A stretch of DNA of 64,000 bases, taken from Candidatus Aphodovivens avistercoris. GTDB lineage: Bacteria; Actinomycetota; Coriobacteriia; Coriobacteriales; Eggerthellaceae. This document shows positions 1 through 64,000 of the stretch, piece by piece. Position 1 is the first letter of the stretch; every line of letters starts with the position of its first letter. The notes below the pieces were generated by a model. That model was not told the origin of the DNA. It did no database searches and was given only the letters and a program-made list of their open reading frames with translations. The stretch covers positions 1 through 64,000 of the forward strand of contig DVIW01000038.1 in assembly GCA_018710945.1 (NCBI GenBank), in the 5' to 3' direction. The position numbers and the translations under genes are program-made.

Positions 1-771
<771 letters not shown>

Positions 772-1701
772 TTATTCCTCCAAAGCCGCTGCGCCACCGA
801 CGATCTCAGAGATCTCCGTCGTGATGGCACCCTGACGGACACGGTTGTACAGTCTGGTCAACGTTTCGACCATCTCGTTGGCATTGTCGGTCGCCGACTT
901 CATCGCCGTGCGACGAGCACCCTGCTCGGCAGCGGCCGAGTCGATGAGCGCGTAGTAGAACGTGTTGCGCATGTACGCTTTCATCAGCTCGAACATCACC
1001 GTAGTGGGGTCGGGCTCGAAGTCGATGTCGCCGGGAAGCGTCTCCTCGTCCTTGTCGACGAACTGCTCGAAGACGTCCTCTTCCTTCGGCTCCAAACCCA
1101 GCACCTCGGCGTAGGGCTTCAAGTCAACCGGGAGCACCTGCTGCTCGATGAGCGTCTGCTCGGCACCGTTCTTGGCGTGGTTGAAGATGAGGAACACCTC
1201 ATCGTTGCGCCCGTAGCGGTAGCCGTCGCCCACGTACTGCGAGATCTCGGCCGCCTCTTCGTAGGTCGGATCGGCCGACAGGTCGCGGAACTCGAACACA
1301 GGCTTGATGCCGCGGTAGTTGAAGTAGCCGATGGCCTTCTTGCCGCACGCGATGACCTCAACCTCGATGCCCTGGCGCTGCTTCTCCTTGATGAGCTTCT
1401 CGGCGTGGCGAAGGACGTTGCTGTTGAAGCCGCCGGCCAGGCCGCGGTCGGAGGTGACGACCACCACCACGGCCTTCTTCACCTCGCCGTGCTCGACGAG
1501 CAGCGGCTCGGCATCCAGCGTGACGTTCTTCGCCGTGCTGATCAGGATGTCAGAGATGATGTTCGCCCAGGGCAGCGCATTCTCCGCACGCTCGGTGGCG
1601 CGGCGGATCTTGGCCGCCGCCACCATCTCCATCGTGCGCGTGATCTGCTTCGTCGAGCTGACCGAGTTTATGCGCCTTTCAATGTCGTGAAGGTTGGGCA
1701 T
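772..1701 (-). CDS. atpG: ATP synthase F1 subunit gamma
   Basis: Central rotor stalk of F1, coupling c-ring rotation to the beta catalytic sites. The 309 residues are slightly longer than the usual 285-295. The N-terminus MPNLHDIERRINSVSSTKQI and the C-terminal stretch with NEMVETLTRLYNRVRQ are the two conserved helices that form the coiled-coil shaft, and SDRGLAGGFN is the typical Rossmann-like segment. An acidic insertion around residues 205-235 (EPKEEDVFEQFVDKDEETL) accounts for the extra length. It lies 12 nt downstream of atpA and abuts atpD. Confidence 0.98.
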   Translation of the reverse strand: MPNLHDIERRINSVSSTKQITRTMEMVAAAKIRRATERAENALPWANIISDILISTAKNVTLDAEPLLVEHGEVKKAVVVVVTSDRGLAGGFNSNVLRHAEKLIKEKQRQGIEVEVIACGKKAIGYFNYRGIKPVFEFRDLSADPTYEEAAEISQYVGDGYRYGRNDEVFLIFNHAKNGAEQTLIEQQVLPVDLKPYAEVLGLEPKEEDVFEQFVDKDEETLPGDIDFEPDPTTVMFELMKAYMRNTFYYALIDSAAAEQGARRTAMKSATDNANEMVETLTRLYNRVRQGAITTEISEIVGGAAALEE

Positions 1702-1713
1702 ACGCTACCTACC

Positions 1714-3278
<1,565 letters not shown>

Positions 3279-3285
<7 letters not shown>

Positions 3286-3860
3286 TCACCTCCATCTACG
3301 GTTGATTGCCTGAGCACGGCGCGGGCGTTGTCGAGCTGGAAGCGCATGCTCGCATCGATGCGCCTGCCGTTCGCGCTCATGATGATGCCGCCCAACAGGG
3401 ACTTGTCGATCTGCTCGTTCAGCACGACGTTCATGCCCAGTTCGGTTTCGGCTTTCTTCTTGATGACATCGCGCAGGTGGTCGTCAAGCTCCACCACGGT
3501 GGTCACGTCGACCACGCACAGGTTCAGCTTGCTTCCCAGCTGCTCTTCGTAAGCGGCCGCGACGCGGCTGATGAGGTTGGCCTCACCGCGTTCGGCCATG
3601 ACGCCCAGCACTTCGGCGAGAGCCGGATTGCACTGCGCGAACACGTTGCGTGCCAGCTCGCCCCGCTGCTCCGGCGAGAACTCGCCGCTGGCGAGGGCGC
3701 TGGACAGATCCGCGTTGCCGCGGATGGCGGACGCGACCTGGCTCAGCTGGCCACGCACCTCCAGCACGCCGTCCTGGCCGTCTGCCGCGTTTACGGCGTC
3801 GAACAGAATCGACGCGTACGCGGCTACCGTTTCTTTGACGACAAGGCGATTAGTTGGCAT
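3279..3860 (-). CDS. atpH: ATP synthase F1 subunit delta
   Basis: Delta (OSCP-type) subunit linking the top of F1 to the peripheral stalk made by b. I chose the ATG at 3860 ([19 protein letters not shown]), giving 193 residues. It overlaps the end of atpF by 11 nt and leaves the family-typical N-terminus; a longer frame up to 3914 adds an unlikely 18-residue leader inside atpF. The C-terminal [20 protein letters not shown] matches the conserved delta signature. Position between atpF and atpA is the standard order. Confidence 0.95.
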
Positions 3861-4494
3861 TGAAACTGCCCGCCTCAGTCGCATAGCGCTCGATGATGCG
3901 GCGATGCTGCTCATCGCTGAGGTCCTCGCCGATCAGGCGGCCCGCCACGGAAACGGACAGATCCGCCACCGAGCCCTGGAGCTCGGCGATGGCGGCCTTC
4001 TTCTCCGCCTCGATGGCCTCGCGCGCCTTGTCAACCATAGCCTGCGCCTCGGCCTGGGCCTTGGCGGTGATGTCGGCCTTCACGGCTTCGGCGGTCTTCT
4101 TGGCATCGGCCACGATCTGGGCCGACTGCGCCTTGGCCTCGTCAAGCTGCTTCTGGTACTCGGCCAGCACGCGCTCGCTTTCCGCACGCGCGCTCTCCGA
4201 CTTCTCCAGAGCCTCCTTGATGGTGCTCGAACGCTTCTCCAGCATGCGATCGAACATCGGCCAGCCGAACTTCGCAAGGACGATCCACAGGATGATGAAG
4301 GCGACGAGCATCGGGATGAATTCGTTCATCTTCGGGAGGATGGCTTCGATGCCACCGCCCTCGGAAGCGAACGCATACGACGGGAAGGCCGCAGCTGCAG
4401 CGCCGGCGAGAACGACGACGGAGCCCAGCTTCGCTGCCTTGGTCTTGTACGCTTTCAACTCGCTTGCCTCCTGTTCTTTTCTCGAGAGAATCAT
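3850..4494 (-). CDS. atpF: ATP synthase Fo subunit b
   Basis: Peripheral-stalk subunit that holds F1 still against the rotating c-ring. The 214 residues are longer than the common 155-175. The first ~45 residues contain an extra hydrophobic, Ala-rich segment (KLGSVVVLAGAAAAAFPSYA) that resembles a signal sequence. Then comes the true membrane span (FIPMLVAFIILWIVLAKFGW) and a long Ala/Glu/Lys-rich coiled coil typical of b. The start at 4494 is the only good ATG, and it is 20 nt from the atpE stop. Whether the N-terminal segment is cleaved cannot be told from sequence. Confidence 0.95.
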   Translation of the reverse strand: MILSRKEQEASELKAYKTKAAKLGSVVVLAGAAAAAFPSYAFASEGGGIEAILPKMNEFIPMLVAFIILWIVLAKFGWPMFDRMLEKRSSTIKEALEKSESARAESERVLAEYQKQLDEAKAQSAQIVADAKKTAEAVKADITAKAQAEAQAMVDKAREAIEAEKKAAIAELQGSVADLSVSVAGRLIGEDLSDEQHRRIIERYATEAGSFNAN

Positions 4495-4514
4495 ACGGTG
4501 AATCTTGGTGATGA

Positions 4515-4733
4515 CTAACCGATGAAGAACAGAACCAAACCGAGCAGTGCCAACGCCTCAGACATAGCGGCGCCGATGAAGAAGTAGCCCATGAGCTGGC
4601 CCTTCATCTCGGGCTGACGCGCGGCCGAGGTGCACAGGCCGTAGGTGGCGATGCCGATACCGATGCCAGGGCCGATGGCGGCGAGGCCATAGCCGACGAC
4701 CTTCAGTGCGGCGAGCGCAATGGTGATATCCAC
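4515..4733 (-). CDS. atpE: ATP synthase Fo subunit c
   Basis: Proteolipid that forms the rotor ring. I place the start at the GTG at 4733 because AAAGGAGG lies 5 nt upstream and because this gives a 72-residue two-helix hairpin; upstream in-frame codons are not c-like. The loop motif ARQPE joins the helices, and the ion-carrying carboxylate is the Glu in AAMSEALALLG. Na+-type c subunits have Gln in the first helix (GxGQG) and Ser/Thr after the Glu. Here the first helix reads GIGIGIATYG and the Glu is followed by Ala, so proton coupling is inferred. Confidence 0.96.
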   Translation of the reverse strand: MDITIALAALKVVGYGLAAIGPGIGIGIATYGLCTSAARQPEMKGQLMGYFFIGAAMSEALALLGLVLFFIG

Positions 4734-4873
4734 TGTTTCCTCCTTTGTCGGGTTCCGCATCCGGCGGAACCGCCTACCTTTACTGCCAGCTGAGGGGTGC
4801 AGCTGCAACACCGAAATTCAGGCCGCATGTCGCTGCGGCGGGCGGCCGGACGGCTCCGGCGGGGCTGCCCGGA

Positions 4874-5668
4874 TTAGTGGGCGTTGACGGCCGTTGCCAC
4901 GTAGGAGGCCGACAGGATGGCGAACACGAACGCCTGGATGAAGGCCACGAGGCACTCCAGCGCGTACATGAGCACGAGGATGGCGAACCAGGCGATGGAC
5001 GGCAGGCCCGCGATGAGGTCCATCGAGCCCGCGAACAGCGCCTGCTGGATGAAGCAGGTGGTGGCGATGCCGAAGATGGCCAGCATCATGTGGCCCGCCA
5101 GCATGTTGCCGTAAAGTCGGACGGCCAGCGTCAGCACGCGGATGATCGTGGAGAACAGCTCCAGAAACCAGATGACCGGCTTCATGGGGCCGGGCACGCC
5201 GCTCGGGCACAGGCTGAGCACGTAGCCGCCCACGCCGTGGGCCTTGATGCCCCACACGATGAAGTAGATGAACGAGATCGCGGCCAGCGCCCACGTGCAC
5301 GAGATGGAGCCCGTGGAGGTCTTGAAGCCGGGGATCAGGCCCAGGATGTTGCAGATCAGGATGAAGAAGAACATCGTGGCCAGGAAAGGCACGTGCTGCT
5401 TGAAGCCGTGGCCGATGACGTCCTCGGCGATGTTCTTGTTCACGAAGTCGTAGCCGTACTCAACCATGTTGAAGAACTTGTTCTTCGGGATGAGCTGCAG
5501 CTTCTTCGCCGCCACCAGCACCACGATGAACGTGAGCGCCAACGCGATGAACAGCCAGATGACGTACTGGGTGACATCCCAGCCGCCGATGCTGAACACG
5601 GTCTGCGGGTCGAAGTGCGCCGAGAGCCCCTGGGCTTCCTCGACGAATGCGTTAAGAGCTTCGCCCAT
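4874..5668 (-). CDS. atpB: ATP synthase Fo subunit a
   Basis: Membrane stator that forms the two proton half-channels. The 264 residues contain five to six hydrophobic spans. The essential arginine is visible in AVRLYGNMLAGHMM, the family hallmark. An N-terminal ~30-residue soluble segment precedes the first span. It lies 27 nt downstream of the small membrane protein gene, and about 140 nt separate it from atpE. That gap contains a GC-rich hairpin-forming stretch but no gene. Confidence 0.97.
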   Translation of the reverse strand: MGEALNAFVEEAQGLSAHFDPQTVFSIGGWDVTQYVIWLFIALALTFIVVLVAAKKLQLIPKNKFFNMVEYGYDFVNKNIAEDVIGHGFKQHVPFLATMFFFILICNILGLIPGFKTSTGSISCTWALAAISFIYFIVWGIKAHGVGGYVLSLCPSGVPGPMKPVIWFLELFSTIIRVLTLAVRLYGNMLAGHMMLAIFGIATTCFIQQALFAGSMDLIAGLPSIAWFAILVLMYALECLVAFIQAFVFAILSASYVATAVNAH

Positions 5669-5695
5669 GAGTTTCCTTTCCTAGACTGCCTAACC

Positions 5696-5989
5696 CTATT
5701 CCCCGCGCTTGCGCTTGGCAGGCGCGTTCTTGTACAGCACGTAGGCGATGGTGCATGCCAGAAACACCACGCCTTCGGCGATGACGAAGGGGACGATGGC
5801 CTCTTTCGCGAGGATGCCGCAGGCGACCGTCGCGGCGATGAGCACCAGCAGAGACACGCACACGCCCGCCAGGCCGTACAGGCCCAAGGTGAGCGCCTGG
5901 GTGGAAGTTGACCGGCGCGAAAGCCTCAGCGATAGGAACAGAGGCAGGAATCCGAGGATTCCGGACAGGATTCCTAAAGCGATGTGCAT
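5696..5989 (-). CDS. small membrane protein at the atpI position
   Basis: A 97-residue protein with three or four hydrophobic spans and a basic C-terminus (KNAPAKRKRGE). It is the first gene of the ATP synthase operon, where many bacteria carry atpI, whose product helps c-ring assembly or cation supply. I cannot see a diagnostic AtpI motif, so the assignment rests on position, size and topology. I chose the ATG at 5989 (MHIALGILSGILGF) because AAGGGGA lies about 12 nt upstream and because it starts right at the first span; an upstream start at 6052 would add an Arg/Pro-rich leader. Confidence 0.7.
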   Translation of the reverse strand: MHIALGILSGILGFLPLFLSLRLSRRSTSTQALTLGLYGLAGVCVSLLVLIAATVACGILAKEAIVPFVIAEGVVFLACTIAYVLYKNAPAKRKRGE

Positions 5990-6163
5990 CTGGGCGGACA
6001 CTCCCCTTCTCCGTGGCCCCTCCATACGTAAGCGCGGCCGGTCGGCCGGCAAACGCTGAGTATGCTAGCAAAATTTCTTGGGAGGCACGCGACGATGGGG
6101 GAAAAAGTCTAAAAAAATGGGTGAGCGGAACGGCCCGCAAAAGCGTCGTGCGCCGCTGCGTTT

Positions 6164-6204
6164 CGCCCGGTAATTGATGCTTTAAACGTAGCAATTACCG
6201 GGCG
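6164..6204. repeat. 13-bp perfect inverted repeat upstream of the atp operon
   Basis: The arms CGCCCGGTAATTG (6164-6176) and CAATTACCGGGCG (6192-6204) are perfect inverted copies around a 15-nt AT-rich centre. No T tract follows on either strand, so a standard terminator is not obvious. It lies between the end of the dCMP deaminase gene (6232) and the start of the atp operon (5989). It could be an operator or an RNA hairpin at the end of the upstream transcript. The rest of 5990-6163 is the probable atp promoter region; I see only weak matches to -10 sequences there. Confidence 0.6.
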
Positions 6205-6231
6205 CGATGAGACGCTATGCGAGCGCTTGCC

Positions 6232-6708
6232 CTACCCCTGCGCGTCGGCGCCGGACGCCTCGTAGACGCGCAGCTTGATGCCGGCCTCTTCGAGCATCGA
6301 CATGGCCAGTTCGTCGGGATAGGGGTTCTGGTAGATGATTTCGTCGATGCCGGCGTTGATGAGCATCTTCGCGCACACCACGCACGGCTGCGTGGTGATG
6401 TAGATGGACGCGCCGGTGATGTTGATGCCGTAGCGCGCCGCCTGGATGATGGCGTTCTGCTCCGCGTGCAGGCCGCGGCAGATCTCGTGGCGCTGCCCGG
6501 AGGGCACACCAAGCTGCTGGCGCAAACAGCCCGTCTCGGCGCAGTGGCGCAGGCCCGTGGGCACGCCGTTGTAGCCAGTGGCCAGAATGCGGCGGTCCTT
6601 CACGATGAGGGCGCCCACCGCGCGGCGCATGCACGTGGTGCGCGTGGCCACCTCGGTGGCGAGCTTCATGAAGTACTCGTCCCAGCTGGGACGGTGGTCG
6701 ATGGTCAT
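6232..6708 (-). CDS. deoxycytidylate deaminase family protein
   Basis: Zinc-dependent deaminase, 158 residues, most like dCMP deaminase (dCMP to dUMP, feeding dTMP synthesis). The zinc motifs are HAEQNAI, with the catalytic Glu, and [10 protein letters not shown], with two Cys ligands. An additional Cys/His-containing stretch (HCAETGCLR) is typical of the dCMP-deaminase/ComEB group. The ATG at 6708 is chosen because GGAAGGAA lies just upstream. It sits 90 nt downstream of upp, and together they form a small pyrimidine-salvage pair. Cytosolic; no targeting signal seen. Confidence 0.92.
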
Positions 6709-6798
6709 AAGCGTTCCTTCCACGCGGGCCCGCCGCGCAAGCGGACGGGCGGCGCCGACGTATGCACCAAGTGTACAGCGCGGCAACGGGGAGAACGG

Positions 6799-7449
6799 TT
6801 ACTTCGTGCCGAAGATGCGGTCGCCGGCGTCTCCCAGGCCGGGGACGATGTAGGCGGCTTCGTTCAAGCCGTCATCGACGGAGCAGGTGTAGATGCGCAG
6901 GTCGTCGTCGGCCGCCAGCAGTGCCTCAATGCCCTCCGGCGCCGCCACCAGCACCATGGCCTTGATCGTTCCGGCCACGCCCTGCTCGCGCAGGTAGCGC
7001 ACGGCCGCAATGGCCGAGCCGCCCGTGGCCAGCATCGGGTCGACCACCAGCACGCTGCGCTCGGCGATGTCCTCGGGAAGCTTCGCGTAGTACGGCACGG
7101 GCTTGTGCGTCTCCTCGTTGCGGTACATGCCCAGATGGCCCACGCGCGCGGCGGGCACGAGCTCCAGCACGCCGTCTACCATGCCCAGCCCGGCGCGCAG
7201 GATGGGCACCACCGCCAGCTTCTTCCCGCTGATGGTCTTGCAGAACGCCGTGGCGACAGGCGTCTGCACCACCGCGTCCTCCAGCGGCAGGTCGCGCGTG
7301 GCCTCGTACGCCTCGAACATGGCCAGCTCACGCACGAGCGCGCGGAACTGCATCGAGGACGTGCGCGCGTCGCGCAGGATGGACAGCTTGTGCTGCACCA
7401 TCGGGTGGTCCAGCACCGTCACGCGCGGGTCGTTTGCGAAATCGCTCAT
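6799..7449 (-). CDS. upp: uracil phosphoribosyltransferase
   Basis: Converts uracil plus PRPP to UMP in pyrimidine salvage. The 216 residues are slightly longer than the usual 208-210. The PRPP-binding loop [11 protein letters not shown] is intact, as is the C-terminal [16 protein letters not shown] uracil-binding segment. Neighbours are rpiB upstream (220 nt away) and dCMP deaminase downstream on the same strand, so ribose and pyrimidine salvage genes are grouped. Confidence 0.97.
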
Positions 7450-7669
7450 ATCGCTCCCTTGGTTGTCTTTGGTTGACGAGCTCGGTTGACGGGCTTCGCT
7501 CCGGCGGCTTCAACGGCGTCGGCAGCGAGCGGCTGGGCGTGCCGGCATTTCGGCCAAGCCGGCAGCCCCAGACGCTTCGGCCGCTTCAGCAGCACAGCTG
7601 CGGCGCCGGGCACCCGCAGCCGCCGCGTCCGCGCACGGTCGCGCCCTGCCTCCCGGCGAAACGGACGGG

Positions 7670-8107
7670 TTAGTTCTCCAGCGCCATGATCTTCTCGACG
7701 CGGCCCGCATGGCGGCCACCGCCGAATTCCGTGGACAGAAACGCGTCCAGGATGCGCTCGTTTTCCTCCAGCTCCACGAAGCGGCCCGACAGCGTGACCA
7801 CGTTGGCGTTGTTGTGCTCGCGCGCCAGCTGGGCGAACTGCACGTTGATGCAGTTCACGGCGCGGATGCCGTGGATCTTGTTCGCCGCCACCGCCATGCC
7901 GATGCCCGTGCCGCACACCAGCACGCCCCACTCGGCCGCACCGTCGGCCACGTCATGCGCCACAAGCGCGGCGAAATCAGGGTAGTCCACGCGGTCGTCG
8001 CTGTCCGGCCCGCGGTCGACGACCTCGTGCCCCTGCTTCGCCAGGTAGTCGGCCAGCGCCTCTTTCTGCTCGAACCCCGCGTGATCGCTCGCGATGCTGA
8101 TCTTCAT
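7670..8107 (-). CDS. rpiB: ribose-5-phosphate isomerase B
   Basis: Interconverts ribulose 5-phosphate and ribose 5-phosphate. The 145 residues start MKISIASDHAGF, the conserved RpiB/LacAB N-terminus, and include the active-site segment VCGTGIGMAVAANKI with the catalytic Cys. The ATG at 8107 is preferred over a longer frame to 8143 because AGGAAAGGG lies directly upstream and the alternative leader is not family-like. The downstream 220 nt contain a small TGCCGGC...GCCGGCA hairpin (7540-7564) and no gene. Confidence 0.96.
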   Translation of the reverse strand: MKISIASDHAGFEQKEALADYLAKQGHEVVDRGPDSDDRVDYPDFAALVAHDVADGAAEWGVLVCGTGIGMAVAANKIHGIRAVNCINVQFAQLAREHNNANVVTLSGRFVELEENERILDAFLSTEFGGGRHAGRVEKIMALEN

Positions 8108-8314
8108 CGAACGCCCTTTCCTTCGATACGTACTTGGTTGCAATCTACCACGCCTGCGCCCTGCGCGGCAGGAGAACGCGCAGGCTGCGCGCGGTTTCCG
8201 CAGTTGCGAGACGCAAGCCTGCCGCCCCGCGGCGGCAGACGGGCTGCGCTTTGCGGCGGACGCGGTAGACGCGCCAAGCCGCAGGCGGAACGGGCCGAGC
8301 CGCCCCGGCGCAGG

Positions 8315-9808
8315 CTAGCGCGTCATCACCTGGCGCACCGCGCCGCGCCACCCTTCCATCAGCGCCGCGCGGCGCGCCTCGTCCATCTGCGGGACGAACA
8401 CGTCGTCATCGGCGCGCAGCGCGGCCAGGTCAGAAACGCCGTTCCAGAACCCGCTGGAGAGCCCCGCCAGGTACGCGGCGCCCAGGGCAGTGGTCTCCAC
8501 GTTCTTCGGCCGACGCAGCGCGCAGCCCAGGATGTCGCTTTGGAACTGCATGAGGAAGCCGTTGGCCGAGGCGCCGCCGTCCACGTTCAGCCGGCTGACG
8601 GGCGCGCCCGCATCGGCCTCCATAGCCCCTACCAGGTCGGCCACCTGGTAGGCCAGCGACTCCAGCGCCGCGCGCACCACGTGCTGGCGGGTGGCGCCAC
8701 GCGTGAGCCCCAGGATGGCGCCGCGCGCCTGGGCGTCCCAGTACGGCGCGCCCAGCCCCGTGAACGCGGGAACCACGTGCACGCCGGCGGTGTCGGGCAC
8801 GGCGCGCGCCAGCTGCTCGCTTTCGGCGGCGGACGAGATGAGCCCCATCTCGTCGCGCAGCCACTGGATCAGCGCGCCGGCCATGAACACGCTGCCCTCC
8901 AGCGCGTACACCGGGCCCGCGCCCGGAGGCGCCGCGGCGAGGGTGGTCACCAGGCCGTGCGTCGAGGCGCACGCCTCGCCGCCGGTGTTCATCAGCAAGA
9001 AGCAGCCGGTCCCGTAGGTGTTCTTCGCCTGGCCGGGCTCGAAGCAGCACTGGCCGAACAGGGCGGCCTGCTGGTCGCCCGCCACGCCGCGGATGGGCAC
9101 GCCCGCCACGACGCCGGGGTTCGCCGTCACGCCGAAGTCGCCCGACGAGGGGCGCACTTCCGGCAGCATCGAGGCGGGAATGCCGAACAGGTCCAAAAGC
9201 TCGGGGTCCCAGCGCATCTCGTGGATGTTGTACAGCATGGTGCGGCTGGCATTGGTGGGGTCGGTGGCGTGCACGGCGCCGAAGGTGAGCGACCAGATGA
9301 GCCAGCTGTCCACAGTGCCGAACGCCAGCTTGCCCACCTCGGCATCCTCCCGCGCGCCAGGCACGTTGTCCAGGATCCACTTGATCTTGCTGGCCGAGAA
9401 GTACGGGTCGGGCACCAGGCCCGTCTTCTGCACGATCATCTGGGAAACAGCAGGGTCGGAGGCCAGCTGCTCCACGATGGGGGCGGTGCGGCGGCACTGC
9501 CACACGATGGCGTTGCACACCGGGCGGCCCGTCTCGCGGTTCCACACCACGGTGGTCTCGCGCTGGTTGGTGATGCCGATGGAGTCGATATCGGCCGGAC
9601 CCAGCCCGTTCTGCACCAAAAGCTCGGTGAGCGCGCCCAGCTGCGAGGACAGGATGTCGCGCGGGTCGTGCTCCACCCAGCCGGGCTGGGGGTAGATCTG
9701 GAGGTAGGGGTTCTGCACCGACCCCACGATGCGCCCGCGCGCGTCAACCAGCGCAGCGCGCGACGAGGTGGTGCCCTGGTCGAGGGCTATCACGTAGGTC
9801 TCTCGCAT
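8315..9808 (-). CDS. glpK: glycerol kinase
   Basis: FGGY-family kinase that phosphorylates glycerol to sn-glycerol 3-phosphate. The 497 residues begin MRETYVIALDQGTTSSRA, with the phosphate-1 loop DQGTTS. GITNQRET, GVAGDQQAALFGQ and GLGAPYWDAQARG are standard GlpK signatures. I chose the ATG at 9808 because AAAGGGG is about 8 nt upstream; the ATG at 9814, which overlaps the preceding stop as ATGA, is also possible. It is coupled to the upstream lipase-like gene. Released monoacylglycerol glycerol could therefore be phosphorylated directly (inference). Confidence 0.97.
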   Translation of the reverse strand: MRETYVIALDQGTTSSRAALVDARGRIVGSVQNPYLQIYPQPGWVEHDPRDILSSQLGALTELLVQNGLGPADIDSIGITNQRETTVVWNRETGRPVCNAIVWQCRRTAPIVEQLASDPAVSQMIVQKTGLVPDPYFSASKIKWILDNVPGAREDAEVGKLAFGTVDSWLIWSLTFGAVHATDPTNASRTMLYNIHEMRWDPELLDLFGIPASMLPEVRPSSGDFGVTANPGVVAGVPIRGVAGDQQAALFGQCCFEPGQAKNTYGTGCFLLMNTGGEACASTHGLVTTLAAAPPGAGPVYALEGSVFMAGALIQWLRDEMGLISSAAESEQLARAVPDTAGVHVVPAFTGLGAPYWDAQARGAILGLTRGATRQHVVRAALESLAYQVADLVGAMEADAGAPVSRLNVDGGASANGFLMQFQSDILGCALRRPKNVETTALGAAYLAGLSSGFWNGVSDLAALRADDDVFVPQMDEARRAALMEGWRGAVRQVMTR

Positions 9809-9810
9809 GG

Positions 9811-11130
9811 TCATTCCCCTTTCTTCGCGGGCGAGGAAGCAGACGCGGCGGCCGGCTGTTGGCGCGCTGCTGTGGCTGGTGCGGCGGCCGGCTGTTGGCG
9901 GCGCTGCTGTGGCTGGTGCGGCAGCCGCCGATGTGGCTGCGCGGGTTCGCAAGGGGCGGCGGATGCCGCCAAGCGCGCCTCGATCCAGGCGGCAACGTCG
10001 TTCATCACCTGAGCGCGGCCGGGCTCGTTCAGCACCTCGTGGCGCATGCCCGGGTACAGGATCTCGTCGATGCGTTCCACCCCCGCCGCACGCAAAGCGG
10101 CCACGGCAGCGTCCACGCCTTTGCCGTCGTCGCCCACGGGATCCTCCGCCCCGGCGATGAACAGCAGCGGAAGGTCGCGGGGCACCCGCGCGACGCAGGC
10201 GGGATCGGCTATCTCGCCGGTGAGGTCGGTGAGCGCCGCGTAGCCGCCCACGGTGAACATGAAGCCGCAGCGCTCGTCGGACAGGTAGGCGTCCACCACG
10301 GCAGGGTCGGTGGAAAGCCAGTCGAAGGGCGTGCGCGCGTTCGGGATGCGCTTGCCGTAGGCGCCCGCGCCCAAACCGTCGATGAACGCGCTGCGATGCC
10401 CCGTGCCCCGTGCGCGGCCGATGGCGCGCGCCAGCAGGTTGCCCGCCGCCGACAGCGCGCGAGGCTGCTGCCCGGTGCCGCAGATGACGGCGCCTGCAAG
10501 CCCCGCAGCCAGCGGGCGCGCAAGGTAGGCGCGGACGATGAAGCTGCCCATGGAGTGGCCGAACAGGAAGAAGGGGACTTCCGCTCCGAACCGTTGCTGC
10601 GCAAGACGGCGCAGCGCATCGACGTCGGAGATGAGGATGTCCTTCCCCTCGCGCGGCGGCAGGTCGCCGAACGCACGGGGGTCCGCCGCGCTTCCGCCGT
10701 GGCCGAGGTGGTCCTCCCCGCACACGGCGAACCCACGCGCAGCCAGGAAGCGGGCGAAGCCGTCGTAGCGTCCGACGTGCTCGCACATGCCATGGACGAT
10801 CTGCACGACGCCCCGCGGACAGCCGCCATGCAGCGAAGACGGAACGGGCTCCCACACGAGGGCATGGATGCGCGTGCGCCCATCGCGCGAGGGGAAGAAC
10901 AGCTCTTCGGGGGCGGCGGCGTCCGGAGAGCTTGCGGCGCAGGCGGCGTTTTGGGCTGGGGCGGGGTCCGGGGCGGGAGCGACGCAGGCGGCGCCTTGAG
11001 CTGGAGCGGCGTTCGGAGAGGAAGCAGCGCAGGCGGCCAGCGGGGCTGCGGCGGCGCTCGGCGCGGAAGCGGCTACCGCGGCCGTGGCTGCCGCCGCAGT
11101 GGGCGTCGCGTGGTCAGGCGCTTCGTGCAT
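9811..11130 (-). CDS. alpha/beta hydrolase, monoacylglycerol-lipase-like
   Basis: Serine hydrolase of about 439 residues. The core (about residues 75-390) has the nucleophile elbow GHSMG, an oxyanion segment VQIVHGMCEHVGRYDGFA and a C-terminal His in YPGMRHEVLNE. These are the features of bacterial and eukaryotic monoglyceride lipases (Hydrolase_4 family). The first ~70 residues are Ala/Pro/Ser-rich low complexity with degenerate repeats, and the last ~45 residues are Gln/Pro/Ala-rich with a tandem DNA repeat near 9858-9940. No signal peptide is seen. The ATG at 11130 has AAAGGGG upstream. Overlap with glpK suggests a role in glycerolipid use; the actual substrate is not proven. Confidence 0.85.
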   Translation of the reverse strand: MHEAPDHATPTAAAATAAVAASAPSAAAAPLAACAASSPNAAPAQGAACVAPAPDPAPAQNAACAASSPDAAAPEELFFPSRDGRTRIHALVWEPVPSSLHGGCPRGVVQIVHGMCEHVGRYDGFARFLAARGFAVCGEDHLGHGGSAADPRAFGDLPPREGKDILISDVDALRRLAQQRFGAEVPFFLFGHSMGSFIVRAYLARPLAAGLAGAVICGTGQQPRALSAAGNLLARAIGRARGTGHRSAFIDGLGAGAYGKRIPNARTPFDWLSTDPAVVDAYLSDERCGFMFTVGGYAALTDLTGEIADPACVARVPRDLPLLFIAGAEDPVGDDGKGVDAAVAALRAAGVERIDEILYPGMRHEVLNEPGRAQVMNDVAAWIEARLAASAAPCEPAQPHRRLPHQPQQRRQQPAAAPATAARQQPAAASASSPAKKGE

Positions 11131-11198
11131 GGGACCCCTTTCGAGCCGACGGGCGTGCGGGCGGCGGTTCTCCAGGAACCTCCGCCTTTCGGACACCA

Positions 11199-12137
11199 TT
11201 ATAGGCTCATTCGCAGGCGCTCCAGCGCGTCGGCGGAAACGGCGCCCTGCCGCAGGATGCGCGGCGGGTCGCAGGTGCAGTCGAGCACCGTGGAGGCCAC
11301 GCCGCCCGCCGGCTGCGGATCGGTGGCGGGGATGGCGGGAGTTCCGATGCGGGTGGCGGAAGCGGGCAAGGGCGCGGGGGCCACGTCAACTGGAGCTGAA
11401 ACAGCAGCACGCGCGGCGTCGGAGACCGCAGCGGCTGCGGCAGGGGCAACGGAGGTTGCGGCGACCTCGGCGTTTTCGCTATCGACGGCATCCCCAGCGG
11501 CTTCGACACACTCGGCACTTTCGGCGCCTGCGTCGTCCAGCACGGCGGCGACCTGCGCCAAGAATGCAGGGTCAGCCTCACCGAGCGTGGCGGGCGCCGC
11601 GTTGCCCGAGAAGTTCGCCGAGGTGGTGGCAAGCGGCGCGCCGACGGCCCGGATGAGCGCGAGCGCCAACGGATCGGCCGGCATGCGCAACCCCACGGTG
11701 CCTGCCGACGAGCGGAAGGCGGGCGGCACCTTTTCCGACGCGCTCACGATGAGGGTGAGCCCGCCCGGCCAGAACGCGCGCGCCGCCGTCCGGGCCAAGG
11801 CGGGCACGTCGCGTCCATAGCAGTCGAGGTCGGCGAGGTCGGCCACCAACCAGGCGACGGGCTTGCCTGCCGGTCGCCGCTTCAGCCGGAACAGCACGTC
11901 GGGCGAGGCGGCGCTTTCCACGGAGACCCCTACGCCGCACACGGTGTCGGTGGGGAACACCGCCGGCTCGCCGCGCCGCAGCGCCTCCGCCACCCGCTCG
12001 AACGACGCGGCATGGCGTTCCGACACAAGGCTTTCCGCAGCAGAACGCTGCGAGGCGCGCTCCTCAGACGCGAGACGCTCCGACGCGCAGCCCTCCGGCG
12101 CGCGGTGCTCTGGCATGCGGTGCTGCGGCGACCTCAT
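11199..12137 (-). CDS. tsaC: L-threonylcarbamoyladenylate synthase (Sua5/YrdC family) with low-complexity insertions
   Basis: Makes threonylcarbamoyl-AMP for t6A37 modification of tRNA. The YrdC core starts at FERVAEALRRGEPAVFPTDT and contains KRRPAGKPVAWLV and LATTSANFSGNAAP. The family C-terminal signature (GGVASTVLDCT...PRILRQGA) is separated from the core by an insert of about 85 Ala/Val/Ser-rich residues. The N-terminus has about 40 residues of Ser-Glu-Arg/Ala repeats. The ATG at 12137 is chosen for the GGAGGAGG just upstream; a start at 12254 is possible but lacks a site. Function is inferred from the intact core; the insertion is unusual. Confidence 0.9.
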   Translation of the reverse strand: MRSPQHRMPEHRAPEGCASERLASEERASQRSAAESLVSERHAASFERVAEALRRGEPAVFPTDTVCGVGVSVESAASPDVLFRLKRRPAGKPVAWLVADLADLDCYGRDVPALARTAARAFWPGGLTLIVSASEKVPPAFRSSAGTVGLRMPADPLALALIRAVGAPLATTSANFSGNAAPATLGEADPAFLAQVAAVLDDAGAESAECVEAAGDAVDSENAEVAATSVAPAAAAAVSDAARAAVSAPVDVAPAPLPASATRIGTPAIPATDPQPAGGVASTVLDCTCDPPRILRQGAVSADALERLRMSL

Positions 12138-12495
12138 TGGCGCCCTCCTCCCATCATCGGCGATCCGCTCCGTGCCTGGCGTGCTAACCGCGGAAACCTG
12201 CACAACGATGGCAATTCTCCCACGATTAGCGCGGTTGAGCAGCGGCGCAGGCAAGTTTTTCTCGATTAGAGCGGCACGCAGACGAGTTCTCCGCGATTAG
12301 AGCAGCGGCAGCGCGACGGAGGCCTTGGCAGCGCGCCCGCAGCACCATGCTGACGGCGTCTCGCCCTCAGTGACAACCGGGGTCCGACAGACCACGCGCC
12401 TCCTCTGAAGCCCGCACGGAGCAGCCCTGATGGTGGCCGAGAGGAGTGCAGCTGCCGCGCCTCCCTGAAGCCCGTACGGAGCAGCGTCCCGCGCC
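12138..12495. other. intergenic repeats between tsaC and the ECF operon
   Basis: No gene is seen in this 358-nt stretch. It holds several short degenerate repeats. CGATTAGAGC-like units occur near 12219, 12262 and 12293, each preceded by a TTCTC-like stretch in the later copies. A direct repeat of about 27 nt with the core TGAAGCCCG(C/T)ACGGAGCAG occurs at about 12404-12424 and 12464-12484, 60 nt apart. The second pair lies just downstream of the ecfS-like stop, where a transcript end would be expected, but no clear T-tailed terminator is present. Confidence 0.5.
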
Positions 12496-13245
12496 CTACG
12501 CCTGCAGGCCGAACTTGCGCTTGACGCGGACGAGCTTGCGCTGCCAGGGAACGTAGAGCGCCAGCAGGAACACCGCGGTGGCGACGCCGTGCGTGACGTC
12601 GAAGGGGATGGCCGCCGCGTACACCAGCGCCGCCTGTCCCAGCGTCTCGGGGTGGTAGAACCCCACGATGCTCCACAGGTTCAGCACCACGCCGTACAGC
12701 GGCCCGGACAGAAAGCCGTAGCACAGAAGCGCCACCTTGCCGCGCGCGCCCTGCCGGCCCTCGGCTTCCGGCCGCCCGAACAGCCCCGACGCGGACAGCA
12801 CGCCGCCCAGCCAGCCGACCAGGCCCCAGCCGTACATCTGCCAGGGCGACCAGGGCCCCTGGCCGAAGAAGAAGTTGGACACCAAAGCCGCCAGCGCCCC
12901 CACCAGAAAGCCCGCACGCCGCCCGAACGCCGCGCCCGCGATGATGGCGATGGCCGACACCGGTTTGAAGCTGGGAATGGGAGCGAACAGGATGCGCCCC
13001 GCAGCGGCCAGCGCCGCCAAAACGGCTATGGGCATGGTGTCGCGCAAGCGCGGGCGCGACTGCTCGAAGCCGGCGAAGAACGCCAGCAGGCAACCCAGCA
13101 CCACCACCAGCGACAGCACGGCCGTCTGCTGCACCTGGAACGCGATGCACAGGCCCAGAACCACCGGCACGCCGGCCACGGCCAGCGCCTCGGCGGCCAC
13201 CGAAAGCGCGTGACGGCGCGCATCGCCTTGCTCGGGGACTCTCAT
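12496..13245 (-). CDS. ECF transporter substrate-binding (S) component
   Basis: Integral membrane protein of 249 residues with six or seven hydrophobic spans. In the middle is the S-component-like segment AIAIIAGAAFGRRAGFLVGA, then a Trp-rich loop (GQGPWSPWQMYGWGLVGWLGG). S components bind the vitamin and dock onto the shared T/A module. The start ATG overlaps the stop of the ECF ATPase gene (ATGA at 13242-13245), so the three ECF genes are translationally coupled. Substrate cannot be read from sequence. The upstream cobalamin riboswitch and DUF4430 proteins point to a corrinoid (inference). Confidence 0.85.
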   Translation of the reverse strand: MRVPEQGDARRHALSVAAEALAVAGVPVVLGLCIAFQVQQTAVLSLVVVLGCLLAFFAGFEQSRPRLRDTMPIAVLAALAAAGRILFAPIPSFKPVSAIAIIAGAAFGRRAGFLVGALAALVSNFFFGQGPWSPWQMYGWGLVGWLGGVLSASGLFGRPEAEGRQGARGKVALLCYGFLSGPLYGVVLNLWSIVGFYHPETLGQAALVYAAAIPFDVTHGVATAVFLLALYVPWQRKLVRVKRKFGLQA

Positions 13246-14846
13246 AGCAGGGCTCCGAACAGGCGCGATTCTTTGTTGGGGCGGTACACCAGGTTGTTGG
13301 CGAAGAAGCGGTCGACCGGCTCGGTGCAGGCCAGCTCGCCGTCGAACACCATGGACGCCTCGTCGGCGGCGGCAAGCGCGAAGTCCAGATCGTGCGTCAC
13401 CAGCACCACGGTGCGGCCCTCGTCGGCCAAAGCGCGGATCAGCCGCACCTCGTCGGCGCACGACGAGGGATCGAGCCCCTTGGTGGGCTCGTCCAAGAAG
13501 AGCAGCTGCGGATCGGCCAGCAGAAGCTTCGCCAACGCCAGCTTCTGCCGCTGCCCTCCCGAAAGGTCGTAGGGGTGCTGGCGCCTGCATTCCACCAGAC
13601 CGAAGCGGGAAAGCGCCACCTCCTCGTCCTGCGCGGAATACCCGCAGCGGCCGCGCCATTCGGCAAGCTCCTCCTCCACGGTGTCGCAGACGAACAGCGC
13701 CTTGGGGTCCTGGGGCAGGTAAGCTTGGCTTGACGACCAAGGGTTCACCACCTTGCCGCGCTGCGGCTTCAGGATGCCCGCCAGAAGCTTGAGCAGCGTG
13801 GACTTGCCGCAGCCGTTGCCGCCTACCACGGCGTGCACGCTGCCACGGACCACCTGCATGTCCAGCCCGCGCAGCACCCAGTCGGAATCGCGACGGTAGC
13901 GGAAGCACGCTTCGCGCGCCGAGAGCGCCTCCGCGCCCGCCTCCCGCTGCTGCGCCAGGGCGCTCTGACGGCGCTGCCAGCGCGGCGCAAGGCTGCGGCA
14001 CAGCGCCTCACGCGATCCCAGGCCGCCCACTTCTCCCAGGTCGATGCGGCACGTGGCGTAGTCGGCCACGTCCTCGGGCGCATGAGTGGCCATCACCACG
14101 GTGATGCCCAGCTCGCGATTGACGCGCGCCAAAAGGTACAGAAAGCGCTTGCAGGCATTGGGGTCGAGCTGGGCGGTGGGCTCGTCCAGAAGCAGCAGGC
14201 GCGGGCGCAGCGCCAGCACCGCCGCCAGGTTCACCGTCTGCATCTGGCCGCCCGACAGATCCTCGGTGGACTGGCGCACCCATGGCTCGATGCCGAAGAA
14301 ATGCGCCACCTCAGCCACGCGCCGGCGCATCTCGTCGGGCGGCGTCCCCAGGTTCTCCAGGCCGAAGGCCAGCTCGTGCCACACCGTGTCGCAGACGATC
14401 TGCATGGCGGGGTCCTGCATGACGTAGCCCACGGCCGCCGCCGACATGCGGCGGTCGAGCCCGCCGTCTTCGCAGGGCACCGCCCGTCCGTCGCGCAGCA
14501 CGGGATGCCCCAGCACCTCCACCGCGCCGCCGCAAGATCCCACCGGCGCCAGCTCGGGCTTGAGCGAACGCAGAAGCGTGGTCTTGCCGCAGCCGGTGGG
14601 GCCCACGATCACGCAGAACGCACCCTCCTCCACCTCCAGCGAAACGTCCTGCAGCACCTGGCGGCGCCCGCCCTCCCCTTCGTAGGAGAACGAGAAGCCC
14701 TCGACGCGCACCGCAGGCTGCGGCGCAGCCGCCAAACGCCCGTCAAGCGCCCCGCCTTCCGCCCCGGCGACCTGCCGGACGGCGTTTCCTTCCGAAACAG
14801 CGCCTTCTTCCAAGACGGCGCCCTGCGCCGCACGGTCCTCGCTCAT
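13242..14846 (-). CDS. ECF transporter ATPase, two ABC domains fused (EcfA-EcfA')
   Basis: A 534-residue cytosolic ATPase that powers the ECF importer. Domain 1 (about residues 45-280) has Walker A GPTGCGKTT, signature LSGGQMQTVNLA and Walker B LLLLDEPTAQLDP. Domain 2 (about 305-520) has GGNGCGKST, LSGGQRQKLALA and LLFLDEPTKGLDP. Both sites look competent. A short acidic/Ala-rich leader precedes domain 1. The start ATG overlaps the EcfT stop (ATGA at 14843-14846), and its own stop overlaps the S component start. Fusion of the two ATPases into one chain is common in actinobacterial ECF systems. Confidence 0.95.
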   Translation of the reverse strand: MSEDRAAQGAVLEEGAVSEGNAVRQVAGAEGGALDGRLAAAPQPAVRVEGFSFSYEGEGGRRQVLQDVSLEVEEGAFCVIVGPTGCGKTTLLRSLKPELAPVGSCGGAVEVLGHPVLRDGRAVPCEDGGLDRRMSAAAVGYVMQDPAMQIVCDTVWHELAFGLENLGTPPDEMRRRVAEVAHFFGIEPWVRQSTEDLSGGQMQTVNLAAVLALRPRLLLLDEPTAQLDPNACKRFLYLLARVNRELGITVVMATHAPEDVADYATCRIDLGEVGGLGSREALCRSLAPRWQRRQSALAQQREAGAEALSAREACFRYRRDSDWVLRGLDMQVVRGSVHAVVGGNGCGKSTLLKLLAGILKPQRGKVVNPWSSSQAYLPQDPKALFVCDTVEEELAEWRGRCGYSAQDEEVALSRFGLVECRRQHPYDLSGGQRQKLALAKLLLADPQLLFLDEPTKGLDPSSCADEVRLIRALADEGRTVVLVTHDLDFALAAADEASMVFDGELACTEPVDRFFANNLVYRPNKESRLFGALL

Positions 14847-15715
14847 CGGCGCCACAGCCACCACTCCTTCGCTTGCAAGACGACGGGCACCGCCATGAGC
14901 AGCGCGTACGGCGCGTACAGCCACCAGGGGCCGAAGGCGCCCAACGTCGGGTAGAACGAATAATCCAAACAGACGGCCAGGGCGAACGCGCCCGAAACCG
15001 CGGCCAGAACGACGATGACGCCCAGCACCGCCGCATCGGCACGGCCGAAGCGGTAGCGGCGATAGGAGGTGCGGCGCGCACCGCAGTCGTAGCCGCGGGC
15101 GCGCATGGCGTCGCTGCGCTCGATGCCGTCCTCCATGCCCCATCCCATCAGCACCGACACGATGCGCAGCCTCCCCGCCGCGCGCTCCTTCTTCGTGCGG
15201 GGAGCGGCCGCGCTGGCGGCATCCTGGGCGGCGGCGACGGTGCGCCCGCGAGCGACGAACTGGGGAACCAGGCGCATCACCTGCGACACCATCAGCGACA
15301 CCGTGGGCAACGCATTGCCGAACAGGGCAAGCGAGTTGGCGCTGTCCATGCAGGCGGCATACGACGAGAACCACAGGAACACGCTCGCCAGCATGCAACC
15401 CGAGCACGCGCCGTAGACAAGCGACTCCGCGTACACCGCAGTGGGCCCGATGCGCAGAAGCTCAGTGGATCCCGAGCCGCTGAACAGGGGGTTCGCGATG
15501 GTCACGATGAGCATGAGCGGCACGGCCCAGGCAAGCGAGCGCACTGTGGGACGCGCGCCCCGCGTCACGCACGAGCACGCCAGGGCGCCCGCCAACGACA
15601 GCGCGCAGAACACGGGCTGCAGCGCCGCCATGGAGATGACGATGGCGCACGCCAGAAAGGCGAACGCCACCGCTGGATGGTAGGTTGCGAATGCGTTGGG
15701 CTTGGCATCGAGCAT
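14843..15715 (-). CDS. ECF transporter transmembrane (T) component
   Basis: A 290-residue membrane protein that connects the S component to the ATPases. It has hydrophobic spans at both ends and a long cytosolic helical region. Two Ala-Arg-Gly motifs are visible (QFVARGRT and SDAMRARGYD); these ARG motifs are the coupling helices that dock into the ATPases in EcfT proteins. It starts 27 nt after the DUF4430 membrane protein gene and overlaps the ATPase gene by 4 nt. A complete dedicated T-A-A-S set makes this a group I (stand-alone) ECF transporter. Confidence 0.93.
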   Translation of the reverse strand: MLDAKPNAFATYHPAVAFAFLACAIVISMAALQPVFCALSLAGALACSCVTRGARPTVRSLAWAVPLMLIVTIANPLFSGSGSTELLRIGPTAVYAESLVYGACSGCMLASVFLWFSSYAACMDSANSLALFGNALPTVSLMVSQVMRLVPQFVARGRTVAAAQDAASAAAPRTKKERAAGRLRIVSVLMGWGMEDGIERSDAMRARGYDCGARRTSYRRYRFGRADAAVLGVIVVLAAVSGAFALAVCLDYSFYPTLGAFGPWWLYAPYALLMAVPVVLQAKEWWLWRR

Positions 15716-15742
15716 GGATGCGCTCCGTCGGCCGACCGGCCG

Positions 15743-16699
15743 CTACGCCTTCTCGGTGACGTACACCCACGACACGGCGTCGCCGTTGGACAGCACGGTG
15801 CCGGTGGATGCGTTGTTGATGAACACGCCGTTGACGTAGTAGGTCCAGCCGCTCTCGTCGCCGCAGTCGAACTCCGCCAGGCCGCCGATGCCCTTGACGT
15901 ACATGCCGAACTGGCTGGGGCTGGCGTTGACGGAAAGCCCAGCCTGCTGCGCCGCCGCAAGCAGCGCGTCATAGGCGGTGGCGCCCTCCTCAAGCGTCAC
16001 CGTGGTGACCAGCGAAACGGGCGAGCCCGCAGCGCTGGAGTCGATGGACACCGCTACCGACAGGCCGGCAGGCTGCTGCGAACCGGAACCCGAAGATGCG
16101 CCGCCGCCCGACCCGCCAGCCGAAGACGACGATCCGCTGGTCGAGCCAGAGTTGGAGCCAGAGCCGGAATCAGAGCCGGAGCCGGAGCCCGCGGCGGTCC
16201 CGGAGCCGTCGGATCCAGCAGCGCCCGTCGACGCAGCGGCGTCTTGAGAGCCCTGGGAATCCTTCGCTGCGCCGTCGGCGTCGGCCGCGTCGGAGCCGGA
16301 TGCGTCGGCGGCCTCCTCGGCCTCGCCCGCCTCGCCTGCCGCCTGCGCAGACGCCGCCTTGGCGCTCTCCTGCGGTGCGAAGCCGCCGGCAAGCGCGAAG
16401 GCGGACACGCCGATCAGCGCCACGCACAGCACCGCAACGCCGGCCAGGGCGGCCTTCAAGCCCGCGCCGCGGCGCGGGGCGCGGGGCGCGGGGCCGTCGG
16501 AGCGCTTGGAGCCCGCACCCTGCCCCCCGGATTCCGGCCCTGTTCCAACAGGCTGCGCATCAACCGGCATCGTCGTTCCGGCTGCGTCCTGGCCAGCCGC
16601 AGCGGACGCATCGTCGCGCGCCGCGTCCGCCACGGGCATCTTCTCCGTCTCGTCAAGCCCCGCGTAGATAGCCGAGGCATGTCGCTTCTCTTCCGCCAT
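15743..16699 (-). CDS. membrane-anchored DUF4430 protein (transcobalamin-C-like domain)
   Basis: A 318-residue protein with a cytosolic N-terminus (about 80 residues, start MAEEKRHASAIYAGLDE), one membrane span (about 81-106), an extracytoplasmic Gly/Ser/Ala-rich linker of about 115 residues and a C-terminal DUF4430 domain (about 225-318). The domain shows SPVSLVTTVTLEEGATAYDA and SGWTYYVNGVFI, the usual pattern of the transcobalamin-C-like fold. Its start is 1 nt after the giant surface gene stop and it is followed by EcfT, so it probably presents ligand to the ECF importer (inference). The N-terminal SAIYAGLDE motif recurs in the paralogue at 42351-43175. Confidence 0.88.
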   Translation of the reverse strand: MAEEKRHASAIYAGLDETEKMPVADAARDDASAAAGQDAAGTTMPVDAQPVGTGPESGGQGAGSKRSDGPAPRAPRRGAGLKAALAGVAVLCVALIGVSAFALAGGFAPQESAKAASAQAAGEAGEAEEAADASGSDAADADGAAKDSQGSQDAAASTGAAGSDGSGTAAGSGSGSDSGSGSNSGSTSGSSSSAGGSGGGASSGSGSQQPAGLSVAVSIDSSAAGSPVSLVTTVTLEEGATAYDALLAAAQQAGLSVNASPSQFGMYVKGIGGLAEFDCGDESGWTYYVNGVFINNASTGTVLSNGDAVSWVYVTEKA

Positions 16700-16700
16700 G

Positions 16701-19700
16701 CTAGCGCACCTCCCCTTCGCGACGGAACATGCGGTACGCCCACAGGCCCACGCCTGCCAGGCCGCATGCGCCTACGACGATGCCCGCCACGGGCAGCCAC
16801 TGCGGCAGCCCGCCAAGAACGGACCCCTGTTCCGCCGCAGCCGCGTCATCTGCGGAAGCGTCGGCCAGCAGCGCCTTGGCAGAGCCGGCCGCCGCCGCGC
16901 TGACCGCAACGTCCTCGCCATCCTGCGCATCCTGCTGCACCGCGTCGGCGGCGTTCTGCACGAGCGGGTTGCCCGTCAGGATGAGAGGAGCCGTCTTCGA
17001 GGGGTTGCTGCCAGTATCGTCAGTCGTGGAAGGGTCCTTCTGGGTTTCGTTCTCATTCTCGTTCCCGGAGCCGCCGTCGGAACCGTCGTCCCCCTTCCCG
17101 TCATCGGTGGCGGGAGGGTTCGGGAAACCGCTCTCCGACGGAGCGACGGCGAACAGGGTGCCGGAATCGTTGACGTAGTACAGCGTGCCATCGGGCCCGC
17201 ACGCCACGGAAGTCATCGAGTATTCCTGATGGTCCTCGTCGGGCAGGTAGGCAAGCTGCGCCTCGGCGTCGCCCACCTTGTACAGGTAGATGCCGCCCGG
17301 CTTGGCGTTGCAGGTGAAGTACACGTAGGTCCCCGACGCCTGCGTGGACACGAGCGGCGTGGACTTCGACTCGGTGGGCAGCGCGTTGCCGCCGCCGTAC
17401 GTGGTCACGGAGCGCTCCACCTTCAAGGACGCCTCGTCGATCACGGCCAGCACGCCGCCGTACGTCGTTGCGCCCCATTGGTTGGTCGTGCCCTCTATCG
17501 AAGCGCCGGTGAGGTAGATCTTGCCGCCCGCCACCGTGGGCGTGGACGTGGTGGAAGAAGCGAACTTCACGGCACCGAGCTCGCGCACCGCGCCCGTTTC
17601 GGCGTCGATGGACAGCTTGTGCAGCACGCCGTCCTTCGAAGCCACGAGCGCCGTGCCCTCTTGCGTGCCCGCCACCACGGAGGAACGGATCTGAACGCCC
17701 AGATCAAGGGAGGAAGCCACCTCGCCCGTCGTGGCGTCGAGCACGGTCAGGCTCCCGTTGTCGTCGCCGATGACCGCCCAATCGCCCAGGATCGCCGCGC
17801 CCGACCAGTAGTAGCCGCATTCGCTGTTGGCATGGCTCCATTTCACCGAGCCGTCCGCCAGGCTCACGCACAGAACGTAGCCGCTCGCCGATCCGTCATC
17901 GGAGGGCTTCGAAACGGTGGCGAAGTACACGCAGCCGTTCGAGATCGTAAGCGTGCTGAGCGACTGATGCGCACCCTTGCCTTCGATCTGGGAGAGCGTG
18001 CCGGTCACCCATACGGTGGCCAGCTCGTCAGCGGTGAGCGCCTGCAGGCGGCCACCCGTGAGCGGCACCACGATGATGCCGTCGGAATACACCATGCGCG
18101 CGATCGAGTCGATGTCCGCCGCCAGCGGGGCGGTTTTCAGCACCTCGCCCGTCGCCGGGTCGCGCTGCTGCAGCTCGTCGCCCAACGCCACGTAGAGGTA
18201 CGTGGTGCCCGTGGCGGGATCGGTTGCGAAAATCGGGTCGGAGATGTAGGTGCCGTACTCCGTGACGGGGTCCTTCATCTGGTCCTTCCACACCTCTTCG
18301 GCGCCCGTCGTGGGCGTGGGGGCGTCGGTCGCCGCAGCGCCGGTGCCGAAGCCCGGCCAGCTGGAATCCCAGTCGGGGCGCTCGGCATCGGGGTCGGTCG
18401 GGAACTCCTCCTCGTCGCCGAACGAAGGGATGTCGGAGCGGAAGGAGCTGTAGTAGAAGAGCACCTCGTCGCCCGTGGCGAACTCGTGTCCCTGCTCCAG
18501 TGCGCCGCCGTTGTCGGTCACTTCGCCCAGGTAGTCGAGGATGAGGTCGTATCCCTCCCCGTTGACGTAGGGATACCAGGCTTTGCTGCCGTCCTCCACC
18601 ATCCACCAGTCGGGATCGACTTCCGCGCCGACAAGCGCTTCGCCTTCGGGAGAGGTAACGGACTTGATGTAGACGCCCGAGCCGTCGCTGTCATCGAGGA
18701 CGACAAGCTCATGTTCGAGCCCCGTCGCCGCGAACAGCGCCTTGGCAACCTCCACGCCCGTGGCGCCCTTGTACACGCTGATCGTCGTGGCAGGCGCCCA
18801 TTCCTGCGGATTGCCGTCCGCATCGGCGCCGATGACGCCGCCCTGCATGGTGACGACCTCGGTCAGAGCGTCGGCAGAGCCGTACTGCACCTGCACGGAG
18901 TCGTCGGCCTCGATCACGCGATTGGGGTCGGAGCATGCTTCGCCGTTGACGAAGACCGTCCACTGCCGGTCATCGCTCTCGTAGTACAGCTTCTTGCCTG
19001 AAGAAGAGGCAAGCCCGTTGACCGAGAACGACCCGTTGGGATTGTTGTAGAAGTCGGCCTCGATGCCCGCCGCCTTGAACTGCTCCTCCAGATAGGCGAG
19101 CAGCTTGGTGCCCGCCGTCACGTCGACCGTCCCTTCAGGCACCCACACATCGGGCAGATCGGACGCCGACGCGTCGATGACCGAGAACGTGGTGTCGATG
19201 CGGTTGAGCTCATCGTCGCTCGGCAGCGTGGCGCCCCAGGCAGAGTAGTACCAGGTGACTGTCATGCCCTCGGTCAAGGTGTCGAAGGAAACGCCCAGCT
19301 CTGACGATTTGCCATTCACGAACGGCTGCCAGTAGCGCCCCGTCGCATCGTCCCAACCGAGCACCTCCCCCGTAAACGGGGAGGTCATCGTCTCCAGATA
19401 CGCGCCAGACTCGCTGAAAGACGCGTAATATTCCTGACCGAGCGCTTCGAACGCCGCCTCCGAAGCGTCCCACGCGTTCGGCTGCGCGCCGTCCTCGATG
19501 GGCACCGTGACCGTAGTCTGCCCCCAGAACGTGTCGGTTCCGTTCGCATCGGGGCCGACCACCTTCACGCGCGCATGGATGGAGTCTTGGGAGACATCCG
19601 GAATCGACGAGATGTTGAAGCACAGGACGATGTCCTCCGACGTCTGTACGGCATCACCCAGCTGGCCAAACCATCCCGTACGCTCGCCATCACGGAATAC

Positions 19701-20795
19701 GTACCAGTTGGCGAAGTCGTTGCTCGTGTTCGTCGTACGCCCGTCCGGCGACGTGATGGACTTCACGATGTCGCTACCCATGTCCGTGCCGAACTCGTAC
19801 TGGAGTCCCAGCTGGTCGAACGCCGCAGACAGCACCGTCTTCATATCGGAACCTGCCGTCACCGTTACCGGCAGCTCATACATCCAGTATTCGTAATGGG
19901 ATGAAGAACCTTCGTACACCTTGCCGATCACCGACACCGTGGGCGCCACCATCGCGGCAGGCTCATCGGAGTTGCCATCGTCATCGCCCAGCTCGCTTTC
20001 GTCGGGAAGCTCGTCCCCCCAAAGCGAGTAATACCAGACCACTTTGTCACCCGGCTGCAGCGTCAGGCTCCCAGCGCCCAGGTCAGATGGCGCTCCGTTG
20101 ATGTACAGCTGCCACATCATTTCCGTGGCGGCATCGTAAGCCGCGAGCGTAACGTTGGGATCATGCGGAGAGGTGATGCTTTCAAGCGACCAGCCGTACT
20201 GCCCGTCTGGATCGTAGCTCGCCGTGATGCCCTTTTGCTCGAACAACGCCTCAGTAAGGTCGGCAGCCGTGGAGCCCTCAGGAAGCTCGATGGTCGTTTC
20301 GCCCGCCCACAGCTCGTCGTTGCCCGCCGCGTCATTGCCGATGATCGCTATCGACGCCTCGATCTGCTCCTCGTCCGCAGCACCGTCATCAGACGAAAGC
20401 GCCTGCGCCCCGCTCGGCGCGCTTGACGCCGCTGCTGCTGCGGGGTCGCCAGAGGCATTCCCGTCCGCCTCCATGGCAGCATCCGAAGCGTCACCCTCAA
20501 GCGAATCGGCGCTCAGATCAGGCTGGCCGTCTGCGTCCTGCCCGTCTTCGCCACCGCCAACCGTCTCCGACGACGCAGCGGCTTCTTCGCCGTTCCCCGC
20601 TTCGCCTTCCGTCGTTGCTTCGCTTTGCACCGCCACCTCGGCGTCCGGCGCAGCGTCAGACGACGCGCCGGCGGACGCCCATGCCGCCATGGGCACGAGG
20701 CTGAACGCGAATGCAAGTGAGAGCAGTACCGTGAACGCCTTCGAGGCGAGGGTCGCCGCGCGCGACGGGGCGCGGCACGTAGTGGATCCGGACAT
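16701..20795 (-). CDS. giant surface protein with five DUF4430 domains and a PQQ-like beta-propeller
   Basis: A 1364-residue exported protein. A signal peptide covers residues 1-40, followed by a ~100-residue acidic low-complexity region. Five DUF4430 repeats lie at about 146-262, 285-395, 407-522, 534-640 and 645-785, each with a W-x-x-(Y/F)-(I/V)-NG-type motif such as WQLYINGAP, WQPFVNGK and WYPYVNGE. A PQQ/BamB-like propeller (about 830-1245) follows, then an acidic Thr/Ser/Asn-rich linker and a C-terminal span (about 1333-1354). DUF4430 is the transcobalamin-C-like domain, so corrinoid binding is inferred, supported by the cobalamin riboswitch just upstream. The ATG at 20795 follows GGGAGAAAGG by 8 nt. 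It is the first gene of a five-gene operon. Confidence 0.88.
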   Translation of the reverse strand: MSGSTTCRAPSRAATLASKAFTVLLSLAFAFSLVPMAAWASAGASSDAAPDAEVAVQSEATTEGEAGNGEEAAASSETVGGGEDGQDADGQPDLSADSLEGDASDAAMEADGNASGDPAAAAASSAPSGAQALSSDDGAADEEQIEASIAIIGNDAAGNDELWAGETTIELPEGSTAADLTEALFEQKGITASYDPDGQYGWSLESITSPHDPNVTLAAYDAATEMMWQLYINGAPSDLGAGSLTLQPGDKVVWYYSLWGDELPDESELGDDDGNSDEPAAMVAPTVSVIGKVYEGSSSHYEYWMYELPVTVTAGSDMKTVLSAAFDQLGLQYEFGTDMGSDIVKSITSPDGRTTNTSNDFANWYVFRDGERTGWFGQLGDAVQTSEDIVLCFNISSIPDVSQDSIHARVKVVGPDANGTDTFWGQTTVTVPIEDGAQPNAWDASEAAFEALGQEYYASFSESGAYLETMTSPFTGEVLGWDDATGRYWQPFVNGKSSELGVSFDTLTEGMTVTWYYSAWGATLPSDDELNRIDTTFSVIDASASDLPDVWVPEGTVDVTAGTKLLAYLEEQFKAAGIEADFYNNPNGSFSVNGLASSSGKKLYYESDDRQWTVFVNGEACSDPNRVIEADDSVQVQYGSADALTEVVTMQGGVIGADADGNPQEWAPATTISVYKGATGVEVAKALFAATGLEHELVVLDDSDGSGVYIKSVTSPEGEALVGAEVDPDWWMVEDGSKAWYPYVNGEGYDLILDYLGEVTDNGGALEQGHEFATGDEVLFYYSSFRSDIPSFGDEEEFPTDPDAERPDWDSSWPGFGTGAAATDAPTPTTGAEEVWKDQMKDPVTEYGTYISDPIFATDPATGTTYLYVALGDELQQRDPATGEVLKTAPLAADIDSIARMVYSDGIIVVPLTGGRLQALTADELATVWVTGTLSQIEGKGAHQSLSTLTISNGCVYFATVSKPSDDGSASGYVLCVSLADGSVKWSHANSECGYYWSGAAILGDWAVIGDDNGSLTVLDATTGEVASSLDLGVQIRSSVVAGTQEGTALVASKDGVLHKLSIDAETGAVRELGAVKFASSTTSTPTVAGGKIYLTGASIEGTTNQWGATTYGGVLAVIDEASLKVERSVTTYGGGNALPTESKSTPLVSTQASGTYVYFTCNAKPGGIYLYKVGDAEAQLAYLPDEDHQEYSMTSVACGPDGTLYYVNDSGTLFAVAPSESGFPNPPATDDGKGDDGSDGGSGNENENETQKDPSTTDDTGSNPSKTAPLILTGNPLVQNAADAVQQDAQDGEDVAVSAAAAGSAKALLADASADDAAAAEQGSVLGGLPQWLPVAGIVVGACGLAGVGLWAYRMFRREGEVR

Positions 20796-20826
20796 GCGGA
20801 AAACCTTTCTCCCAGGGCCAAAGCTT

Positions 20827-20987
20827 CGACGGGAGGTTCTCCGACTTGTTCGCAGGAGGCGCTCCGGATGCACCTGCGCCTGCGAAGTTACGGTTACTGG
20901 TATAGCCGGGGACTTGCACCCCGATTCCCCTGAGCGCCCCGGCGACATCCGCCGCCCGGCACCCGCGCGCACAGCGCGCCTCCGTCG
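20827..20987 (-). promoter_or_regulatory. cobalamin riboswitch for the giant DUF4430/ECF operon
   Basis: Read on the minus strand, the RNA has the cobalamin core AGGGGAATCGGGGTGCAAG followed by TCCCCGGCTATACCAGTAAC, and a B12 box AAGTCGGAGAACCTCCCGTC. A closing P1 stem can be drawn between CGACGGAGG (20979-20987) and CCTCCCGTCG (20827-20836). The same box is followed by GGGAGAAAGG, which serves as the ribosome site of the gene at 20795, so control is probably at translation. The CCGCNACTG part is a variant (ACCAGTAACCG). Confidence 0.85.
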
Positions 20988-21009
20988 TGACCAACGATCG
21001 AGCACCTGC

Positions 21010-21015
21010 ATTCTA
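21010..21015 (-). promoter_or_regulatory. probable -10 element (TAGAAT) of the giant DUF4430 operon
   Basis: TAGAAT on the minus strand lies about 23 nt before the riboswitch P1 stem. The same arrangement, TACAAT followed by GCA(A/G)GTG, occurs at the second giant gene. No good -35 hexamer lies 16-18 nt upstream (CGCAGA at 17 nt), which is what one expects of an activator-dependent promoter. Confidence 0.55.
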
Positions 21016-21372
21016 ACCCACGCAAAGCAGCGTCTGCGTTGAAAAGAATGCAACGATCGCGCCATCTTGCATTTGGCACGAACCCGCTCTTGCATTACTG
21101 TGCCGAATGCAGTGCGAGCGTGCCATTGGGCATGCAAAGGATCGCGTTTCCTTTCCATGTCTTCTATAATATTATCATATGCTTCATTTTTTAGAAGCTA
21201 TTGCTATTTCTTTTATTAAATTATGTTCCATTTGTCTTGATTCATATTAGTATCCTGATGAGGACAGAATTCTTCGAAGACGAATCGACCGCATTACATG
21301 GTATAAAGTACGCAACTTAACATGGGCTACCACAAACCCACACGTAACCCTCTCCAGTCAAGGCGGTATTTC
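21016..21372. promoter_or_regulatory. divergent regulatory region between the DUF4430 operon and the Crp-like genes
   Basis: No gene. The part near 21049-21079 holds a dyad (minus strand AAATGCAA, 13 nt, TTGCATTC) whose distance to the -10 element matches the one at 50.1 kb. A separate inverted pair, TGCATTTGGCAC (21068-21079) and GTGCCGAATGCA (21100-21111), overlaps it. The right half (about 21155-21260) is very AT-rich for this genome, and probably holds the promoter for the rightward regulator genes. Confidence 0.6.
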
Positions 21373-21936
21373 ATGGACAAAACCGAATTCGCGGCATGGC
21401 TTCGGAAAACGGCACAGGGTGAATCGTTCCGCATCAGGAAAGACCAGGTGTATGTCCTGTCCTGCGGCACCAAAACCTATACGTGGCTCATCGACAGCGG
21501 CGTGCTTTTCACTTCCATGCAAGCGGAAGGCGGCGACAACGAGCTCGCAAACAGCATCTGGCTTGCCGATGACATGGTTCACTCCCTCGATGACGACATC
21601 ATGCTTCCCTTCCATGCTCTTTCAGACAGCGTTATAACGCGCTTCTCGTCGGAAGAAGTCAATCCCCTCATCGAAGCCGATGCCGATCTCGCATGGCATC
21701 TCGCCGAGTATTACCATACGCAGTTCACGCGAACCCTTTCCAATTACCGCCATGCCGCATTGGATGCCTCCGAAGTTCGCCTGGCGCACCTCGAAGAGAT
21801 GTTCGCCAACATTCCCGAATTGAAGGGAGAGCGCATCAGCGACGCCACGCTAGCCGCATTCATGGGAATGCACCGCGTTTCGGTAAGCCGCATCAGGAAG
21901 AAGCTCTCGGACAGCGGGAAAAACCAGGGGATCTGA
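21373..21936 (+). CDS. Crp/Fnr-family-like transcription regulator (copy 1)
   Basis: A 187-residue protein that begins MDKTEFAAWLRKTAQGE. An N-terminal cNMP-binding-like beta-barrel region with SCGTKTYTWLIDSG and a C-terminal winged-helix with DATLAAFMGMHRVSVSRIRK as the recognition helix region fit the Crp/Fnr plan. The effector-contact residues of Crp are not evident, so the ligand is unknown. ATG 21373 follows AAGGCGG. It is read divergently from the riboswitch operon and is followed 8 nt later by a paralogue, so the pair may control the neighbouring DUF4430 genes (inference). Confidence 0.8.
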   Translation: MDKTEFAAWLRKTAQGESFRIRKDQVYVLSCGTKTYTWLIDSGVLFTSMQAEGGDNELANSIWLADDMVHSLDDDIMLPFHALSDSVITRFSSEEVNPLIEADADLAWHLAEYYHTQFTRTLSNYRHAALDASEVRLAHLEEMFANIPELKGERISDATLAAFMGMHRVSVSRIRKKLSDSGKNQGI

Positions 21937-21944
21937 TCAACAGC

Positions 21945-22565
21945 ATGAAGGACAGCACGACCAGCACAGCGGCAAGAATCGCCGCACCGCACGGGATCGC
22001 AGCAGAAAAGGAACTCGCCGCCTGGCTTGAGGGCAACTTCGCCGGAAACGACTTCTCCCTGAGAAAAGGCCGCGTCTGCATCGTGTCCTGCGGCGTTTCA
22101 ACCTACACATGGCTTGTGAAGTCCGGAAACCTGTTCGGGACCATGCGCGACGAGCGCGGCGACAAAGAGCTTGCGTACAGCTTCTTCCATGCAGGGCAGA
22201 TCCTGTATTCGATGCAGTCCGACATCTCCGTAGAGCTGCACGCCCTCAACGATGCCGTCCTGGTTCAATACCCCACCGAACCGATCCATGCCGCGACAAG
22301 GAAAGACGCTCATCTTTGCCGCCTTTTCGCAGAGCACTTCCATGCGCGGTTCCAAACAACCTTGAACCGCTATCGCCAAGCAGCGCTCATCTCGTCCGAG
22401 GAAAGGCTCTACCAGCTGGAATCCGAACTTTCCACCATCGAGAAGATCGATCCTGACGCAGTGGACGACTCGACCCTCGGCCTATTTTTGGGCATGCATC
22501 GCGTATCGGTCAACAAGATAAGAAAGAAGCTAAGGATAGCACCCCCCCCCCCATCGCAAAACTGA
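21945..22565 (+). CDS. Crp/Fnr-family-like transcription regulator (copy 2)
   Basis: A 206-residue paralogue of the preceding gene. Shared motifs are SCGVSTYTWLVKSGNLF in the sensor part and FLGMHRVSVNKIRKKL in the helix-turn-helix. The N-terminus is about 20 residues longer. The 3' end contains a run of 11 C at 22542-22552 that encodes the Pro residues of the C-terminus. Slippage there would change only the last few residues and the stop. The gene converges on the MFS remnant, leaving 74 nt between them. Confidence 0.8.
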   Translation: MKDSTTSTAARIAAPHGIAAEKELAAWLEGNFAGNDFSLRKGRVCIVSCGVSTYTWLVKSGNLFGTMRDERGDKELAYSFFHAGQILYSMQSDISVELHALNDAVLVQYPTEPIHAATRKDAHLCRLFAEHFHARFQTTLNRYRQAALISSEERLYQLESELSTIEKIDPDAVDDSTLGLFLGMHRVSVNKIRKKLRIAPPPPSQN

Positions 22566-22639
22566 GGTTGTCGCCCCCATCCTCCATGCATGCGGAAACG
22601 ATCGCGTCGGCTGACTCCAAGCACTGACCAATCGATGGG

Positions 22640-23943
22640 TCAACGCCTTCCTGTCACACCACAGTTTGGATAGACCGCCCGAGCAGCGGCCAACGATGCT
22701 GCGATGCATCCCATCACGCAAACGATAGCAACCGAAAAACCAAAGGAATCATTTATAAAGCCCCAGATCATCGACGCTGCGCCAATGCCAATGTCGTTTG
22801 CCAGCAAATACATGGCGTTTGCGGCGCCCCACCGCCGCTGAGGGGTGTTCTTGACCGACACCGCTTGATTGAGCGGAATAACAATCCCCTGGCACAGCCC
22901 GTAGGGGATGCCCGCCAAACAGAAGAGGAGATTGAACCAAGGGGCCGTCAAGGACATTCCGAAGGCGCACAGCCCGCAACCCACTGCAAAGGCCATCATC
23001 TTGAAGGGATCAACCCGATCCATGAGCGATCCCGACACCAGACGAACCGCCACCATGCTGATAGCCGACGCCGTATAGAACATCCCAGCGCCCTGGATTC
23101 CCAGATCGGCGCCATACGAGCCCATGAAGAACAACCCGAATCCGAACGCCGGTCTGATGACCAGCAGCGTAAACGCTCCAGGCAATGCGCGCTTTTCGAA
23201 GATCCCCCAACAATGCCTCGAAACCCCGACCTTCCCTTCACGATCAAGCTTGCAGCAAACCGACGCAGAATTAGAACCGGTTTCCGATAACTGATCAGCG
23301 CCCCCAAAGCAACGAAGGCGGTAGGCGGACGTTTCAGGCAGCCTTTGGGGATTTCGCTCGTATCTGCACAGCGCCGCGAACGGCACGGCCAAAACTGCGA
23401 CGGCCCCCAAGCCCAAATAGAGGTTTTCAGGCGGTTCCGTGCTCACCAGAAACAACGCCATCGCGGGACCGATGGAGAGGGCGAGCGCCTGACCGAGGCC
23501 GTAATAGCCCAGGCCTTCACCCAGCCTGCTCTCAGGAAGAATATCGGACGCGGCAGTTGCGGCAGCAGTGGTGGCCGCAGAAAAGCCTGCACCCTGCAAA
23601 AGTCGGCAAGCGACGAGCACCCCCGCACCACCCATCACGGCAGAAAACGCCGTGCCGATGAGCAGCAGCACGGTACCCCCACCATGACGGTCCTTCTGCC
23701 CCGAGCATCGATCAAAGGCCCGCAAACAAAGCGGGCCGCCGCAGCCGATGCAGAAAACACCGCCGCAAGCATGCCGGCGAAAAACGACCCTTCACCAACA
23801 ATGCCCAAGTACACCGAGGTTCCCGCATTGAGCCCTTGTCCGACGGTGAAGCAGCTCAAAGCCACAAGGAACACCGCCACGAACAACGGGCTGAACAGCC
23901 TCTCCTTAGGCTTTTCGTTCTTCGCTTTTACTCAAATGCCCAC
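22640..23943 (-). pseudogene. MFS transporter, frameshifted
   Basis: Two adjacent frames together encode a typical 12-span major facilitator. The first part (from about 23943) includes GPLIDARGRRTVMVG, the loop 2-3 motif, and the rest (from about 23680) continues with GTVLLLIGTAFSAVMGGAGV. The break is at a five-G run (23676-23680 region), where one missing G would restore the frame. The only start with a good ribosome site is GTG at 23943, but it is followed by TGA at 23932-23934. So there are at least two lesions unless the reading is in error. The substrate is unknown. Confidence 0.7.
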
Positions 23944-23993
23944 TTGCCCACCTCCAGCAGCGTCGCCGTGCCCCCAGCATGCGGAGACGAAAA

Positions 23994-24030
23994 GGGCTGC
24001 GGGACCGCCAGAGCCCCGCAGCCCTGTTTT
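23994..24030 (-). terminator. bidirectional Rho-independent terminator
   Basis: A 10-bp stem GGGCTGCGGG (23994-24003) with CCCGCAGCCC (24015-24024) is flanked by TGTTTT on the plus side and by AAAA, giving TTTT on the minus strand. It lies just after the DUF1847 gene and closes the cobalamin-controlled mutase operon. It also separates that operon from the MFS remnant. Confidence 0.8.
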
Positions 24031-24077
24031 AGCCTTGATCGGGCAACAGCACGTGAAACCTTCGAGCGGTTAGATCC

Positions 24078-24749
24078 TTACTCCAGCGGGCGCTGAGGCG
24101 GGAAGTCGGGAGTGAGCAAACGCTTATAGTACGACCCGGTGGTGTACAACGCAGCAGCAGGATTATGCGCAAGCACGCGATCCTTCACGATCAGATACGT
24201 CACCGGAGCCTCCGAATGCTTGATGAACAGCGTGTCGTGCCCCACGCACAAGCCCACGATGACGTTCAGGTCCGTCTTCTGCTCGTTGAGAATCCGAGCC
24301 TGGACGATGGGGTTGCAGGTAGACTCATGCCCGCCCGGCACCACCTTCACGTTGTCGGGAATGCCGGCAGCCGTCTTGTCGATTCCGCCAACCTTGCACA
24401 CGATCGCGCACACGCTGTCAATGCCCTTCGCCTTCAGCACTTTCACGAACTTTTGGGTTTCATGAACCAGGCCCATGCACGTTGCGATGCCGATCTTTTT
24501 GGCGCCGATCTTCTGGGCGAACAGGCAGATCTCCTCCACGCGCGTCAGCCGACCATAGTACAGGCCCTCGATCTCGGCAGCCGCCTTGAAAACCTTTTTC
24601 GTCCAAGGATCGTTGTTGTATTGTCCAAGCGCGTACTGGAAGTCAGCATCATCGGTGCGCTTGGTCATGCAGAAGCTCGGCCAATCGCTGTCGAGGTGAT
24701 CGCAGTGGAACACGCCGCAGTTCGCGCAACTGAGATTGTCTTTATCCAT
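24078..24749 (-). CDS. DUF1847 cysteine-rich protein
   Basis: A 223-residue cytosolic protein with an N-terminal Cys cluster (SCANCGVFHCDH) and a Rossmann-like core with KKIGIATCMGLVHE and VCKVGGIDK. These are the features of the DUF1847 family, for which metal binding has been proposed. No enzymatic role is established that I know of. The ATG at 24749 follows AAGGGGG. It is the last gene of the riboswitch-controlled mutase operon, 41 nt after the adenosyltransferase. Its many Cys residues suggest a metal or Fe-S cofactor, or a role in corrinoid or redox handling (inference). Confidence 0.8.
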   Translation of the reverse strand: MDKDNLSCANCGVFHCDHLDSDWPSFCMTKRTDDADFQYALGQYNNDPWTKKVFKAAAEIEGLYYGRLTRVEEICLFAQKIGAKKIGIATCMGLVHETQKFVKVLKAKGIDSVCAIVCKVGGIDKTAAGIPDNVKVVPGGHESTCNPIVQARILNEQKTDLNVIVGLCVGHDTLFIKHSEAPVTYLIVKDRVLAHNPAAALYTTGSYYKRLLTPDFPPQRPLE

Positions 24750-24790
24750 CGTATCCCCCTTGTCAGATGAAACCATCTAAAGAACCTGGG

Positions 24791-25291
24791 CTATTCGCCC
24801 TCATCTTCATAACGAGCCAAAATGTAGCAAAGATCGGAAACGCGGTTGAAGAAAGCGAGCATCTCGTCACTCACTTTTTCCGTTTCAGAGAAAAGAATGA
24901 GCGTGCGTTCGCAGCGGCGAGCCACCGTGCGCGCCACATGCAAAGCAGCGGAACACGGATTCTCCCCAGGGATGAGGAACGAGAACCCCGAAGGAACCTT
25001 TTGGGAGATGGCGTCGATCTCCTGCTCGAGGCCCTCCACATCTTCGCTGCAGATCCGTTTCCCCCCTCCAAGCGTGGCGAGCTCCGCCATCGCCGAGACG
25101 AGCGTCTGCTGCAAGCCGTAGAGGATCCTTCCGGTAGTCGGGTGCTGGGCGAACGCGCGCGCCATCCCCAAAGACGCCTGGAGCTCGTCAACCTCTCCGT
25201 ACGCATCGACGCGCGGACAGCACTTCAAAACGCGTTCGCCCGAGTAAAGCGACGTTTCGCCTTTGTCCCCAGTGCGGGTGTATATCTTCAT
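24791..25291 (-). CDS. cob(I)alamin adenosyltransferase, PduO type
   Basis: A 166-residue enzyme that transfers the adenosyl group of ATP to cob(I)alamin, giving adenosylcobalamin. Family motifs are YTRTGDKGETSLYSG at the N-terminus (ATP site), RVDAYGEVDELQA, ARTVARRCERTL and FFNRVSDLCYILARY. The length is a little shorter than the usual 180-190. It stands between an LctP permease gene and the DUF1847 gene in the mutase operon. The product is the cofactor required by the mutase encoded upstream, so the operon supplies its own AdoCbl. Confidence 0.94.
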   Translation of the reverse strand: MKIYTRTGDKGETSLYSGERVLKCCPRVDAYGEVDELQASLGMARAFAQHPTTGRILYGLQQTLVSAMAELATLGGGKRICSEDVEGLEQEIDAISQKVPSGFSFLIPGENPCSAALHVARTVARRCERTLILFSETEKVSDEMLAFFNRVSDLCYILARYEDEGE

Positions 25292-25408
25292 CTCTCCACC
25301 TCTCCCTTCCAGGATCGCTGCGCTTGCAGCGCTTGTGGGCGGAGAGAAAGTCCTCCCCGCCCAGGCAAAGCCGGCAACGAAGTTTCTGCTCTTGCAGCCT
25401 CTTAGCCT

Positions 25409-27010
25409 TTAGTAGGTAAGTGCGAAGATCTGCGACATAACCACCGAAATGGTCACCAGAATAAGAGCGTAAGGAATAACGTGCCTCAGCACTGCGCCTT
25501 CCGAACCGATCTTGTCAATAGAGGAAGATGCCTGCTGCAGCTTAACCGGCGTGATAACGGAGGCCAAACCGGACGCCACGGCGCCAGAAGCAATAACCAC
25601 CAGCGGGTTCAACCCCAGAATCTCAGAGCTGATAAGGTTGTAGTTCGCGAACAGCGCCACGGTCGAAGTCTCGGAACCAGTCACGAAGCCGGACACCAAG
25701 CCGAGGAAGCCATTGGCGATCGGATAGAACCAACCAAACGCATCGGCAGCGGCATTCGCCCACATCGAGATGATGTTCTTGGTCTCGTCGACCATGACCC
25801 ATGCGCCACCATCGCCTACTGCTGCATAAGCTGAGTACATCATCACGTAAGCGATGCAGAAGTAGATGATGGAGCTGATGGTAGGTGCCGCCCAACGCTT
25901 GTTCCACTTCTGAAGGATGGTCTTCCACGTCCCCTTCTTGGGCTTGATGATGAGCACCGAGGCCAAAATCGTAGAGACGAACACCCAGAAGAACGCCTGC
26001 CAGATAATGCGCAGCGGCTGACCGGCGTCACCAGGGAACAGGATGACGCGCATCTCCCAATCTTTGTACAGCAGATCGTACAGCGGCGTAACGAAGTTGG
26101 TGACGAGGCAGAATGCGATCAGCAGAATCCAGGGGCTGAGGGCCTTCCACAGCGGCATGGTCTTTTCGATCTCGCGATCCTCTTCCGTTAGAACCGAAGT
26201 ATTGTAAACCTTGATCTTTCTGATCTTCATGTACAGGATCATGATCACGAACGTCACCGCAGCAGCTATAACGCCCGTCAGCACGATGCCGACGCCGATG
26301 TAGGACACTGCCATAGCACTGAAGCCCATGCCGAATCCGGTGATAAGGGCGGGCACGATGCCCTCCTTCAGCAGCTTGGGACCTCCGGCCATCATCAGCA
26401 TCGCCAGCGCGATGAACGGCGTGATGACGGGCAGGTAGTGCGAGAAGAAGATCGAGATGTTCTGCACCGTGGGAGCAGCGCCGTTGGGCATGACGAATCC
26501 GGCTCCGGTCAAGATGTCGGACAACGTGACCACGGGAGCAGCCAGCATGGCGTAGGTGCACAGCGAATCGTAGCCGATGCAGGGCAATGCGATGGACACG
26601 ACCACCGAATAGCCCAGCGCGAACATGATGGGCGAAAGGATGACCGTGGGCGTGGCTCCGACCGACACGAGCGCAGTGCCGATGATCACGTTGATGATCA
26701 TGATCTGACATGCCTTGCTGTCAGGCGCGACGGCCTTGATGGCGACCACGATGCGCTGCAAGGCGCCGCTTTCCTGCATGAAGGTGATCTGCAGCAAACC
26801 GAAGAAGCCCATGCCGGTAACCGCCATGGAGGCCAAAGCGCCCTTTGCCGAAGCGATAAGTCCGATGTCCAACGCCGTGTCGAAGAAGAAATACGCGATG
26901 ATCAGCGTAAGGATCCAACCCACGACGCCGGCGATGTCGCCGCGGATCTTGAAGCCGATGATCATGATGACGATAACGATCACCGGGATGAAAGAGATGA
27001 GCAAATCCAT
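25409..27010 (-). CDS. LctP-family carboxylate permease
   Basis: A 533-residue polytopic membrane protein with about 14 hydrophobic spans. VGATPTVILSPIMFALGYS and GFVTGSETSTVALFANYN match the L-lactate permease (LctP/GlcA) family, which imports lactate, glycolate and related 2-hydroxy acids with protons. Here the neighbours are a B12-dependent mutase and a PrpD-like enzyme, so the substrate is probably the acid used by that pathway (inference). It starts 33 nt after the S subunit gene; 117 nt separate it from the adenosyltransferase. Confidence 0.88.
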   Translation of the reverse strand: MDLLISFIPVIVIVIMIIGFKIRGDIAGVVGWILTLIIAYFFFDTALDIGLIASAKGALASMAVTGMGFFGLLQITFMQESGALQRIVVAIKAVAPDSKACQIMIINVIIGTALVSVGATPTVILSPIMFALGYSVVVSIALPCIGYDSLCTYAMLAAPVVTLSDILTGAGFVMPNGAAPTVQNISIFFSHYLPVITPFIALAMLMMAGGPKLLKEGIVPALITGFGMGFSAMAVSYIGVGIVLTGVIAAAVTFVIMILYMKIRKIKVYNTSVLTEEDREIEKTMPLWKALSPWILLIAFCLVTNFVTPLYDLLYKDWEMRVILFPGDAGQPLRIIWQAFFWVFVSTILASVLIIKPKKGTWKTILQKWNKRWAAPTISSIIYFCIAYVMMYSAYAAVGDGGAWVMVDETKNIISMWANAAADAFGWFYPIANGFLGLVSGFVTGSETSTVALFANYNLISSEILGLNPLVVIASGAVASGLASVITPVKLQQASSSIDKIGSEGAVLRHVIPYALILVTISVVMSQIFALTY

Positions 27011-27043
27011 AAAGCGTCTCCTCCTCCTTGCTTTCGCAGGGGG

Positions 27044-27490
27044 TTACTCGATCCCGAGGTCTTTGTTCAGGATCTCTACCGTATCTTCAGCGGTAACGGT
27101 GTTCTTGAATACGCGCGTGAAGCCCATGTCCTTGAAGCGCTGCTCGATCTCGGGCCACTTGTTCACCAGATCGAGCGGCGCGGCGACTTGGCCGCCGGCG
27201 TACAGCAGGATGTCCCCTATACCTGCTTCGACGCACTTCTCACGCATGCCCTCACAGTCGATGATCCCCATTCCGTACAGCGACGAGCACAGAATGGCGT
27301 CAGCGTTGATCTCGATGGCGGCGTTGATGAATTCCTCCTGGGGAACCACAGCCCCCAGAAACGCCACCTTGTAGCCCGCCTCGCGGAACGCCTGGGTGAG
27401 CACCCAACCTCCGATCATGTGAGCGTCCTTGCCGATGGTGCCGATGACCACCGCCTTGTTAGGCGTCTTCTTCTGCTTCTGTTCGCTCAT
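27044..27490 (-). CDS. B12-binding subunit of a glutamate-mutase-like enzyme (S subunit)
   Basis: A 148-residue corrinoid-binding protein close in size and sequence to glutamate mutase S. The cobalt-ligand motif DxHxxG is present as DAHMIGG at about residues 25-31, followed by SSLYGMG and LYAGGQV, the remaining parts of the base-off/His-on nucleotide pocket. The ATG at 27490 follows GGGAGG by 8 nt. The E-like subunit gene ends 29 nt upstream in the transcript. The cofactor site is therefore conserved even though the partner subunit has a changed substrate site. Confidence 0.93.
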   Translation of the reverse strand: MSEQKQKKTPNKAVVIGTIGKDAHMIGGWVLTQAFREAGYKVAFLGAVVPQEEFINAAIEINADAILCSSLYGMGIIDCEGMREKCVEAGIGDILLYAGGQVAAPLDLVNKWPEIEQRFKDMGFTRVFKNTVTAEDTVEILNKDLGIE

Positions 27491-27519
27491 TGTCTCTGCC
27501 TCCCTTCCGTTTTTCATTC

Positions 27520-28992
27520 CTACAGCTTGCCGCCGATGCGCGATGCATACTGCAGGTCGCTCACCAGCATGTTGAAATCGAGCGGACGGCCCTCCAGCTT
27601 CGCGCGGCTCTCCAGCTTCTTGAGGTGATAGTCCTTGACCTCCTGGGGAACGGGCAGATCGCCCGTGCTCCAATAGCGCTGCGCCTTCTCGGCATCGCGC
27701 ATCAGGCGAACGTTGCCGTGGTTGTGGACCCATGGCGTGAGCATCGCGTCGATCCAACCGGCCTCGACGCCCTTGCACAGGGCAGCCACCATGTCGCCGT
27801 CTCCCACTTCAAGGCACTTGTCCAAAATCGAGCGGACCTCCAGCTCGATCATCTGCTCCTCAAGGCGGTAATCCTCGCCCGTCATATCAACGTGCTGCTT
27901 GCCGATGAGCGTTTCCAGATGGCGTGCCATGCGCACCGCGTTCGCCATGCCTTCCGCAGTGGGCGTGGCAAACGCCTCGTCGCGGCACTTGAGGATGGCG
28001 GTGTCGATGCCTGCGAGGAAGGTGTCGACGGCGTTCCAGGCGATCATCGCCTCCGCCTCGTCGATGCGCGCCGGCCAAGCGCCCAGGAACGGGAAGGCAC
28101 CGGAGGCGAATTGGACGTCCTTGTAGCCGAACTTGTCCAGATACTCGCGCGCCAGCTTCTCGGTGACGCGGATGGTGGCGCAGTCCTCCACCAGGTGCAT
28201 GTTCAAGCCAAGCTCGAAGTAGAAGTACTTGACGCCCTGCTCGGCACCCAAGATGGTCTGAGCGGTCATGATCAGTGCCTTCAAACCCGGTGAGTCGTAA
28301 CCGGTTAGGTTGCTGGCGATGTGCGGCATGATGGGCACGCCATGCTCGGTGTAAATGGCGGCAAGGCGCGATTCGTACTGGTTGATGCGGATCTCATCTG
28401 CCAGATCGATGTACTTGCAGTGGGCAATGACTTCCTGCAGAGAACGGCAATTGCACGCGTTCCAGCCTGCTGCCAGCGCGAACTCCGAGGCCAGACGGCC
28501 GTCTTCGTCAGTGGAGTTCATAGTGATGGGCGCATCGACTTCCTGTTTGATGCGCCGCGCGGCATCGATGCCCAGGTTTACGATGGGATAACCGTTCAGC
28601 ATCGTCTCGCCCGCTTCGCGCGTGCGCTGGATGCCCACCTCGGCCATGTCAAAGCTGCATTTGCGCGTATAGGAATCGGTGTAGAAGTTCCACACGCCGT
28701 TGGGAAGCAGCGGCGAGTTTTCCTCCACGTACTTCACGCCCTCCAGCATGAGCTCCATGCTGCCATGGCCGAACTGCGGCTGCAGGTTGTGAATGCCCTT
28801 CTCCCGCGCATTCATCTGCCGCTCGGCGTAGTTCTTGCCAGCAGACAGCTCCTTCGCTGCAGCGATGCATTCGTCAAGATCGGCGATCTGCTCGCTCGTC
28901 TTCCACATCGGAAGCACTTCTTCGTTCCTGATGCGGAAGAACTCCTCGTCGTCCAAGCGCTTGTTGCGGACGATCTCCCCTTGTCTTGCCAT
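27520..28992 (-). CDS. catalytic subunit of a divergent glutamate-mutase-like enzyme (E-like)
   Basis: A 490-residue TIM-barrel subunit related to glutamate mutase E (methylaspartate mutase). From memory of the Clostridium cochlearium enzyme, glutamate is held by Arg66, Arg100 and Arg149, with Glu171, Tyr177 and Tyr181 nearby. By alignment these are Gln73 (LQPQFG), Arg110 (DSYTR), Asn159 (ITMNSTDEDGR), Asn181, Glu187 and His191. Only Arg100 is kept; the Lys in VKTPHEA is kept (ILKCRDEA). I infer a related radical carbon-skeleton rearrangement on a different acid, probably one lacking the amino group. The ATG at 28992 follows AAAGGTC-type sequence. Confidence 0.88.
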   Translation of the reverse strand: MARQGEIVRNKRLDDEEFFRIRNEEVLPMWKTSEQIADLDECIAAAKELSAGKNYAERQMNAREKGIHNLQPQFGHGSMELMLEGVKYVEENSPLLPNGVWNFYTDSYTRKCSFDMAEVGIQRTREAGETMLNGYPIVNLGIDAARRIKQEVDAPITMNSTDEDGRLASEFALAAGWNACNCRSLQEVIAHCKYIDLADEIRINQYESRLAAIYTEHGVPIMPHIASNLTGYDSPGLKALIMTAQTILGAEQGVKYFYFELGLNMHLVEDCATIRVTEKLAREYLDKFGYKDVQFASGAFPFLGAWPARIDEAEAMIAWNAVDTFLAGIDTAILKCRDEAFATPTAEGMANAVRMARHLETLIGKQHVDMTGEDYRLEEQMIELEVRSILDKCLEVGDGDMVAALCKGVEAGWIDAMLTPWVHNHGNVRLMRDAEKAQRYWSTGDLPVPQEVKDYHLKKLESRAKLEGRPLDFNMLVSDLQYASRIGGKL

Positions 28993-29038
28993 AGGTTGAC
29001 CTTTCTCGTAGATTGCATTTCCAACGAAAAGCCGCCGG

Positions 29039-30451
29039 CTACTCACCTAGCCTTCCAGCTATTCGTCCGAACACCACGCATTCAGCTATGCCGTTACCTC
29101 CTAACCTGTCGATGCCATGAACGCCGCCGCACACCTCGCCTGCTGCGAACAAGCCCGAAATGGGCTTTTGCCATATGTCGAGCACGCGAGCATGGGTGTC
29201 TATCCGCAAGCCGCCCATGCAGTAATGGACGGACGGCCATTGGGGGATCGCATACCAATCTCTTCCCGCAAGAAACGACATCTGGGGAGTCATGGGCTTG
29301 CCGAACTCTTCGTCCACTCCGTTGACGATCGCCTCGTTGTGAAGGCTGACGGTGCGGGCGAACACAGCAGGGTCGAACCCCACCGCTGAGGCAAGCGCTT
29401 CGGCGCTTTCCGCCCTTACCGCGCGTCCCCGCCGCACCAGCTTTTCCACGTCCTCTTTGCCGATGCCCAGCTGATGGAAGACGGTGCCGGTCAGAACCGA
29501 GTAGGTGGGACCGCTGCCCAAGCTCATTTGCGCCGAGGAAACCTCTTCGCGACTCGCCAATTCGTTGACGAAGCGCCCTCCTTCTCCCGTCACGTAGATG
29601 AGGCCGTACCCCGTGCCCGAATAGCAAAGGAACGCGCCTTGATCTATGCCCCCCGTCGCGGGATCGGCGCAGGGATACAGCTGCACGAACTCCATGTGAA
29701 CCGTATCCGCGCCCACCTCTTCGGCGTAGCGGACCATCTCGCCCGTCGCGCCTTTGTGATTGGTACAGTTGTAGGAGTCGGTAAGGGTGGGCCGATACGC
29801 CTGGCGCAACTCGACGTCGCGCGCATAGCCGCCCGACGCGATGATGACGCCCCTCAGCGCTTCGATCCGCAGCCGCTCGGCAGCCGACCCGCACGTCGCC
29901 TCGACGCCACGCACCCGACCGCCTTCCGCGACCAACCCCTCCACCTTCGTTTTCTTGCGCAGCTCGATGTTCCCGGCGACAAGGCATCTAGCCTCGAGTT
30001 TGGCTATCGCCTCCGACCCCGAGCACGCCATCTGGTAGCTGCGGTACGCGGAGTGTCCGCCGATGCGAGGCAGGCTGTTCCTGAAGGGAATCCCCGCATC
30101 CACCAGCAAGTCCAAGCCAGCTGGCGCTTCTTTTGCCAGCAGCTCCACCAGCTCAGGAAAGTTGTAGTTTCCGCCAGCAGCCAGCGTATCCCGGTAGTGG
30201 GACTGCCACGAGTCGTCTCCGAGTCCGAGTTTTTCCCGAAGCTTCAGCTTGCTGTCCCAGCAGCAGTACCCGCCGCCAGCTATGCGGGAGTTCCCCCCGA
30301 TGTAGGGCATCTTCTCTAAGACGAGGACGCTGCCACAGCGCTTAGACGCCTCCAGCGCAGCAATCAGGCCCGCATACCCCGACCCCACGATGACCGCATC
30401 GAAGGATTCATTCCAACGGGTCCGGTCCGCGTTTTCCATCATGATCGCCAT
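29039..30451 (-). CDS. FAD-dependent oxidoreductase, fumarate-reductase-like flavoprotein
   Basis: A 470-residue cytosolic flavoprotein of the FAD_binding_2 (succinate dehydrogenase/fumarate reductase/3-ketosteroid dehydrogenase) family. The dinucleotide fold is VIVGSGYAGLIAALEA; GGRFVNELASRE, HYCMGGLRID and GIDRLGGNGIAECVVFGRI are family signatures. No signal peptide, heme domain or FMN-attachment site is seen. The region that holds the catalytic Arg402 in soluble fumarate reductases reads LTGTVFHQLG here, so a different substrate is likely; an alignment is needed. It is 14 nt from the PrpD-like gene, and it may reduce or oxidise a C=C intermediate of the pathway. Confidence 0.85.
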   Translation of the reverse strand: MAIMMENADRTRWNESFDAVIVGSGYAGLIAALEASKRCGSVLVLEKMPYIGGNSRIAGGGYCCWDSKLKLREKLGLGDDSWQSHYRDTLAAGGNYNFPELVELLAKEAPAGLDLLVDAGIPFRNSLPRIGGHSAYRSYQMACSGSEAIAKLEARCLVAGNIELRKKTKVEGLVAEGGRVRGVEATCGSAAERLRIEALRGVIIASGGYARDVELRQAYRPTLTDSYNCTNHKGATGEMVRYAEEVGADTVHMEFVQLYPCADPATGGIDQGAFLCYSGTGYGLIYVTGEGGRFVNELASREEVSSAQMSLGSGPTYSVLTGTVFHQLGIGKEDVEKLVRRGRAVRAESAEALASAVGFDPAVFARTVSLHNEAIVNGVDEEFGKPMTPQMSFLAGRDWYAIPQWPSVHYCMGGLRIDTHARVLDIWQKPISGLFAAGEVCGGVHGIDRLGGNGIAECVVFGRIAGRLGE

Positions 30452-30464
30452 CGCGTCGCCAGCT

Positions 30465-31829
30465 CTACATCGTCATGAAGTGGAACAGCTCGTCCACGTT
30501 TTCCATCTCGGCAACGGCAAGGCACTTGGCGTAGATCTCGTCAGCGCGCTCAGTCAAAAACGGCTTTTTGGCAAAGTCAATGCAGTCGTAGAAACGACGT
30601 TTGAAGTCAGCGTCCTCCAGCGGCGCCTCCTCGGTTCCGGGAGAGACGTCGATGGAGCCCTCGTACACGCTTCCGTCCTTGCAGACGACCTTGATGTCGG
30701 ACGCATAGTGCGGACGGACGTGGTCCATGCTCGGGTCGCACACCGATTCGATCTTCTTCGTGAACTCGAGCACTTCTTCGTTCAGAATGAATTCAGGCTC
30801 GAAGTGCTCCAGCTTCACGCCTTCGCGCACCAGCGCGTTGGCAATGCAGTACGGGGTGCCGAACTGCGCGTTGACCTTGGGGTTGTCGCCCAATTTGAAA
30901 TTGCCCACCAAGTTGTAGCCATACGTCGGCATCGTCAGTACGATGTGCTCGACGTCGGCGGCCTTGAAACCGTGCTCGGCCATCATGTTGAGGATGAGTT
31001 CGGTCGAACCTTGGGTCATGCCGCAGCTGGGATATTTCTTGAAACCGAGAGTATAGGTGCGCAGCGGCTCGCTCCCCAACGTAGCGAACACCTCGTCGCC
31101 GTTGGTTCGTCCACCGGTGAACAGATTGAAGTAGCCGTACACGCCGTCAAGCCAGTCGAGCGGGCCGGTGATTCCTTTCGAAGCGAGGCGCGCGCACTCC
31201 ACGCCCGCCTGACCAATCCACCCCTCGATGACGCGCACCGCCAATGCACCGTCGATATTGCACTGAAAGCTGCCGGCGCAGCGGTTGAACGCAAGCGAGA
31301 GCGTATGGAATATCTCCTTAGCATCCATGCCCCACACCTTGGCGGCTCCTGCCGCAGCGCCGAATACGCCAGCGATGCCCGTAGGATCGAAGCCGTGGTA
31401 GTCCTCTTCGAGCAGGTTCAGGCGCAAAGCGACCTCATCGCCCACCGCGATGGCGGTGATGAAGTCCTTGCCGCTGATCCCGCCCTTCTCCTCGGCTATC
31501 GCGTAGATGGCTGGAATCATGCCGGAGCCGACGTGCATGCCCGGCTTGATGTGGTCGCATACATCCAGCGCACGGCCCATGACGCCGTTGACGAACGCCG
31601 CCTGCTGCGCGGGTACCTTGCCGCCGTGGACCAAGATGGTGGATTCCTTTTTGCCGCCAAGATCCTTCGCGATCTCGACCACTTCCTCGCACCCCATGTT
31701 CGAATTGCCAGCTATCACACAGCCCACATAGGTGAGGATCTGCTTCTTCACGATGTCGATGTCGACCTCGTTGAGATCTTCGAACGTCGTGCTCTCGATG
31801 AACGAGACAACCTTGTCTTCTGCCCTCAT
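30465..31829 (-). CDS. MmgE/PrpD family protein
   Basis: A 454-residue protein of the family that includes 2-methylcitrate dehydratase, cis-aconitate decarboxylase and iminodisuccinate epimerase. Characteristic segments are QQAAFVNGVMGRALDVCDH near residue 90, the helical domain GIAGVFGAAAGAAKVWGMDA, and FKKYPSCGMTQGSTELIL near the middle. The ATG at 31829 follows GAAAGGAAG. Known members act on small di- or tricarboxylates, which fits a pathway handling branched dicarboxylates. The exact reaction cannot be read from the sequence. Confidence 0.88.
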   Translation of the reverse strand: MRAEDKVVSFIESTTFEDLNEVDIDIVKKQILTYVGCVIAGNSNMGCEEVVEIAKDLGGKKESTILVHGGKVPAQQAAFVNGVMGRALDVCDHIKPGMHVGSGMIPAIYAIAEEKGGISGKDFITAIAVGDEVALRLNLLEEDYHGFDPTGIAGVFGAAAGAAKVWGMDAKEIFHTLSLAFNRCAGSFQCNIDGALAVRVIEGWIGQAGVECARLASKGITGPLDWLDGVYGYFNLFTGGRTNGDEVFATLGSEPLRTYTLGFKKYPSCGMTQGSTELILNMMAEHGFKAADVEHIVLTMPTYGYNLVGNFKLGDNPKVNAQFGTPYCIANALVREGVKLEHFEPEFILNEEVLEFTKKIESVCDPSMDHVRPHYASDIKVVCKDGSVYEGSIDVSPGTEEAPLEDADFKRRFYDCIDFAKKPFLTERADEIYAKCLAVAEMENVDELFHFMTM

Positions 31830-31912
31830 GGTCTTCCTTTCGCTCTTTGTCCGCCGCATGAAGCGACGCATCCCCCTGCACATTCCCCTTCGAACGGAAG
31901 AGGAATAGTCGC

Positions 31913-33427
31913 CTAGTGGGTCATCAGCCCTTCACCGTGCGATGACGGAATGCTGAGGTTCGCGCGGTTTGCATAGCCTTCCGTCACCGTTTCGCCATGG
32001 GCTCCCACTTCCGCTTTGGTCACCGGCTTGAGGTACTTCTTCGCTATGCGCAACGCGGCATCAGGGTGCGTTTGCGACAGAAGTCCCATGGCGTAGATCA
32101 CGTAGGTCTTGTCGAGATAGAAATCGGGATTGATCGGGCGAAGGCTTTCCGGGTTGCGCAGGTTGTATTTCGCCGCTGCCAGAATGCGCTCGGGATGCTC
32201 GCCGTAACGGAAGATTCCGCCCACGCCAATGACGCTGTGAACGTCGAGCAGGTTCTTCCCTCTCTGAACGTCCACCTCTCCGATGGATATGGTCTCCTTG
32301 TGCGCTGTGCCTGCGTGGCGGCGCACCGCCACATCGGCAGCCGAGAACGCAAGGGCCACGTCGAACGCGCGCTCAGTCTCATTCTCGGGCTTGTGGGACG
32401 TAGTGCTCGACAAGAACCGAGTGAACTCATCGGGATCGATCGAATCCGCATCCGCATCAGGGTCGAGCATCGCCAGATTGCTCCGCAGGACATCAGATCC
32501 CACCAGCTCGCAGATCGTATGGGCATTCCATCGGATGCCCAGGTCGCCTTCAACCGTTCTCTTGACCTTGCCTTCGGGCAAGCCGCGAATGATGGCATGG
32601 GGAGAAACGGGCTTCACTTCTTCGACCGAATGGACGTTGATGGTAGCGCCACCAATTTCCAAGATCAGCACACTGCCCATACCCGGCTCGGTGCCAGTCC
32701 CCTCGGCCAACAGCGTTGCAGCATCCAGCGTCGCTTTCGGGGTGGGAATGATGTCGCGGTGAACGAGCTCGGCGGCCTTGTCAAGACCCTTCGCTTTCGT
32801 GATGTGCTTCACGAAGATGTCACGGATGATCTCCTGCGCAGACTCAACGCATACGCGATCAACCTCTGGCAGCACGTTGTCCGCAAGGTAGACCTGCTTG
32901 CCTTCCGCAACAAGCTGTTCTTTGATGTCGTCCTGAACAGCTGCATTGCCGCATACCAGAATCGGACAGTCAACCGCCGATTTGGCAAGCATGCCGGCAT
33001 TGTGAAGGATGATGTCCTTGTTGCCGCCGTCGGTGCCGCCCGCCAGCATAATAATGTCGCAGCGCTTCTCTTCAATCTCGGCGATCTGCGCCCGCGTGAG
33101 CTCGAACCCGTATGAGCCGATCACCTTCGCGCCAGCACCCAGGCACGCCCTCTTCGCCGCCTCAAGCGTCAGCGAAGGAACAAGTCCTATGGCGACCATC
33201 TTCAAACCACCCGCCGCAGACGAGCAAGCATAGCGCGCCGCATAATCCTCGATGCCCAAACCACATTGCCGTTCAAGCTCGTCAAGCGCCTTGTTCAAAC
33301 CGATGCGGACGTCGTCTTCGATTGTCGTAGACGACTGCGCTGTTCCCAGCACCGTTTCCGTGTCCAAATCGACGGCGGTCACCTTGGTGTACGTGCTGCC
33401 GAAGTCGATTAGCAGATACGCTTCCAT
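31913..33427 (-). CDS. MutL-type reactivating protein of glutamate-mutase-like system
   Basis: A 504-residue actin/hexokinase-fold protein of the glutamate mutase MutL family. The phosphate loop is LIDFGSTYTKVTAVD at the N-terminus; KRCDIIMLAGGTDGGNKD, LEIGGATINVHS and VIGVGGIFRYGEHP follow. The family is thought to restore B12 mutases whose cofactor has been inactivated, or to handle the corrinoid. The ATG at 33427 follows AGAAGGAG. It is the first gene of the operon, about 340 nt downstream of the cobalamin riboswitch aptamer. A longer open frame runs back through the leader but has no protein-like content. Confidence 0.9.
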   Translation of the reverse strand: MEAYLLIDFGSTYTKVTAVDLDTETVLGTAQSSTTIEDDVRIGLNKALDELERQCGLGIEDYAARYACSSAAGGLKMVAIGLVPSLTLEAAKRACLGAGAKVIGSYGFELTRAQIAEIEEKRCDIIMLAGGTDGGNKDIILHNAGMLAKSAVDCPILVCGNAAVQDDIKEQLVAEGKQVYLADNVLPEVDRVCVESAQEIIRDIFVKHITKAKGLDKAAELVHRDIIPTPKATLDAATLLAEGTGTEPGMGSVLILEIGGATINVHSVEEVKPVSPHAIIRGLPEGKVKRTVEGDLGIRWNAHTICELVGSDVLRSNLAMLDPDADADSIDPDEFTRFLSSTTSHKPENETERAFDVALAFSAADVAVRRHAGTAHKETISIGEVDVQRGKNLLDVHSVIGVGGIFRYGEHPERILAAAKYNLRNPESLRPINPDFYLDKTYVIYAMGLLSQTHPDAALRIAKKYLKPVTKAEVGAHGETVTEGYANRANLSIPSSHGEGLMTH

Positions 33428-33769
33428 GCTCGCTCCTTCTTTCTTGACGAATGGGCATTTCAATGGGTCGGCCTCATCCAACCCGGCTGGCTCAGGCAAT
33501 TGCACATCGAGCCCCTCTTGGTTGAGGGAAGGAGGGGCTCGACATGGGGAAGCGAACCGCCAGGCAGGAGGGATCCACCCAGTCAGTCGCGAAGGAAAGA
33601 CTTGAACAGGAAGAACAGAAAGAACAGAAAGAAGAGAAAGAGGGGGAAAAGCGATCAGGGCGTGAAACAGGCGATCCGGATGCAGAGCTTTGCATGACCC
33701 ATCCTTTCCATTTCGCGCAAGCGCTCCGAAAAGCGCGACGCGCTGCATGAAAAGCGATAACTCGCCGCC
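33428..33769 (-). promoter_or_regulatory. long leader between riboswitch aptamer and the mutase operon
   Basis: No gene is called in these 342 nt. On the transcript strand there is a C/U-rich, G-poor tract at about 33592-33650 with repeated TTCTTTCTGTTC-like units, which would suit Rho loading. Next comes a strong hairpin TCGAGCCCCTC/GAGGGGCTCGA at 33507-33542 that lacks a U tract. The ribosome site AGAAGGAG of the first gene lies about 75 nt further on. The leader therefore has features of an expression platform, but the mode of control is inferred. Confidence 0.55.
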
Positions 33770-33932
33770 GTCATGCCATCTGCAGGCCGGCGCTCTGGCT
33801 TGGCTCTTCATTACGCTCGGGCAAATTCCCCAAGCTCTCGAACGATGCCTCACAGTTGCGGTACAGCGCGGGATTCTCACCCGCTTCCCCTTTGACCGGT
33901 TTCGGTCAACTCCTGCAGCTCTTATGCCTGCG
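33770..33932 (-). promoter_or_regulatory. cobalamin riboswitch for the mutase operon
   Basis: On the minus strand the classical elements are in order: AAAGGGGAAGCGGGTGAGAA, then TCCCGCGCTGTACCGCAACTG, and later AGAGCCAAGCCAGAGCGCC and GGCCTGCA as the B12 box. It precedes an operon for a B12-dependent mutase and an adenosyltransferase. The AT-rich stretch just beyond (33936-34006) probably holds promoters for this operon and for the divergent phosphorylase gene. Confidence 0.92.
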
Positions 33933-34033
33933 AAGTTTAGCCCGATGATTCAATTATTGCAATATCTGTTAATGATTTTTTTATTTTTTGTTATTATATT
34001 TGGGTATTGAAGAACGGCAAGGAGGTGATCGGA

Positions 34034-34795
34034 TTGTATCCATTGTTCGAGCATGACTACTCCGAACCGCGCAATCCCATGTCGCGAGAATGCTTCGGAA
34101 ACGCAGGAGAAGCCTTCCCTGAACGCTGCCTCGTCAGCTTCATGGGAGACGTTCTCAAACGACATGCGAAAACGAATCCCTGCCGCCAGATCGCCGTCCA
34201 CAAATCGGAGGCGTTCGGCTCCCCTATCTGGAAACAGCGAATCAAGGGTGTAGAGATCGCCTTCGTCCAAGCCCCTGTCGGCGCTCCAGCGGCAGGCATC
34301 CTTGTGGATTTGCTTATAGCCTCCGGTGTGAAAACCATCGTATCCTGTGGCGGATGCGGCGTGCTAAACCCTATTTTATCAGGTATTATCATTATCCCAT
34401 CGGACGCTTTGCGCGACGAAGGAACCTCATGCCACTACCTTGCCCCCAAGCGAGAAATAGCTTTGGATGCCCACATGGTAGAAGCCGCGAAACGCACGGC
34501 AATCAAACGTCATGCGCCTTTCCTCGCAGGGAAAGTATGGACCTCAGACGGGTTCTTCCGGGAAACTCCTTCGATCGTCAAGCGCCGAAAGGAGGAGGGA
34601 TGTTGCGCTGTCGACATGGAATGCTCCGCCCTGGCGGCAATAGCCCGGTTTTACGGCGCTTCCTATGGAGCCGTTCTCTACAGCGGAGACAGCCTTTCCA
34701 GCCCCGAAAGCCACGATCAAAGAGACTGGGTCAACAACAAGTCAGCACGAGAAGAAGCATTTTATCTTTCACTTGACGTATTATTATCGACATAA
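34034..34795 (+). CDS. nucleoside phosphorylase family protein (uridine phosphorylase-like)
   Basis: A 253-residue protein of the PNP/UDP phosphorylase family, which splits nucleosides with phosphate. SCGGCGVLNPILSGIIIIP, RDEGTSCHYL and the signature CCAVDMECSALAAIARF with GAVLYSGDSL are visible. I chose the TTG at 34034 because AAGGAGGTGAT lies at the ideal distance; an upstream TTG at 34007 has no site. The substrate base is uncertain. It is divergent from the cobalamin-controlled operon, and a role in salvage of nucleosides such as 5'-deoxyadenosine is possible but unsupported. Confidence 0.82.
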   Translation: MYPLFEHDYSEPRNPMSRECFGNAGEAFPERCLVSFMGDVLKRHAKTNPCRQIAVHKSEAFGSPIWKQRIKGVEIAFVQAPVGAPAAGILVDLLIASGVKTIVSCGGCGVLNPILSGIIIIPSDALRDEGTSCHYLAPKREIALDAHMVEAAKRTAIKRHAPFLAGKVWTSDGFFRETPSIVKRRKEEGCCAVDMECSALAAIARFYGASYGAVLYSGDSLSSPESHDQRDWVNNKSAREEAFYLSLDVLLST

Positions 34796-34869
34796 TTTCA
34801 ATAGCTGATGTTATTATAAATTTGGTGATTAGTTATTTCACTTTGTAGCGACACTACTGGAGGTACAGT

Positions 34870-35652
34870 ATGAGCGCGACCAAGGACCATCAAGAAATCA
34901 AGTATCCCACCCCCTCGAACGACTCCGATACGCCGCAAACGGAAGGAAAGCGGGATCCGGCAGTCTGCAGCAACGGCGATTCCAGGCAAAAGGCGCAGGC
35001 GAATCAGACGGAGAAGCGCCTTGCAAAGTGGAGGAAGAAGGCGCCTAGCGCTGATCTTCATTTGGTTGAACTGCTTGAAAGCTATCAGAGATACCGGTAC
35101 TCCGCCTTGGCGCTGGGCATATGCTGCGTTGCCCTCATCGGCGCCTCAATGGCTCTGTACGGCAACGGCATCATCAACGCAGCAGCCCAAAACGCCATGA
35201 TCCTGGGAAGCTACCTCTTCATCGGCATCATGCTCTTCTTGGTGTTCGCGCGCGTCCGGCCGCTGAAAAAGGAAATAGCTGCATGGAACGACGCGCTCAA
35301 CGCGGCAGTCTCACCTTCTAAGAAAAAGAAGGACGACTCGGAAACGCCAGCACCCTCCCGTCGCGCAAAAAACCCCGACACACCTGAGTACAAGCACTAC
35401 AGAAGGCTATGGCGCCTTTGCATCTTCGCAGCGGTAGTGATAATGCTTTCAGCAATGGTTCTCATCCGGATCAACCCCGACGACGTGACCATCGCCCTTG
35501 TCATTCTGACGAGCTCGTACATCTTCCTCGCCATCGCCGTCTACCTTGAGCGAAGCAAAATGAAGCCTCTGCGCGAAGAGTGGAACAAGCTCCAGGAAAA
35601 GCGTGAGAAGAAAAGAGAGAGCAAACAGGCTTCAAGAGGAAAGGCGGCCTAA
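34870..35652 (+). CDS. membrane protein of unknown function
   Basis: A 260-residue protein not recognised. The N-terminal ~65 residues are polar and charged. Two hydrophobic hairpins follow at about 77-125 (YSALALGICCVALIGASMAL and AMILGSYLFIGIMLFLVFA) and about 180-233 (LWRLCIFAAVVIMLSAMVL and ALVILTSSYIFLAIAVYL). Both are followed by a similar (V/M)(R/K)PL(K/R)(K/E)E motif, so the protein looks like an internal duplication. The C-terminus is Lys/Arg/Glu-rich. The ATG has CTGGAGG upstream. It is flanked by short AT-rich spacers. Confidence 0.75.
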   Translation: MSATKDHQEIKYPTPSNDSDTPQTEGKRDPAVCSNGDSRQKAQANQTEKRLAKWRKKAPSADLHLVELLESYQRYRYSALALGICCVALIGASMALYGNGIINAAAQNAMILGSYLFIGIMLFLVFARVRPLKKEIAAWNDALNAAVSPSKKKKDDSETPAPSRRAKNPDTPEYKHYRRLWRLCIFAAVVIMLSAMVLIRINPDDVTIALVILTSSYIFLAIAVYLERSKMKPLREEWNKLQEKREKKRESKQASRGKAA

Positions 35653-35758
35653 GCGCTCGTTGCATTTCGCATGACAGCGTGCAATCTCGTCTTACAGCAC
35701 GCAAATGCTTCCTCTGCTTACCAATTTCAACAAAAAGGGTAGTTAGTCATTCCTTCTT

Positions 35759-36540
35759 ATGTTAAAAGCTATAAGCACGAAGTTCACCGAGTACATAAGC
35801 ACCCATTACGTGTTCACCGTCAAGGACCTGCTCGAAGCAGCTAGCTCCAAAGCGGCGGCAAAGCAGCAACTCAAGCTGGCGGCAGCATCTGGCGCGGTGG
35901 AGCGGGTGCGCAGAGGCCTTTATGTCTCGAAAGCAAGAAGCTTTGCGAGCAAAAGCGTCGACCCTTTCGAGGTGATCGCCGCGCTCGACTCCGATGCCGT
36001 TCTTTCCTACCTCAGCGCACCCGAAGCGCACGGCGTTGCCCACAACATCGGGTTCGAACACCACTTCCGAACAACCAAAGCGCGCGCCATTCGCGTATCC
36101 CGGCATTCGCTACGTGCCGCATCCCGCTGACGAAGAACGTCCTGAAACAGCGGATGCGCAGCAAGAACTTCGGCTCCCTTTTCGTCACCACGCGGGAACA
36201 AACCGTGTTCGACTGCCTGAAGCACCCGGAATGGGCAGACGGCATCGAGGAGACGATCCGCTCGCTTTCAATGCTGCCTTACCTTGATGCAATCCAAACG
36301 GCAACGCTGGTACTTTCCGACAGCGCCTCAATGGCAGCACGTGTCGGCTGGCTCTTCCAGATGCAAAAAGACAACTGACGCGTGCCCGAAGACGTGATCG
36401 ACCAACTGCGAACAGCAAGCGCGAAAACGGTATCGAAGCTCGACAAAAACGCCTCTGCGACCAAAGGCTGGTCGAAGGTGTGGAACATGCGGCTGCCTGA
36501 ATCCGAAGACGAGGTGACATCGTGGACGCTGCAGGCATAG
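35759..36540 (+). pseudogene. AbiEi-like antitoxin, disrupted
   Basis: The N-terminal part (VFTVKDLLEAASSKAAAKQQ, then RVRRGLYVSKA) is the AbiEi winged-helix antitoxin domain. The sequence continues in a second frame (PFAYPGIRYVPHP) and a third (SKNFGSLFVTTREQTVFDCL with GIEETIRSL), then runs through a TGA at 36376-36378 before ending at the TAG at 36538-36540. So there are two frameshifts and one stop. AbiEi normally represses its operon and neutralises the AbiEii nucleotidyltransferase in type IV toxin-antitoxin and phage-defence loci. Confidence 0.8.
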
Positions 36541-37450
36541 ACGGATTCGCTCCGAGAACCGCCGACAAAGTTGGGCGCTTACTCGACCTGATGGAGGAAA
36601 TGAGACGCCATCCCGACCTCGCCGGCAAACTCGCCATACATGGAGGGACGACGACCGGTCTTTTCATGCTCGAAATTCCCAGACTGTCGGTGGACATCGA
36701 CATCTCCTACATCGGCACGTTAGAGCTCGACGAAATGCTGGAAGACCGGCCACGCATTGAACGCGGTATAGAAGAGGTTGCACGCCACCTTGGATATGTC
36801 GTGATGACGCCAAAACTAGGACACGCCGGTAGGACGTTCATGCTGCAGTACCGCGGCGGCTGGGGACCCGACCATGTGAAGATTGACTGTGTTTTCCTGA
36901 ACCGATCACCGCTCATCGTCCCCACGGTCAGACCCTGCGCCATCCGTTCCGATGCGTAAGTCATTATGCTTCACGACGTCGAACTCGCCGACGGCAAATT
37001 CAAAGCGCTCTTCGACAGAGTGAAGGTACGCGACCTGTACGATATCAGCGACCTTGAAAAAGTCATCGACAAGGCATCGAAAGCGATGAGGCCATTTTTC
37101 ATCAAGCGATGTTCTATTATGCGTCGATCTCTGCACGGCTCCCTCAATCCTTCGAAGGACACTCAGAACGGTTCGCCGACAGGGAAAACGAACTTTGAGA
37201 CCTGCTTTTTCCCATGCTGACGAGAGCAGAGGAACCTCCCGCGTTGCCAGAGCTTATGTCGGATGCCGAAGCATTCGCGAGCCGCCGCATGCTTTCTAGA
37301 ACGGACGAAGAGCTGGAGTTACCTGCACCAATTCGCTGCCGGAGACTACCAACCCGTCTGCTCTTTTCTGACGAGAAGATGGCCGATGCCGCCGAGCAAA
37401 GTTCCGATGCGCAGTGGAAGCTTCACAATCTGAAGAAAATGGGCATTTAG
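36522..37450 (+). pseudogene. AbiEii-like nucleotidyltransferase toxin, disrupted
   Basis: The reading begins at GTG 36522, overlapping the antitoxin end. The nucleotidyltransferase motif IHGGTTTGLFML followed by RLSVDIDISYIG is intact. An in-frame TAA (36957-36959) interrupts it; the same frame resumes with ELADGKFKALFDRVKVRDLY, the conserved AbiEii segment. A frameshift near 37105 follows (continuing as MFYYASISARLPQSF), and more breaks occur before about 37450. The pair is clearly decayed, so no functional toxin is expected. Confidence 0.8.
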
Positions 37451-37494
37451 GGCCGCCTTTCCGCATAGCGTAGCCGTGTCATGTTTTTCGACTC

Positions 37495-37514
37495 AAATCG
37501 ATTCGAATCGATTT
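37495..37514. repeat. 20-bp perfect palindrome
   Basis: AAATCGATTCGAATCGATTT reads the same on both strands. It lies about 105 nt upstream of the methyltransferase start, in AT-rich sequence between the AbiE remnant and that gene. It may be an operator; its length makes chance unlikely in GC-rich DNA. Confidence 0.6.
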
Positions 37515-37618
37515 CGATCGTTTTTCACGCATCGTTTCGCACGCGCAGGCGGGGCCACGCCCGCCACACTCGCCTATACTTTCGAAGAAAAAAACGAAGC
37601 GGTGAAGGAGGTTGTGGC

Positions 37619-38047
37619 ATGGGCGAGTTCTCCGACAAGGTGTTCGAGGCGGTGCGGAAGGTGCCGCGCGGGAAAGTGGCCACCTACGGGCAGATCGCGC
37701 GGATGATCGGCTCGCCGCGCTCGGCGCGCTACGTGGGTTACGCGCTGCGGGCGAACCCCGCTCCCGGCATCGACCCGACGTCGATCCCCTGCCACCGCAT
37801 CGTGTTCAAGGACGGGCGCCTGACCGACGGCTACGCTTTCGGCGGGCCCGGCGAACAGCGGCGGCTGCTGGAGGGAGAGGGGATCGCCTTCACAGAGGAC
37901 GGGTGCGTCGACCTGGACGCCTGCCTGTGGAACGGGCACGCGCCAGCAAGCGCAAGCGCAAGCGCCGGCCCCTCCGATGCCGACGGTGCGCCGACTGCGC
38001 CCCCACCCGGTTTCAACTGGGAGCGCGAACTGGGAGAAGACGGCTGA
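37619..38047 (+). CDS. O6-methylguanine-DNA methyltransferase-domain protein
   Basis: A 142-residue protein consisting of the DNA-binding methyltransferase domain only. The alkyl-acceptor site is SIPCHRIV with Cys58, so it is not an alkyltransferase-like protein with Trp at this position. GKVATYGQIARMIGSPRSAR is the helix-turn-helix that contacts DNA. The C-terminal ~40 residues are Ala/Ser/Pro-rich. The ATG at 37619 has GAAGGAGG 7 nt upstream. It stands alone between the decayed AbiE locus and a convergent FAD gene. Confidence 0.9.
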   Translation: MGEFSDKVFEAVRKVPRGKVATYGQIARMIGSPRSARYVGYALRANPAPGIDPTSIPCHRIVFKDGRLTDGYAFGGPGEQRRLLEGEGIAFTEDGCVDLDACLWNGHAPASASASAGPSDADGAPTAPPPGFNWERELGEDG

Positions 38048-38198
38048 CGACCCGGCCAAGAACGGCTCCCGCCTTCCAAGCCCGCGCAAAAAGGGCGTCT
38101 GGAGAAGCGCCCGGGAGACCGCTTCCCCACACAGCCCCCGTTCAGGCGTCTGCGGGAAACCGGCGAAGCAGGCTCGCACAAAGCGCGGGGACGGATCC

Positions 38199-40034
38199 CT
38201 ACCCCGCCATCTCCCCCGCAATCGCCAGCGCCACGCGCAGGCCGTCGATGGCGGCGCTGGTGATGCCGCCGGCGTAGCCCGCGCCTTCGCCACACGGATA
38301 CAGGCCGCTCGGCGTATCCGGACTGGCGGGCAGATGCGCCTGGAAGTCGGCCTCGCGCACGATGCGCACGGGACTTGAGCTGCGCGCCTCCACGCCGGTG
38401 AGCACGGCGGCGGGGTCGGCGAAGCCATGCAGGCGCGCATCGAGCAGCGGCAGCGCCTCGACCAGCGCGTCGGCGATGAACGACGGCAGGCACTTCCGCA
38501 GGTCGCACCACGCCACGTCGCGCGCGTAGGTGGGCGTCACGGCGCGCTTGCCCGCAGCCGGACCCGTCGAAGCGCGCCCCGCCAAAAAGTCCCCCACGGT
38601 CTGGGCCGGCGCCTGGTAGGGGTCCCCACCTGCTTCGACGGCCACCCGATACGCCGCCTGCTCGATGCGCCGCTGCAGCTCGACGCCGGCAAGCGGATGG
38701 TCGCTGCCGAAGTCCGCCGGCTCCACGCCTACCAAAACCGCGCTGTTGGCGTTGCGCCCATCGCGCGCGAAGCGGCTCATGCCGTTCACGCACACGCCAC
38801 CCTCTTCGCTGGCCGCGCACACCACCGTGCCACCCGGGCACATGCAGAACGTGTACACGCCGCGCCCGCCAGGCAGGTGCACCGCCAACTTGTAATCCGC
38901 CGCGCCAAGCGCCGGATGGCCCGCCGCGGCGCCGTACTGCGCCCGATCGACGGCGCTCTGAAGATGCTCAATGCGCACGCCCATCGAGAACGGCTTCTGC
39001 TCCATGCGCACGCCCGCCCCGTGCAGCAGGGCAAAGGTGTCGCGCGCCGAATGCCCGCAAGCCAGAACGATGCGCCGAGCAGGCAGAACGCCTGCATCGC
39101 CCGTGCGCGTGTCCCTCACCTCGGCTTCCGCCACCGTGCCGTCCTTGAAGCGCACGGCATCCAACTGCGCGTGGAAGCGCACCTCGCCGCCCGCGTCCTG
39201 GATCTGGGCGCGCAGAGTGCGCACCACCTCCACCAGAAGGTCGGTGCCGATGTGCGGCTTCGCTTTCCAGAGGATCTCTTCCGGCGCGCCCGCTTGGACG
39301 AACCAATGCAGCACGTGGGGCAGCAGCGGGTTCTTCACATTGGTGGTCAGCTTGCCGTCGGAGAACGTGCCGGCGCCGCCCTCGCCGAACTGTATGTTCG
39401 TGCGCGCGTCCAGCGGCCCGCCCGCGTCGAAGGCGGCCACGGCCGCCTGGCGCTCGTCCACGTCGCCGCCGCGCTCCAGCACGAGCGGGCGCAGTCCCGC
39501 GCGTGCCAGGCAGAGCGCCGAAAACAGCCCAGCCGGGCCGGAGCCCACGACGATGGGCCGCGGCTCCGCATCGCGCGCGGCGGCGGAAACCTGCGGAATG
39601 GAAAGGGGACGGTACGGCTGGTGGCGCTTGACGGAAGAAGCGGAAGCCGCGCTGCGGCCCTTGCGGGAAGCGCGGCCGTTGCGGGCACCCGAGCCGGCGC
39701 GCGCGCTTCCGTGGCCGCTGCGGGCTCCGCTGCCATGGCCGCCACCACCGCGCGCACCTCCTGGAAACGCGCGGCCCTCCGCCCGAGCGCCGTCTTGGGC
39801 GGCGAGGATCGCCTCCTCGTCCGCCGCGTTTTTCAGCTCGACGCCCAGCGTCGCGACGAAATGCACGTCGCCCGACGCCTTCTTGCGCGCATCGACGCTG
39901 CGCTTGAGCAGGAGCACCCTCGCCACGGCGGCGGGCCTCACGCCCAAAGCGCGCGCTGCGGCGCGCTCGACCAGCGGCCAGCCGTCGGGAAGCCCTGCAT
40001 CAAGGGACAGCCGGACGTTCGACACCTCAAGCAT
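38199..40034 (-). CDS. FAD-dependent dehydrogenase-like protein (COG2509 type)
   Basis: A 611-residue flavoprotein of unknown substrate. An N-terminal domain of about 90 residues (VRLSLDAGLPDG, LLLKRSVDARKK) is followed by a Gly/Arg/Ser-rich low-complexity stretch (about 90-135). A Rossmann FAD motif then begins PIVVGSGPAGLFSALCLARAG. NIQFGEGGAGTFSDGKLTTN and the C-terminal YPCGEGAGYAGGITSAAIDG are family signatures. The ATG at 40034 lies within the 8-nt overlap with the preceding oxidoreductase gene, so the two are coupled. Role in the cell is not known. Confidence 0.85.
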   Translation of the reverse strand: MLEVSNVRLSLDAGLPDGWPLVERAAARALGVRPAAVARVLLLKRSVDARKKASGDVHFVATLGVELKNAADEEAILAAQDGARAEGRAFPGGARGGGGHGSGARSGHGSARAGSGARNGRASRKGRSAASASSVKRHQPYRPLSIPQVSAAARDAEPRPIVVGSGPAGLFSALCLARAGLRPLVLERGGDVDERQAAVAAFDAGGPLDARTNIQFGEGGAGTFSDGKLTTNVKNPLLPHVLHWFVQAGAPEEILWKAKPHIGTDLLVEVVRTLRAQIQDAGGEVRFHAQLDAVRFKDGTVAEAEVRDTRTGDAGVLPARRIVLACGHSARDTFALLHGAGVRMEQKPFSMGVRIEHLQSAVDRAQYGAAAGHPALGAADYKLAVHLPGGRGVYTFCMCPGGTVVCAASEEGGVCVNGMSRFARDGRNANSAVLVGVEPADFGSDHPLAGVELQRRIEQAAYRVAVEAGGDPYQAPAQTVGDFLAGRASTGPAAGKRAVTPTYARDVAWCDLRKCLPSFIADALVEALPLLDARLHGFADPAAVLTGVEARSSSPVRIVREADFQAHLPASPDTPSGLYPCGEGAGYAGGITSAAIDGLRVALAIAGEMAG

Positions 40035-42144
40035 GCGGCCCTCCTTCGCCACCAGCGGCGCGCGGCGGCTGGTCGCCGGATGCAGGCGTGCGCACAGCGG
40101 GCGCCTCTGCCGCTTCCGCCGCCTCCGCGATGCGACGCGCAGCGGACGCCTCCGTCGCTTCCGCCGCTCCCAGCGCCTCGCTCCGGCTCGCCCCACGCGG
40201 TGCGGAGCCCGCATCGATCCACCCGGCTACGAGCCGTGCCGCCGTCCTCCCCGCCAGAAGGCCGCTCGCCCAGGCCCAATGCAGGTTGTAGCCGCCGCAG
40301 GGCGCGTCCACGTCCAGCGCCTCGCCAGCGGCGAACAGGCCCGCGTCCAAACGCGACTCCATGGTGCGCGGATCGAACGCCTCCACCGCCAACCCGCCGC
40401 GCAGCACCTGGCACTGCCTCTCGTCTCCGATGCCTTCCACGGTGAGCGGGAACGCCTTCAGCGCGCGAGCCAGCGCCGGAACGTCCGCCTTCCCGAAAGG
40501 GGCGTCGGGTTCCAACCCCGCATGCCCCAGCACGGCGCGCGCCACCTGCGGCAACAGCATGCCGCGCAGAAACGCCTCTGCCGTGAGCGGCGCAGCGTGC
40601 GCACCGGCAAGCGCCGTGTCGGACGCGCAAAGGCGCTTCCGACGGGCGAAGAGGAACGATTCCGCATCGCAGGCGCGCACCTGCGGGAGGAAGTCGATCA
40701 GCAGCACATCGCCCGGCTCGGCGAACCGCGACAGGTTGAACAGGCAGATGCCCGACACGCCGTAGGAGCGGAACAGCACCTCGCCGCGCTCGATCGCCTT
40801 GAGCCCGCCGCAGGGAACGCCGCACATCTGGGCGGGCGACGGCGCGTAAGCATAATCGGACACGCCATGATCGCGCGCCCAGGCGCGCTGCGCCTCGTCG
40901 GCGACGCGCCAACCAGCCGGATCAAGACTTGGGTCAAGCAGAACCGCCGAAAGCCGCGCGTCACCGCCCTCCTTCGACGCCAGCCACACGTTCGCCCGCA
41001 CGCGGATGTTGTCGAGCGCCCGCAGCGGATCGTCTGCAGCCAGCGGCCCCAAAACCGGGTGCAAAGGCACGGCCCCGTAGCGGTCGGGCAAAAGCGCCGC
41101 CGCTCCGTGCCGAACATCGCAGGACGCCGCCCCGTCGGCTGCTGGGGCATCGGAGCGGAAGGGCGCCTTCCCGCGTCTCTTCGGCTGCGGGCGTCCCTCG
41201 CACGCCGCATGCTTTCCGCCCACAGCGAGCACGACCGCCGCCGCATGCTCGATGGAGCCGTCGGCAAAGCGCAGATGGAACAGCCCGCCCTCCTCGCGCG
41301 GCACCTCGATGCGCGTCACGCGGCGGCCGCACGCCTCCACCACGCCAAGGCCCGCAGCGGCGGCGCGCAGCACGTCCACCACCGTGGACGCCTTGCCCGT
41401 CGCCGGGTACAGGCGGCCCTCCCCTTCCTCGCGGGAGAGCATGCCCAAATCGCTGAAGAAGCGGTGGACGGGATCGCCCAGATCTCGCGCTGCCGAAAAG
41501 CCCGCGATCAGCGACACCAGCGCCTCGCCCACGAAGCCGGCGTTGCGGTAGCGGCCCGCCTCGATGCTCGCATTGGAGAAGTTGCAGCGCCCGTTGCCGG
41601 TCGCCAGCATGGAGCGCCCCACGCGCTCGTCCGCCTCGAACACGACGACGCCCGCCGTGCCCGCGCGCCCGGCGGCGGCAAGCTCGCGCCCCGCCGCCAC
41701 GGCGGACGCCAATCCCGCAGCGCCGCCGCCGACGATCGCGATGCGCGCATGGGGATCCCCCGTCAAAGGCCGCGGCGGCTCCGAAGCGGCGGCCGCAGCC
41801 GCGCCGCGCGAAGGCGCATCCGAAGAAGCGCCTGCAGCCGGCTTGCCCTTGCGCGTGCCGTGCCGCCCGCAGCGCCGCGCCGCCTTCGCGTCCGCATCAG
41901 CCTGGCGCTCCTCGTCCTCGCGCAGCAGGTCGCGCAGCGTGCGCCCTCCCAGGCCCACCTGCAAACCGCTCCCGGCGACCCCGTGGCCGCCTTGCGCCCC
42001 GCGCCCAACGCCTTTGCGGACATCACGCGCCCCGTGCGAGCCGCGCCCGCCGTGTGCGGCGCCCTTTCCACGCGCCGAGCCGCGCCCCTGTTCGGAACGT
42101 CCTGTGGCACCGCCCGCGCTCTTTTGTGCATGCCTCTTTCCCAT
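40027..42144 (-). CDS. NAD(P)/FAD-dependent oxidoreductase, HI0933/BaiN-like
   Basis: A 705-residue protein. The first ~110 residues are basic and Gly/Arg/Ser-rich with low complexity (KSAGGATGRSEQGRG and similar), unlike the rest. The FAD fold starts RIAIVGGGAAGLASAVAAG. RSMLATGNGRCNFSN and CGGYNLHWAWASGLLAGR are HI0933-family signatures. Some members act on steroid or other C=C bonds in gut bacteria, but the substrate here is unknown. The ATG at 42144 is chosen as the first Met with a plausible context. Its end overlaps the following FAD gene by 8 nt. Confidence 0.85.
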   Translation of the reverse strand: MGKRHAQKSAGGATGRSEQGRGSARGKGAAHGGRGSHGARDVRKGVGRGAQGGHGVAGSGLQVGLGGRTLRDLLREDEERQADADAKAARRCGRHGTRKGKPAAGASSDAPSRGAAAAAASEPPRPLTGDPHARIAIVGGGAAGLASAVAAGRELAAAGRAGTAGVVVFEADERVGRSMLATGNGRCNFSNASIEAGRYRNAGFVGEALVSLIAGFSAARDLGDPVHRFFSDLGMLSREEGEGRLYPATGKASTVVDVLRAAAAGLGVVEACGRRVTRIEVPREEGGLFHLRFADGSIEHAAAVVLAVGGKHAACEGRPQPKRRGKAPFRSDAPAADGAASCDVRHGAAALLPDRYGAVPLHPVLGPLAADDPLRALDNIRVRANVWLASKEGGDARLSAVLLDPSLDPAGWRVADEAQRAWARDHGVSDYAYAPSPAQMCGVPCGGLKAIERGEVLFRSYGVSGICLFNLSRFAEPGDVLLIDFLPQVRACDAESFLFARRKRLCASDTALAGAHAAPLTAEAFLRGMLLPQVARAVLGHAGLEPDAPFGKADVPALARALKAFPLTVEGIGDERQCQVLRGGLAVEAFDPRTMESRLDAGLFAAGEALDVDAPCGGYNLHWAWASGLLAGRTAARLVAGWIDAGSAPRGASRSEALGAAEATEASAARRIAEAAEAAEAPAVRTPASGDQPPRAAGGEGGPHA

Positions 42145-42240
42145 GCGCCTATCATAGCGTACCCGATGCTGCACCGCCGTCCCAATCCATCGAAACGCGG
42201 GACGGCGCAACGGTGATGAGGAGGTCTCCCCCTATCCTCG

Positions 42241-42284
42241 AAAAAAAAAGCGGTGGCGCTGGCCTGAAAGGCGAGCGCCACCGC
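42241..42284 (-). terminator. Rho-independent terminator of the second DUF4430 cassette
   Basis: On the minus strand an 11-bp perfect stem GCGGTGGCGCT/AGCGCCACCGC is followed by nine T. It lies about 65 nt after the stop of the small DUF4430 gene, so the cassette ends here and does not read into the FAD gene at 42144. Confidence 0.92.
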
Positions 42285-42350
42285 AAGATGATAGGTTGCA
42301 ACTGCATTCCGTTTCGCGTCGGACGTAGCCGCGCTGTCCGTTTCCTCCGG

Positions 42351-43175
42351 CTAGTCGCCGCTCACGTACACCCACGACACGGCATCGCCGTCGGAGAGCG
42401 ATATCTCGCTTGCCGCCTTGTTGGCGAACACGCCGTTCACGTAGTACGTCCAACCGCTCATAGCGCCGTGCTCCTTCTCGGCCAGCCCGTTGATGCTGGC
42501 AATATACGTCCCGAACTGGGTGCTGCGCGCATTCACCGAAAGACCGGTGGCCAGCAGGGCATCGTAGACGCTTGCGCCCTTCTGCAAGGTGACCGTGGTC
42601 ACCAACGAGACGGGCGAGCCTACCGAGCTGGAGTCGACCGACACCGCAACCGCAATCGTGGAGGACTCCGCAGGGGGAGCCGGCGAATCGCCGGACGCCG
42701 CAGGGCTCTCCACCGCCCCGCCCGATGCAGGGGAGCCAGCGTAATCGGATCCGGGCGACGTCCCGGCGTCGGGGGAGCCGTCCGACGCCGCATCCGCACC
42801 GCCGTCTGGCTCCTCGGATGCCTCGACGTCCTCTTCCGCCCCTTCATCGTCGACGGAGCCGTTCTCATCCGCATTGTCGACGGAAGAGGCTGCGACCTCA
42901 TCGCTGGCGGCGGACTGCGCGGGAGAGGAGAACCCTCCCGCCAACGCGAACGCCGACACCGCTATGACAACCACAGAGACAAGCACGATGATCGCGATGG
43001 CGACCTTCTGCCCCGCCTTCAGACGGGAGCCTTGCGGAGAGCGGGACGGGGATGCGGCCCCTTCCGAGGCGGATCCCACATCGGGAGAGGCATCGGAGCC
43101 GCCATGCTTCAACGTTTCCTTCTCCTCATCAAGCCCTGCGTAGATTGCGGAGACGGGTCGTTTGCTTTCGGGCAT
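42351..43175 (-). CDS. membrane-anchored DUF4430 protein, second copy
   Basis: A 274-residue paralogue of the protein at 15743-16699. The cytosolic start MPESKRPVSAIYAGLDEE shares the SAIYAGLDE motif. One span lies at about 56-80, then an acidic Ser/Pro-rich linker, and a C-terminal DUF4430 domain with SPVSLVTTVTLQKGASVYDA and SGWTYYVNGVFANKA. It starts 4 nt after the giant gene stop, so both are made from one message. There is no ECF gene after it, so it may pass ligand to the transporter encoded at 12.5-15.7 kb (inference). Confidence 0.88.
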   Translation of the reverse strand: MPESKRPVSAIYAGLDEEKETLKHGGSDASPDVGSASEGAASPSRSPQGSRLKAGQKVAIAIIVLVSVVVIAVSAFALAGGFSSPAQSAASDEVAASSVDNADENGSVDDEGAEEDVEASEEPDGGADAASDGSPDAGTSPGSDYAGSPASGGAVESPAASGDSPAPPAESSTIAVAVSVDSSSVGSPVSLVTTVTLQKGASVYDALLATGLSVNARSTQFGTYIASINGLAEKEHGAMSGWTYYVNGVFANKAASEISLSDGDAVSWVYVSGD

Positions 43176-43179
43176 GTCG

Positions 43180-46100
43180 CTACCTCCCCTCCTCCTCTTC
43201 TTCGTCGTCAGAGCGCTTGCGCGCGAGCAAGAACCACACAAGGGCCGCGATGAGTCCGCAGATGCCCACGGCGATCCCGACGAGCGGCAGCCACCAGGGA
43301 ATCCCCGCGCTTTGAGACGACGCGCCGACGGCATCCTCGTCTGCCGTGGACGGAGCGTGCGCTTCAGCAGCAGCCGCACCGTCGCCGTCCGCGGCATCGG
43401 AGGCCGCCGCCTCTGCAGCGGCGGCATCTTGCGCGGGCGTCGTCGCGGCAGACGGCCCCTGCGAAAGGATCAGGGGAGTCGCTCCGCTCGGCCGCGCAGA
43501 CGGATTGCCCGCACCGTTTCCGCCCGAAGGCTCACCATTATCCGAACCGGGGTTGTCATCGCCGCCCCACGAGGGGAGGGAGTCGCCGGGAGCGAGGGCG
43601 AAAAGGTTGCCCGAATCGTTGATGAAGTACAGCGTGCCATCCGCGCCCGCGAACGCCGAGGACATCGAGTGGTTCTGATCGGCGGAGTCGGGGAGGTAGA
43701 GCATCGTCGCCTCCGCATCCCCCTGCTTGTAGCAATACAGCGCGCCCGGCATGTTGTTGCACGTGAAGTACACGTACGTGGAATCACCCTGCACGGACAC
43801 AAGCGGCGCGCTCTTCACATCGGCAGGCAGCTCGACTCCCGTCGCGCTTGCGCTGGAGTACGCATGCACGCTGCTGGCAACCGTCATGGAATCCAAGTCG
43901 ATGGCCGCCAGAACGCCCGTGTAATCCGCCTCGCCGCCGCCTACGTATGCCGTCTTGCCGGAAACGGAGGGGGTCGACGTGCTCGAATCCGCGAACTTCA
44001 CCGATCCGACCTCGCGCAACGAGCCCTGATCCGAGAGCTCGAGCTTGTGTAGCACGCCGTTGTTGGTGACTGCGTAGACGAACCCGTCCGCCTCGACGAG
44101 CGTGCTGCGCACGCTCGCGCCCAGATCGATGCTGGACACTTGGCTGGAAAGGTCGCCTTCGTACACGCTCACCGCGCCGGAATCGTCGCCGACCAGGTAG
44201 TAGGATCCCACCGAAATGCCGCCGGCCCAGTAGTAGCCGGACGAGCCGTTGTCCACGCTGCCCGCCAAAGCGCCCGTGAGCAAGTTCACGCGCCGAACGG
44301 TGCCGGTCAAGGCAACGTAATCGGATCCCATCGAATCAACGGTGGTCACGTACACGTAGCCGTCTGCGATCTCCAGCGACGAGAGGCTCTGCGCGCCGTC
44401 GATGGCATCCACCACCCACAGCGTCTCCAACGTCGACGCGGAAACCGCCTGCAGATAGCCGCCTGCGAGTGGAATCACGATGATCCCGTCGGCATAGACC
44501 ATGCGGCACTGCGAATCCAGCCCGCGAGCCAGAGTCGCTTCCCGCTCCACCTTGCCCGTTTCGGGATCGAGCACCTGCAGGCGCGCCAGGCTCTTGGTCT
44601 CCGCCCAGCCGTTCGCCGCATCATAGGTGGAGGATCCCGAAACCACGTAGATCTTGCCGTCGATGATCAGCGGATCGGAGTATGCGCACGAAGCACCGGC
44701 CGCGCGCTCGTCATCGGTGAGCAGCGAAGCCTTCCATTTCAAATCAGCCCCATCGGTCGCAGTGGAAACGTCCTGGAGCATGGAGCCCGAGCCGCCATTG
44801 GCGAAGCCCTGCCACTGCGCATCCAAATCGGGGTGCTCGGCGTCAGGGTTCAGCACCACGTCGCCCTCAGGCTGCTTGACGCCGGCGGCGTCGACGTAAA
44901 CCAGCTCTACGGTATCACCGTCGGCAACGGTGTACTGGTTCGGATACACACTCGTCGCATATTCGCCATTGATCAGGAAGCTCCAATAGCTCCACTGATC
45001 CGCCCCCACGCTAAACGCCCCCAGCACAACGCCATCCGGCGAGGTGATCGAATGGGGGCACCAGCCATTCTCCAAGCTGTAATCGTACCCGTTCGCCTCT
45101 AGCACCCGGGCGAACACGTCCCACGCGGTGGCCCCGTCCTCGGCATCGACCGCAACCTCGGTGAGGGGGATCCACGTCTCGGCAACCGCCGCCTCGCCCT
45201 CGGCATGATCGGCAATGCCCGTCACCTTCACGTTGACGGAAAGCTCTTGGGGCTCCTGCCCCGCATTCGGATCGTCCATGCCAGTGATGCCGCGCACCGT
45301 GAACGTCGCCGAAACCGGCTGGTTCGCCAGCTGCGCGAACGTTTCGCCCCAAGCGGGGTCGTCCGCATAGCGCTCGGCGTAGCGTGCGAACTTCTCGCTG
45401 GAAAGCGCGCTGCTCACCGTTACCTGCGTGTTGTATTCAGGCTGGGTCACCAGCAGCGTGTCGTGGGCGACGACGCTCGCATCGCTCGACTTGAACCAAT
45501 GCCCCGGCACGACGCCCATCTCGTCTTCGGGTTCCAGATCGACGGCGACGATGCCGTCGCCTGCCGCATTGGCGCTCGCGTAGTCGCGCGCCCAGGCCAG
45601 ATCGCCCTCGGCATCGAGATACGCCTTCTGGAACGTAGCGAGATCGCCTTCGACGGCGTCAACATCCTGCCCGTCCGCCAACGCGTCGGCATAGCCGGCT
45701 TTCGCCTGCTCCATAAGCGCCAACTCGGCCTCGACTTCGTCGGCGCTGAGCGGGGAAACCGTAAGGCGGATGGTCTTCGAAGCCGTGATCTCGGGGTTGC
45801 TCTTGCTGGTCACGGTGAGCGTCAGCTCGACCGAAGCCCCCGCCGCCCCAGGCAGCGGCTGGTACACGTTGCCGCGGTAGCCGTTCGTCTGGATCGAATC
45901 CCCCGAAGCGGAGTAAACCACCTCGTAGTACTTGCCGTCCACGGACAGCGCACTGGGATTCGGCAGTTTGAGATCGCCCGTCACGGCATCGGCTTCCACC
46001 TTGGAGCCGTCCTCCATGTAGGTCAGGGCATCCTCGGTGAACGCCGCTTCGACCTTCTTCTGCAGCTCGGCCTTCTCCTGCGCGATGGCCTCTTGGTCGG

Positions 46101-49100
46101 CCTTCACGGTCACCTCGAAGGGAACGTCGACGGTCGTTTCGGGAACATCCGATCCGCTGAAGCCGACGGTGGCGACGAGCGTCACTGCCTGATCGATCGA
46201 AGAACGCGTCACCGCGCCGGTGCTCTCATCATCCCAGAAGTCGCCCTCGATCTCGATGGCATCGCTTTCCGAAACCCAGGAAACGCTCGTCTTCCAGCTC
46301 ACGGCCGAAACGGAATGAGGCAACGTCACATCCTGCGTGACGGAATCGGCGGAATCGCCCTGCGCATAGCCGATGGCAAGGCCCTGCGCTGCCTGCCTTA
46401 GGGTTTCCTCGCAGGCATCTTCATCCCACGGAATCACCGTGCGCATCGACGGCGTGAATTCCACGTCCCCTTCGCCGTCGCGGGAAAGGACGAACGTGAT
46501 GCTGGCCGAACGCGGCATCGTGAGCGACGCCGCCCATCCCGAAACCTTTTCGGGAAGGTACTTCGCATAGGCGATCCGGCCATTGGTTTCGTCGTCGGCG
46601 GAAGAAACATCCACGGCGACCGCATCCGTCTCCGTCTGGAACTCGACCGCCTTCACGCGCACCTGCACATCGGAAGCGCCCATCTCGGAAAGCTTCGCTT
46701 CCAGCACATCGTTGATGTTGGAATCCGCCCCATAGACGGGATCCGGACGCCAGCTTTCGTTCTCCAGCGTCGCAACCAGGCCCGCGAGCGATCCCGCATC
46801 CTCCACGCAAGCGGCCGAGACCTGTTCGACGCTGAACGCCCCGCTGGTCGCCACCACCTTCAGGTATTTGCCCGCGGCCTCGGCGGGGATCTGCAACTGC
46901 GCGGAAGTCGCCCCGTTCAGCGGGGAGAAGTCGCCGTCGGGCTCGTCGCCGATATACCACTGGATGGACACGCCGCCGGTCACGTCGTCGCCCGTCGTGG
47001 AGCTGTCGAAGCGCTTCGCGTACGCGGTTGCCTTCACCGTATCGCCGGTGAGCAAGGTGGACGATCCGTTGATGGCCGGGGAGGTGATCACGCGCAGCAG
47101 GTCGTACGTGTTCTCGGGAAGAACCTGGTAGACGGCGCTCTGCACCGTGTTGTCGAGCGCCGACGCCTTGACTTTGACGTATCTGCCCGCAAGATCCGCC
47201 GAAAGGGCCAGCTTGCCGTCCACGGGATCGTAGCCGCCCTCGATCTCATCGAAGGGGCCCGCCTCCGCATCCGCCGCATACCATGTGAAGGTGAGCTCCG
47301 CATCGGCGGGCGCAGGGTCGTCGCCACCGTAGGAGCCTTCCACCATCGCCGTCGGCGTGATGACGCTTCCTGCCTGCATGCCCTGTCCGGAGGATTCCAG
47401 TTCCACCGCCGTGAGCGTATACTGCCCCTTAAGCGAGATCGGCCCCAACGGATCCACGTATTCGGCAGGATAGTACGACGAGTAGCTCTTTTGATGCGTG
47501 CTGACCACCGTGCCGTCGCTCGTCGCCTTCACGCGCAGGTAAAGGCCTTGGGCGGACTTCCCGTCGATGGTCTCGGGGATGGTGAAATCAGCCTGGGTCG
47601 CATCGGAGATGTCCGCGAAAGCGGCATCCGATGTCGTGTTCGATTCGGCATACTGCCACTGATAGCTCACCGCATCGCCCGCCTCGACGGAGGTGGAGTA
47701 GCTATCCTTGTACGCTTTCGCGCTCACCGTCGAGCCGATCTTGGCATCGCCGACAGCCTCGACGCGGTACAGCTCCACCGCGCCGGGAACCACCACCGGG
47801 CCAACCGCCGCCGACGCCTCTTCGCCGAAGCCGCCATCGGCACGCGCCTCGATGTACTTGCCCAAGAGACCTTCGGTGACTTCAAGCGTGTTGCCATCGG
47901 CGCCTTCGATCTTCCGATCGACGGAATACTGATCGTCGCCCGAATACCATGCCCACTCCAGCTTTTCGTTGAACGTCACATCTTCTTGGGCGGCGGAGGC
48001 GGTGGCGGTGATGGTGTCGCCCACATTCACCTTGCCGGATTTGTCCAGCTTCACCGATGTCACGTGCACGGCATCCGCCGCGCCCACCGGCAGGCTCACG
48101 CGCCCCGTGTAGCTGCTCTGGCCAACCTTGGAGGAAACCTCGCAACGAAGGTACTTGCCCTCGAGGGACCCGTCGATCTCGAGCGTGGATCCATGCGCAT
48201 CAGGGATATCGGAGAAATCGCCGTTCTGGGAATCGGCGGCCTTCCACTGGAAGTTCAGCAGGCTGGCGTCCACGTACTGCCCGGAGGGCGCGCCGATTTC
48301 GCGCACGCGCGCGGTGGCGGTGTCGCCCACGACGAACACGGACGTGCCGTCCTCCTCGTTGACGATGGACACCGCACTGATGTCCACTTGACCTTGAAGC
48401 TTCATCGGGCCGACGGCGCTGTAGCTGGACAGCTCGACCGTGTTGGCGCCGGCGTTCGCCTCGACGGAGAAGTACGCCCCGGCATAGCTTTCATCGTCGA
48501 CAACCAGGGTGGATCCCGTCTCACCCTCGACGGTCTGCCAGCTGTCGTCGGAGAAGGAGTAATCGGAAGGATCCTCCATGGCGTACTTCCACGTGTAGGT
48601 CACGCCCTCTTCGACATAGTAAGGGGAGTACGAGCTTCCCGTGTACGCCTTTGCCGTAAGGGTGACGGGCATCTGGAGGGAATCGGGCGCTTCCACCTTC
48701 ACGCCCGAGAGCTTGACCGCGCCCTTCGCCATCACGGGGTTGCTCGTGGTGGCTTGCACGTCGTTCACGCCGGCGTTGGCGATAACGCGAATGTATTTGC
48801 CCTGCTGGGCTTCGGTAAGCGTGAAGGTGCTTCCGTTCCCGGCGTTCGGAATGCTCTCGAACGCGCCGTAGGCGGAGTCGGCTTCCTGCCAGGTGAAGGC
48901 AACGTCCACGCCTTCGCCTGCTGGGGTGGACCAGTCCGTGTAGGCGGTTGCCGTCAAGGTGTCTCCGACAGCGGGCGAGGCCTTGTCCAGATTGACCTTG
49001 TTCAGCTCGGCCTGACCCGCCTTCAGAACAGGGCCGGGCAGGTAGTTCGCATTGATGTCGGTGATGGTGGAGCTAGTGCGGGGACCGTAATGCGTGTTGC

Positions 49101-49845
49101 CGCCTTCCGTCACCTTCACGGCGATGTACTTGCCCGCCAGCTCATCGGTGACCGTGAGGCTTTGGGAGGTCTGTCCCTCGATGGGCGTGAACGCGTCCGC
49201 ATCGCCCGACTTCTCATCGCTTTGCAGCCACTGGTAGGCCCAGCCGTCCTGCGCGGCTACCACATCGGCCCCGTAATACCCGGACGGAACGTACATGTTC
49301 GCCCACAGCTCGGTGCCGGACGCCACGGCGCCGGAAACGTAGGAGTGCGTGCTGTCCTGATCTTTCTGGGCCTGAATGAGCAGGTAGGCGTCCTCCGACA
49401 GGGCCTGGGCATCGACGCCTTCCGCGCCCTCGATTGCAGCGCCGGCAGGCGAAGCGACCGCCACCGCGGCAGACGGCGAAGGCGAGCCGGCGGATGGAAC
49501 GGAAAGATCGGCTGCTTCGCCCGGAGCCTCGGCCGAGTCGATCTCCGCGCTTTCCTCCGATCCGTCCTGCAATTCGCCCTGAACGGAAGAGGGTGCGGAA
49601 TCAGCGGAATCCGAGTCGCCGGAGAAGGGCGCCGAGCCGCTCTCCTCCACGCCATCCGCCATCGCGGAAGAAGCGTCTTCCCCCGCATGCGTGGCAACAG
49701 GCGCCTCCGATGATTCATCCCCTTGGGCGTGAGCGGGCAGCGGCATCAGCCCGACAACCAAAGCGAATGCGACGAACAAGGGGAACGCCTTTGAGGCGAA
49801 GAATGAGCCGCGCCCATGCGCGCGGCGCGTGGTGGATCCGGACAT
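43180..49845 (-). CDS. giant surface protein with eight Ig-like repeats, one DUF4430 domain and a PQQ-like propeller
   Basis: A 2221-residue exported protein. The signal peptide is in residues 1-40 (ending LMPLPAHA), then an acidic region follows. About eight Ig-like repeats of ~100 residues span about 165-1020, each with a central Trp motif such as YQWLQSDE, FTWQEADS or FQWKAADS. Further Ig-like, Ala/Glu-rich modules follow to about 1550. A DUF4430 domain (about 1555-1655, YWSFLINGEYATSV), a propeller (about 1685-2085) and a C-terminal span (about 2184-2208) with an acidic tail end the protein. The Ig part looks like a stalk that lifts the ligand-binding end off the membrane (inference). The leader carries a cobalamin riboswitch. 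Confidence 0.88.
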   Translation of the reverse strand: MSGSTTRRAHGRGSFFASKAFPLFVAFALVVGLMPLPAHAQGDESSEAPVATHAGEDASSAMADGVEESGSAPFSGDSDSADSAPSSVQGELQDGSEESAEIDSAEAPGEAADLSVPSAGSPSPSAAVAVASPAGAAIEGAEGVDAQALSEDAYLLIQAQKDQDSTHSYVSGAVASGTELWANMYVPSGYYGADVVAAQDGWAYQWLQSDEKSGDADAFTPIEGQTSQSLTVTDELAGKYIAVKVTEGGNTHYGPRTSSTITDINANYLPGPVLKAGQAELNKVNLDKASPAVGDTLTATAYTDWSTPAGEGVDVAFTWQEADSAYGAFESIPNAGNGSTFTLTEAQQGKYIRVIANAGVNDVQATTSNPVMAKGAVKLSGVKVEAPDSLQMPVTLTAKAYTGSSYSPYYVEEGVTYTWKYAMEDPSDYSFSDDSWQTVEGETGSTLVVDDESYAGAYFSVEANAGANTVELSSYSAVGPMKLQGQVDISAVSIVNEEDGTSVFVVGDTATARVREIGAPSGQYVDASLLNFQWKAADSQNGDFSDIPDAHGSTLEIDGSLEGKYLRCEVSSKVGQSSYTGRVSLPVGAADAVHVTSVKLDKSGKVNVGDTITATASAAQEDVTFNEKLEWAWYSGDDQYSVDRKIEGADGNTLEVTEGLLGKYIEARADGGFGEEASAAVGPVVVPGAVELYRVEAVGDAKIGSTVSAKAYKDSYSTSVEAGDAVSYQWQYAESNTTSDAAFADISDATQADFTIPETIDGKSAQGLYLRVKATSDGTVVSTHQKSYSSYYPAEYVDPLGPISLKGQYTLTAVELESSGQGMQAGSVITPTAMVEGSYGGDDPAPADAELTFTWYAADAEAGPFDEIEGGYDPVDGKLALSADLAGRYVKVKASALDNTVQSAVYQVLPENTYDLLRVITSPAINGSSTLLTGDTVKATAYAKRFDSSTTGDDVTGGVSIQWYIGDEPDGDFSPLNGATSAQLQIPAEAAGKYLKVVATSGAFSVEQVSAACVEDAGSLAGLVATLENESWRPDPVYGADSNINDVLEAKLSEMGASDVQVRVKAVEFQTETDAVAVDVSSADDETNGRIAYAKYLPEKVSGWAASLTMPRSASITFVLSRDGEGDVEFTPSMRTVIPWDEDACEETLRQAAQGLAIGYAQGDSADSVTQDVTLPHSVSAVSWKTSVSWVSESDAIEIEGDFWDDESTGAVTRSSIDQAVTLVATVGFSGSDVPETTVDVPFEVTVKADQEAIAQEKAELQKKVEAAFTEDALTYMEDGSKVEADAVTGDLKLPNPSALSVDGKYYEVVYSASGDSIQTNGYRGNVYQPLPGAAGASVELTLTVTSKSNPEITASKTIRLTVSPLSADEVEAELALMEQAKAGYADALADGQDVDAVEGDLATFQKAYLDAEGDLAWARDYASANAAGDGIVAVDLEPEDEMGVVPGHWFKSSDASVVAHDTLLVTQPEYNTQVTVSSALSSEKFARYAERYADDPAWGETFAQLANQPVSATFTVRGITGMDDPNAGQEPQELSVNVKVTGIADHAEGEAAVAETWIPLTEVAVDAEDGATAWDVFARVLEANGYDYSLENGWCPHSITSPDGVVLGAFSVGADQWSYWSFLINGEYATSVYPNQYTVADGDTVELVYVDAAGVKQPEGDVVLNPDAEHPDLDAQWQGFANGGSGSMLQDVSTATDGADLKWKASLLTDDERAAGASCAYSDPLIIDGKIYVVSGSSTYDAANGWAETKSLARLQVLDPETGKVEREATLARGLDSQCRMVYADGIIVIPLAGGYLQAVSASTLETLWVVDAIDGAQSLSSLEIADGYVYVTTVDSMGSDYVALTGTVRRVNLLTGALAGSVDNGSSGYYWAGGISVGSYYLVGDDSGAVSVYEGDLSSQVSSIDLGASVRSTLVEADGFVYAVTNNGVLHKLELSDQGSLREVGSVKFADSSTSTPSVSGKTAYVGGGEADYTGVLAAIDLDSMTVASSVHAYSSASATGVELPADVKSAPLVSVQGDSTYVYFTCNNMPGALYCYKQGDAEATMLYLPDSADQNHSMSSAFAGADGTLYFINDSGNLFALAPGDSLPSWGGDDNPGSDNGEPSGGNGAGNPSARPSGATPLILSQGPSAATTPAQDAAAAEAAASDAADGDGAAAAEAHAPSTADEDAVGASSQSAGIPWWLPLVGIAVGICGLIAALVWFLLARKRSDDEEEEEGR

Positions 49846-49876
49846 ACGGACGCCTTTCTCCCAGGGCCAAAAGCTT

Positions 49877-50036
49877 CGACGGGAGGTACTCCGACTTGTC
49901 CGCAGGGCGCGTAGAAAGCGTCAGGATTCTGCGAAGTTACGGTTACTGGTATAGCCGGGGACTTGCACCCCGATTCCCCTGGGCGTCCCGACGGCATCCG
50001 CCGCCCGGAACCCGCGCGCACCGCGCGCCCCCATCG
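49877..50036 (-). promoter_or_regulatory. cobalamin riboswitch for the Ig-repeat DUF4430 cassette
   Basis: Nearly the same RNA as at 20827-20987: the core AGGGGAATCGGGGTGCAAG and the following TCCCCGGCTATACCAGTAAC are identical, and the B12 box reads AAGTCGGAGTACCTCCCGTC. P1 can pair CGATGGGGG (50028-50036) with CCTCCCGTCG (49877-49886), with wobble changes relative to the first copy that keep the stem. The ribosome site GGGAGAAAGG again follows the box. Confidence 0.85.
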
Positions 50037-50058
50037 TGGCCAGCTTCCAAACACTTGC

Positions 50059-50064
50059 ATTGTA
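50059..50064 (-). promoter_or_regulatory. probable -10 element (TACAAT) of the Ig-repeat DUF4430 cassette
   Basis: TACAAT on the minus strand is followed by GCAAGTG, like TAGAATGCAGGTG at the first giant gene. The element GTGTCAAACGCAA begins exactly 64 nt upstream of it, as in the first copy (GTGCCAAATGCAA), and TTGCA follows at the same offset. No good -35 hexamer is seen. The intervening 50065-50275 holds this element and no gene. Confidence 0.55.
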
Positions 50065-50275
50065 CGACTGCACTGCACCTGTTTTCGACGAATAAACTGC
50101 AAGAGCCATGATCTATTGCGTTTGACACAATGGGCACGGCGACCCTTTGGGCCTGATGCATCACGAAAAGGGAAGGATGCTCCGGCCCAAGGCAAAAAAG
50201 AACCTTGCCCAAGCGATACTTGATGGGATGCGCAGCGCCGACCCCCCCCCATGGCAGCGCGCCCGAAGCGCGAGC

Positions 50276-50331
50276 TTCAACGGGCTTGGGCATCTCCCGC
50301 ATATTCAACGGGCTTGGGCATCTCCCGCATA
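50276..50331. repeat. two tandem copies of a 28-bp repeat
   Basis: Copies at 50276-50303 and 50304-50331 are identical and directly adjacent; each starts TTCAACGGGC and ends TCTCCCGCATA. There is no spacer, so it is not a CRISPR unit. It lies between the MFS terminator and the second giant DUF4430 promoter. A run of nine C occurs shortly before it (50242-50250). Confidence 0.85.
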
Positions 50332-50337
50332 AAGCGA

Positions 50338-50380
50338 AACGCCCCGGAAGAGCCCGAGGGAGGGCGTCTTCCGGAGCGTT
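50338..50380 (-). terminator. probable terminator after the OFA-type MFS gene
   Basis: A 14-nt stem AACGCCCCGGAAGA (50338-50351) and TCTTCCGGAGCGTT (50367-50380), with one mismatch, lies about 135 nt after the MFS stop on the minus strand. Only a short T-containing tail follows, so termination strength is uncertain. Confidence 0.6.
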
Positions 50381-50514
50381 GAAGCCGCAAAGGGGAAGGA
50401 GGGGATCCCTTCGCTTCTGCTAAAGGAGGTCCAGGCGAAAAGCCTGAACCCGTTTCGCCCGGCCGCCCGGCAGCTGCGCCTGCAGCCGCCGGAGCAAACC
50501 CGGACCAGGGAAAA

Positions 50515-51783
50515 CTACTCGGCAGCAGCCTCGGCGTTCTTCTCCTTGTAGGTCTTGAACGCCAGCAGCAGCAGGACCGACACCACCGCGAACACCAGCG
50601 ACACGATGAAGTACAGCGCGGTGTTCACCGCCACGCCCGTGGCGCCCAGGCCGCCGAACATCGGGGCAATGACCTGGTTGCACAGGCGGAACGAGATCAG
50701 CGAGGACAGGCCCGTGCCGATCATGACGAAGCCGTAGTTGGCGCCCTGGTTCTTCAGACCGAAGTTCTCGGCCGTCCACGGCGAGTAGGTGGCGCCCGGC
50801 GCGCCGGCGAAGGCGGCCAGCAGGAACACCAGGACCATGAACGCGATGCCCTGGGCGAACATCAGGCCGATGGACACAACGCACACCAGGATGGCCAGCG
50901 TCAGCGCGGTGTTGCGGCGGCCGCGCAGCACGTTCACGAAGAACGGCACAGCGAAGCGGCCAACGGCCAGGCCCAGGCCGCACGCCATAACGATGCCGTT
51001 GGCCAGGCTCTCGTCAAGGCCGCGCTCGATGCCCAGCTGGCGCAGGATGGGGTTGATGCAGAAGTAGCCGGCGGTGATGAACCACAGCGTCAGCATGATG
51101 ATCCACAGCTGGCGGGTCTTGATGGCCTTGCTGAACGGCACCTGCACCTGCGAGATGTTGGACTTGCTGGTGGCGGGCACGTAGCCCTCGGGCAGCCAGC
51201 CCGCCTCGGGGTTCTTGATGAAGATCGACGCGACCAGGCAGACGACGGCGAACACGACGCCCAGGATCTGGAACGTGGCGCGGATGCCGTTGGCGTCGAT
51301 GAGCATCTGGGCGACCGGCGTGAACACCACGGTGGCCAGGCCGAAGCAGCACACGATGATGCCGCTGCAGACGTTGATCTTGTCGGGGAACCACTTCTGG
51401 ATGCAGGGGATCGCCGAGTTGTAGGTGCAGCCCACGGCGAAGCCGCCGATGACGCCGAACGTCAGCCACGTGGGCGCCGGGCCCATGTCGATGGTGAACG
51501 ACGTGGCGAACACGCCCAGACCGAAGCAGATCGAGCCGATGATGATGACGATCTTCGGGCCGAACTTGTCCTGCAGGCGGCCGCCGCACAGGGCGCCCAC
51601 CGAGAACAGCGTGATCATGATGGACGACGTGAAGGCGAAGTCCGACACATCGGTGGGAGACATGCCCGGCAGCGCGGCGGAAACGCCGGCGTTGAACACG
51701 CTCCACATGTAGATGATGCCCGTGCAGATCATGATGAGCGAGGCTGCGACCAGCCTCACGTAACGGGAAACTCCTTGTTCCAT
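50515..51783 (-). CDS. OFA-family (oxalate/formate antiporter-like) MFS transporter
   Basis: A 422-residue carrier with 12 hydrophobic spans. FTSSIMITLFSVGALCGGRLQDKFGPK contains the MFS loop 2-3 motif, and GCTYNSAIPCIQKWFPDK is typical of the OFA group that exchanges small carboxylates. The substrate is not evident. I chose the ATG at 51783 because GGGAGG lies just upstream; another ATG at 51795 lacks a site. It is a single-gene unit, flanked by long spacers on both sides. The upstream spacer 51784-52154 holds no gene, only a short hairpin (CGCGCC/GGCGCG at 51903-51918) and three GGCGGAA repeats near 52100. Confidence 0.85.
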   Translation of the reverse strand: MEQGVSRYVRLVAASLIMICTGIIYMWSVFNAGVSAALPGMSPTDVSDFAFTSSIMITLFSVGALCGGRLQDKFGPKIVIIIGSICFGLGVFATSFTIDMGPAPTWLTFGVIGGFAVGCTYNSAIPCIQKWFPDKINVCSGIIVCCFGLATVVFTPVAQMLIDANGIRATFQILGVVFAVVCLVASIFIKNPEAGWLPEGYVPATSKSNISQVQVPFSKAIKTRQLWIIMLTLWFITAGYFCINPILRQLGIERGLDESLANGIVMACGLGLAVGRFAVPFFVNVLRGRRNTALTLAILVCVVSIGLMFAQGIAFMVLVFLLAAFAGAPGATYSPWTAENFGLKNQGANYGFVMIGTGLSSLISFRLCNQVIAPMFGGLGATGVAVNTALYFIVSLVFAVVSVLLLLAFKTYKEKNAEAAAE

Positions 51784-52154
51784 GTACCCTCCCATGACGA
51801 AGCCGCGTGCAATGCGCCTGCAGCGAAAACTGCGAAGCCGGATGCGGATACACCCGTGTAAAAACCGCATTCGACCAGCCATTTTGCATACGGCTACCTA
51901 AACGCGCCGCAAGGCGCGCCCCTAGTTTGAGCTCCGTTCCAAACGGCTCGCGAGACCATGAGAGCTTGTTTGGGATTGTACGTGCGCGCGCAAGCGGGTA
52001 CACGCTGCGCCGCGCCTAGCATCCAAAAAAGTTTTTGTGCGGAAAGCACAGATCCGTCGGCAAGCGGCAAACCGCGGAAAACGGCGCTGCATCGCCCCAG
52101 GCGGAACCGGGCGGAATCAGGCGGAACCGAGCAAACCTGGGCGAACCCGCCCCC

Positions 52155-53573
52155 CTACTTCGAATCGATGACGGGGATGTCCTCCTCCGCCTTCTCCTCC
52201 AGGTTCCCCTCCCACACGTAATGGCGCGTCTCACGCGCGATCATGCCCGAAAGCAGCAGCACCACTACGATGTTGGGCAGCGCCATCAGCGCGTTGGTGA
52301 TGTCGGAGACGGTCCACGCCACGTTGCCCACGCCGATGGCGCCCAGGAAGGCCATCAGCACGTAAAGCACCTGGTAGGGGCGCACTGCATGCTTGCCCAG
52401 AAGGTAGGACACACAGCGGCTGCCGTAGTAGGACCAGCCCAAGATGGTGGAGTAGGCGAACGTCACCATGCCCACCACCAGCACCGGCATGCCCACCACG
52501 GGAATGGCCGAGAACGCCGCGGTGGTAAGGTCCACGCCCTCCACCAGCGTGCCCGACTCCACGATGCCCGGATGCGCCATCATCGTGGACACCAACACCA
52601 CGCCCGTGATGGCGCAGATGATCACCGTGCTCCAGAACGTGCCCGTCATGGCCACGAGCGCCTGGCGCGCCGGGTTGCGGGTGGAGGCGGCGGCCGCCAC
52701 GATGGGCGCCGAGCCCAGGCCCGACTCGTTGGAGAACAGGCCGCGCGCGCAGCCGAACTGCAGCGCCACCATCAGCCCGCTGCCGATGGCGCCGCCGAAC
52801 ACCGCCTCGCCGGTGAAGGCGCAGCGCACGATGGCCTCCAGCGCCGGAACGATGTAGGGCCCGTTCATCGCCAGGATGACGACGCAGCCCACCAGATACA
52901 GCGCCGCCATGATGGGCACGAGCTTCTCGCACACCCGCGCGATCAGCTGCACGCTGCCGAACACCACGAGCGCCACCAGGGCCACCACGATCGCGCCCAG
53001 AACCCACGTGGGAACGTCCGGCAGGGTGGACTGGATGATGCTCACCATCGCGTTCGACTGGACCGCCGAGCCGGTGCCCAGCGCCGCCACGGCCGCGAAC
53101 AGGGCGAACGCGCCGGCGCCCAGCAGTGCCCACCACGGCGCCGACCCGTCCTTGCGCTCGAAGGCGCGCCGCCAGGCGTACATGGCCCCGCCCAGCATGT
53201 TGCCGTTGTGGTCGCGCACGCGGAACTTCACCGCGGCGTAGGTTTCCGCGTACTTCGTGGCGATGCCGAACACGCCGGTCAGCCACATCCAGAACACCGC
53301 CCCCGGGCCGCCCGCCAGAACCGCGGTGCCCACGCCCACGATGTTGCCCGTGCCGATGGTGGCGGAAAGCGCGGTGGCCAGCGCGCCGAACTGGCTGATG
53401 TCGCCCGGCGCGTCGGGATCCTTCGTCACCGACAGCTTGATGGCGCTGCCTAGCTTGCGCTGGATGAACCCGGTCCGTATCGTCAGGAACAGGTGCGACC
53501 CCAGCAGGATGACGATCATCGGCACGCCCCACACAGCCGCATCGATGTCGTTGACGATCTGGACGATATCCAT
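52155..53573 (-). CDS. sodium:alanine/glycine symporter (AGCS family)
   Basis: A 472-residue membrane protein with about 11 spans. LSATIGTGNIVGVGTAVLAGG and FGCARGLFSNESGLGSAP are AGCS-family signatures. Members bring in alanine or glycine with Na+ or H+. The ATG at 53573 follows AGAAGGGG. It appears to be monocistronic, with a terminator-like stem from the previous gene at 53787-53830. Nothing unusual is seen. Confidence 0.94.
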   Translation of the reverse strand: MDIVQIVNDIDAAVWGVPMIVILLGSHLFLTIRTGFIQRKLGSAIKLSVTKDPDAPGDISQFGALATALSATIGTGNIVGVGTAVLAGGPGAVFWMWLTGVFGIATKYAETYAAVKFRVRDHNGNMLGGAMYAWRRAFERKDGSAPWWALLGAGAFALFAAVAALGTGSAVQSNAMVSIIQSTLPDVPTWVLGAIVVALVALVVFGSVQLIARVCEKLVPIMAALYLVGCVVILAMNGPYIVPALEAIVRCAFTGEAVFGGAIGSGLMVALQFGCARGLFSNESGLGSAPIVAAAASTRNPARQALVAMTGTFWSTVIICAITGVVLVSTMMAHPGIVESGTLVEGVDLTTAAFSAIPVVGMPVLVVGMVTFAYSTILGWSYYGSRCVSYLLGKHAVRPYQVLYVLMAFLGAIGVGNVAWTVSDITNALMALPNIVVVLLLSGMIARETRHYVWEGNLEEKAEEDIPVIDSK

Positions 53574-53786
53574 GTTCCGCCCCTTCTAGCGCGACCTCTC
53601 CGGCCGCCCCTCGCTGCACACAGAGCTTCGATTATAGGACGAGAAGCGCAGCGGACCGAAAAAGATCAAATGTGTGCAAAGAACCCCCGGGCGAACGGCG
53701 CAGCCGCATCGAACCGCAGCGGAACCGGAGAGCAGGCCCCTCGGCAAACTCGGCCCCTTCCCCTCTTGGCGAACACGCCCCCACGC

Positions 53787-53830
53787 GAAAGCGCCTCCCG
53801 CGGGCGCGTGCCGGCGCGGAAGGCGCTTTC
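53787..53830. terminator. hairpin between MFS gene and alanine symporter
   Basis: Stem GAAAGCGCCT (53787-53796) and AGGCGCTTTC (53821-53830), with TTCT following on the plus side. It lies about 60 nt after the stop of the MFS gene at 53892 and probably ends that transcript. The remaining sequence in 53574-53891 has no gene. Confidence 0.65.
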
Positions 53831-53891
53831 TTCTAGGAGGGCCGAGGAAGGGTCGTCCCCGCCGCGCGGGCAGGCGCGCCCCCATCGACCG

Positions 53892-55103
53892 TTACTTGAA
53901 TTTGCACAAAGCCACGATGCCCGTGCCCGCCAAGCCGATGACCAGCATGGCGATGCCAAGGGTCATCCACTGGTCGCCGCCGGCACCCAGAAGCATCGGC
54001 GAGATGAACGTGCCCAAGAACTGCCCCAAGCTCTGGATGAGCATCAGCACGCCCATGCTGATAGAGGCCAGCTCCGGCTTGCCCACGATGGGGTTCAGCG
54101 CTGTCAGGCACACCACCGGGCAGCCCAGGCCCACCAGGCCCATCAGAACGGCGCCCACCCACAGCATGGCGCCGGTGCCCGTGAGCATCAGGTACGCGCA
54201 GGGACCCATGGACAGCATCGCGATGATCATGAGCGGCTTGCAGCGCCCGAAGCGGTCGATCAGGTTGCCGAACAGCGGCGAGCTGATGACCGCCAAAAGC
54301 ATCGGCAGCGTGCTGATGAAGCCAGAGAGGGTCGGGTCGATGCCCTGCACCTGCATCCACGTGGGCCCGAACGACAGCACGGCCAGAAGCACCAGGTTGA
54401 ACACCAGAAAGCCCAGCAGGAACAGCAGGAAGTTGGGCTTGAGCAGATCCGCGTAGCTGGCCTTGCCCTGGCTGGCGGCCGCAGCGGCCTCCTCCTCGGC
54501 AAGGGCGCGCTCCTCTTCGGCGCCGCCCGGGAACTTCACGCAGAAGAACATCAGCACCGCGAACACCGCAACGGCGACCAGGTAGATCACCCACACGCCC
54601 ACGAACCCGGTGGCGCTGAACAGCGACGGCGTAAGCGTGCCGCCCACCACCGAGCCCAAGCACACCCACAGCGCCCAAATGCCCGTGGCCGAGCCGATCT
54701 TGTCAGGCGCCACGTACTTCTGCACGCACAAAGGCCCGCAGATGGTGACGAAGATGAAGGCCACGCCCTCGATGCCGCGCGAGACGATCAGCATCGTGCC
54801 GTCGGTGGAAAACGCGCCGATCAGCGAGCCGATCACCATCACCACGGCGGCGATGACCAGCACGTTCTTCGGACCGATCTTCTTCGCCAGGGCACCGGTG
54901 GGCAGCGCCAGCACGATGCCGACGAACGTGAAGATGGACATGAGCCACGACGAGCTGCCGGCGTCCATGCCGAACATCTCCATCAGGCTGGACATGATCA
55001 CCGGAACCTTGTACTGCGTCGAGGCGATGGCCGTGCCGAACAGCAGCAGGCACACCGCGATCAGCATCCAGCTTCCGTACTTTCTTTCCCTCGTTTCCCC
55101 CAT
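53892..55103 (-). CDS. MFS transporter linked to the molybdoenzyme genes
   Basis: A 403-residue major facilitator with 12 spans; ALPTGALAKKIGPKNVLVIA carries the loop 2-3 motif. A charged loop with EEERALAEEEAAAAA separates the two halves. The ATG at 55103 follows AAAAGGGGG. It lies 315 nt downstream of the Fe-S subunit gene on the same strand. That spacer has two strong hairpins (55302-55340 and 55383-55412), so the gene may be separately transcribed. Its position suggests import of the substrate, or export of the product, of the oxidoreductase (inference). Confidence 0.88.
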   Translation of the reverse strand: MGETRERKYGSWMLIAVCLLLFGTAIASTQYKVPVIMSSLMEMFGMDAGSSSWLMSIFTFVGIVLALPTGALAKKIGPKNVLVIAAVVMVIGSLIGAFSTDGTMLIVSRGIEGVAFIFVTICGPLCVQKYVAPDKIGSATGIWALWVCLGSVVGGTLTPSLFSATGFVGVWVIYLVAVAVFAVLMFFCVKFPGGAEEERALAEEEAAAAASQGKASYADLLKPNFLLFLLGFLVFNLVLLAVLSFGPTWMQVQGIDPTLSGFISTLPMLLAVISSPLFGNLIDRFGRCKPLMIIAMLSMGPCAYLMLTGTGAMLWVGAVLMGLVGLGCPVVCLTALNPIVGKPELASISMGVLMLIQSLGQFLGTFISPMLLGAGGDQWMTLGIAMLVIGLAGTGIVALCKFK

Positions 55104-55301
55104 GTCGAACCCCCTTTTGGGACGCGACGGGCCAGACCCGGCCACCGCCGGGCCAACCCGCACGCGAATTCAGAAAAGCGGAGCGAGGCGGCGCGCTCCC
55201 CTCGCGCGCCACCGAACAGACCCGACGCCGCAAAAACGGCCTTGCCGCCTTTCCCCTGCCAACGTCAGCGAGCGGGAGCGTGGCGAGTGCGGATGGCGCG
55301 A

Positions 55302-55412
55302 AAGGCTCCCGAAGCGGCCTTCGGGCTGTGAGGGAGCCTTGGAACGCCGACCGTGCCGCCACGCTTCCGCGCAGCGTCGAGCGGTTCCGGCGGTCGGCAG
55401 ACCGCCGGAACC
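55302..55412 (-). terminator. two hairpins after the molybdoenzyme operon
   Basis: The first after the stop is GGTTCCGGCGGTC/GACCGCCGGAACC (55383-55412), a perfect 13-bp stem with a 4-nt loop. The second is AAGGCTCCC/GGGAGCCTT (55302-55340), followed on the minus strand by TTTCG. Neither has a long T tract. They lie between the Fe-S subunit and MFS genes, and no gene is seen in 55104-55418. Confidence 0.6.
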
Positions 55413-55418
55413 AGCCTA

Positions 55419-56156
55419 CTAGCCCTGGTTGTTGGTCGTGTTCGCCATGACCTCGGCCACGGTGGCGTTCTTCATGATCAGCTTGTTGCGCCGGATCACG
55501 CCTTCCTCGGGCTCGAGGGTCGAAGCGTCCTTGTACACCGCGGGCAGCTCGCCGCGCTGCATGCTCAGGCGGATGGCCTCGTCCACGTCGAACGGGATGA
55601 GCTGCTGCTTCTCCTCCTGGGGCTTGGCCACCCATGCCGGCTTCGTCACCGGAGCGGGCATGTCGGTCAGCTGGGCGCAGTCACCGTACTTGGCGCGCAG
55701 CTCGTCGATGGGGCCGAAGTCCAGCGCGCGCATCGGGCAGGACTCGACGCACAGCGGCATCTGGCCCTTCTCCAGGCGGTCGATGCACATCGTGCACTTG
55801 CTGGCCTTGGTGCCCGGCTCGTCGCTGGCGAACTTGATGGCGCCGTAGGGGCAGGCCGCGAAGCAGTTGCGGTCGCCCTGGCACTTCTCCTGGTCGATCA
55901 GCACCGCGCCGTACTCTTCCTCCTTGAAGATGGCGCCGTGCTTGCAGGCCTTCACGCACGCGGCGTCCTCGCAGTGGCCGCACGAGAACGCAAGCTCATG
56001 CAAACGCGGCGTGGGGAACGTGCCCGTCTCCCACTCGTAGACGCACATCCACTTCTCGGGACCGGGGGCGATGTCGTTCCAGTCCTTGCAGGCGATGGAG
56101 CACGCCTGGCAGCCGTAGCAGCGCGACTGGTCGAAGAAGAAACCGTACTGAACCAT
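55419..56156 (-). CDS. four-cluster 4Fe-4S electron-transfer subunit (DmsB-like)
   Basis: A 245-residue ferredoxin-type subunit. Four Cys clusters are present: CYGCQACSIACKDW, CGHCEDAACVKACKHGA, CQGDRNCFAACPYGA and CTMCIDRLEKGQMPLCVESCP. This is the DmsB/NrfC pattern, which passes electrons to the molybdenum subunit. The C-terminal ~75 residues have no cluster and are Glu/Lys-rich. No membrane anchor gene is nearby, so the electron donor is unknown. The start is 2 nt from the stop of the large subunit gene, which is a sure sign of cotranscription. Confidence 0.95.
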   Translation of the reverse strand: MVQYGFFFDQSRCYGCQACSIACKDWNDIAPGPEKWMCVYEWETGTFPTPRLHELAFSCGHCEDAACVKACKHGAIFKEEEYGAVLIDQEKCQGDRNCFAACPYGAIKFASDEPGTKASKCTMCIDRLEKGQMPLCVESCPMRALDFGPIDELRAKYGDCAQLTDMPAPVTKPAWVAKPQEEKQQLIPFDVDEAIRLSMQRGELPAVYKDASTLEPEEGVIRRNKLIMKNATVAEVMANTTNNQG

Positions 56157-56158
56157 TG

Positions 56159-58645
56159 TTACTCGCCTCCAAGCTTCTTGACCTGAACCAGGCCGGCGGT
56201 CAGCAGCGCGCCGACGATGTGCGGCAGGTGCGTGTCGCCGATCAGCAGGTTGCAGTTGCCTCCCTTATCGACGCCGTAGGGCATCCTGATGTCCTTCTTT
56301 TCCGTGTCGGGACGGTACCACGAACCGTGGTGGATGGCCACCGTGCCCGGAATGGTGCGCGACGTGACGAACGCGGGGATGTGGACCTCGCCGTACTCGT
56401 TGTACACCACGCACATGTCGCCGTCCTTGATGCCGCGCGTCGCAGCGTCGGCCGCGCTGATCCACACGCGGTGCTGGTACACGTCGTCGCGCATCCAGGG
56501 ATTCTTGTCGTTGGACGAATGCTGACGGTACGAGGTGACCGGCGTCACCAGCGACAGCGGGAACTCGCCCGTCTTGGGATGGTAGTAGCTGTCGTTGGCC
56601 GGGGCGTCCTGGTAGCTGGGCTGCCACACGGGGTACGTCTCGAACCGGCCGGCGTACTTCGTCTCAGGCAGCGGGTTGTTCTTGATGTAGTTCGAATCGA
56701 ACTCGAACTTGCCCGAAGGGGTGACGAACGGGCTGATGCCCTGCTCGATGCAGTTCTTGAACGGATAGAACGGCTCGTCGATGGGGACGCGGATGATGGG
56801 ATGCTTGATGAACTCCTCCCACGGCGGCGCCACGATGCCGGCGGAAGCCAGCATGCCGTAGTCGTCGCGGGCCCATTCCTCGTAGCCCTTGCGGTAGATG
56901 CCCTTCACGGCCTCGGTGAATTCCTTCGGATCGTCGTACTGGCACAGGATGGAGCTGTACTTCTCGCCGATGCCCAAACGCTTGGCGATCTGCATCCACA
57001 CCCATTCCTTCGGGCGGACTTCCTCCGGCGGATCGACGGCCTGGTCGCAGTACACGAAGTAGTTGCGCATGCCGCAGGGACCCAGGAAGAAGCGCTCGTT
57101 GCCGAAGAAGTAGGTGTCCATCGTCTCGAACTGGTGGATGGGCGCCGGCAGCACGATGTCGAGGAACTCGATGGACGGCTGATCCATGTGCCACTGCCAG
57201 CCCCAGCTGAAGTCCATGGACGCGTAACCACGCATGCGCTTGTTCACGTTGTGCTGGTTGTTCACGTAGTTGTTGTCCATGATGAGCATGTGGATGTTGG
57301 GCAGAGGCGAGTCCGGCGGGCAGCCGATGCGGCGACGGTACTCTTCCTCAGGCATCTCGCCCGAATCATAGAGCGGACGGCAGTAGATGGCCTCGGTGAT
57401 CTTGTTGTTGTTGCACACGATGGGCGGCATGTACTCGGCCGGAGCACGGCCCCAATCCAGCGAAGGCGGGATGATGTGCGGCAAGGTGACCAGGCAGCAG
57501 CCCGTCTCGCAGCCGCCGGGACGCGCGATGTTGCCGGTCATGGCCTGCAGCAGCATGGCCGCGGCGCCGGCGTAGTCGCCCAGGTTGCGCTTGGACACGG
57601 AGTAGTGCACCTGCAGGTGCACGGCCTTGGAGTTGCCGTACAGGCGCGCGAACTCGCGGATGGTCTCGGCGGGGATGCCGGTGAGCGGAGCGGCCCACTC
57701 GGGATCCTTCGGCTGGCCGTCAACTTCGCCCACCACGTACTTGCGCCACGTCTGGAAGCCCTCGGGCTCGACGTACTTCTCCACGAACTCGTGGTCGTAG
57801 AGGTCCTCGGTGTAGAGGATGTAGGCCACGGCCAGCATCATGGCCATGTCGGTGCCGGGGCGGATGGGGATCCACTGGTCGGCCAGCACCTCGGCGGACA
57901 CGGTGTAGCGCGGCTCGATGCAGATGACCTTGCAGCCCCGCTCTTTGGCGATCTTCATGTAGTAGGGCACTGCGCCGAACCAGCCCACCAGCGGGTCGAA
58001 GCCCCACAGCACGATGAGGTCGCTGTTCAGCAGATCGGGAGCCTCGAAGCCCGGGTAGGACTGGCTCGTGCCCTTGAACATGATGTCCACCAGGTCAACG
58101 CCGGCGAAGAACTCCTCGCCCGCATGGCCGCCAGAGGTGGAATGGTCGCCCCAGGTGGCCAGCGCGCCCTTCAGCCACGGCCACAGCGGCAGGTCGGAAT
58201 GCTCGAAGGCGGAGTACTGGCAGTAGGCGATGGAGGCCTCGCCGTACTTCTCGGAGACTTCCTTCATCTTCTCGGCGATGGTGTCGAGCGCCTCTTCCCA
58301 GCTGATGCGCTCGAAGTGGCCGTTGCCGGCGCCGCGGCCGCCCACGCGCTTCATGGGATGCAGCACGCGATCCTCGGCATAGAGCTCCTGGCGCCAGGCG
58401 TGGCCCATCGGGCAGCCGCGCATCTGGATCATGCCCTGGGCCAAGGCCTCGTCGGACACGTCCTCGCGACCGCTGTTGGGGTTCACGGAGTCATCGGGCT
58501 CAATGGAGATGACCTTGCCGTCCTTCACGCCCACCTTCATGATGCAGCTTGCGTCCCAGCACCCGTTGTTCACGCACGTGGTGTAGGTGTAGCGCACCCC
58601 CTCGTGGCGTTCGGACAACTCGTCGACAATCCTCTGTTTGTCCAC
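56159..58645 (-). CDS. molybdopterin-dependent oxidoreductase, large subunit
   Basis: An 828-residue enzyme of the DMSO-reductase superfamily. The N-terminal Fe-S motif is TCVNNGCWDASC with a fourth Cys in MRGCPMGHAW. Molybdopterin segments include HSTSGGHAGEEF (possible metal-ligand region), LWGFDPLVGWFG and the C-terminal QHRVWISAADAATRGIKDGD. I chose the GTG at 58645 because GGGAGG lies 6 nt upstream. There is no twin-arginine signal, so it is probably cytosolic. Together with an Fe-S subunit and an MFS carrier it resembles the catechol dehydroxylase-type genes of Eggerthellaceae; substrate not proven. Confidence 0.93.
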   Translation of the reverse strand: MDKQRIVDELSERHEGVRYTYTTCVNNGCWDASCIMKVGVKDGKVISIEPDDSVNPNSGREDVSDEALAQGMIQMRGCPMGHAWRQELYAEDRVLHPMKRVGGRGAGNGHFERISWEEALDTIAEKMKEVSEKYGEASIAYCQYSAFEHSDLPLWPWLKGALATWGDHSTSGGHAGEEFFAGVDLVDIMFKGTSQSYPGFEAPDLLNSDLIVLWGFDPLVGWFGAVPYYMKIAKERGCKVICIEPRYTVSAEVLADQWIPIRPGTDMAMMLAVAYILYTEDLYDHEFVEKYVEPEGFQTWRKYVVGEVDGQPKDPEWAAPLTGIPAETIREFARLYGNSKAVHLQVHYSVSKRNLGDYAGAAAMLLQAMTGNIARPGGCETGCCLVTLPHIIPPSLDWGRAPAEYMPPIVCNNNKITEAIYCRPLYDSGEMPEEEYRRRIGCPPDSPLPNIHMLIMDNNYVNNQHNVNKRMRGYASMDFSWGWQWHMDQPSIEFLDIVLPAPIHQFETMDTYFFGNERFFLGPCGMRNYFVYCDQAVDPPEEVRPKEWVWMQIAKRLGIGEKYSSILCQYDDPKEFTEAVKGIYRKGYEEWARDDYGMLASAGIVAPPWEEFIKHPIIRVPIDEPFYPFKNCIEQGISPFVTPSGKFEFDSNYIKNNPLPETKYAGRFETYPVWQPSYQDAPANDSYYHPKTGEFPLSLVTPVTSYRQHSSNDKNPWMRDDVYQHRVWISAADAATRGIKDGDMCVVYNEYGEVHIPAFVTSRTIPGTVAIHHGSWYRPDTEKKDIRMPYGVDKGGNCNLLIGDTHLPHIVGALLTAGLVQVKKLGGE

Positions 58646-58810
58646 CTTTGCCTCCCTCTCTCGTCTGGCCGGCACCCTGCGGAAGCCGACCCTCTACCTG
58701 GAAAACCACTGCACCGCCGGCTGCTTGGAGCGCAAGCGGGCAACGTCCCGGTTTTCAACATATCCACCGGGAAAACCGGCGGCAAGGGCGTGCGGGACAA
58801 TCGCGCGCCG

Positions 58811-58901
58811 TGTTGCCGTTTGACCGTTCAAACCGCAACAAACGCCGTTCGCCGGCGCTGCGCTATTGCGTTTGGCGCGCCAAACCGCAATAGCGCAGCG
58901 C
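58811..58901. promoter_or_regulatory. two dyad operators between the molybdoenzyme and VOC genes
   Basis: The first dyad (58811-58840) pairs TGTTGCCGTTTGA with TTCAAACCGCAACA. The second (58855-58901) is a 47-bp near-palindrome with arms GCGCTGCGCTATTGCG-TTTGGC and its complement, with one bulged base. Both contain the half-site TTGCGGTTTG or its complement. They lie 166-256 nt upstream of the molybdoenzyme start and about 190-280 nt upstream of the VOC start. The remaining sequence of 58646-59088 has no gene. Strong candidates for a regulator that senses the enzyme's substrate. Confidence 0.75.
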
Positions 58902-59088
58902 ATTGCCGACGGCCGTATTGCGCGGGCGGCGCGGGGGTGAGTATCCTCGACCCTGGCATCGAGCAGCGACTTCGACGCGGCGGCGCAACGGGCGCCGCAT
59001 CAGATCCCGCCCTGTTCAGCGCTTCGGAAAAGGGCGTGGTGAACAGGGTGTTCAATGCCGCATCCGTTCCAGGAGAAGGAGGATCCCC

Positions 59089-59550
59089 ATGATGAAGAAC
59101 ATGCACCACGGCGGCGTGTACTGCCACGACATCGACGAGACGATTCGCTGGTACGAAGGGCTGGGCTTCCGCGTGCTGTTCCGCACCAACGCCATGGAAG
59201 GCGACAAGCCGCTGAAGATGGCGTGGATCAAAGCCGGCGCCGACGTGGTGCTGGAGCTTCTGGAGCAGGAGGACAAGTCCACCGTGGACGCCGCCGGCCA
59301 GACGCAGAACCACATCGCCGTGCGCGTGGACGACATCGAGGCGTTCGCCGCGCTGCTGCGCGAGAAGGGCATCGCCATCGAGGCCGGCCCGTTCGCCACA
59401 ACGCTGGAGTTCGACCGCCCGCTGACCGACGAGGACGCCGCCACGTTCGAACAGTTCGGGGAGGCTGGGCTGAACCTGAAGATCATGTTCTTCCGCGGCA
59501 TCAACGGCGAGCGCTTCGAGGTGGTGCAGGACAACCTGGGCGCGCTGTAG
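59089..59550 (+). CDS. VOC (glyoxalase/dioxygenase fold) family protein
   Basis: A 153-residue metal-binding protein of the vicinal oxygen chelate superfamily. Two beta-alpha-beta-beta-beta modules are visible: the first with HHGGVYCHDIDETIRWYEGL and VVLELLEQED, the second with NHIAVRVDDIEAFAALL and ERFEVVQDN. His and Glu residues in these segments can form the metal site. The ATG at 59089 follows AGGAGG by 6 nt. It is divergent from the molybdoenzyme and shares its operator region. The reaction is unknown; lactoylglutathione lyase and dioxygenase types are equally open. Confidence 0.88.
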   Translation: MMKNMHHGGVYCHDIDETIRWYEGLGFRVLFRTNAMEGDKPLKMAWIKAGADVVLELLEQEDKSTVDAAGQTQNHIAVRVDDIEAFAALLREKGIAIEAGPFATTLEFDRPLTDEDAATFEQFGEAGLNLKIMFFRGINGERFEVVQDNLGAL

Positions 59551-59636
59551 CGCAGACTCGCTCCCTCTTCCCACCGGTTGCTGGAGAGGAGAGGGAGAAG
59601 CCGCGGTGGGCAACGGAAAGACGGGGTTCGAGGAAA

Positions 59637-59671
59637 CGCGACGCTGGGGGAGAAGCCCAGCGCCGCGTTTT
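59637..59671 (+). terminator. Rho-independent terminator after the VOC gene
   Basis: Stem CGCGACGCTGGG with CCCAGCGCCGCG (one mismatch), followed by TTTT. It ends the VOC transcript. The rest of 59551-59949 has no gene; a TACAAT at 59855-59860 may be the -10 of the Fic-like gene. Confidence 0.75.
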
Positions 59672-59949
59672 CATGCTGCAGGCAGCGGAGGCTCTGGTGC
59701 GGACGGGAGTGGCGGATCGAAGCCGGTTTGGAGCCGCACTCCCCGCTGCAGCCAGGCCGATGGCCCCGACCTTGAAACCAGCATGGCCGATTCCGTCTCC
59801 GCATAACCGCAGGCCCGGCAAAAAGCGCCGATTCGCCTGCGCGCCGGGCAGCGTTACAATAGGCTTTCAGCACGGACGTGCGCATCACGCGAAAGGGCCC
59901 GGGGCCGCGCGCCCCGCCCGCGGGGGTTTCGAATTCAACGAGGTGCAGC

Positions 59950-61218
59950 ATGCTCTACGAAGGTTCATACGAAGCATTCGCCAAGAGCGGCGGGGTGAAA
60001 GAAGGCAGCATCTACTCGCCCCGGCCCATCGGCAACCGCAACTTCGTCTTCCGCAACGAAACGCTGGCCACCATGGCCGACGCCGAGATCGGGTACGCGC
60101 GGTTGGACGAGCGCAGCACGCATTTCCCGTACAACTCGGCGCTGCGTCGCATCCTGGCGAACCTGGAGGCGATGGCCACCATCTCCGTAGACGGCATCAA
60201 GCCGGATTTGGAGGCCATGCTGGCAGCGGAGTCGGCCGCCTACGCGCGCAAGATGGGCTACGACGCAGGCGCCCACCGCATCAAGGTGCTCAGCGACAAG
60301 CAAGCCGCGGCCACGAAGGCGGCCATCCGCTACTACGACGCCATCCATCAGATCGCCAGCGGTCCGTCGCGTTTCGAGTTCACCCAAGAGATGCTGCTGG
60401 GCCTGCATGCGCGGCTGATGTACGAGCCGGAAGAGCTGGATTCCGTCGATCGGCATTTCCGCCAGAAACCCTACCGCATGCGCATCAGCTCGCCGGGACG
60501 CGTGCGCAACGTGTATCTGGCTCCCGCGCCCGAGGACGTGCCCGCCCTGGTGGAGGACGTGCTGCAATTCTGCAACAAACCGAACCTCTCGCCGGTCATG
60601 CAGGCTGCCGTGGCCCACTTCCATCTGGAGGCCATCCGCCCGTTCAAAACGGGCATGGACCGCACGGGGCGGGCGTTCTGCCACATGATCATCCGCAAAC
60701 GCGAGCTCTACCGCCACATCATTCCGCCCATCGCCTTGGTGCCGGCAACCAACGTGCCTAGCCACGCCACGCTGCTGTTCCCCTACCGCACCAACAAGCC
60801 CTTCACCGAGCGCGAGGCGGCGCTGGCGCTTGACCGGTGGACCCTTCACTGCGCAGAGTGCACCGTGATGTCGGTGCGCGTGGTGAACAAGCTGGCGAAA
60901 CGTCTGTCGGAGCTGGAAGAGTCCTGGCGCGCGCGGCTGCCGCGCGTGCGCAAGGGAGGCGCGGTGGACCTGCTTTTGTGCGAGCTGCCGGGCATGCCCA
61001 TCATCACGGTGTCGGCCGCGATGGCCATCACCGGCAAGGGGTTCTCGGCCTCGAACGACGCGGTGCATCAGCTGGCCGAAGCGGGCATCATCGCGCCCAC
61101 GGGCAACGGGCACCGCAACCGCAGCTTCATAGCCGAAGGGGCGGTGCGGCTCATGCACGAGGTGACCGACCAGACCATCCCCACCGAGCTGGTGTCGCGC
61201 GAGTCGGTGTTCGCGTAG
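59950..61218 (+). CDS. Fic-fold protein with degenerate catalytic motif
   Basis: A 422-residue protein. The Fic fold is clear from GLHARLMY, the flap segment FRQKPYRMRISSPGRV and the core helix AAVAHFHLEAIRPF. The catalytic motif HPFxxGNGRxGR reads RPFKTGMDRTGR here (about residues 230-241). The catalytic His is replaced by Arg, and the Asn-Gly pair that binds the nucleotide by Met-Asp. A class II-like inhibitory segment ATISVDG has Asp for Glu. A winged-helix with AAMAITGKGFSASNDAVHQL lies near the C-terminus. So AMP transfer is unlikely; a DNA-binding regulatory role is possible (inference). Confidence 0.85.
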   Translation: MLYEGSYEAFAKSGGVKEGSIYSPRPIGNRNFVFRNETLATMADAEIGYARLDERSTHFPYNSALRRILANLEAMATISVDGIKPDLEAMLAAESAAYARKMGYDAGAHRIKVLSDKQAAATKAAIRYYDAIHQIASGPSRFEFTQEMLLGLHARLMYEPEELDSVDRHFRQKPYRMRISSPGRVRNVYLAPAPEDVPALVEDVLQFCNKPNLSPVMQAAVAHFHLEAIRPFKTGMDRTGRAFCHMIIRKRELYRHIIPPIALVPATNVPSHATLLFPYRTNKPFTEREAALALDRWTLHCAECTVMSVRVVNKLAKRLSELEESWRARLPRVRKGGAVDLLLCELPGMPIITVSAAMAITGKGFSASNDAVHQLAEAGIIAPTGNGHRNRSFIAEGAVRLMHEVTDQTIPTELVSRESVFA

Positions 61219-61240
61219 AAAGGGCGCGCGGAAAAACGCA

Positions 61241-61300
61241 AAAGCGCCTTCCGCCTTCGGCGTTTCTTTCCCAGCCGAAGAACGGAAGGCGCTTTCGTTT
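61241..61300. terminator. bidirectional terminator hairpin
   Basis: A 13-bp stem AAAGCGCCTTCCG (61241-61253) with CGGAAGGCGCTTT (61283-61295), and an inner stem CTTCGGC/GCCGAAG. TCGTTTGCG follows on the plus side, and a T-containing tail is also present on the minus side. It separates the Fic-like gene from the convergent small gene. Confidence 0.8.
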
Positions 61301-61360
61301 GCGCTTTCGTTTGGACGCAGCCTCGCGCGGTCGATGCGCCGCGCCTTGCAGGCCGCCGTC

Positions 61361-61660
61361 TTATTGCACGGGGTAGATCGAGAGGTCCTTGTTGTCGAGC
61401 CACTCCTGGGCTTCCGCCTCGGTGATCTCGAACAGACGCGTGCCCGCGCGCACCAGCAGGCCGGCGCGCTGCTCGTAGTTGGACTTCGGCATGCCCTCGC
61501 CGCACTTGAAGTAGCGGCCGTCGCCCGCCTTGAACACGCCCTCGGTGAACGAGCCGACCACCTGCGGGTCGAATTTGCCGCGGATCTCCAGCAGCTCGAC
61601 GTCATCCAGGTCGAAGCCCTTCGACGTGATGCAACGCTTCATGTTCTCGCTGATGTCCAT
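61361..61660 (-). CDS. small cytosolic protein of unknown function
   Basis: A 99-residue protein not recognised. It starts MDISENMKRCITSKGFDLDD; mid-protein KAGDGRYFKCGEGMPK has one Cys, and the end is acidic. No signal or membrane segment. I chose the ATG at 61660 because AAAGGGGG is about 9 nt upstream; the ATG at 61669 is too close to that site. It is monocistronic, convergent with the Fic-like gene. The 216 nt upstream (61661-61876) contain no other gene. Confidence 0.7.
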   Translation of the reverse strand: MDISENMKRCITSKGFDLDDVELLEIRGKFDPQVVGSFTEGVFKAGDGRYFKCGEGMPKSNYEQRAGLLVRAGTRLFEITEAEAQEWLDNKDLSIYPVQ

Positions 61661-61876
61661 CGCAGTCATCCCCCTTTATCTTCATGAGACGATAGCCTAC
61701 CCTGCCGCCATCATACCAGCTGACCGCCCGCCCCGGATACGCCGCCGCTCACCCGCCCCCGCATATTGCGGCAACCCCCGCGATTCCGCGATAGCCCCGA
61801 AAACGCAGCACGCCAGCGCACGGAATGCGGACGCGGATGCCGCAAGGGCCGCGCGATGCGGCATTGGGACCCCGCT

Positions 61877-62329
61877 TCACTCGACAAGCGAGATCTCGTC
61901 GTAGACCAGTCCCTTTTCCCGCTCCATGAGGGAAAGCCACGCCTCGGGCGAGAGAGCGGGAACAGGAGACCGCGCGAAGCTCTTGAGGTCCCGCGTGATG
62001 AGGTAGTCCGCCTTCGCCTTGTCGGCAGCCAGCGCAATGAGGCAGTCCTCGTAATCGTCCCACCCAAGACGCGCCGCGCGCAGAGAATCCTCCCCCGACA
62101 AGCCCACCGGCGTCACGACCTCGCACGCCGCCAGCATCGCCTTCTGCACCCGTTGGGAGTCGAGGTAGTGGCCCAGCACGTAGAAAGCGTCCTTGAGCGA
62201 CAGGGCCGAGACCCACAGCTTGGCGTCTCCGAAAAAGCCCGCGGCAACGACGCGCTGCGCAGAAGCGAAATGGGGCGGCTTGCGGCCGAGGTAGTCGATG
62301 AGAACGTTGGTATCAAGCAAGAGATTCAT
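61877..62329 (-). CDS. PIN-domain toxin
   Basis: A 150-residue PIN-domain ribonuclease candidate. Acidic residues of the active site are seen in LLLDTNVLIDYL (first Asp), WDDYEDCLIALAA and YLITRDLKSF. PIN toxins of type II systems cut tRNA or mRNA until bound by the antitoxin. The start at 62329 overlaps the antitoxin gene end by 17 nt. The gene is followed by a non-coding spacer and then the small gene at 61660. Confidence 0.88.
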   Translation of the reverse strand: MNLLLDTNVLIDYLGRKPPHFASAQRVVAAGFFGDAKLWVSALSLKDAFYVLGHYLDSQRVQKAMLAACEVVTPVGLSGEDSLRAARLGWDDYEDCLIALAADKAKADYLITRDLKSFARSPVPALSPEAWLSLMEREKGLVYDEISLVE

Positions 62330-62612
62330 AGTCGGCGCGCTTTCCCTCGCGGAGGATGGTGCGGTAGTCAACCGAGGCGGGATCGGGACCCCAATCGACA
62401 TCGAGCGTGCTGGACGCCACGAAAGCAGAGAAACGCTCGGCGTCGGCCCCGCCGTCGCGCTCTTGCGCGCCGGGTATCCTCCGGTAGGCGATGAGGTAGT
62501 CGTAGGCACCGTTCACCAGCTCCGTCACCGTGGCATCGAGCGCCTCGAGGATTCCGCCGCCCGCCTCTTTCTTCGCCTGCGGAACCCGAGCATTCACCAT
62601 CGAGCTCTCCAT
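62313..62612 (-). CDS. RelB/DinJ-like antitoxin of the PIN pair
   Basis: A 99-residue protein. The N-terminal part (SSMVNARVPQAKKEAGGGIL) fits the ribbon-helix-helix segment of RelB/DinJ antitoxins. The C-terminal part (DWGPDPASVDYRTILREGKR) is likely the toxin-binding region. I chose the ATG at 62612, which follows GAAGGGGAGAAG; a longer frame to 62681 runs through the promoter. The overlap with the toxin gene is usual for these pairs. Confidence 0.8.
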   Translation of the reverse strand: MESSMVNARVPQAKKEAGGGILEALDATVTELVNGAYDYLIAYRRIPGAQERDGGADAERFSAFVASSTLDVDWGPDPASVDYRTILREGKRADYESLA

Positions 62613-62625
62613 CTTCTCCCCTTCC

Positions 62626-62649
62626 GTAATATGTATTACAGACATTATA
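62626..62649 (-). promoter_or_regulatory. promoter and operator of the toxin-antitoxin pair
   Basis: On the minus strand a perfect -10 TATAAT (62644-62649) is followed by the palindrome GTAATACATATTAC (62626-62639), just ahead of the antitoxin ribosome site. The palindrome is probably the antitoxin-binding operator for autoregulation. Confidence 0.8.
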
Positions 62650-62737
62650 GCACGGTTCGCCGTTTCCCGCAGGTTTCGCATGCGGGCGCCACCCTTGCGT
62701 ATGCGGCGGGGTGCGCTACAATAGCGGCGGATTCTGT

Positions 62738-62910
62738 TTCAGGGCGAGGTGCAATTCCTCACTGGCGGTGATCCGGCCCGCAGCGTGCGCTGCGCGGCTC
62801 GGCAGTCCGCGACCCTGCAGCGCCCGTCCATCGCGACGCGGCAACGCAGGCTGACTCCGGTGCGAACCCGGGACCAACGGTCACAGTCCGGATGGAAGAG
62901 GCAGAGATCC
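62738..62910 (+). promoter_or_regulatory. FMN riboswitch
   Basis: The FMN (RFN) element is readable in order: CAGGGCGAGGTGCAATTCCT, CACTGGCGGTGAT, GACTCCGGTGCGAACCCGGG, ACCAACGGTCACAGTCCGGA and TGGAAGAGGCA. Upstream, TTGCGT (62695-62700) and TACAAT (62717-62722), 16 nt apart, look like the promoter. The riboswitch precedes a riboflavin transporter gene. Confidence 0.95.
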
Positions 62911-63020
62911 GCGAGAAGGAGGCCGCCGCATCGCCGCGGGGCGCTTCCGTCGTTTGCGGACCAGATGAGCCTGTGTGGAAAGGAATCCATGCGGGCTCGT
63001 TTTCTTTTCCAGGCCGGAAA

Positions 63021-63060
63021 GCAAGCCCCTTGACGGAAAGGCCTGACGAAAGGGGCTTGC
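63021..63060 (+). promoter_or_regulatory. RBS-sequestering hairpin before ribU
   Basis: GCAAGCCCCTT (63021-63031) pairs with AAGGGGCTTGC (63050-63060). The right arm contains the ribU ribosome site (AAAGGGG) and ends one nucleotide before the ATG at 63062. It is the likely expression platform by which FMN shuts off translation. Confidence 0.8.
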
Positions 63061-63061
63061 C

Positions 63062-63661
63062 ATGAGCCAACCGAACGCCGCCGACGCGCAGGGCGCCGGC
63101 ATCAAGAACACGAACGCGTGGAGCACCCGCCAGCTGGTGACGATGGCGCTTCTGTGCGCCATCGGCGTGCTGCTGTCGTTCATCGAATTCCCGCTGATCC
63201 CCGGCGTCACCTGGCTGAAGTACGACGCATCGGCTATGCCCGCCATGGTGTGCGGCTTCGCCTTCGGCCCCGGCAGCGGCCTGGCCGTGGGCATCGCGGG
63301 CGCCATCATCCACGGCATCCTGATGGCCGACTTCTCCGGCGCGGTGATGAACATCCTCGTGGTCATCGGCTTCGTGCTGCCCGCCGCGCTGATCTACCGC
63401 ACGGGGCGCACGCTACCCCGCGCCATCGTCGGCCTCGTCGCCAGCGTGGTGGCGGCCATCATCATGGCCATCATCGGCAACCTTGTCATCACGCCCGGCT
63501 GGCTGGGCGTGCCCGTCGACGCCGTGGTGGCCATGATCATTCCCATCCTCGTGCCGTTCAACCTGCTGAAGGCCATCATCAACGCGGTGCTGACCCTGGC
63601 CGTGTACAAGAGCATCTCGAATCTCATCACCCCGCGCAAGAACCAGGTGCGGGGCCGCTAG
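63062..63661 (+). CDS. ribU: riboflavin ECF transporter S component
   Basis: A 199-residue membrane protein with six spans. The signature is [20 protein letters not shown] near residues 50-70, the RibU-type binding region, followed by [18 protein letters not shown]. The riboswitch just upstream supports riboflavin or FMN as the ligand. The first ~20 residues are polar. The next gene is an ECF ATPase, so the general ECF energising module is probably encoded here. Confidence 0.93.
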
Positions 63662-63680
63662 ACCGGGAAAGGACGCCTTA

Positions 63681-64000
63681 GTGAGCACCCTCGAACCCTC
63701 CGGCTTCGCACTCGGCGCTGCGGCCGCTTCCGCCGCAGCCGACGCTTCGGACGTTGCCGCCGCCCCCGCCACAGCCGCGCCCGACCCTGCGCCCGCCGTC
63801 GACGCGCACGGGCTGGCCTTCACCTACGACGGCAGCTCCTTCGTGCTGCAGGGCATCGACCTGCGCATCGAACGCGGCGAGTTCGTGGCCATCCTGGGCG
63901 GCAACGGCTCGGGAAAGTCGACGCTGGCCAAGCACATGAACGCCCTGCTCACCCCCGACGAGGGGCGCATGGACGTGCTCGGTCGCGACACGCGCGACCC
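63681..64000 (+). CDS. ECF transporter ATPase (5' part)
   Basis: The first 106 codons of an ABC ATPase; the gene runs off the right edge. A ~45-residue Ala-rich leader precedes the ABC domain, which begins [19 protein letters not shown] and contains Walker [13 protein letters not shown] at 63681 is chosen because AAAGGA is about 9 nt upstream and ribU stops 20 nt before. It is the likely EcfA1 of the shared ECF module that serves RibU. Confidence 0.9.

Follow-up and report, generated by a model that had tools for sequence, protein, structure and literature searches.

A glutamate mutase-like B12 enzyme with an altered substrate pocket that probably rearranges an acid other than glutamate

The window, by which we mean the whole 64,000-nucleotide stretch of Candidatus Aphodovivens avistercoris DNA that was analysed, encodes a glutamate mutase-like catalytic subunit that is probably an adenosylcobalamin (AdoCbl) mutase acting on an acid which is not glutamate and which has a different migrating half, a reading drawn from sequence comparison to which we assign a probability of roughly 70%. 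That the substrate is any acid other than glutamate is very likely. A preliminary description of this DNA had already proposed that another acid is rearranged by AdoCbl radical chemistry, and this proposal is now supported by a clade-wide switch of substrate residues, by intact cofactor machinery, by the absence of methylaspartate ammonia-lyase from the clade genomes searched and by gene partners that are not those of glutamate fermentation.

The ATG-initiated frame from 28992 to 27520 on the minus strand (27520..28992) specifies a 490-residue protein that aligns with glutamate mutase E (GlmE) of Clostridium cochlearium (residues 8-481, E 3e-70) and scores 306 bits against PF06368 (Met_asp_mut_E; gathering score 26.6). 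It attains 295.8 bits against TIGR01503, below the equivalog cut-off of 390.1 bits. An AlphaFold2 model (pLDDT 88, pTM 0.90) matches glutamate mutase with a Z of 50.9 and an rmsd of 1.9 over 477 aligned residues at 30% identity, the next-best fold family being lysine 5,6-aminomutase (Z 24), and comparison with the methylmalonyl-CoA mutase fold gives a Z of about 21 at 8-15% identity. As modelled, the protein is a full-length glutamate mutase E fold. In the alignment, however, the residues by which the canonical enzyme holds glutamate are mostly exchanged: Arg66, Arg149, Glu171, Tyr177 and Tyr181 are replaced by Gln73, Asn159, Asn181, Glu187 and His191, while Arg100, Lys326 and Glu330 are retained as Arg110, Lys335 and Glu339, leaving Arg110 as the sole survivor of the three-arginine claw (Arg66/Arg100/Arg149). 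The same mapping had been made by eye in the preliminary description and is correct residue for residue; a corrected alignment might have restored the clamp, yet upon realignment the clamp residues are still absent. The mapping is further supported by the model, because Gln73 and Asn159 sit at predicted barrel strand ends. Where the by-eye account held that only Arg100 and the Lys of the VKTPHEA segment are kept, both are indeed present, but the segment reads LKCRDEA and its Glu (Glu339) and Ala are kept too. Crystallography of glutamate mutase assigns Arg66, Arg149 and Glu171, the last of which binds the substrate amine, to the glycyl (migrating) half of the substrate, and Arg100 with Tyr177 to the acrylate half (PMC9545868). 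Thus, the known contacts to the migrating half have been lost and the chief anchor on the acrylate side has been kept. The replacement of Tyr177 by Glu187 places an acid at the acrylate-half site, and Arg110 may pair with Glu187 instead of with the substrate.

These exchanges are not peculiar to one genome. Relatives that are 56-84% identical exist in bacteria of the human gut and of the termite gut. Among the Eggerthellaceae they are carried by two genomes of Gordonibacter and two of another genus, and among the Clostridia by Sporobacter termitidis, several Clostridiales from termite guts and one metagenome-assembled genome of a Peptococcaceae. A tree of GlmE homologues had been called for in the preliminary description, and in the maximum-likelihood tree they form one clade on a long branch (support 100/100, length 1.57). 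The clamp positions read Q/R/N/N/E/H in 13/13 clade sequences (that of the window included; two are incomplete), as against R/R/R/E/Y/Y in all 48 canonical GlmE sequences sampled, a contrast greater than chance would give. Thirty-seven aligned columns are invariant within the clade and different, yet at least 97% conserved, in canonical GlmE, and there is in addition a two-residue insertion; newly invariant across the clade are Arg183, Glu187, His191, His224, Asp162-Glu163 and the inserted Trp101-Asn102. Since the switched positions include Arg183, His224, Asp162, Glu163 and Trp101-Asn102, the pocket appears to be rebuilt rather than degraded or stripped. The earlier statement that the glutamate clamp is lost therefore holds insofar as its residues are replaced, but it is not a mere loss, as the clade has gained invariant Arg183, Glu187, His191 and others. 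It might be argued that the subunit has decayed or become non-catalytic, as the loss of the known substrate residues would allow. However, the frames are intact, the residues are invariant clade-wide, the cofactor residues are kept and a chaperone and an adenosyltransferase co-occur with the mutase. Moreover, GlmE and GlmS of the cluster are under purifying selection, with dN/dS relative to Gordonibacter as low as 0.10 for GlmE and 0.05 for GlmS at far diverged synonymous sites. Decay is thus highly improbable. Separately, two further non-canonical GlmE groups were observed (L027:991-2922(-), L028:1501-3408(+) and L048:1492-2937(+)): a GlmE fused with a GlmS-like domain (636-644 aa), which keeps the three Arg and has Pro-Trp-Phe/Tyr at the Glu171-Tyr177-Tyr181 positions, and one sequence in which Arg-Arg-Arg is kept but Thr, Ile and Pro occupy the His150, Glu171 and Tyr177 positions.

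Judged by their sequences, the B12 subunit and the GlmL reactivase of the cluster look normal. The GlmS-like subunit (27044..27490, minus strand, 148 aa) exceeds the cut-offs of NF002612 and TIGR01501, matches PDB 1i9c_A (E 1.6e-39) and carries the DxHxxG motif as D22-x-H24-x-x-G27, which is invariant in 10/10 aligned S sequences, in agreement with the earlier remark that this subunit keeps its cofactor motif. GlmL/MutL, the reactivating chaperone (31913..33448, minus strand, putative start), scores 544 bits against NF040745 (cut-off 475), and a PduO-type cob(I)alamin adenosyltransferase (24791..25291, minus strand) lies over the TIGR00636 cut-off. The radical chemistry is very probably like that of glutamate mutase, and cofactor handling works like that of glutamate mutase. 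Conceivably, the enzyme is still a plain glutamate mutase with another mode of glutamate binding, given that the fold, the B12 subunit and GlmL are all the same. However, five of the six substrate residues are switched throughout the clade, and the S subunit and GlmL pass their equivalog cut-offs whereas E does not. In addition, methylaspartate ammonia-lyase (PF07476 over cut-off) was found in 0/11 clade genomes, several of which are metagenome-assembled genomes of unstated completeness, while it lies beside glmE in 2/2 canonical control genomes, and the gene partners of the clade are other ones. An ordinary glutamate mutase is therefore very unlikely, and we favour a mutase of another acid.

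A cobalamin riboswitch (33768..33931, minus strand, RF00174, 42.6 bits) precedes the operon and occurs at the equivalent position in two Gordonibacter operons and two other Eggerthellaceae operons. Cobalamin riboswitches usually repress B12 supply genes; this one fronts an operon for a B12-dependent enzyme. Two AdoCbl-II riboswitches are also present in the window (20851-20944 and 49878-49992, both minus strand), each ahead of a large ORF, 16701-21158 (DUF4430) and 43180-49845 (bacterial Ig-like domain), respectively, possibly for B12 capture at the cell surface. From the cobalamin riboswitch the operon runs through GlmL, a PrpD-like protein, an FAD protein, GlmE, GlmS, an LctP-type (lactate permease family) transporter (25409..27010, minus strand, PF02652, 108 bits), PduO and a DUF1847 protein (24078..24776, minus strand, PF08901), a conserved member present in Eggerthellaceae clusters, to a strong terminator-like hairpin with a 14-bp stem (23993..24025, minus strand, a pattern match only) that is likely the operon end. 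Diverging from the operon is a nucleoside-phosphorylase/nucleosidase-family gene (34007-34795, plus strand), conserved there in other Eggerthellaceae, which might clear 5'-deoxyadenosine. A literature search found no publication on this gene cluster.

GlmL, the PrpD-like protein, GlmE and GlmS are clustered in most Clostridia of the clade as well, and hence in two phyla in all, although no PrpD was found adjoining the mutase in Sporobacter. The flavoprotein and LctP lie beside the mutase only in Eggerthellaceae among the clusters compared, LctP in most of these; because the reductase is absent from the Clostridial clusters compared, the reductive end of the pathway would be optional and outside the core. 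Of about 137 genomes of Eggerthellaceae, five have a close orthologue of GlmE, and these five and no others also have close orthologues of the PrpD-like protein (69-88% identity) and the FAD protein (64-70%), the next-best matches in the family reaching at most 33%, 31% and 38% identity, respectively. The neighbours of the termite clusters differ by genome (a CocE/NonD hydrolase, cupin-like and UroD-like proteins, ABC importers, a TPP enzyme) and pointed to no particular substrate. The cupin-like protein, of about 156 aa, is found near the mutase in termite-gut Clostridia (L009, L013 and L014), and for its L009 copy Pfam gives no match at E 0.001.

The two enzymatic partners bear on the nature of the substrate. 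The first, a divergent MmgE/PrpD protein (30465..31883, minus strand, PF03972 and PF19305), is a putative proton-transfer enzyme, either epimerase or dehydratase, whose model is closest to iminodisuccinate epimerase (Z 46.5) and which in alignment retains the proton-transfer pair His117/Tyr162. The position of bsIRG1 H151 is Asp166 and that of K200 is not Lys, both changes being present in 12/12 clade members; docking in bsIRG1 places this His and Lys on the carboxylates of cis-aconitate (PMC7347537). The second partner (29039..30451, minus strand) is a 470-residue putative enoate reductase of the flavocytochrome c/urocanate reductase family (TIGR01813, 368 bits, cut-off 285) in which the FAD domain is the sole domain detected, and the alignment indicates that the catalytic Arg and His and one carboxylate-binding Arg are retained. 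At the positions of fumarate reductase His365/Thr377/Glu378/Arg381, which we take to be the second (C1) carboxylate site, it has Tyr/Cys/Tyr/Thr, and its orthologues likewise have Tyr/Cys/Tyr, except that in two of them Phe stands in place of the final Tyr. In methacrylate reductase, which acts on a monocarboxylate, the counterparts of two of these carboxylate-site residues are lost (PMC4427408). That the mutase, the PrpD-like protein and the FAD protein have each lost carboxylate contacts suggests that the substrate carries fewer carboxylates than glutamate does. On the other hand, the invariant Arg183 lies two positions past the former Glu171 and could form a carboxylate site anew, which makes a dicarboxylate conceivable. 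Such a mutase would convert 2-hydroxyglutarate to 3-methylmalate, for dehydration to mesaconate by the PrpD-like enzyme and reduction to methylsuccinate by the flavoprotein, with Arg183 in place of Arg66/Arg149 to anchor the second carboxylate. In its favour, 2-hydroxyglutarate is a slow substrate of canonical glutamate mutase, Arg183 is new and invariant, the amine-binding Glu171 is lost, and the gene set suits a mutase, a dehydratase and a reductase. However, the flavoprotein is without the C1-carboxylate site of fumarate reductase and would suit an enoate lacking a second carboxylate, not mesaconate, which makes the dicarboxylate route unlikely.

A more appealing scenario is that the non-glutamate acid has the form HOOC-CH2-CH2-X and is likely interconverted with HOOC-CH(CH3)-X. 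AdoCbl on the S subunit would supply the 5'-deoxyadenosyl radical and the acrylate half of the substrate would probably still be held by Arg110 (GlmE Arg100). The migrating half should not be an alpha-amino-carboxylate, since the partners of one, Arg66, Arg149 and Glu171, are gone, and would now face Gln73, Asn159, Asn181, Arg183, Glu187 and His191; X could be acyl, hydroxyalkyl or aromatic, in any case a group that is uncharged or in some other way not glycyl. Import of the acid would fall to the LctP-type permease, the PrpD-like enzyme would move a proton next to the carboxylate of the mutase product, by epimerisation or dehydration, and in Eggerthellaceae the flavoprotein would then reduce the resulting enoate. 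This full scheme of mutase, PrpD-like enzyme and flavoprotein is tentative, and we infer its chemistry, step order and direction. We see about an even chance that the mutase is a free-acid B12 carbon-skeleton mutase whose reaction, the shift of a non-glycyl group on a probable monocarboxylic acid, is undescribed, and that it opens a likewise undescribed anaerobic pathway common to gut Eggerthellaceae and termite-gut Clostridia. As to individual acids, nothing found favours itaconate, methylsuccinate or methyleneglutarate, all three named in the preliminary description, in particular. Itaconate is without the HOOC-CH2-CH2-X skeleton needed for the rearrangement, and for methyleneglutarate the nicotinate-type partner genes are absent from the annotated neighbourhood. 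A route from 4-hydroxybutyrate via methacrylate to isobutyrate suits the gene list, but the hydroxymethyl radical migrates poorly and it is a candidate only.

To our knowledge, B12 enzymes catalyse only a few known carbon-skeleton mutase reactions in nature, most of them on CoA thioesters, and a coherent clade with a seemingly rebuilt pocket and fixed partner genes offers, in gut bacteria, a new reaction that can be tested directly. Annotation as "methylaspartate mutase" is likely, as the S and L parts pass their cut-offs, but it would mislead. The protein is Met_asp_mut_E by family and should not bear the name glutamate mutase, because it fails on the substrate residues that define that enzyme as well as on the equivalog cut-off. 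With GlmE/GlmS/GlmL of Clostridium cochlearium (1cb7/6h9e) it has in common the E fold, a separate DxHxxG-bearing S subunit, GlmL and the equivalents of Arg100, Lys326 and Glu330; it differs in that Arg66, Arg149, Glu171, Tyr177 and Tyr181 are replaced, in missing the TIGR01503 cut-off and in belonging to a clade without methylaspartate ammonia-lyase and with different operon partners. The PrpD-like partner shares the fold and the His/Tyr proton-transfer pair with iminodisuccinate epimerase, cis-aconitate decarboxylase and PrpD, but lacks the active-site Lys and second His of the first two. Likewise, the FAD protein shares the FAD domain, the catalytic Arg and His and one carboxylate-binding Arg with flavocytochrome c fumarate reductase, urocanate reductase and methacrylate reductase Mrd, whereas its second carboxylate site differs from both the urocanate and the fumarate pattern and shows a loss of the kind seen in Mrd. 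Methylmalonyl-CoA mutase with its epimerase possibly follows a like logic, in which a carbon-skeleton mutase is accompanied by an enzyme that shifts the proton alpha to a carboxylate, but the fold match of the window protein to that mutase is much weaker and its E and S subunits are separate, as in the GlmES type.
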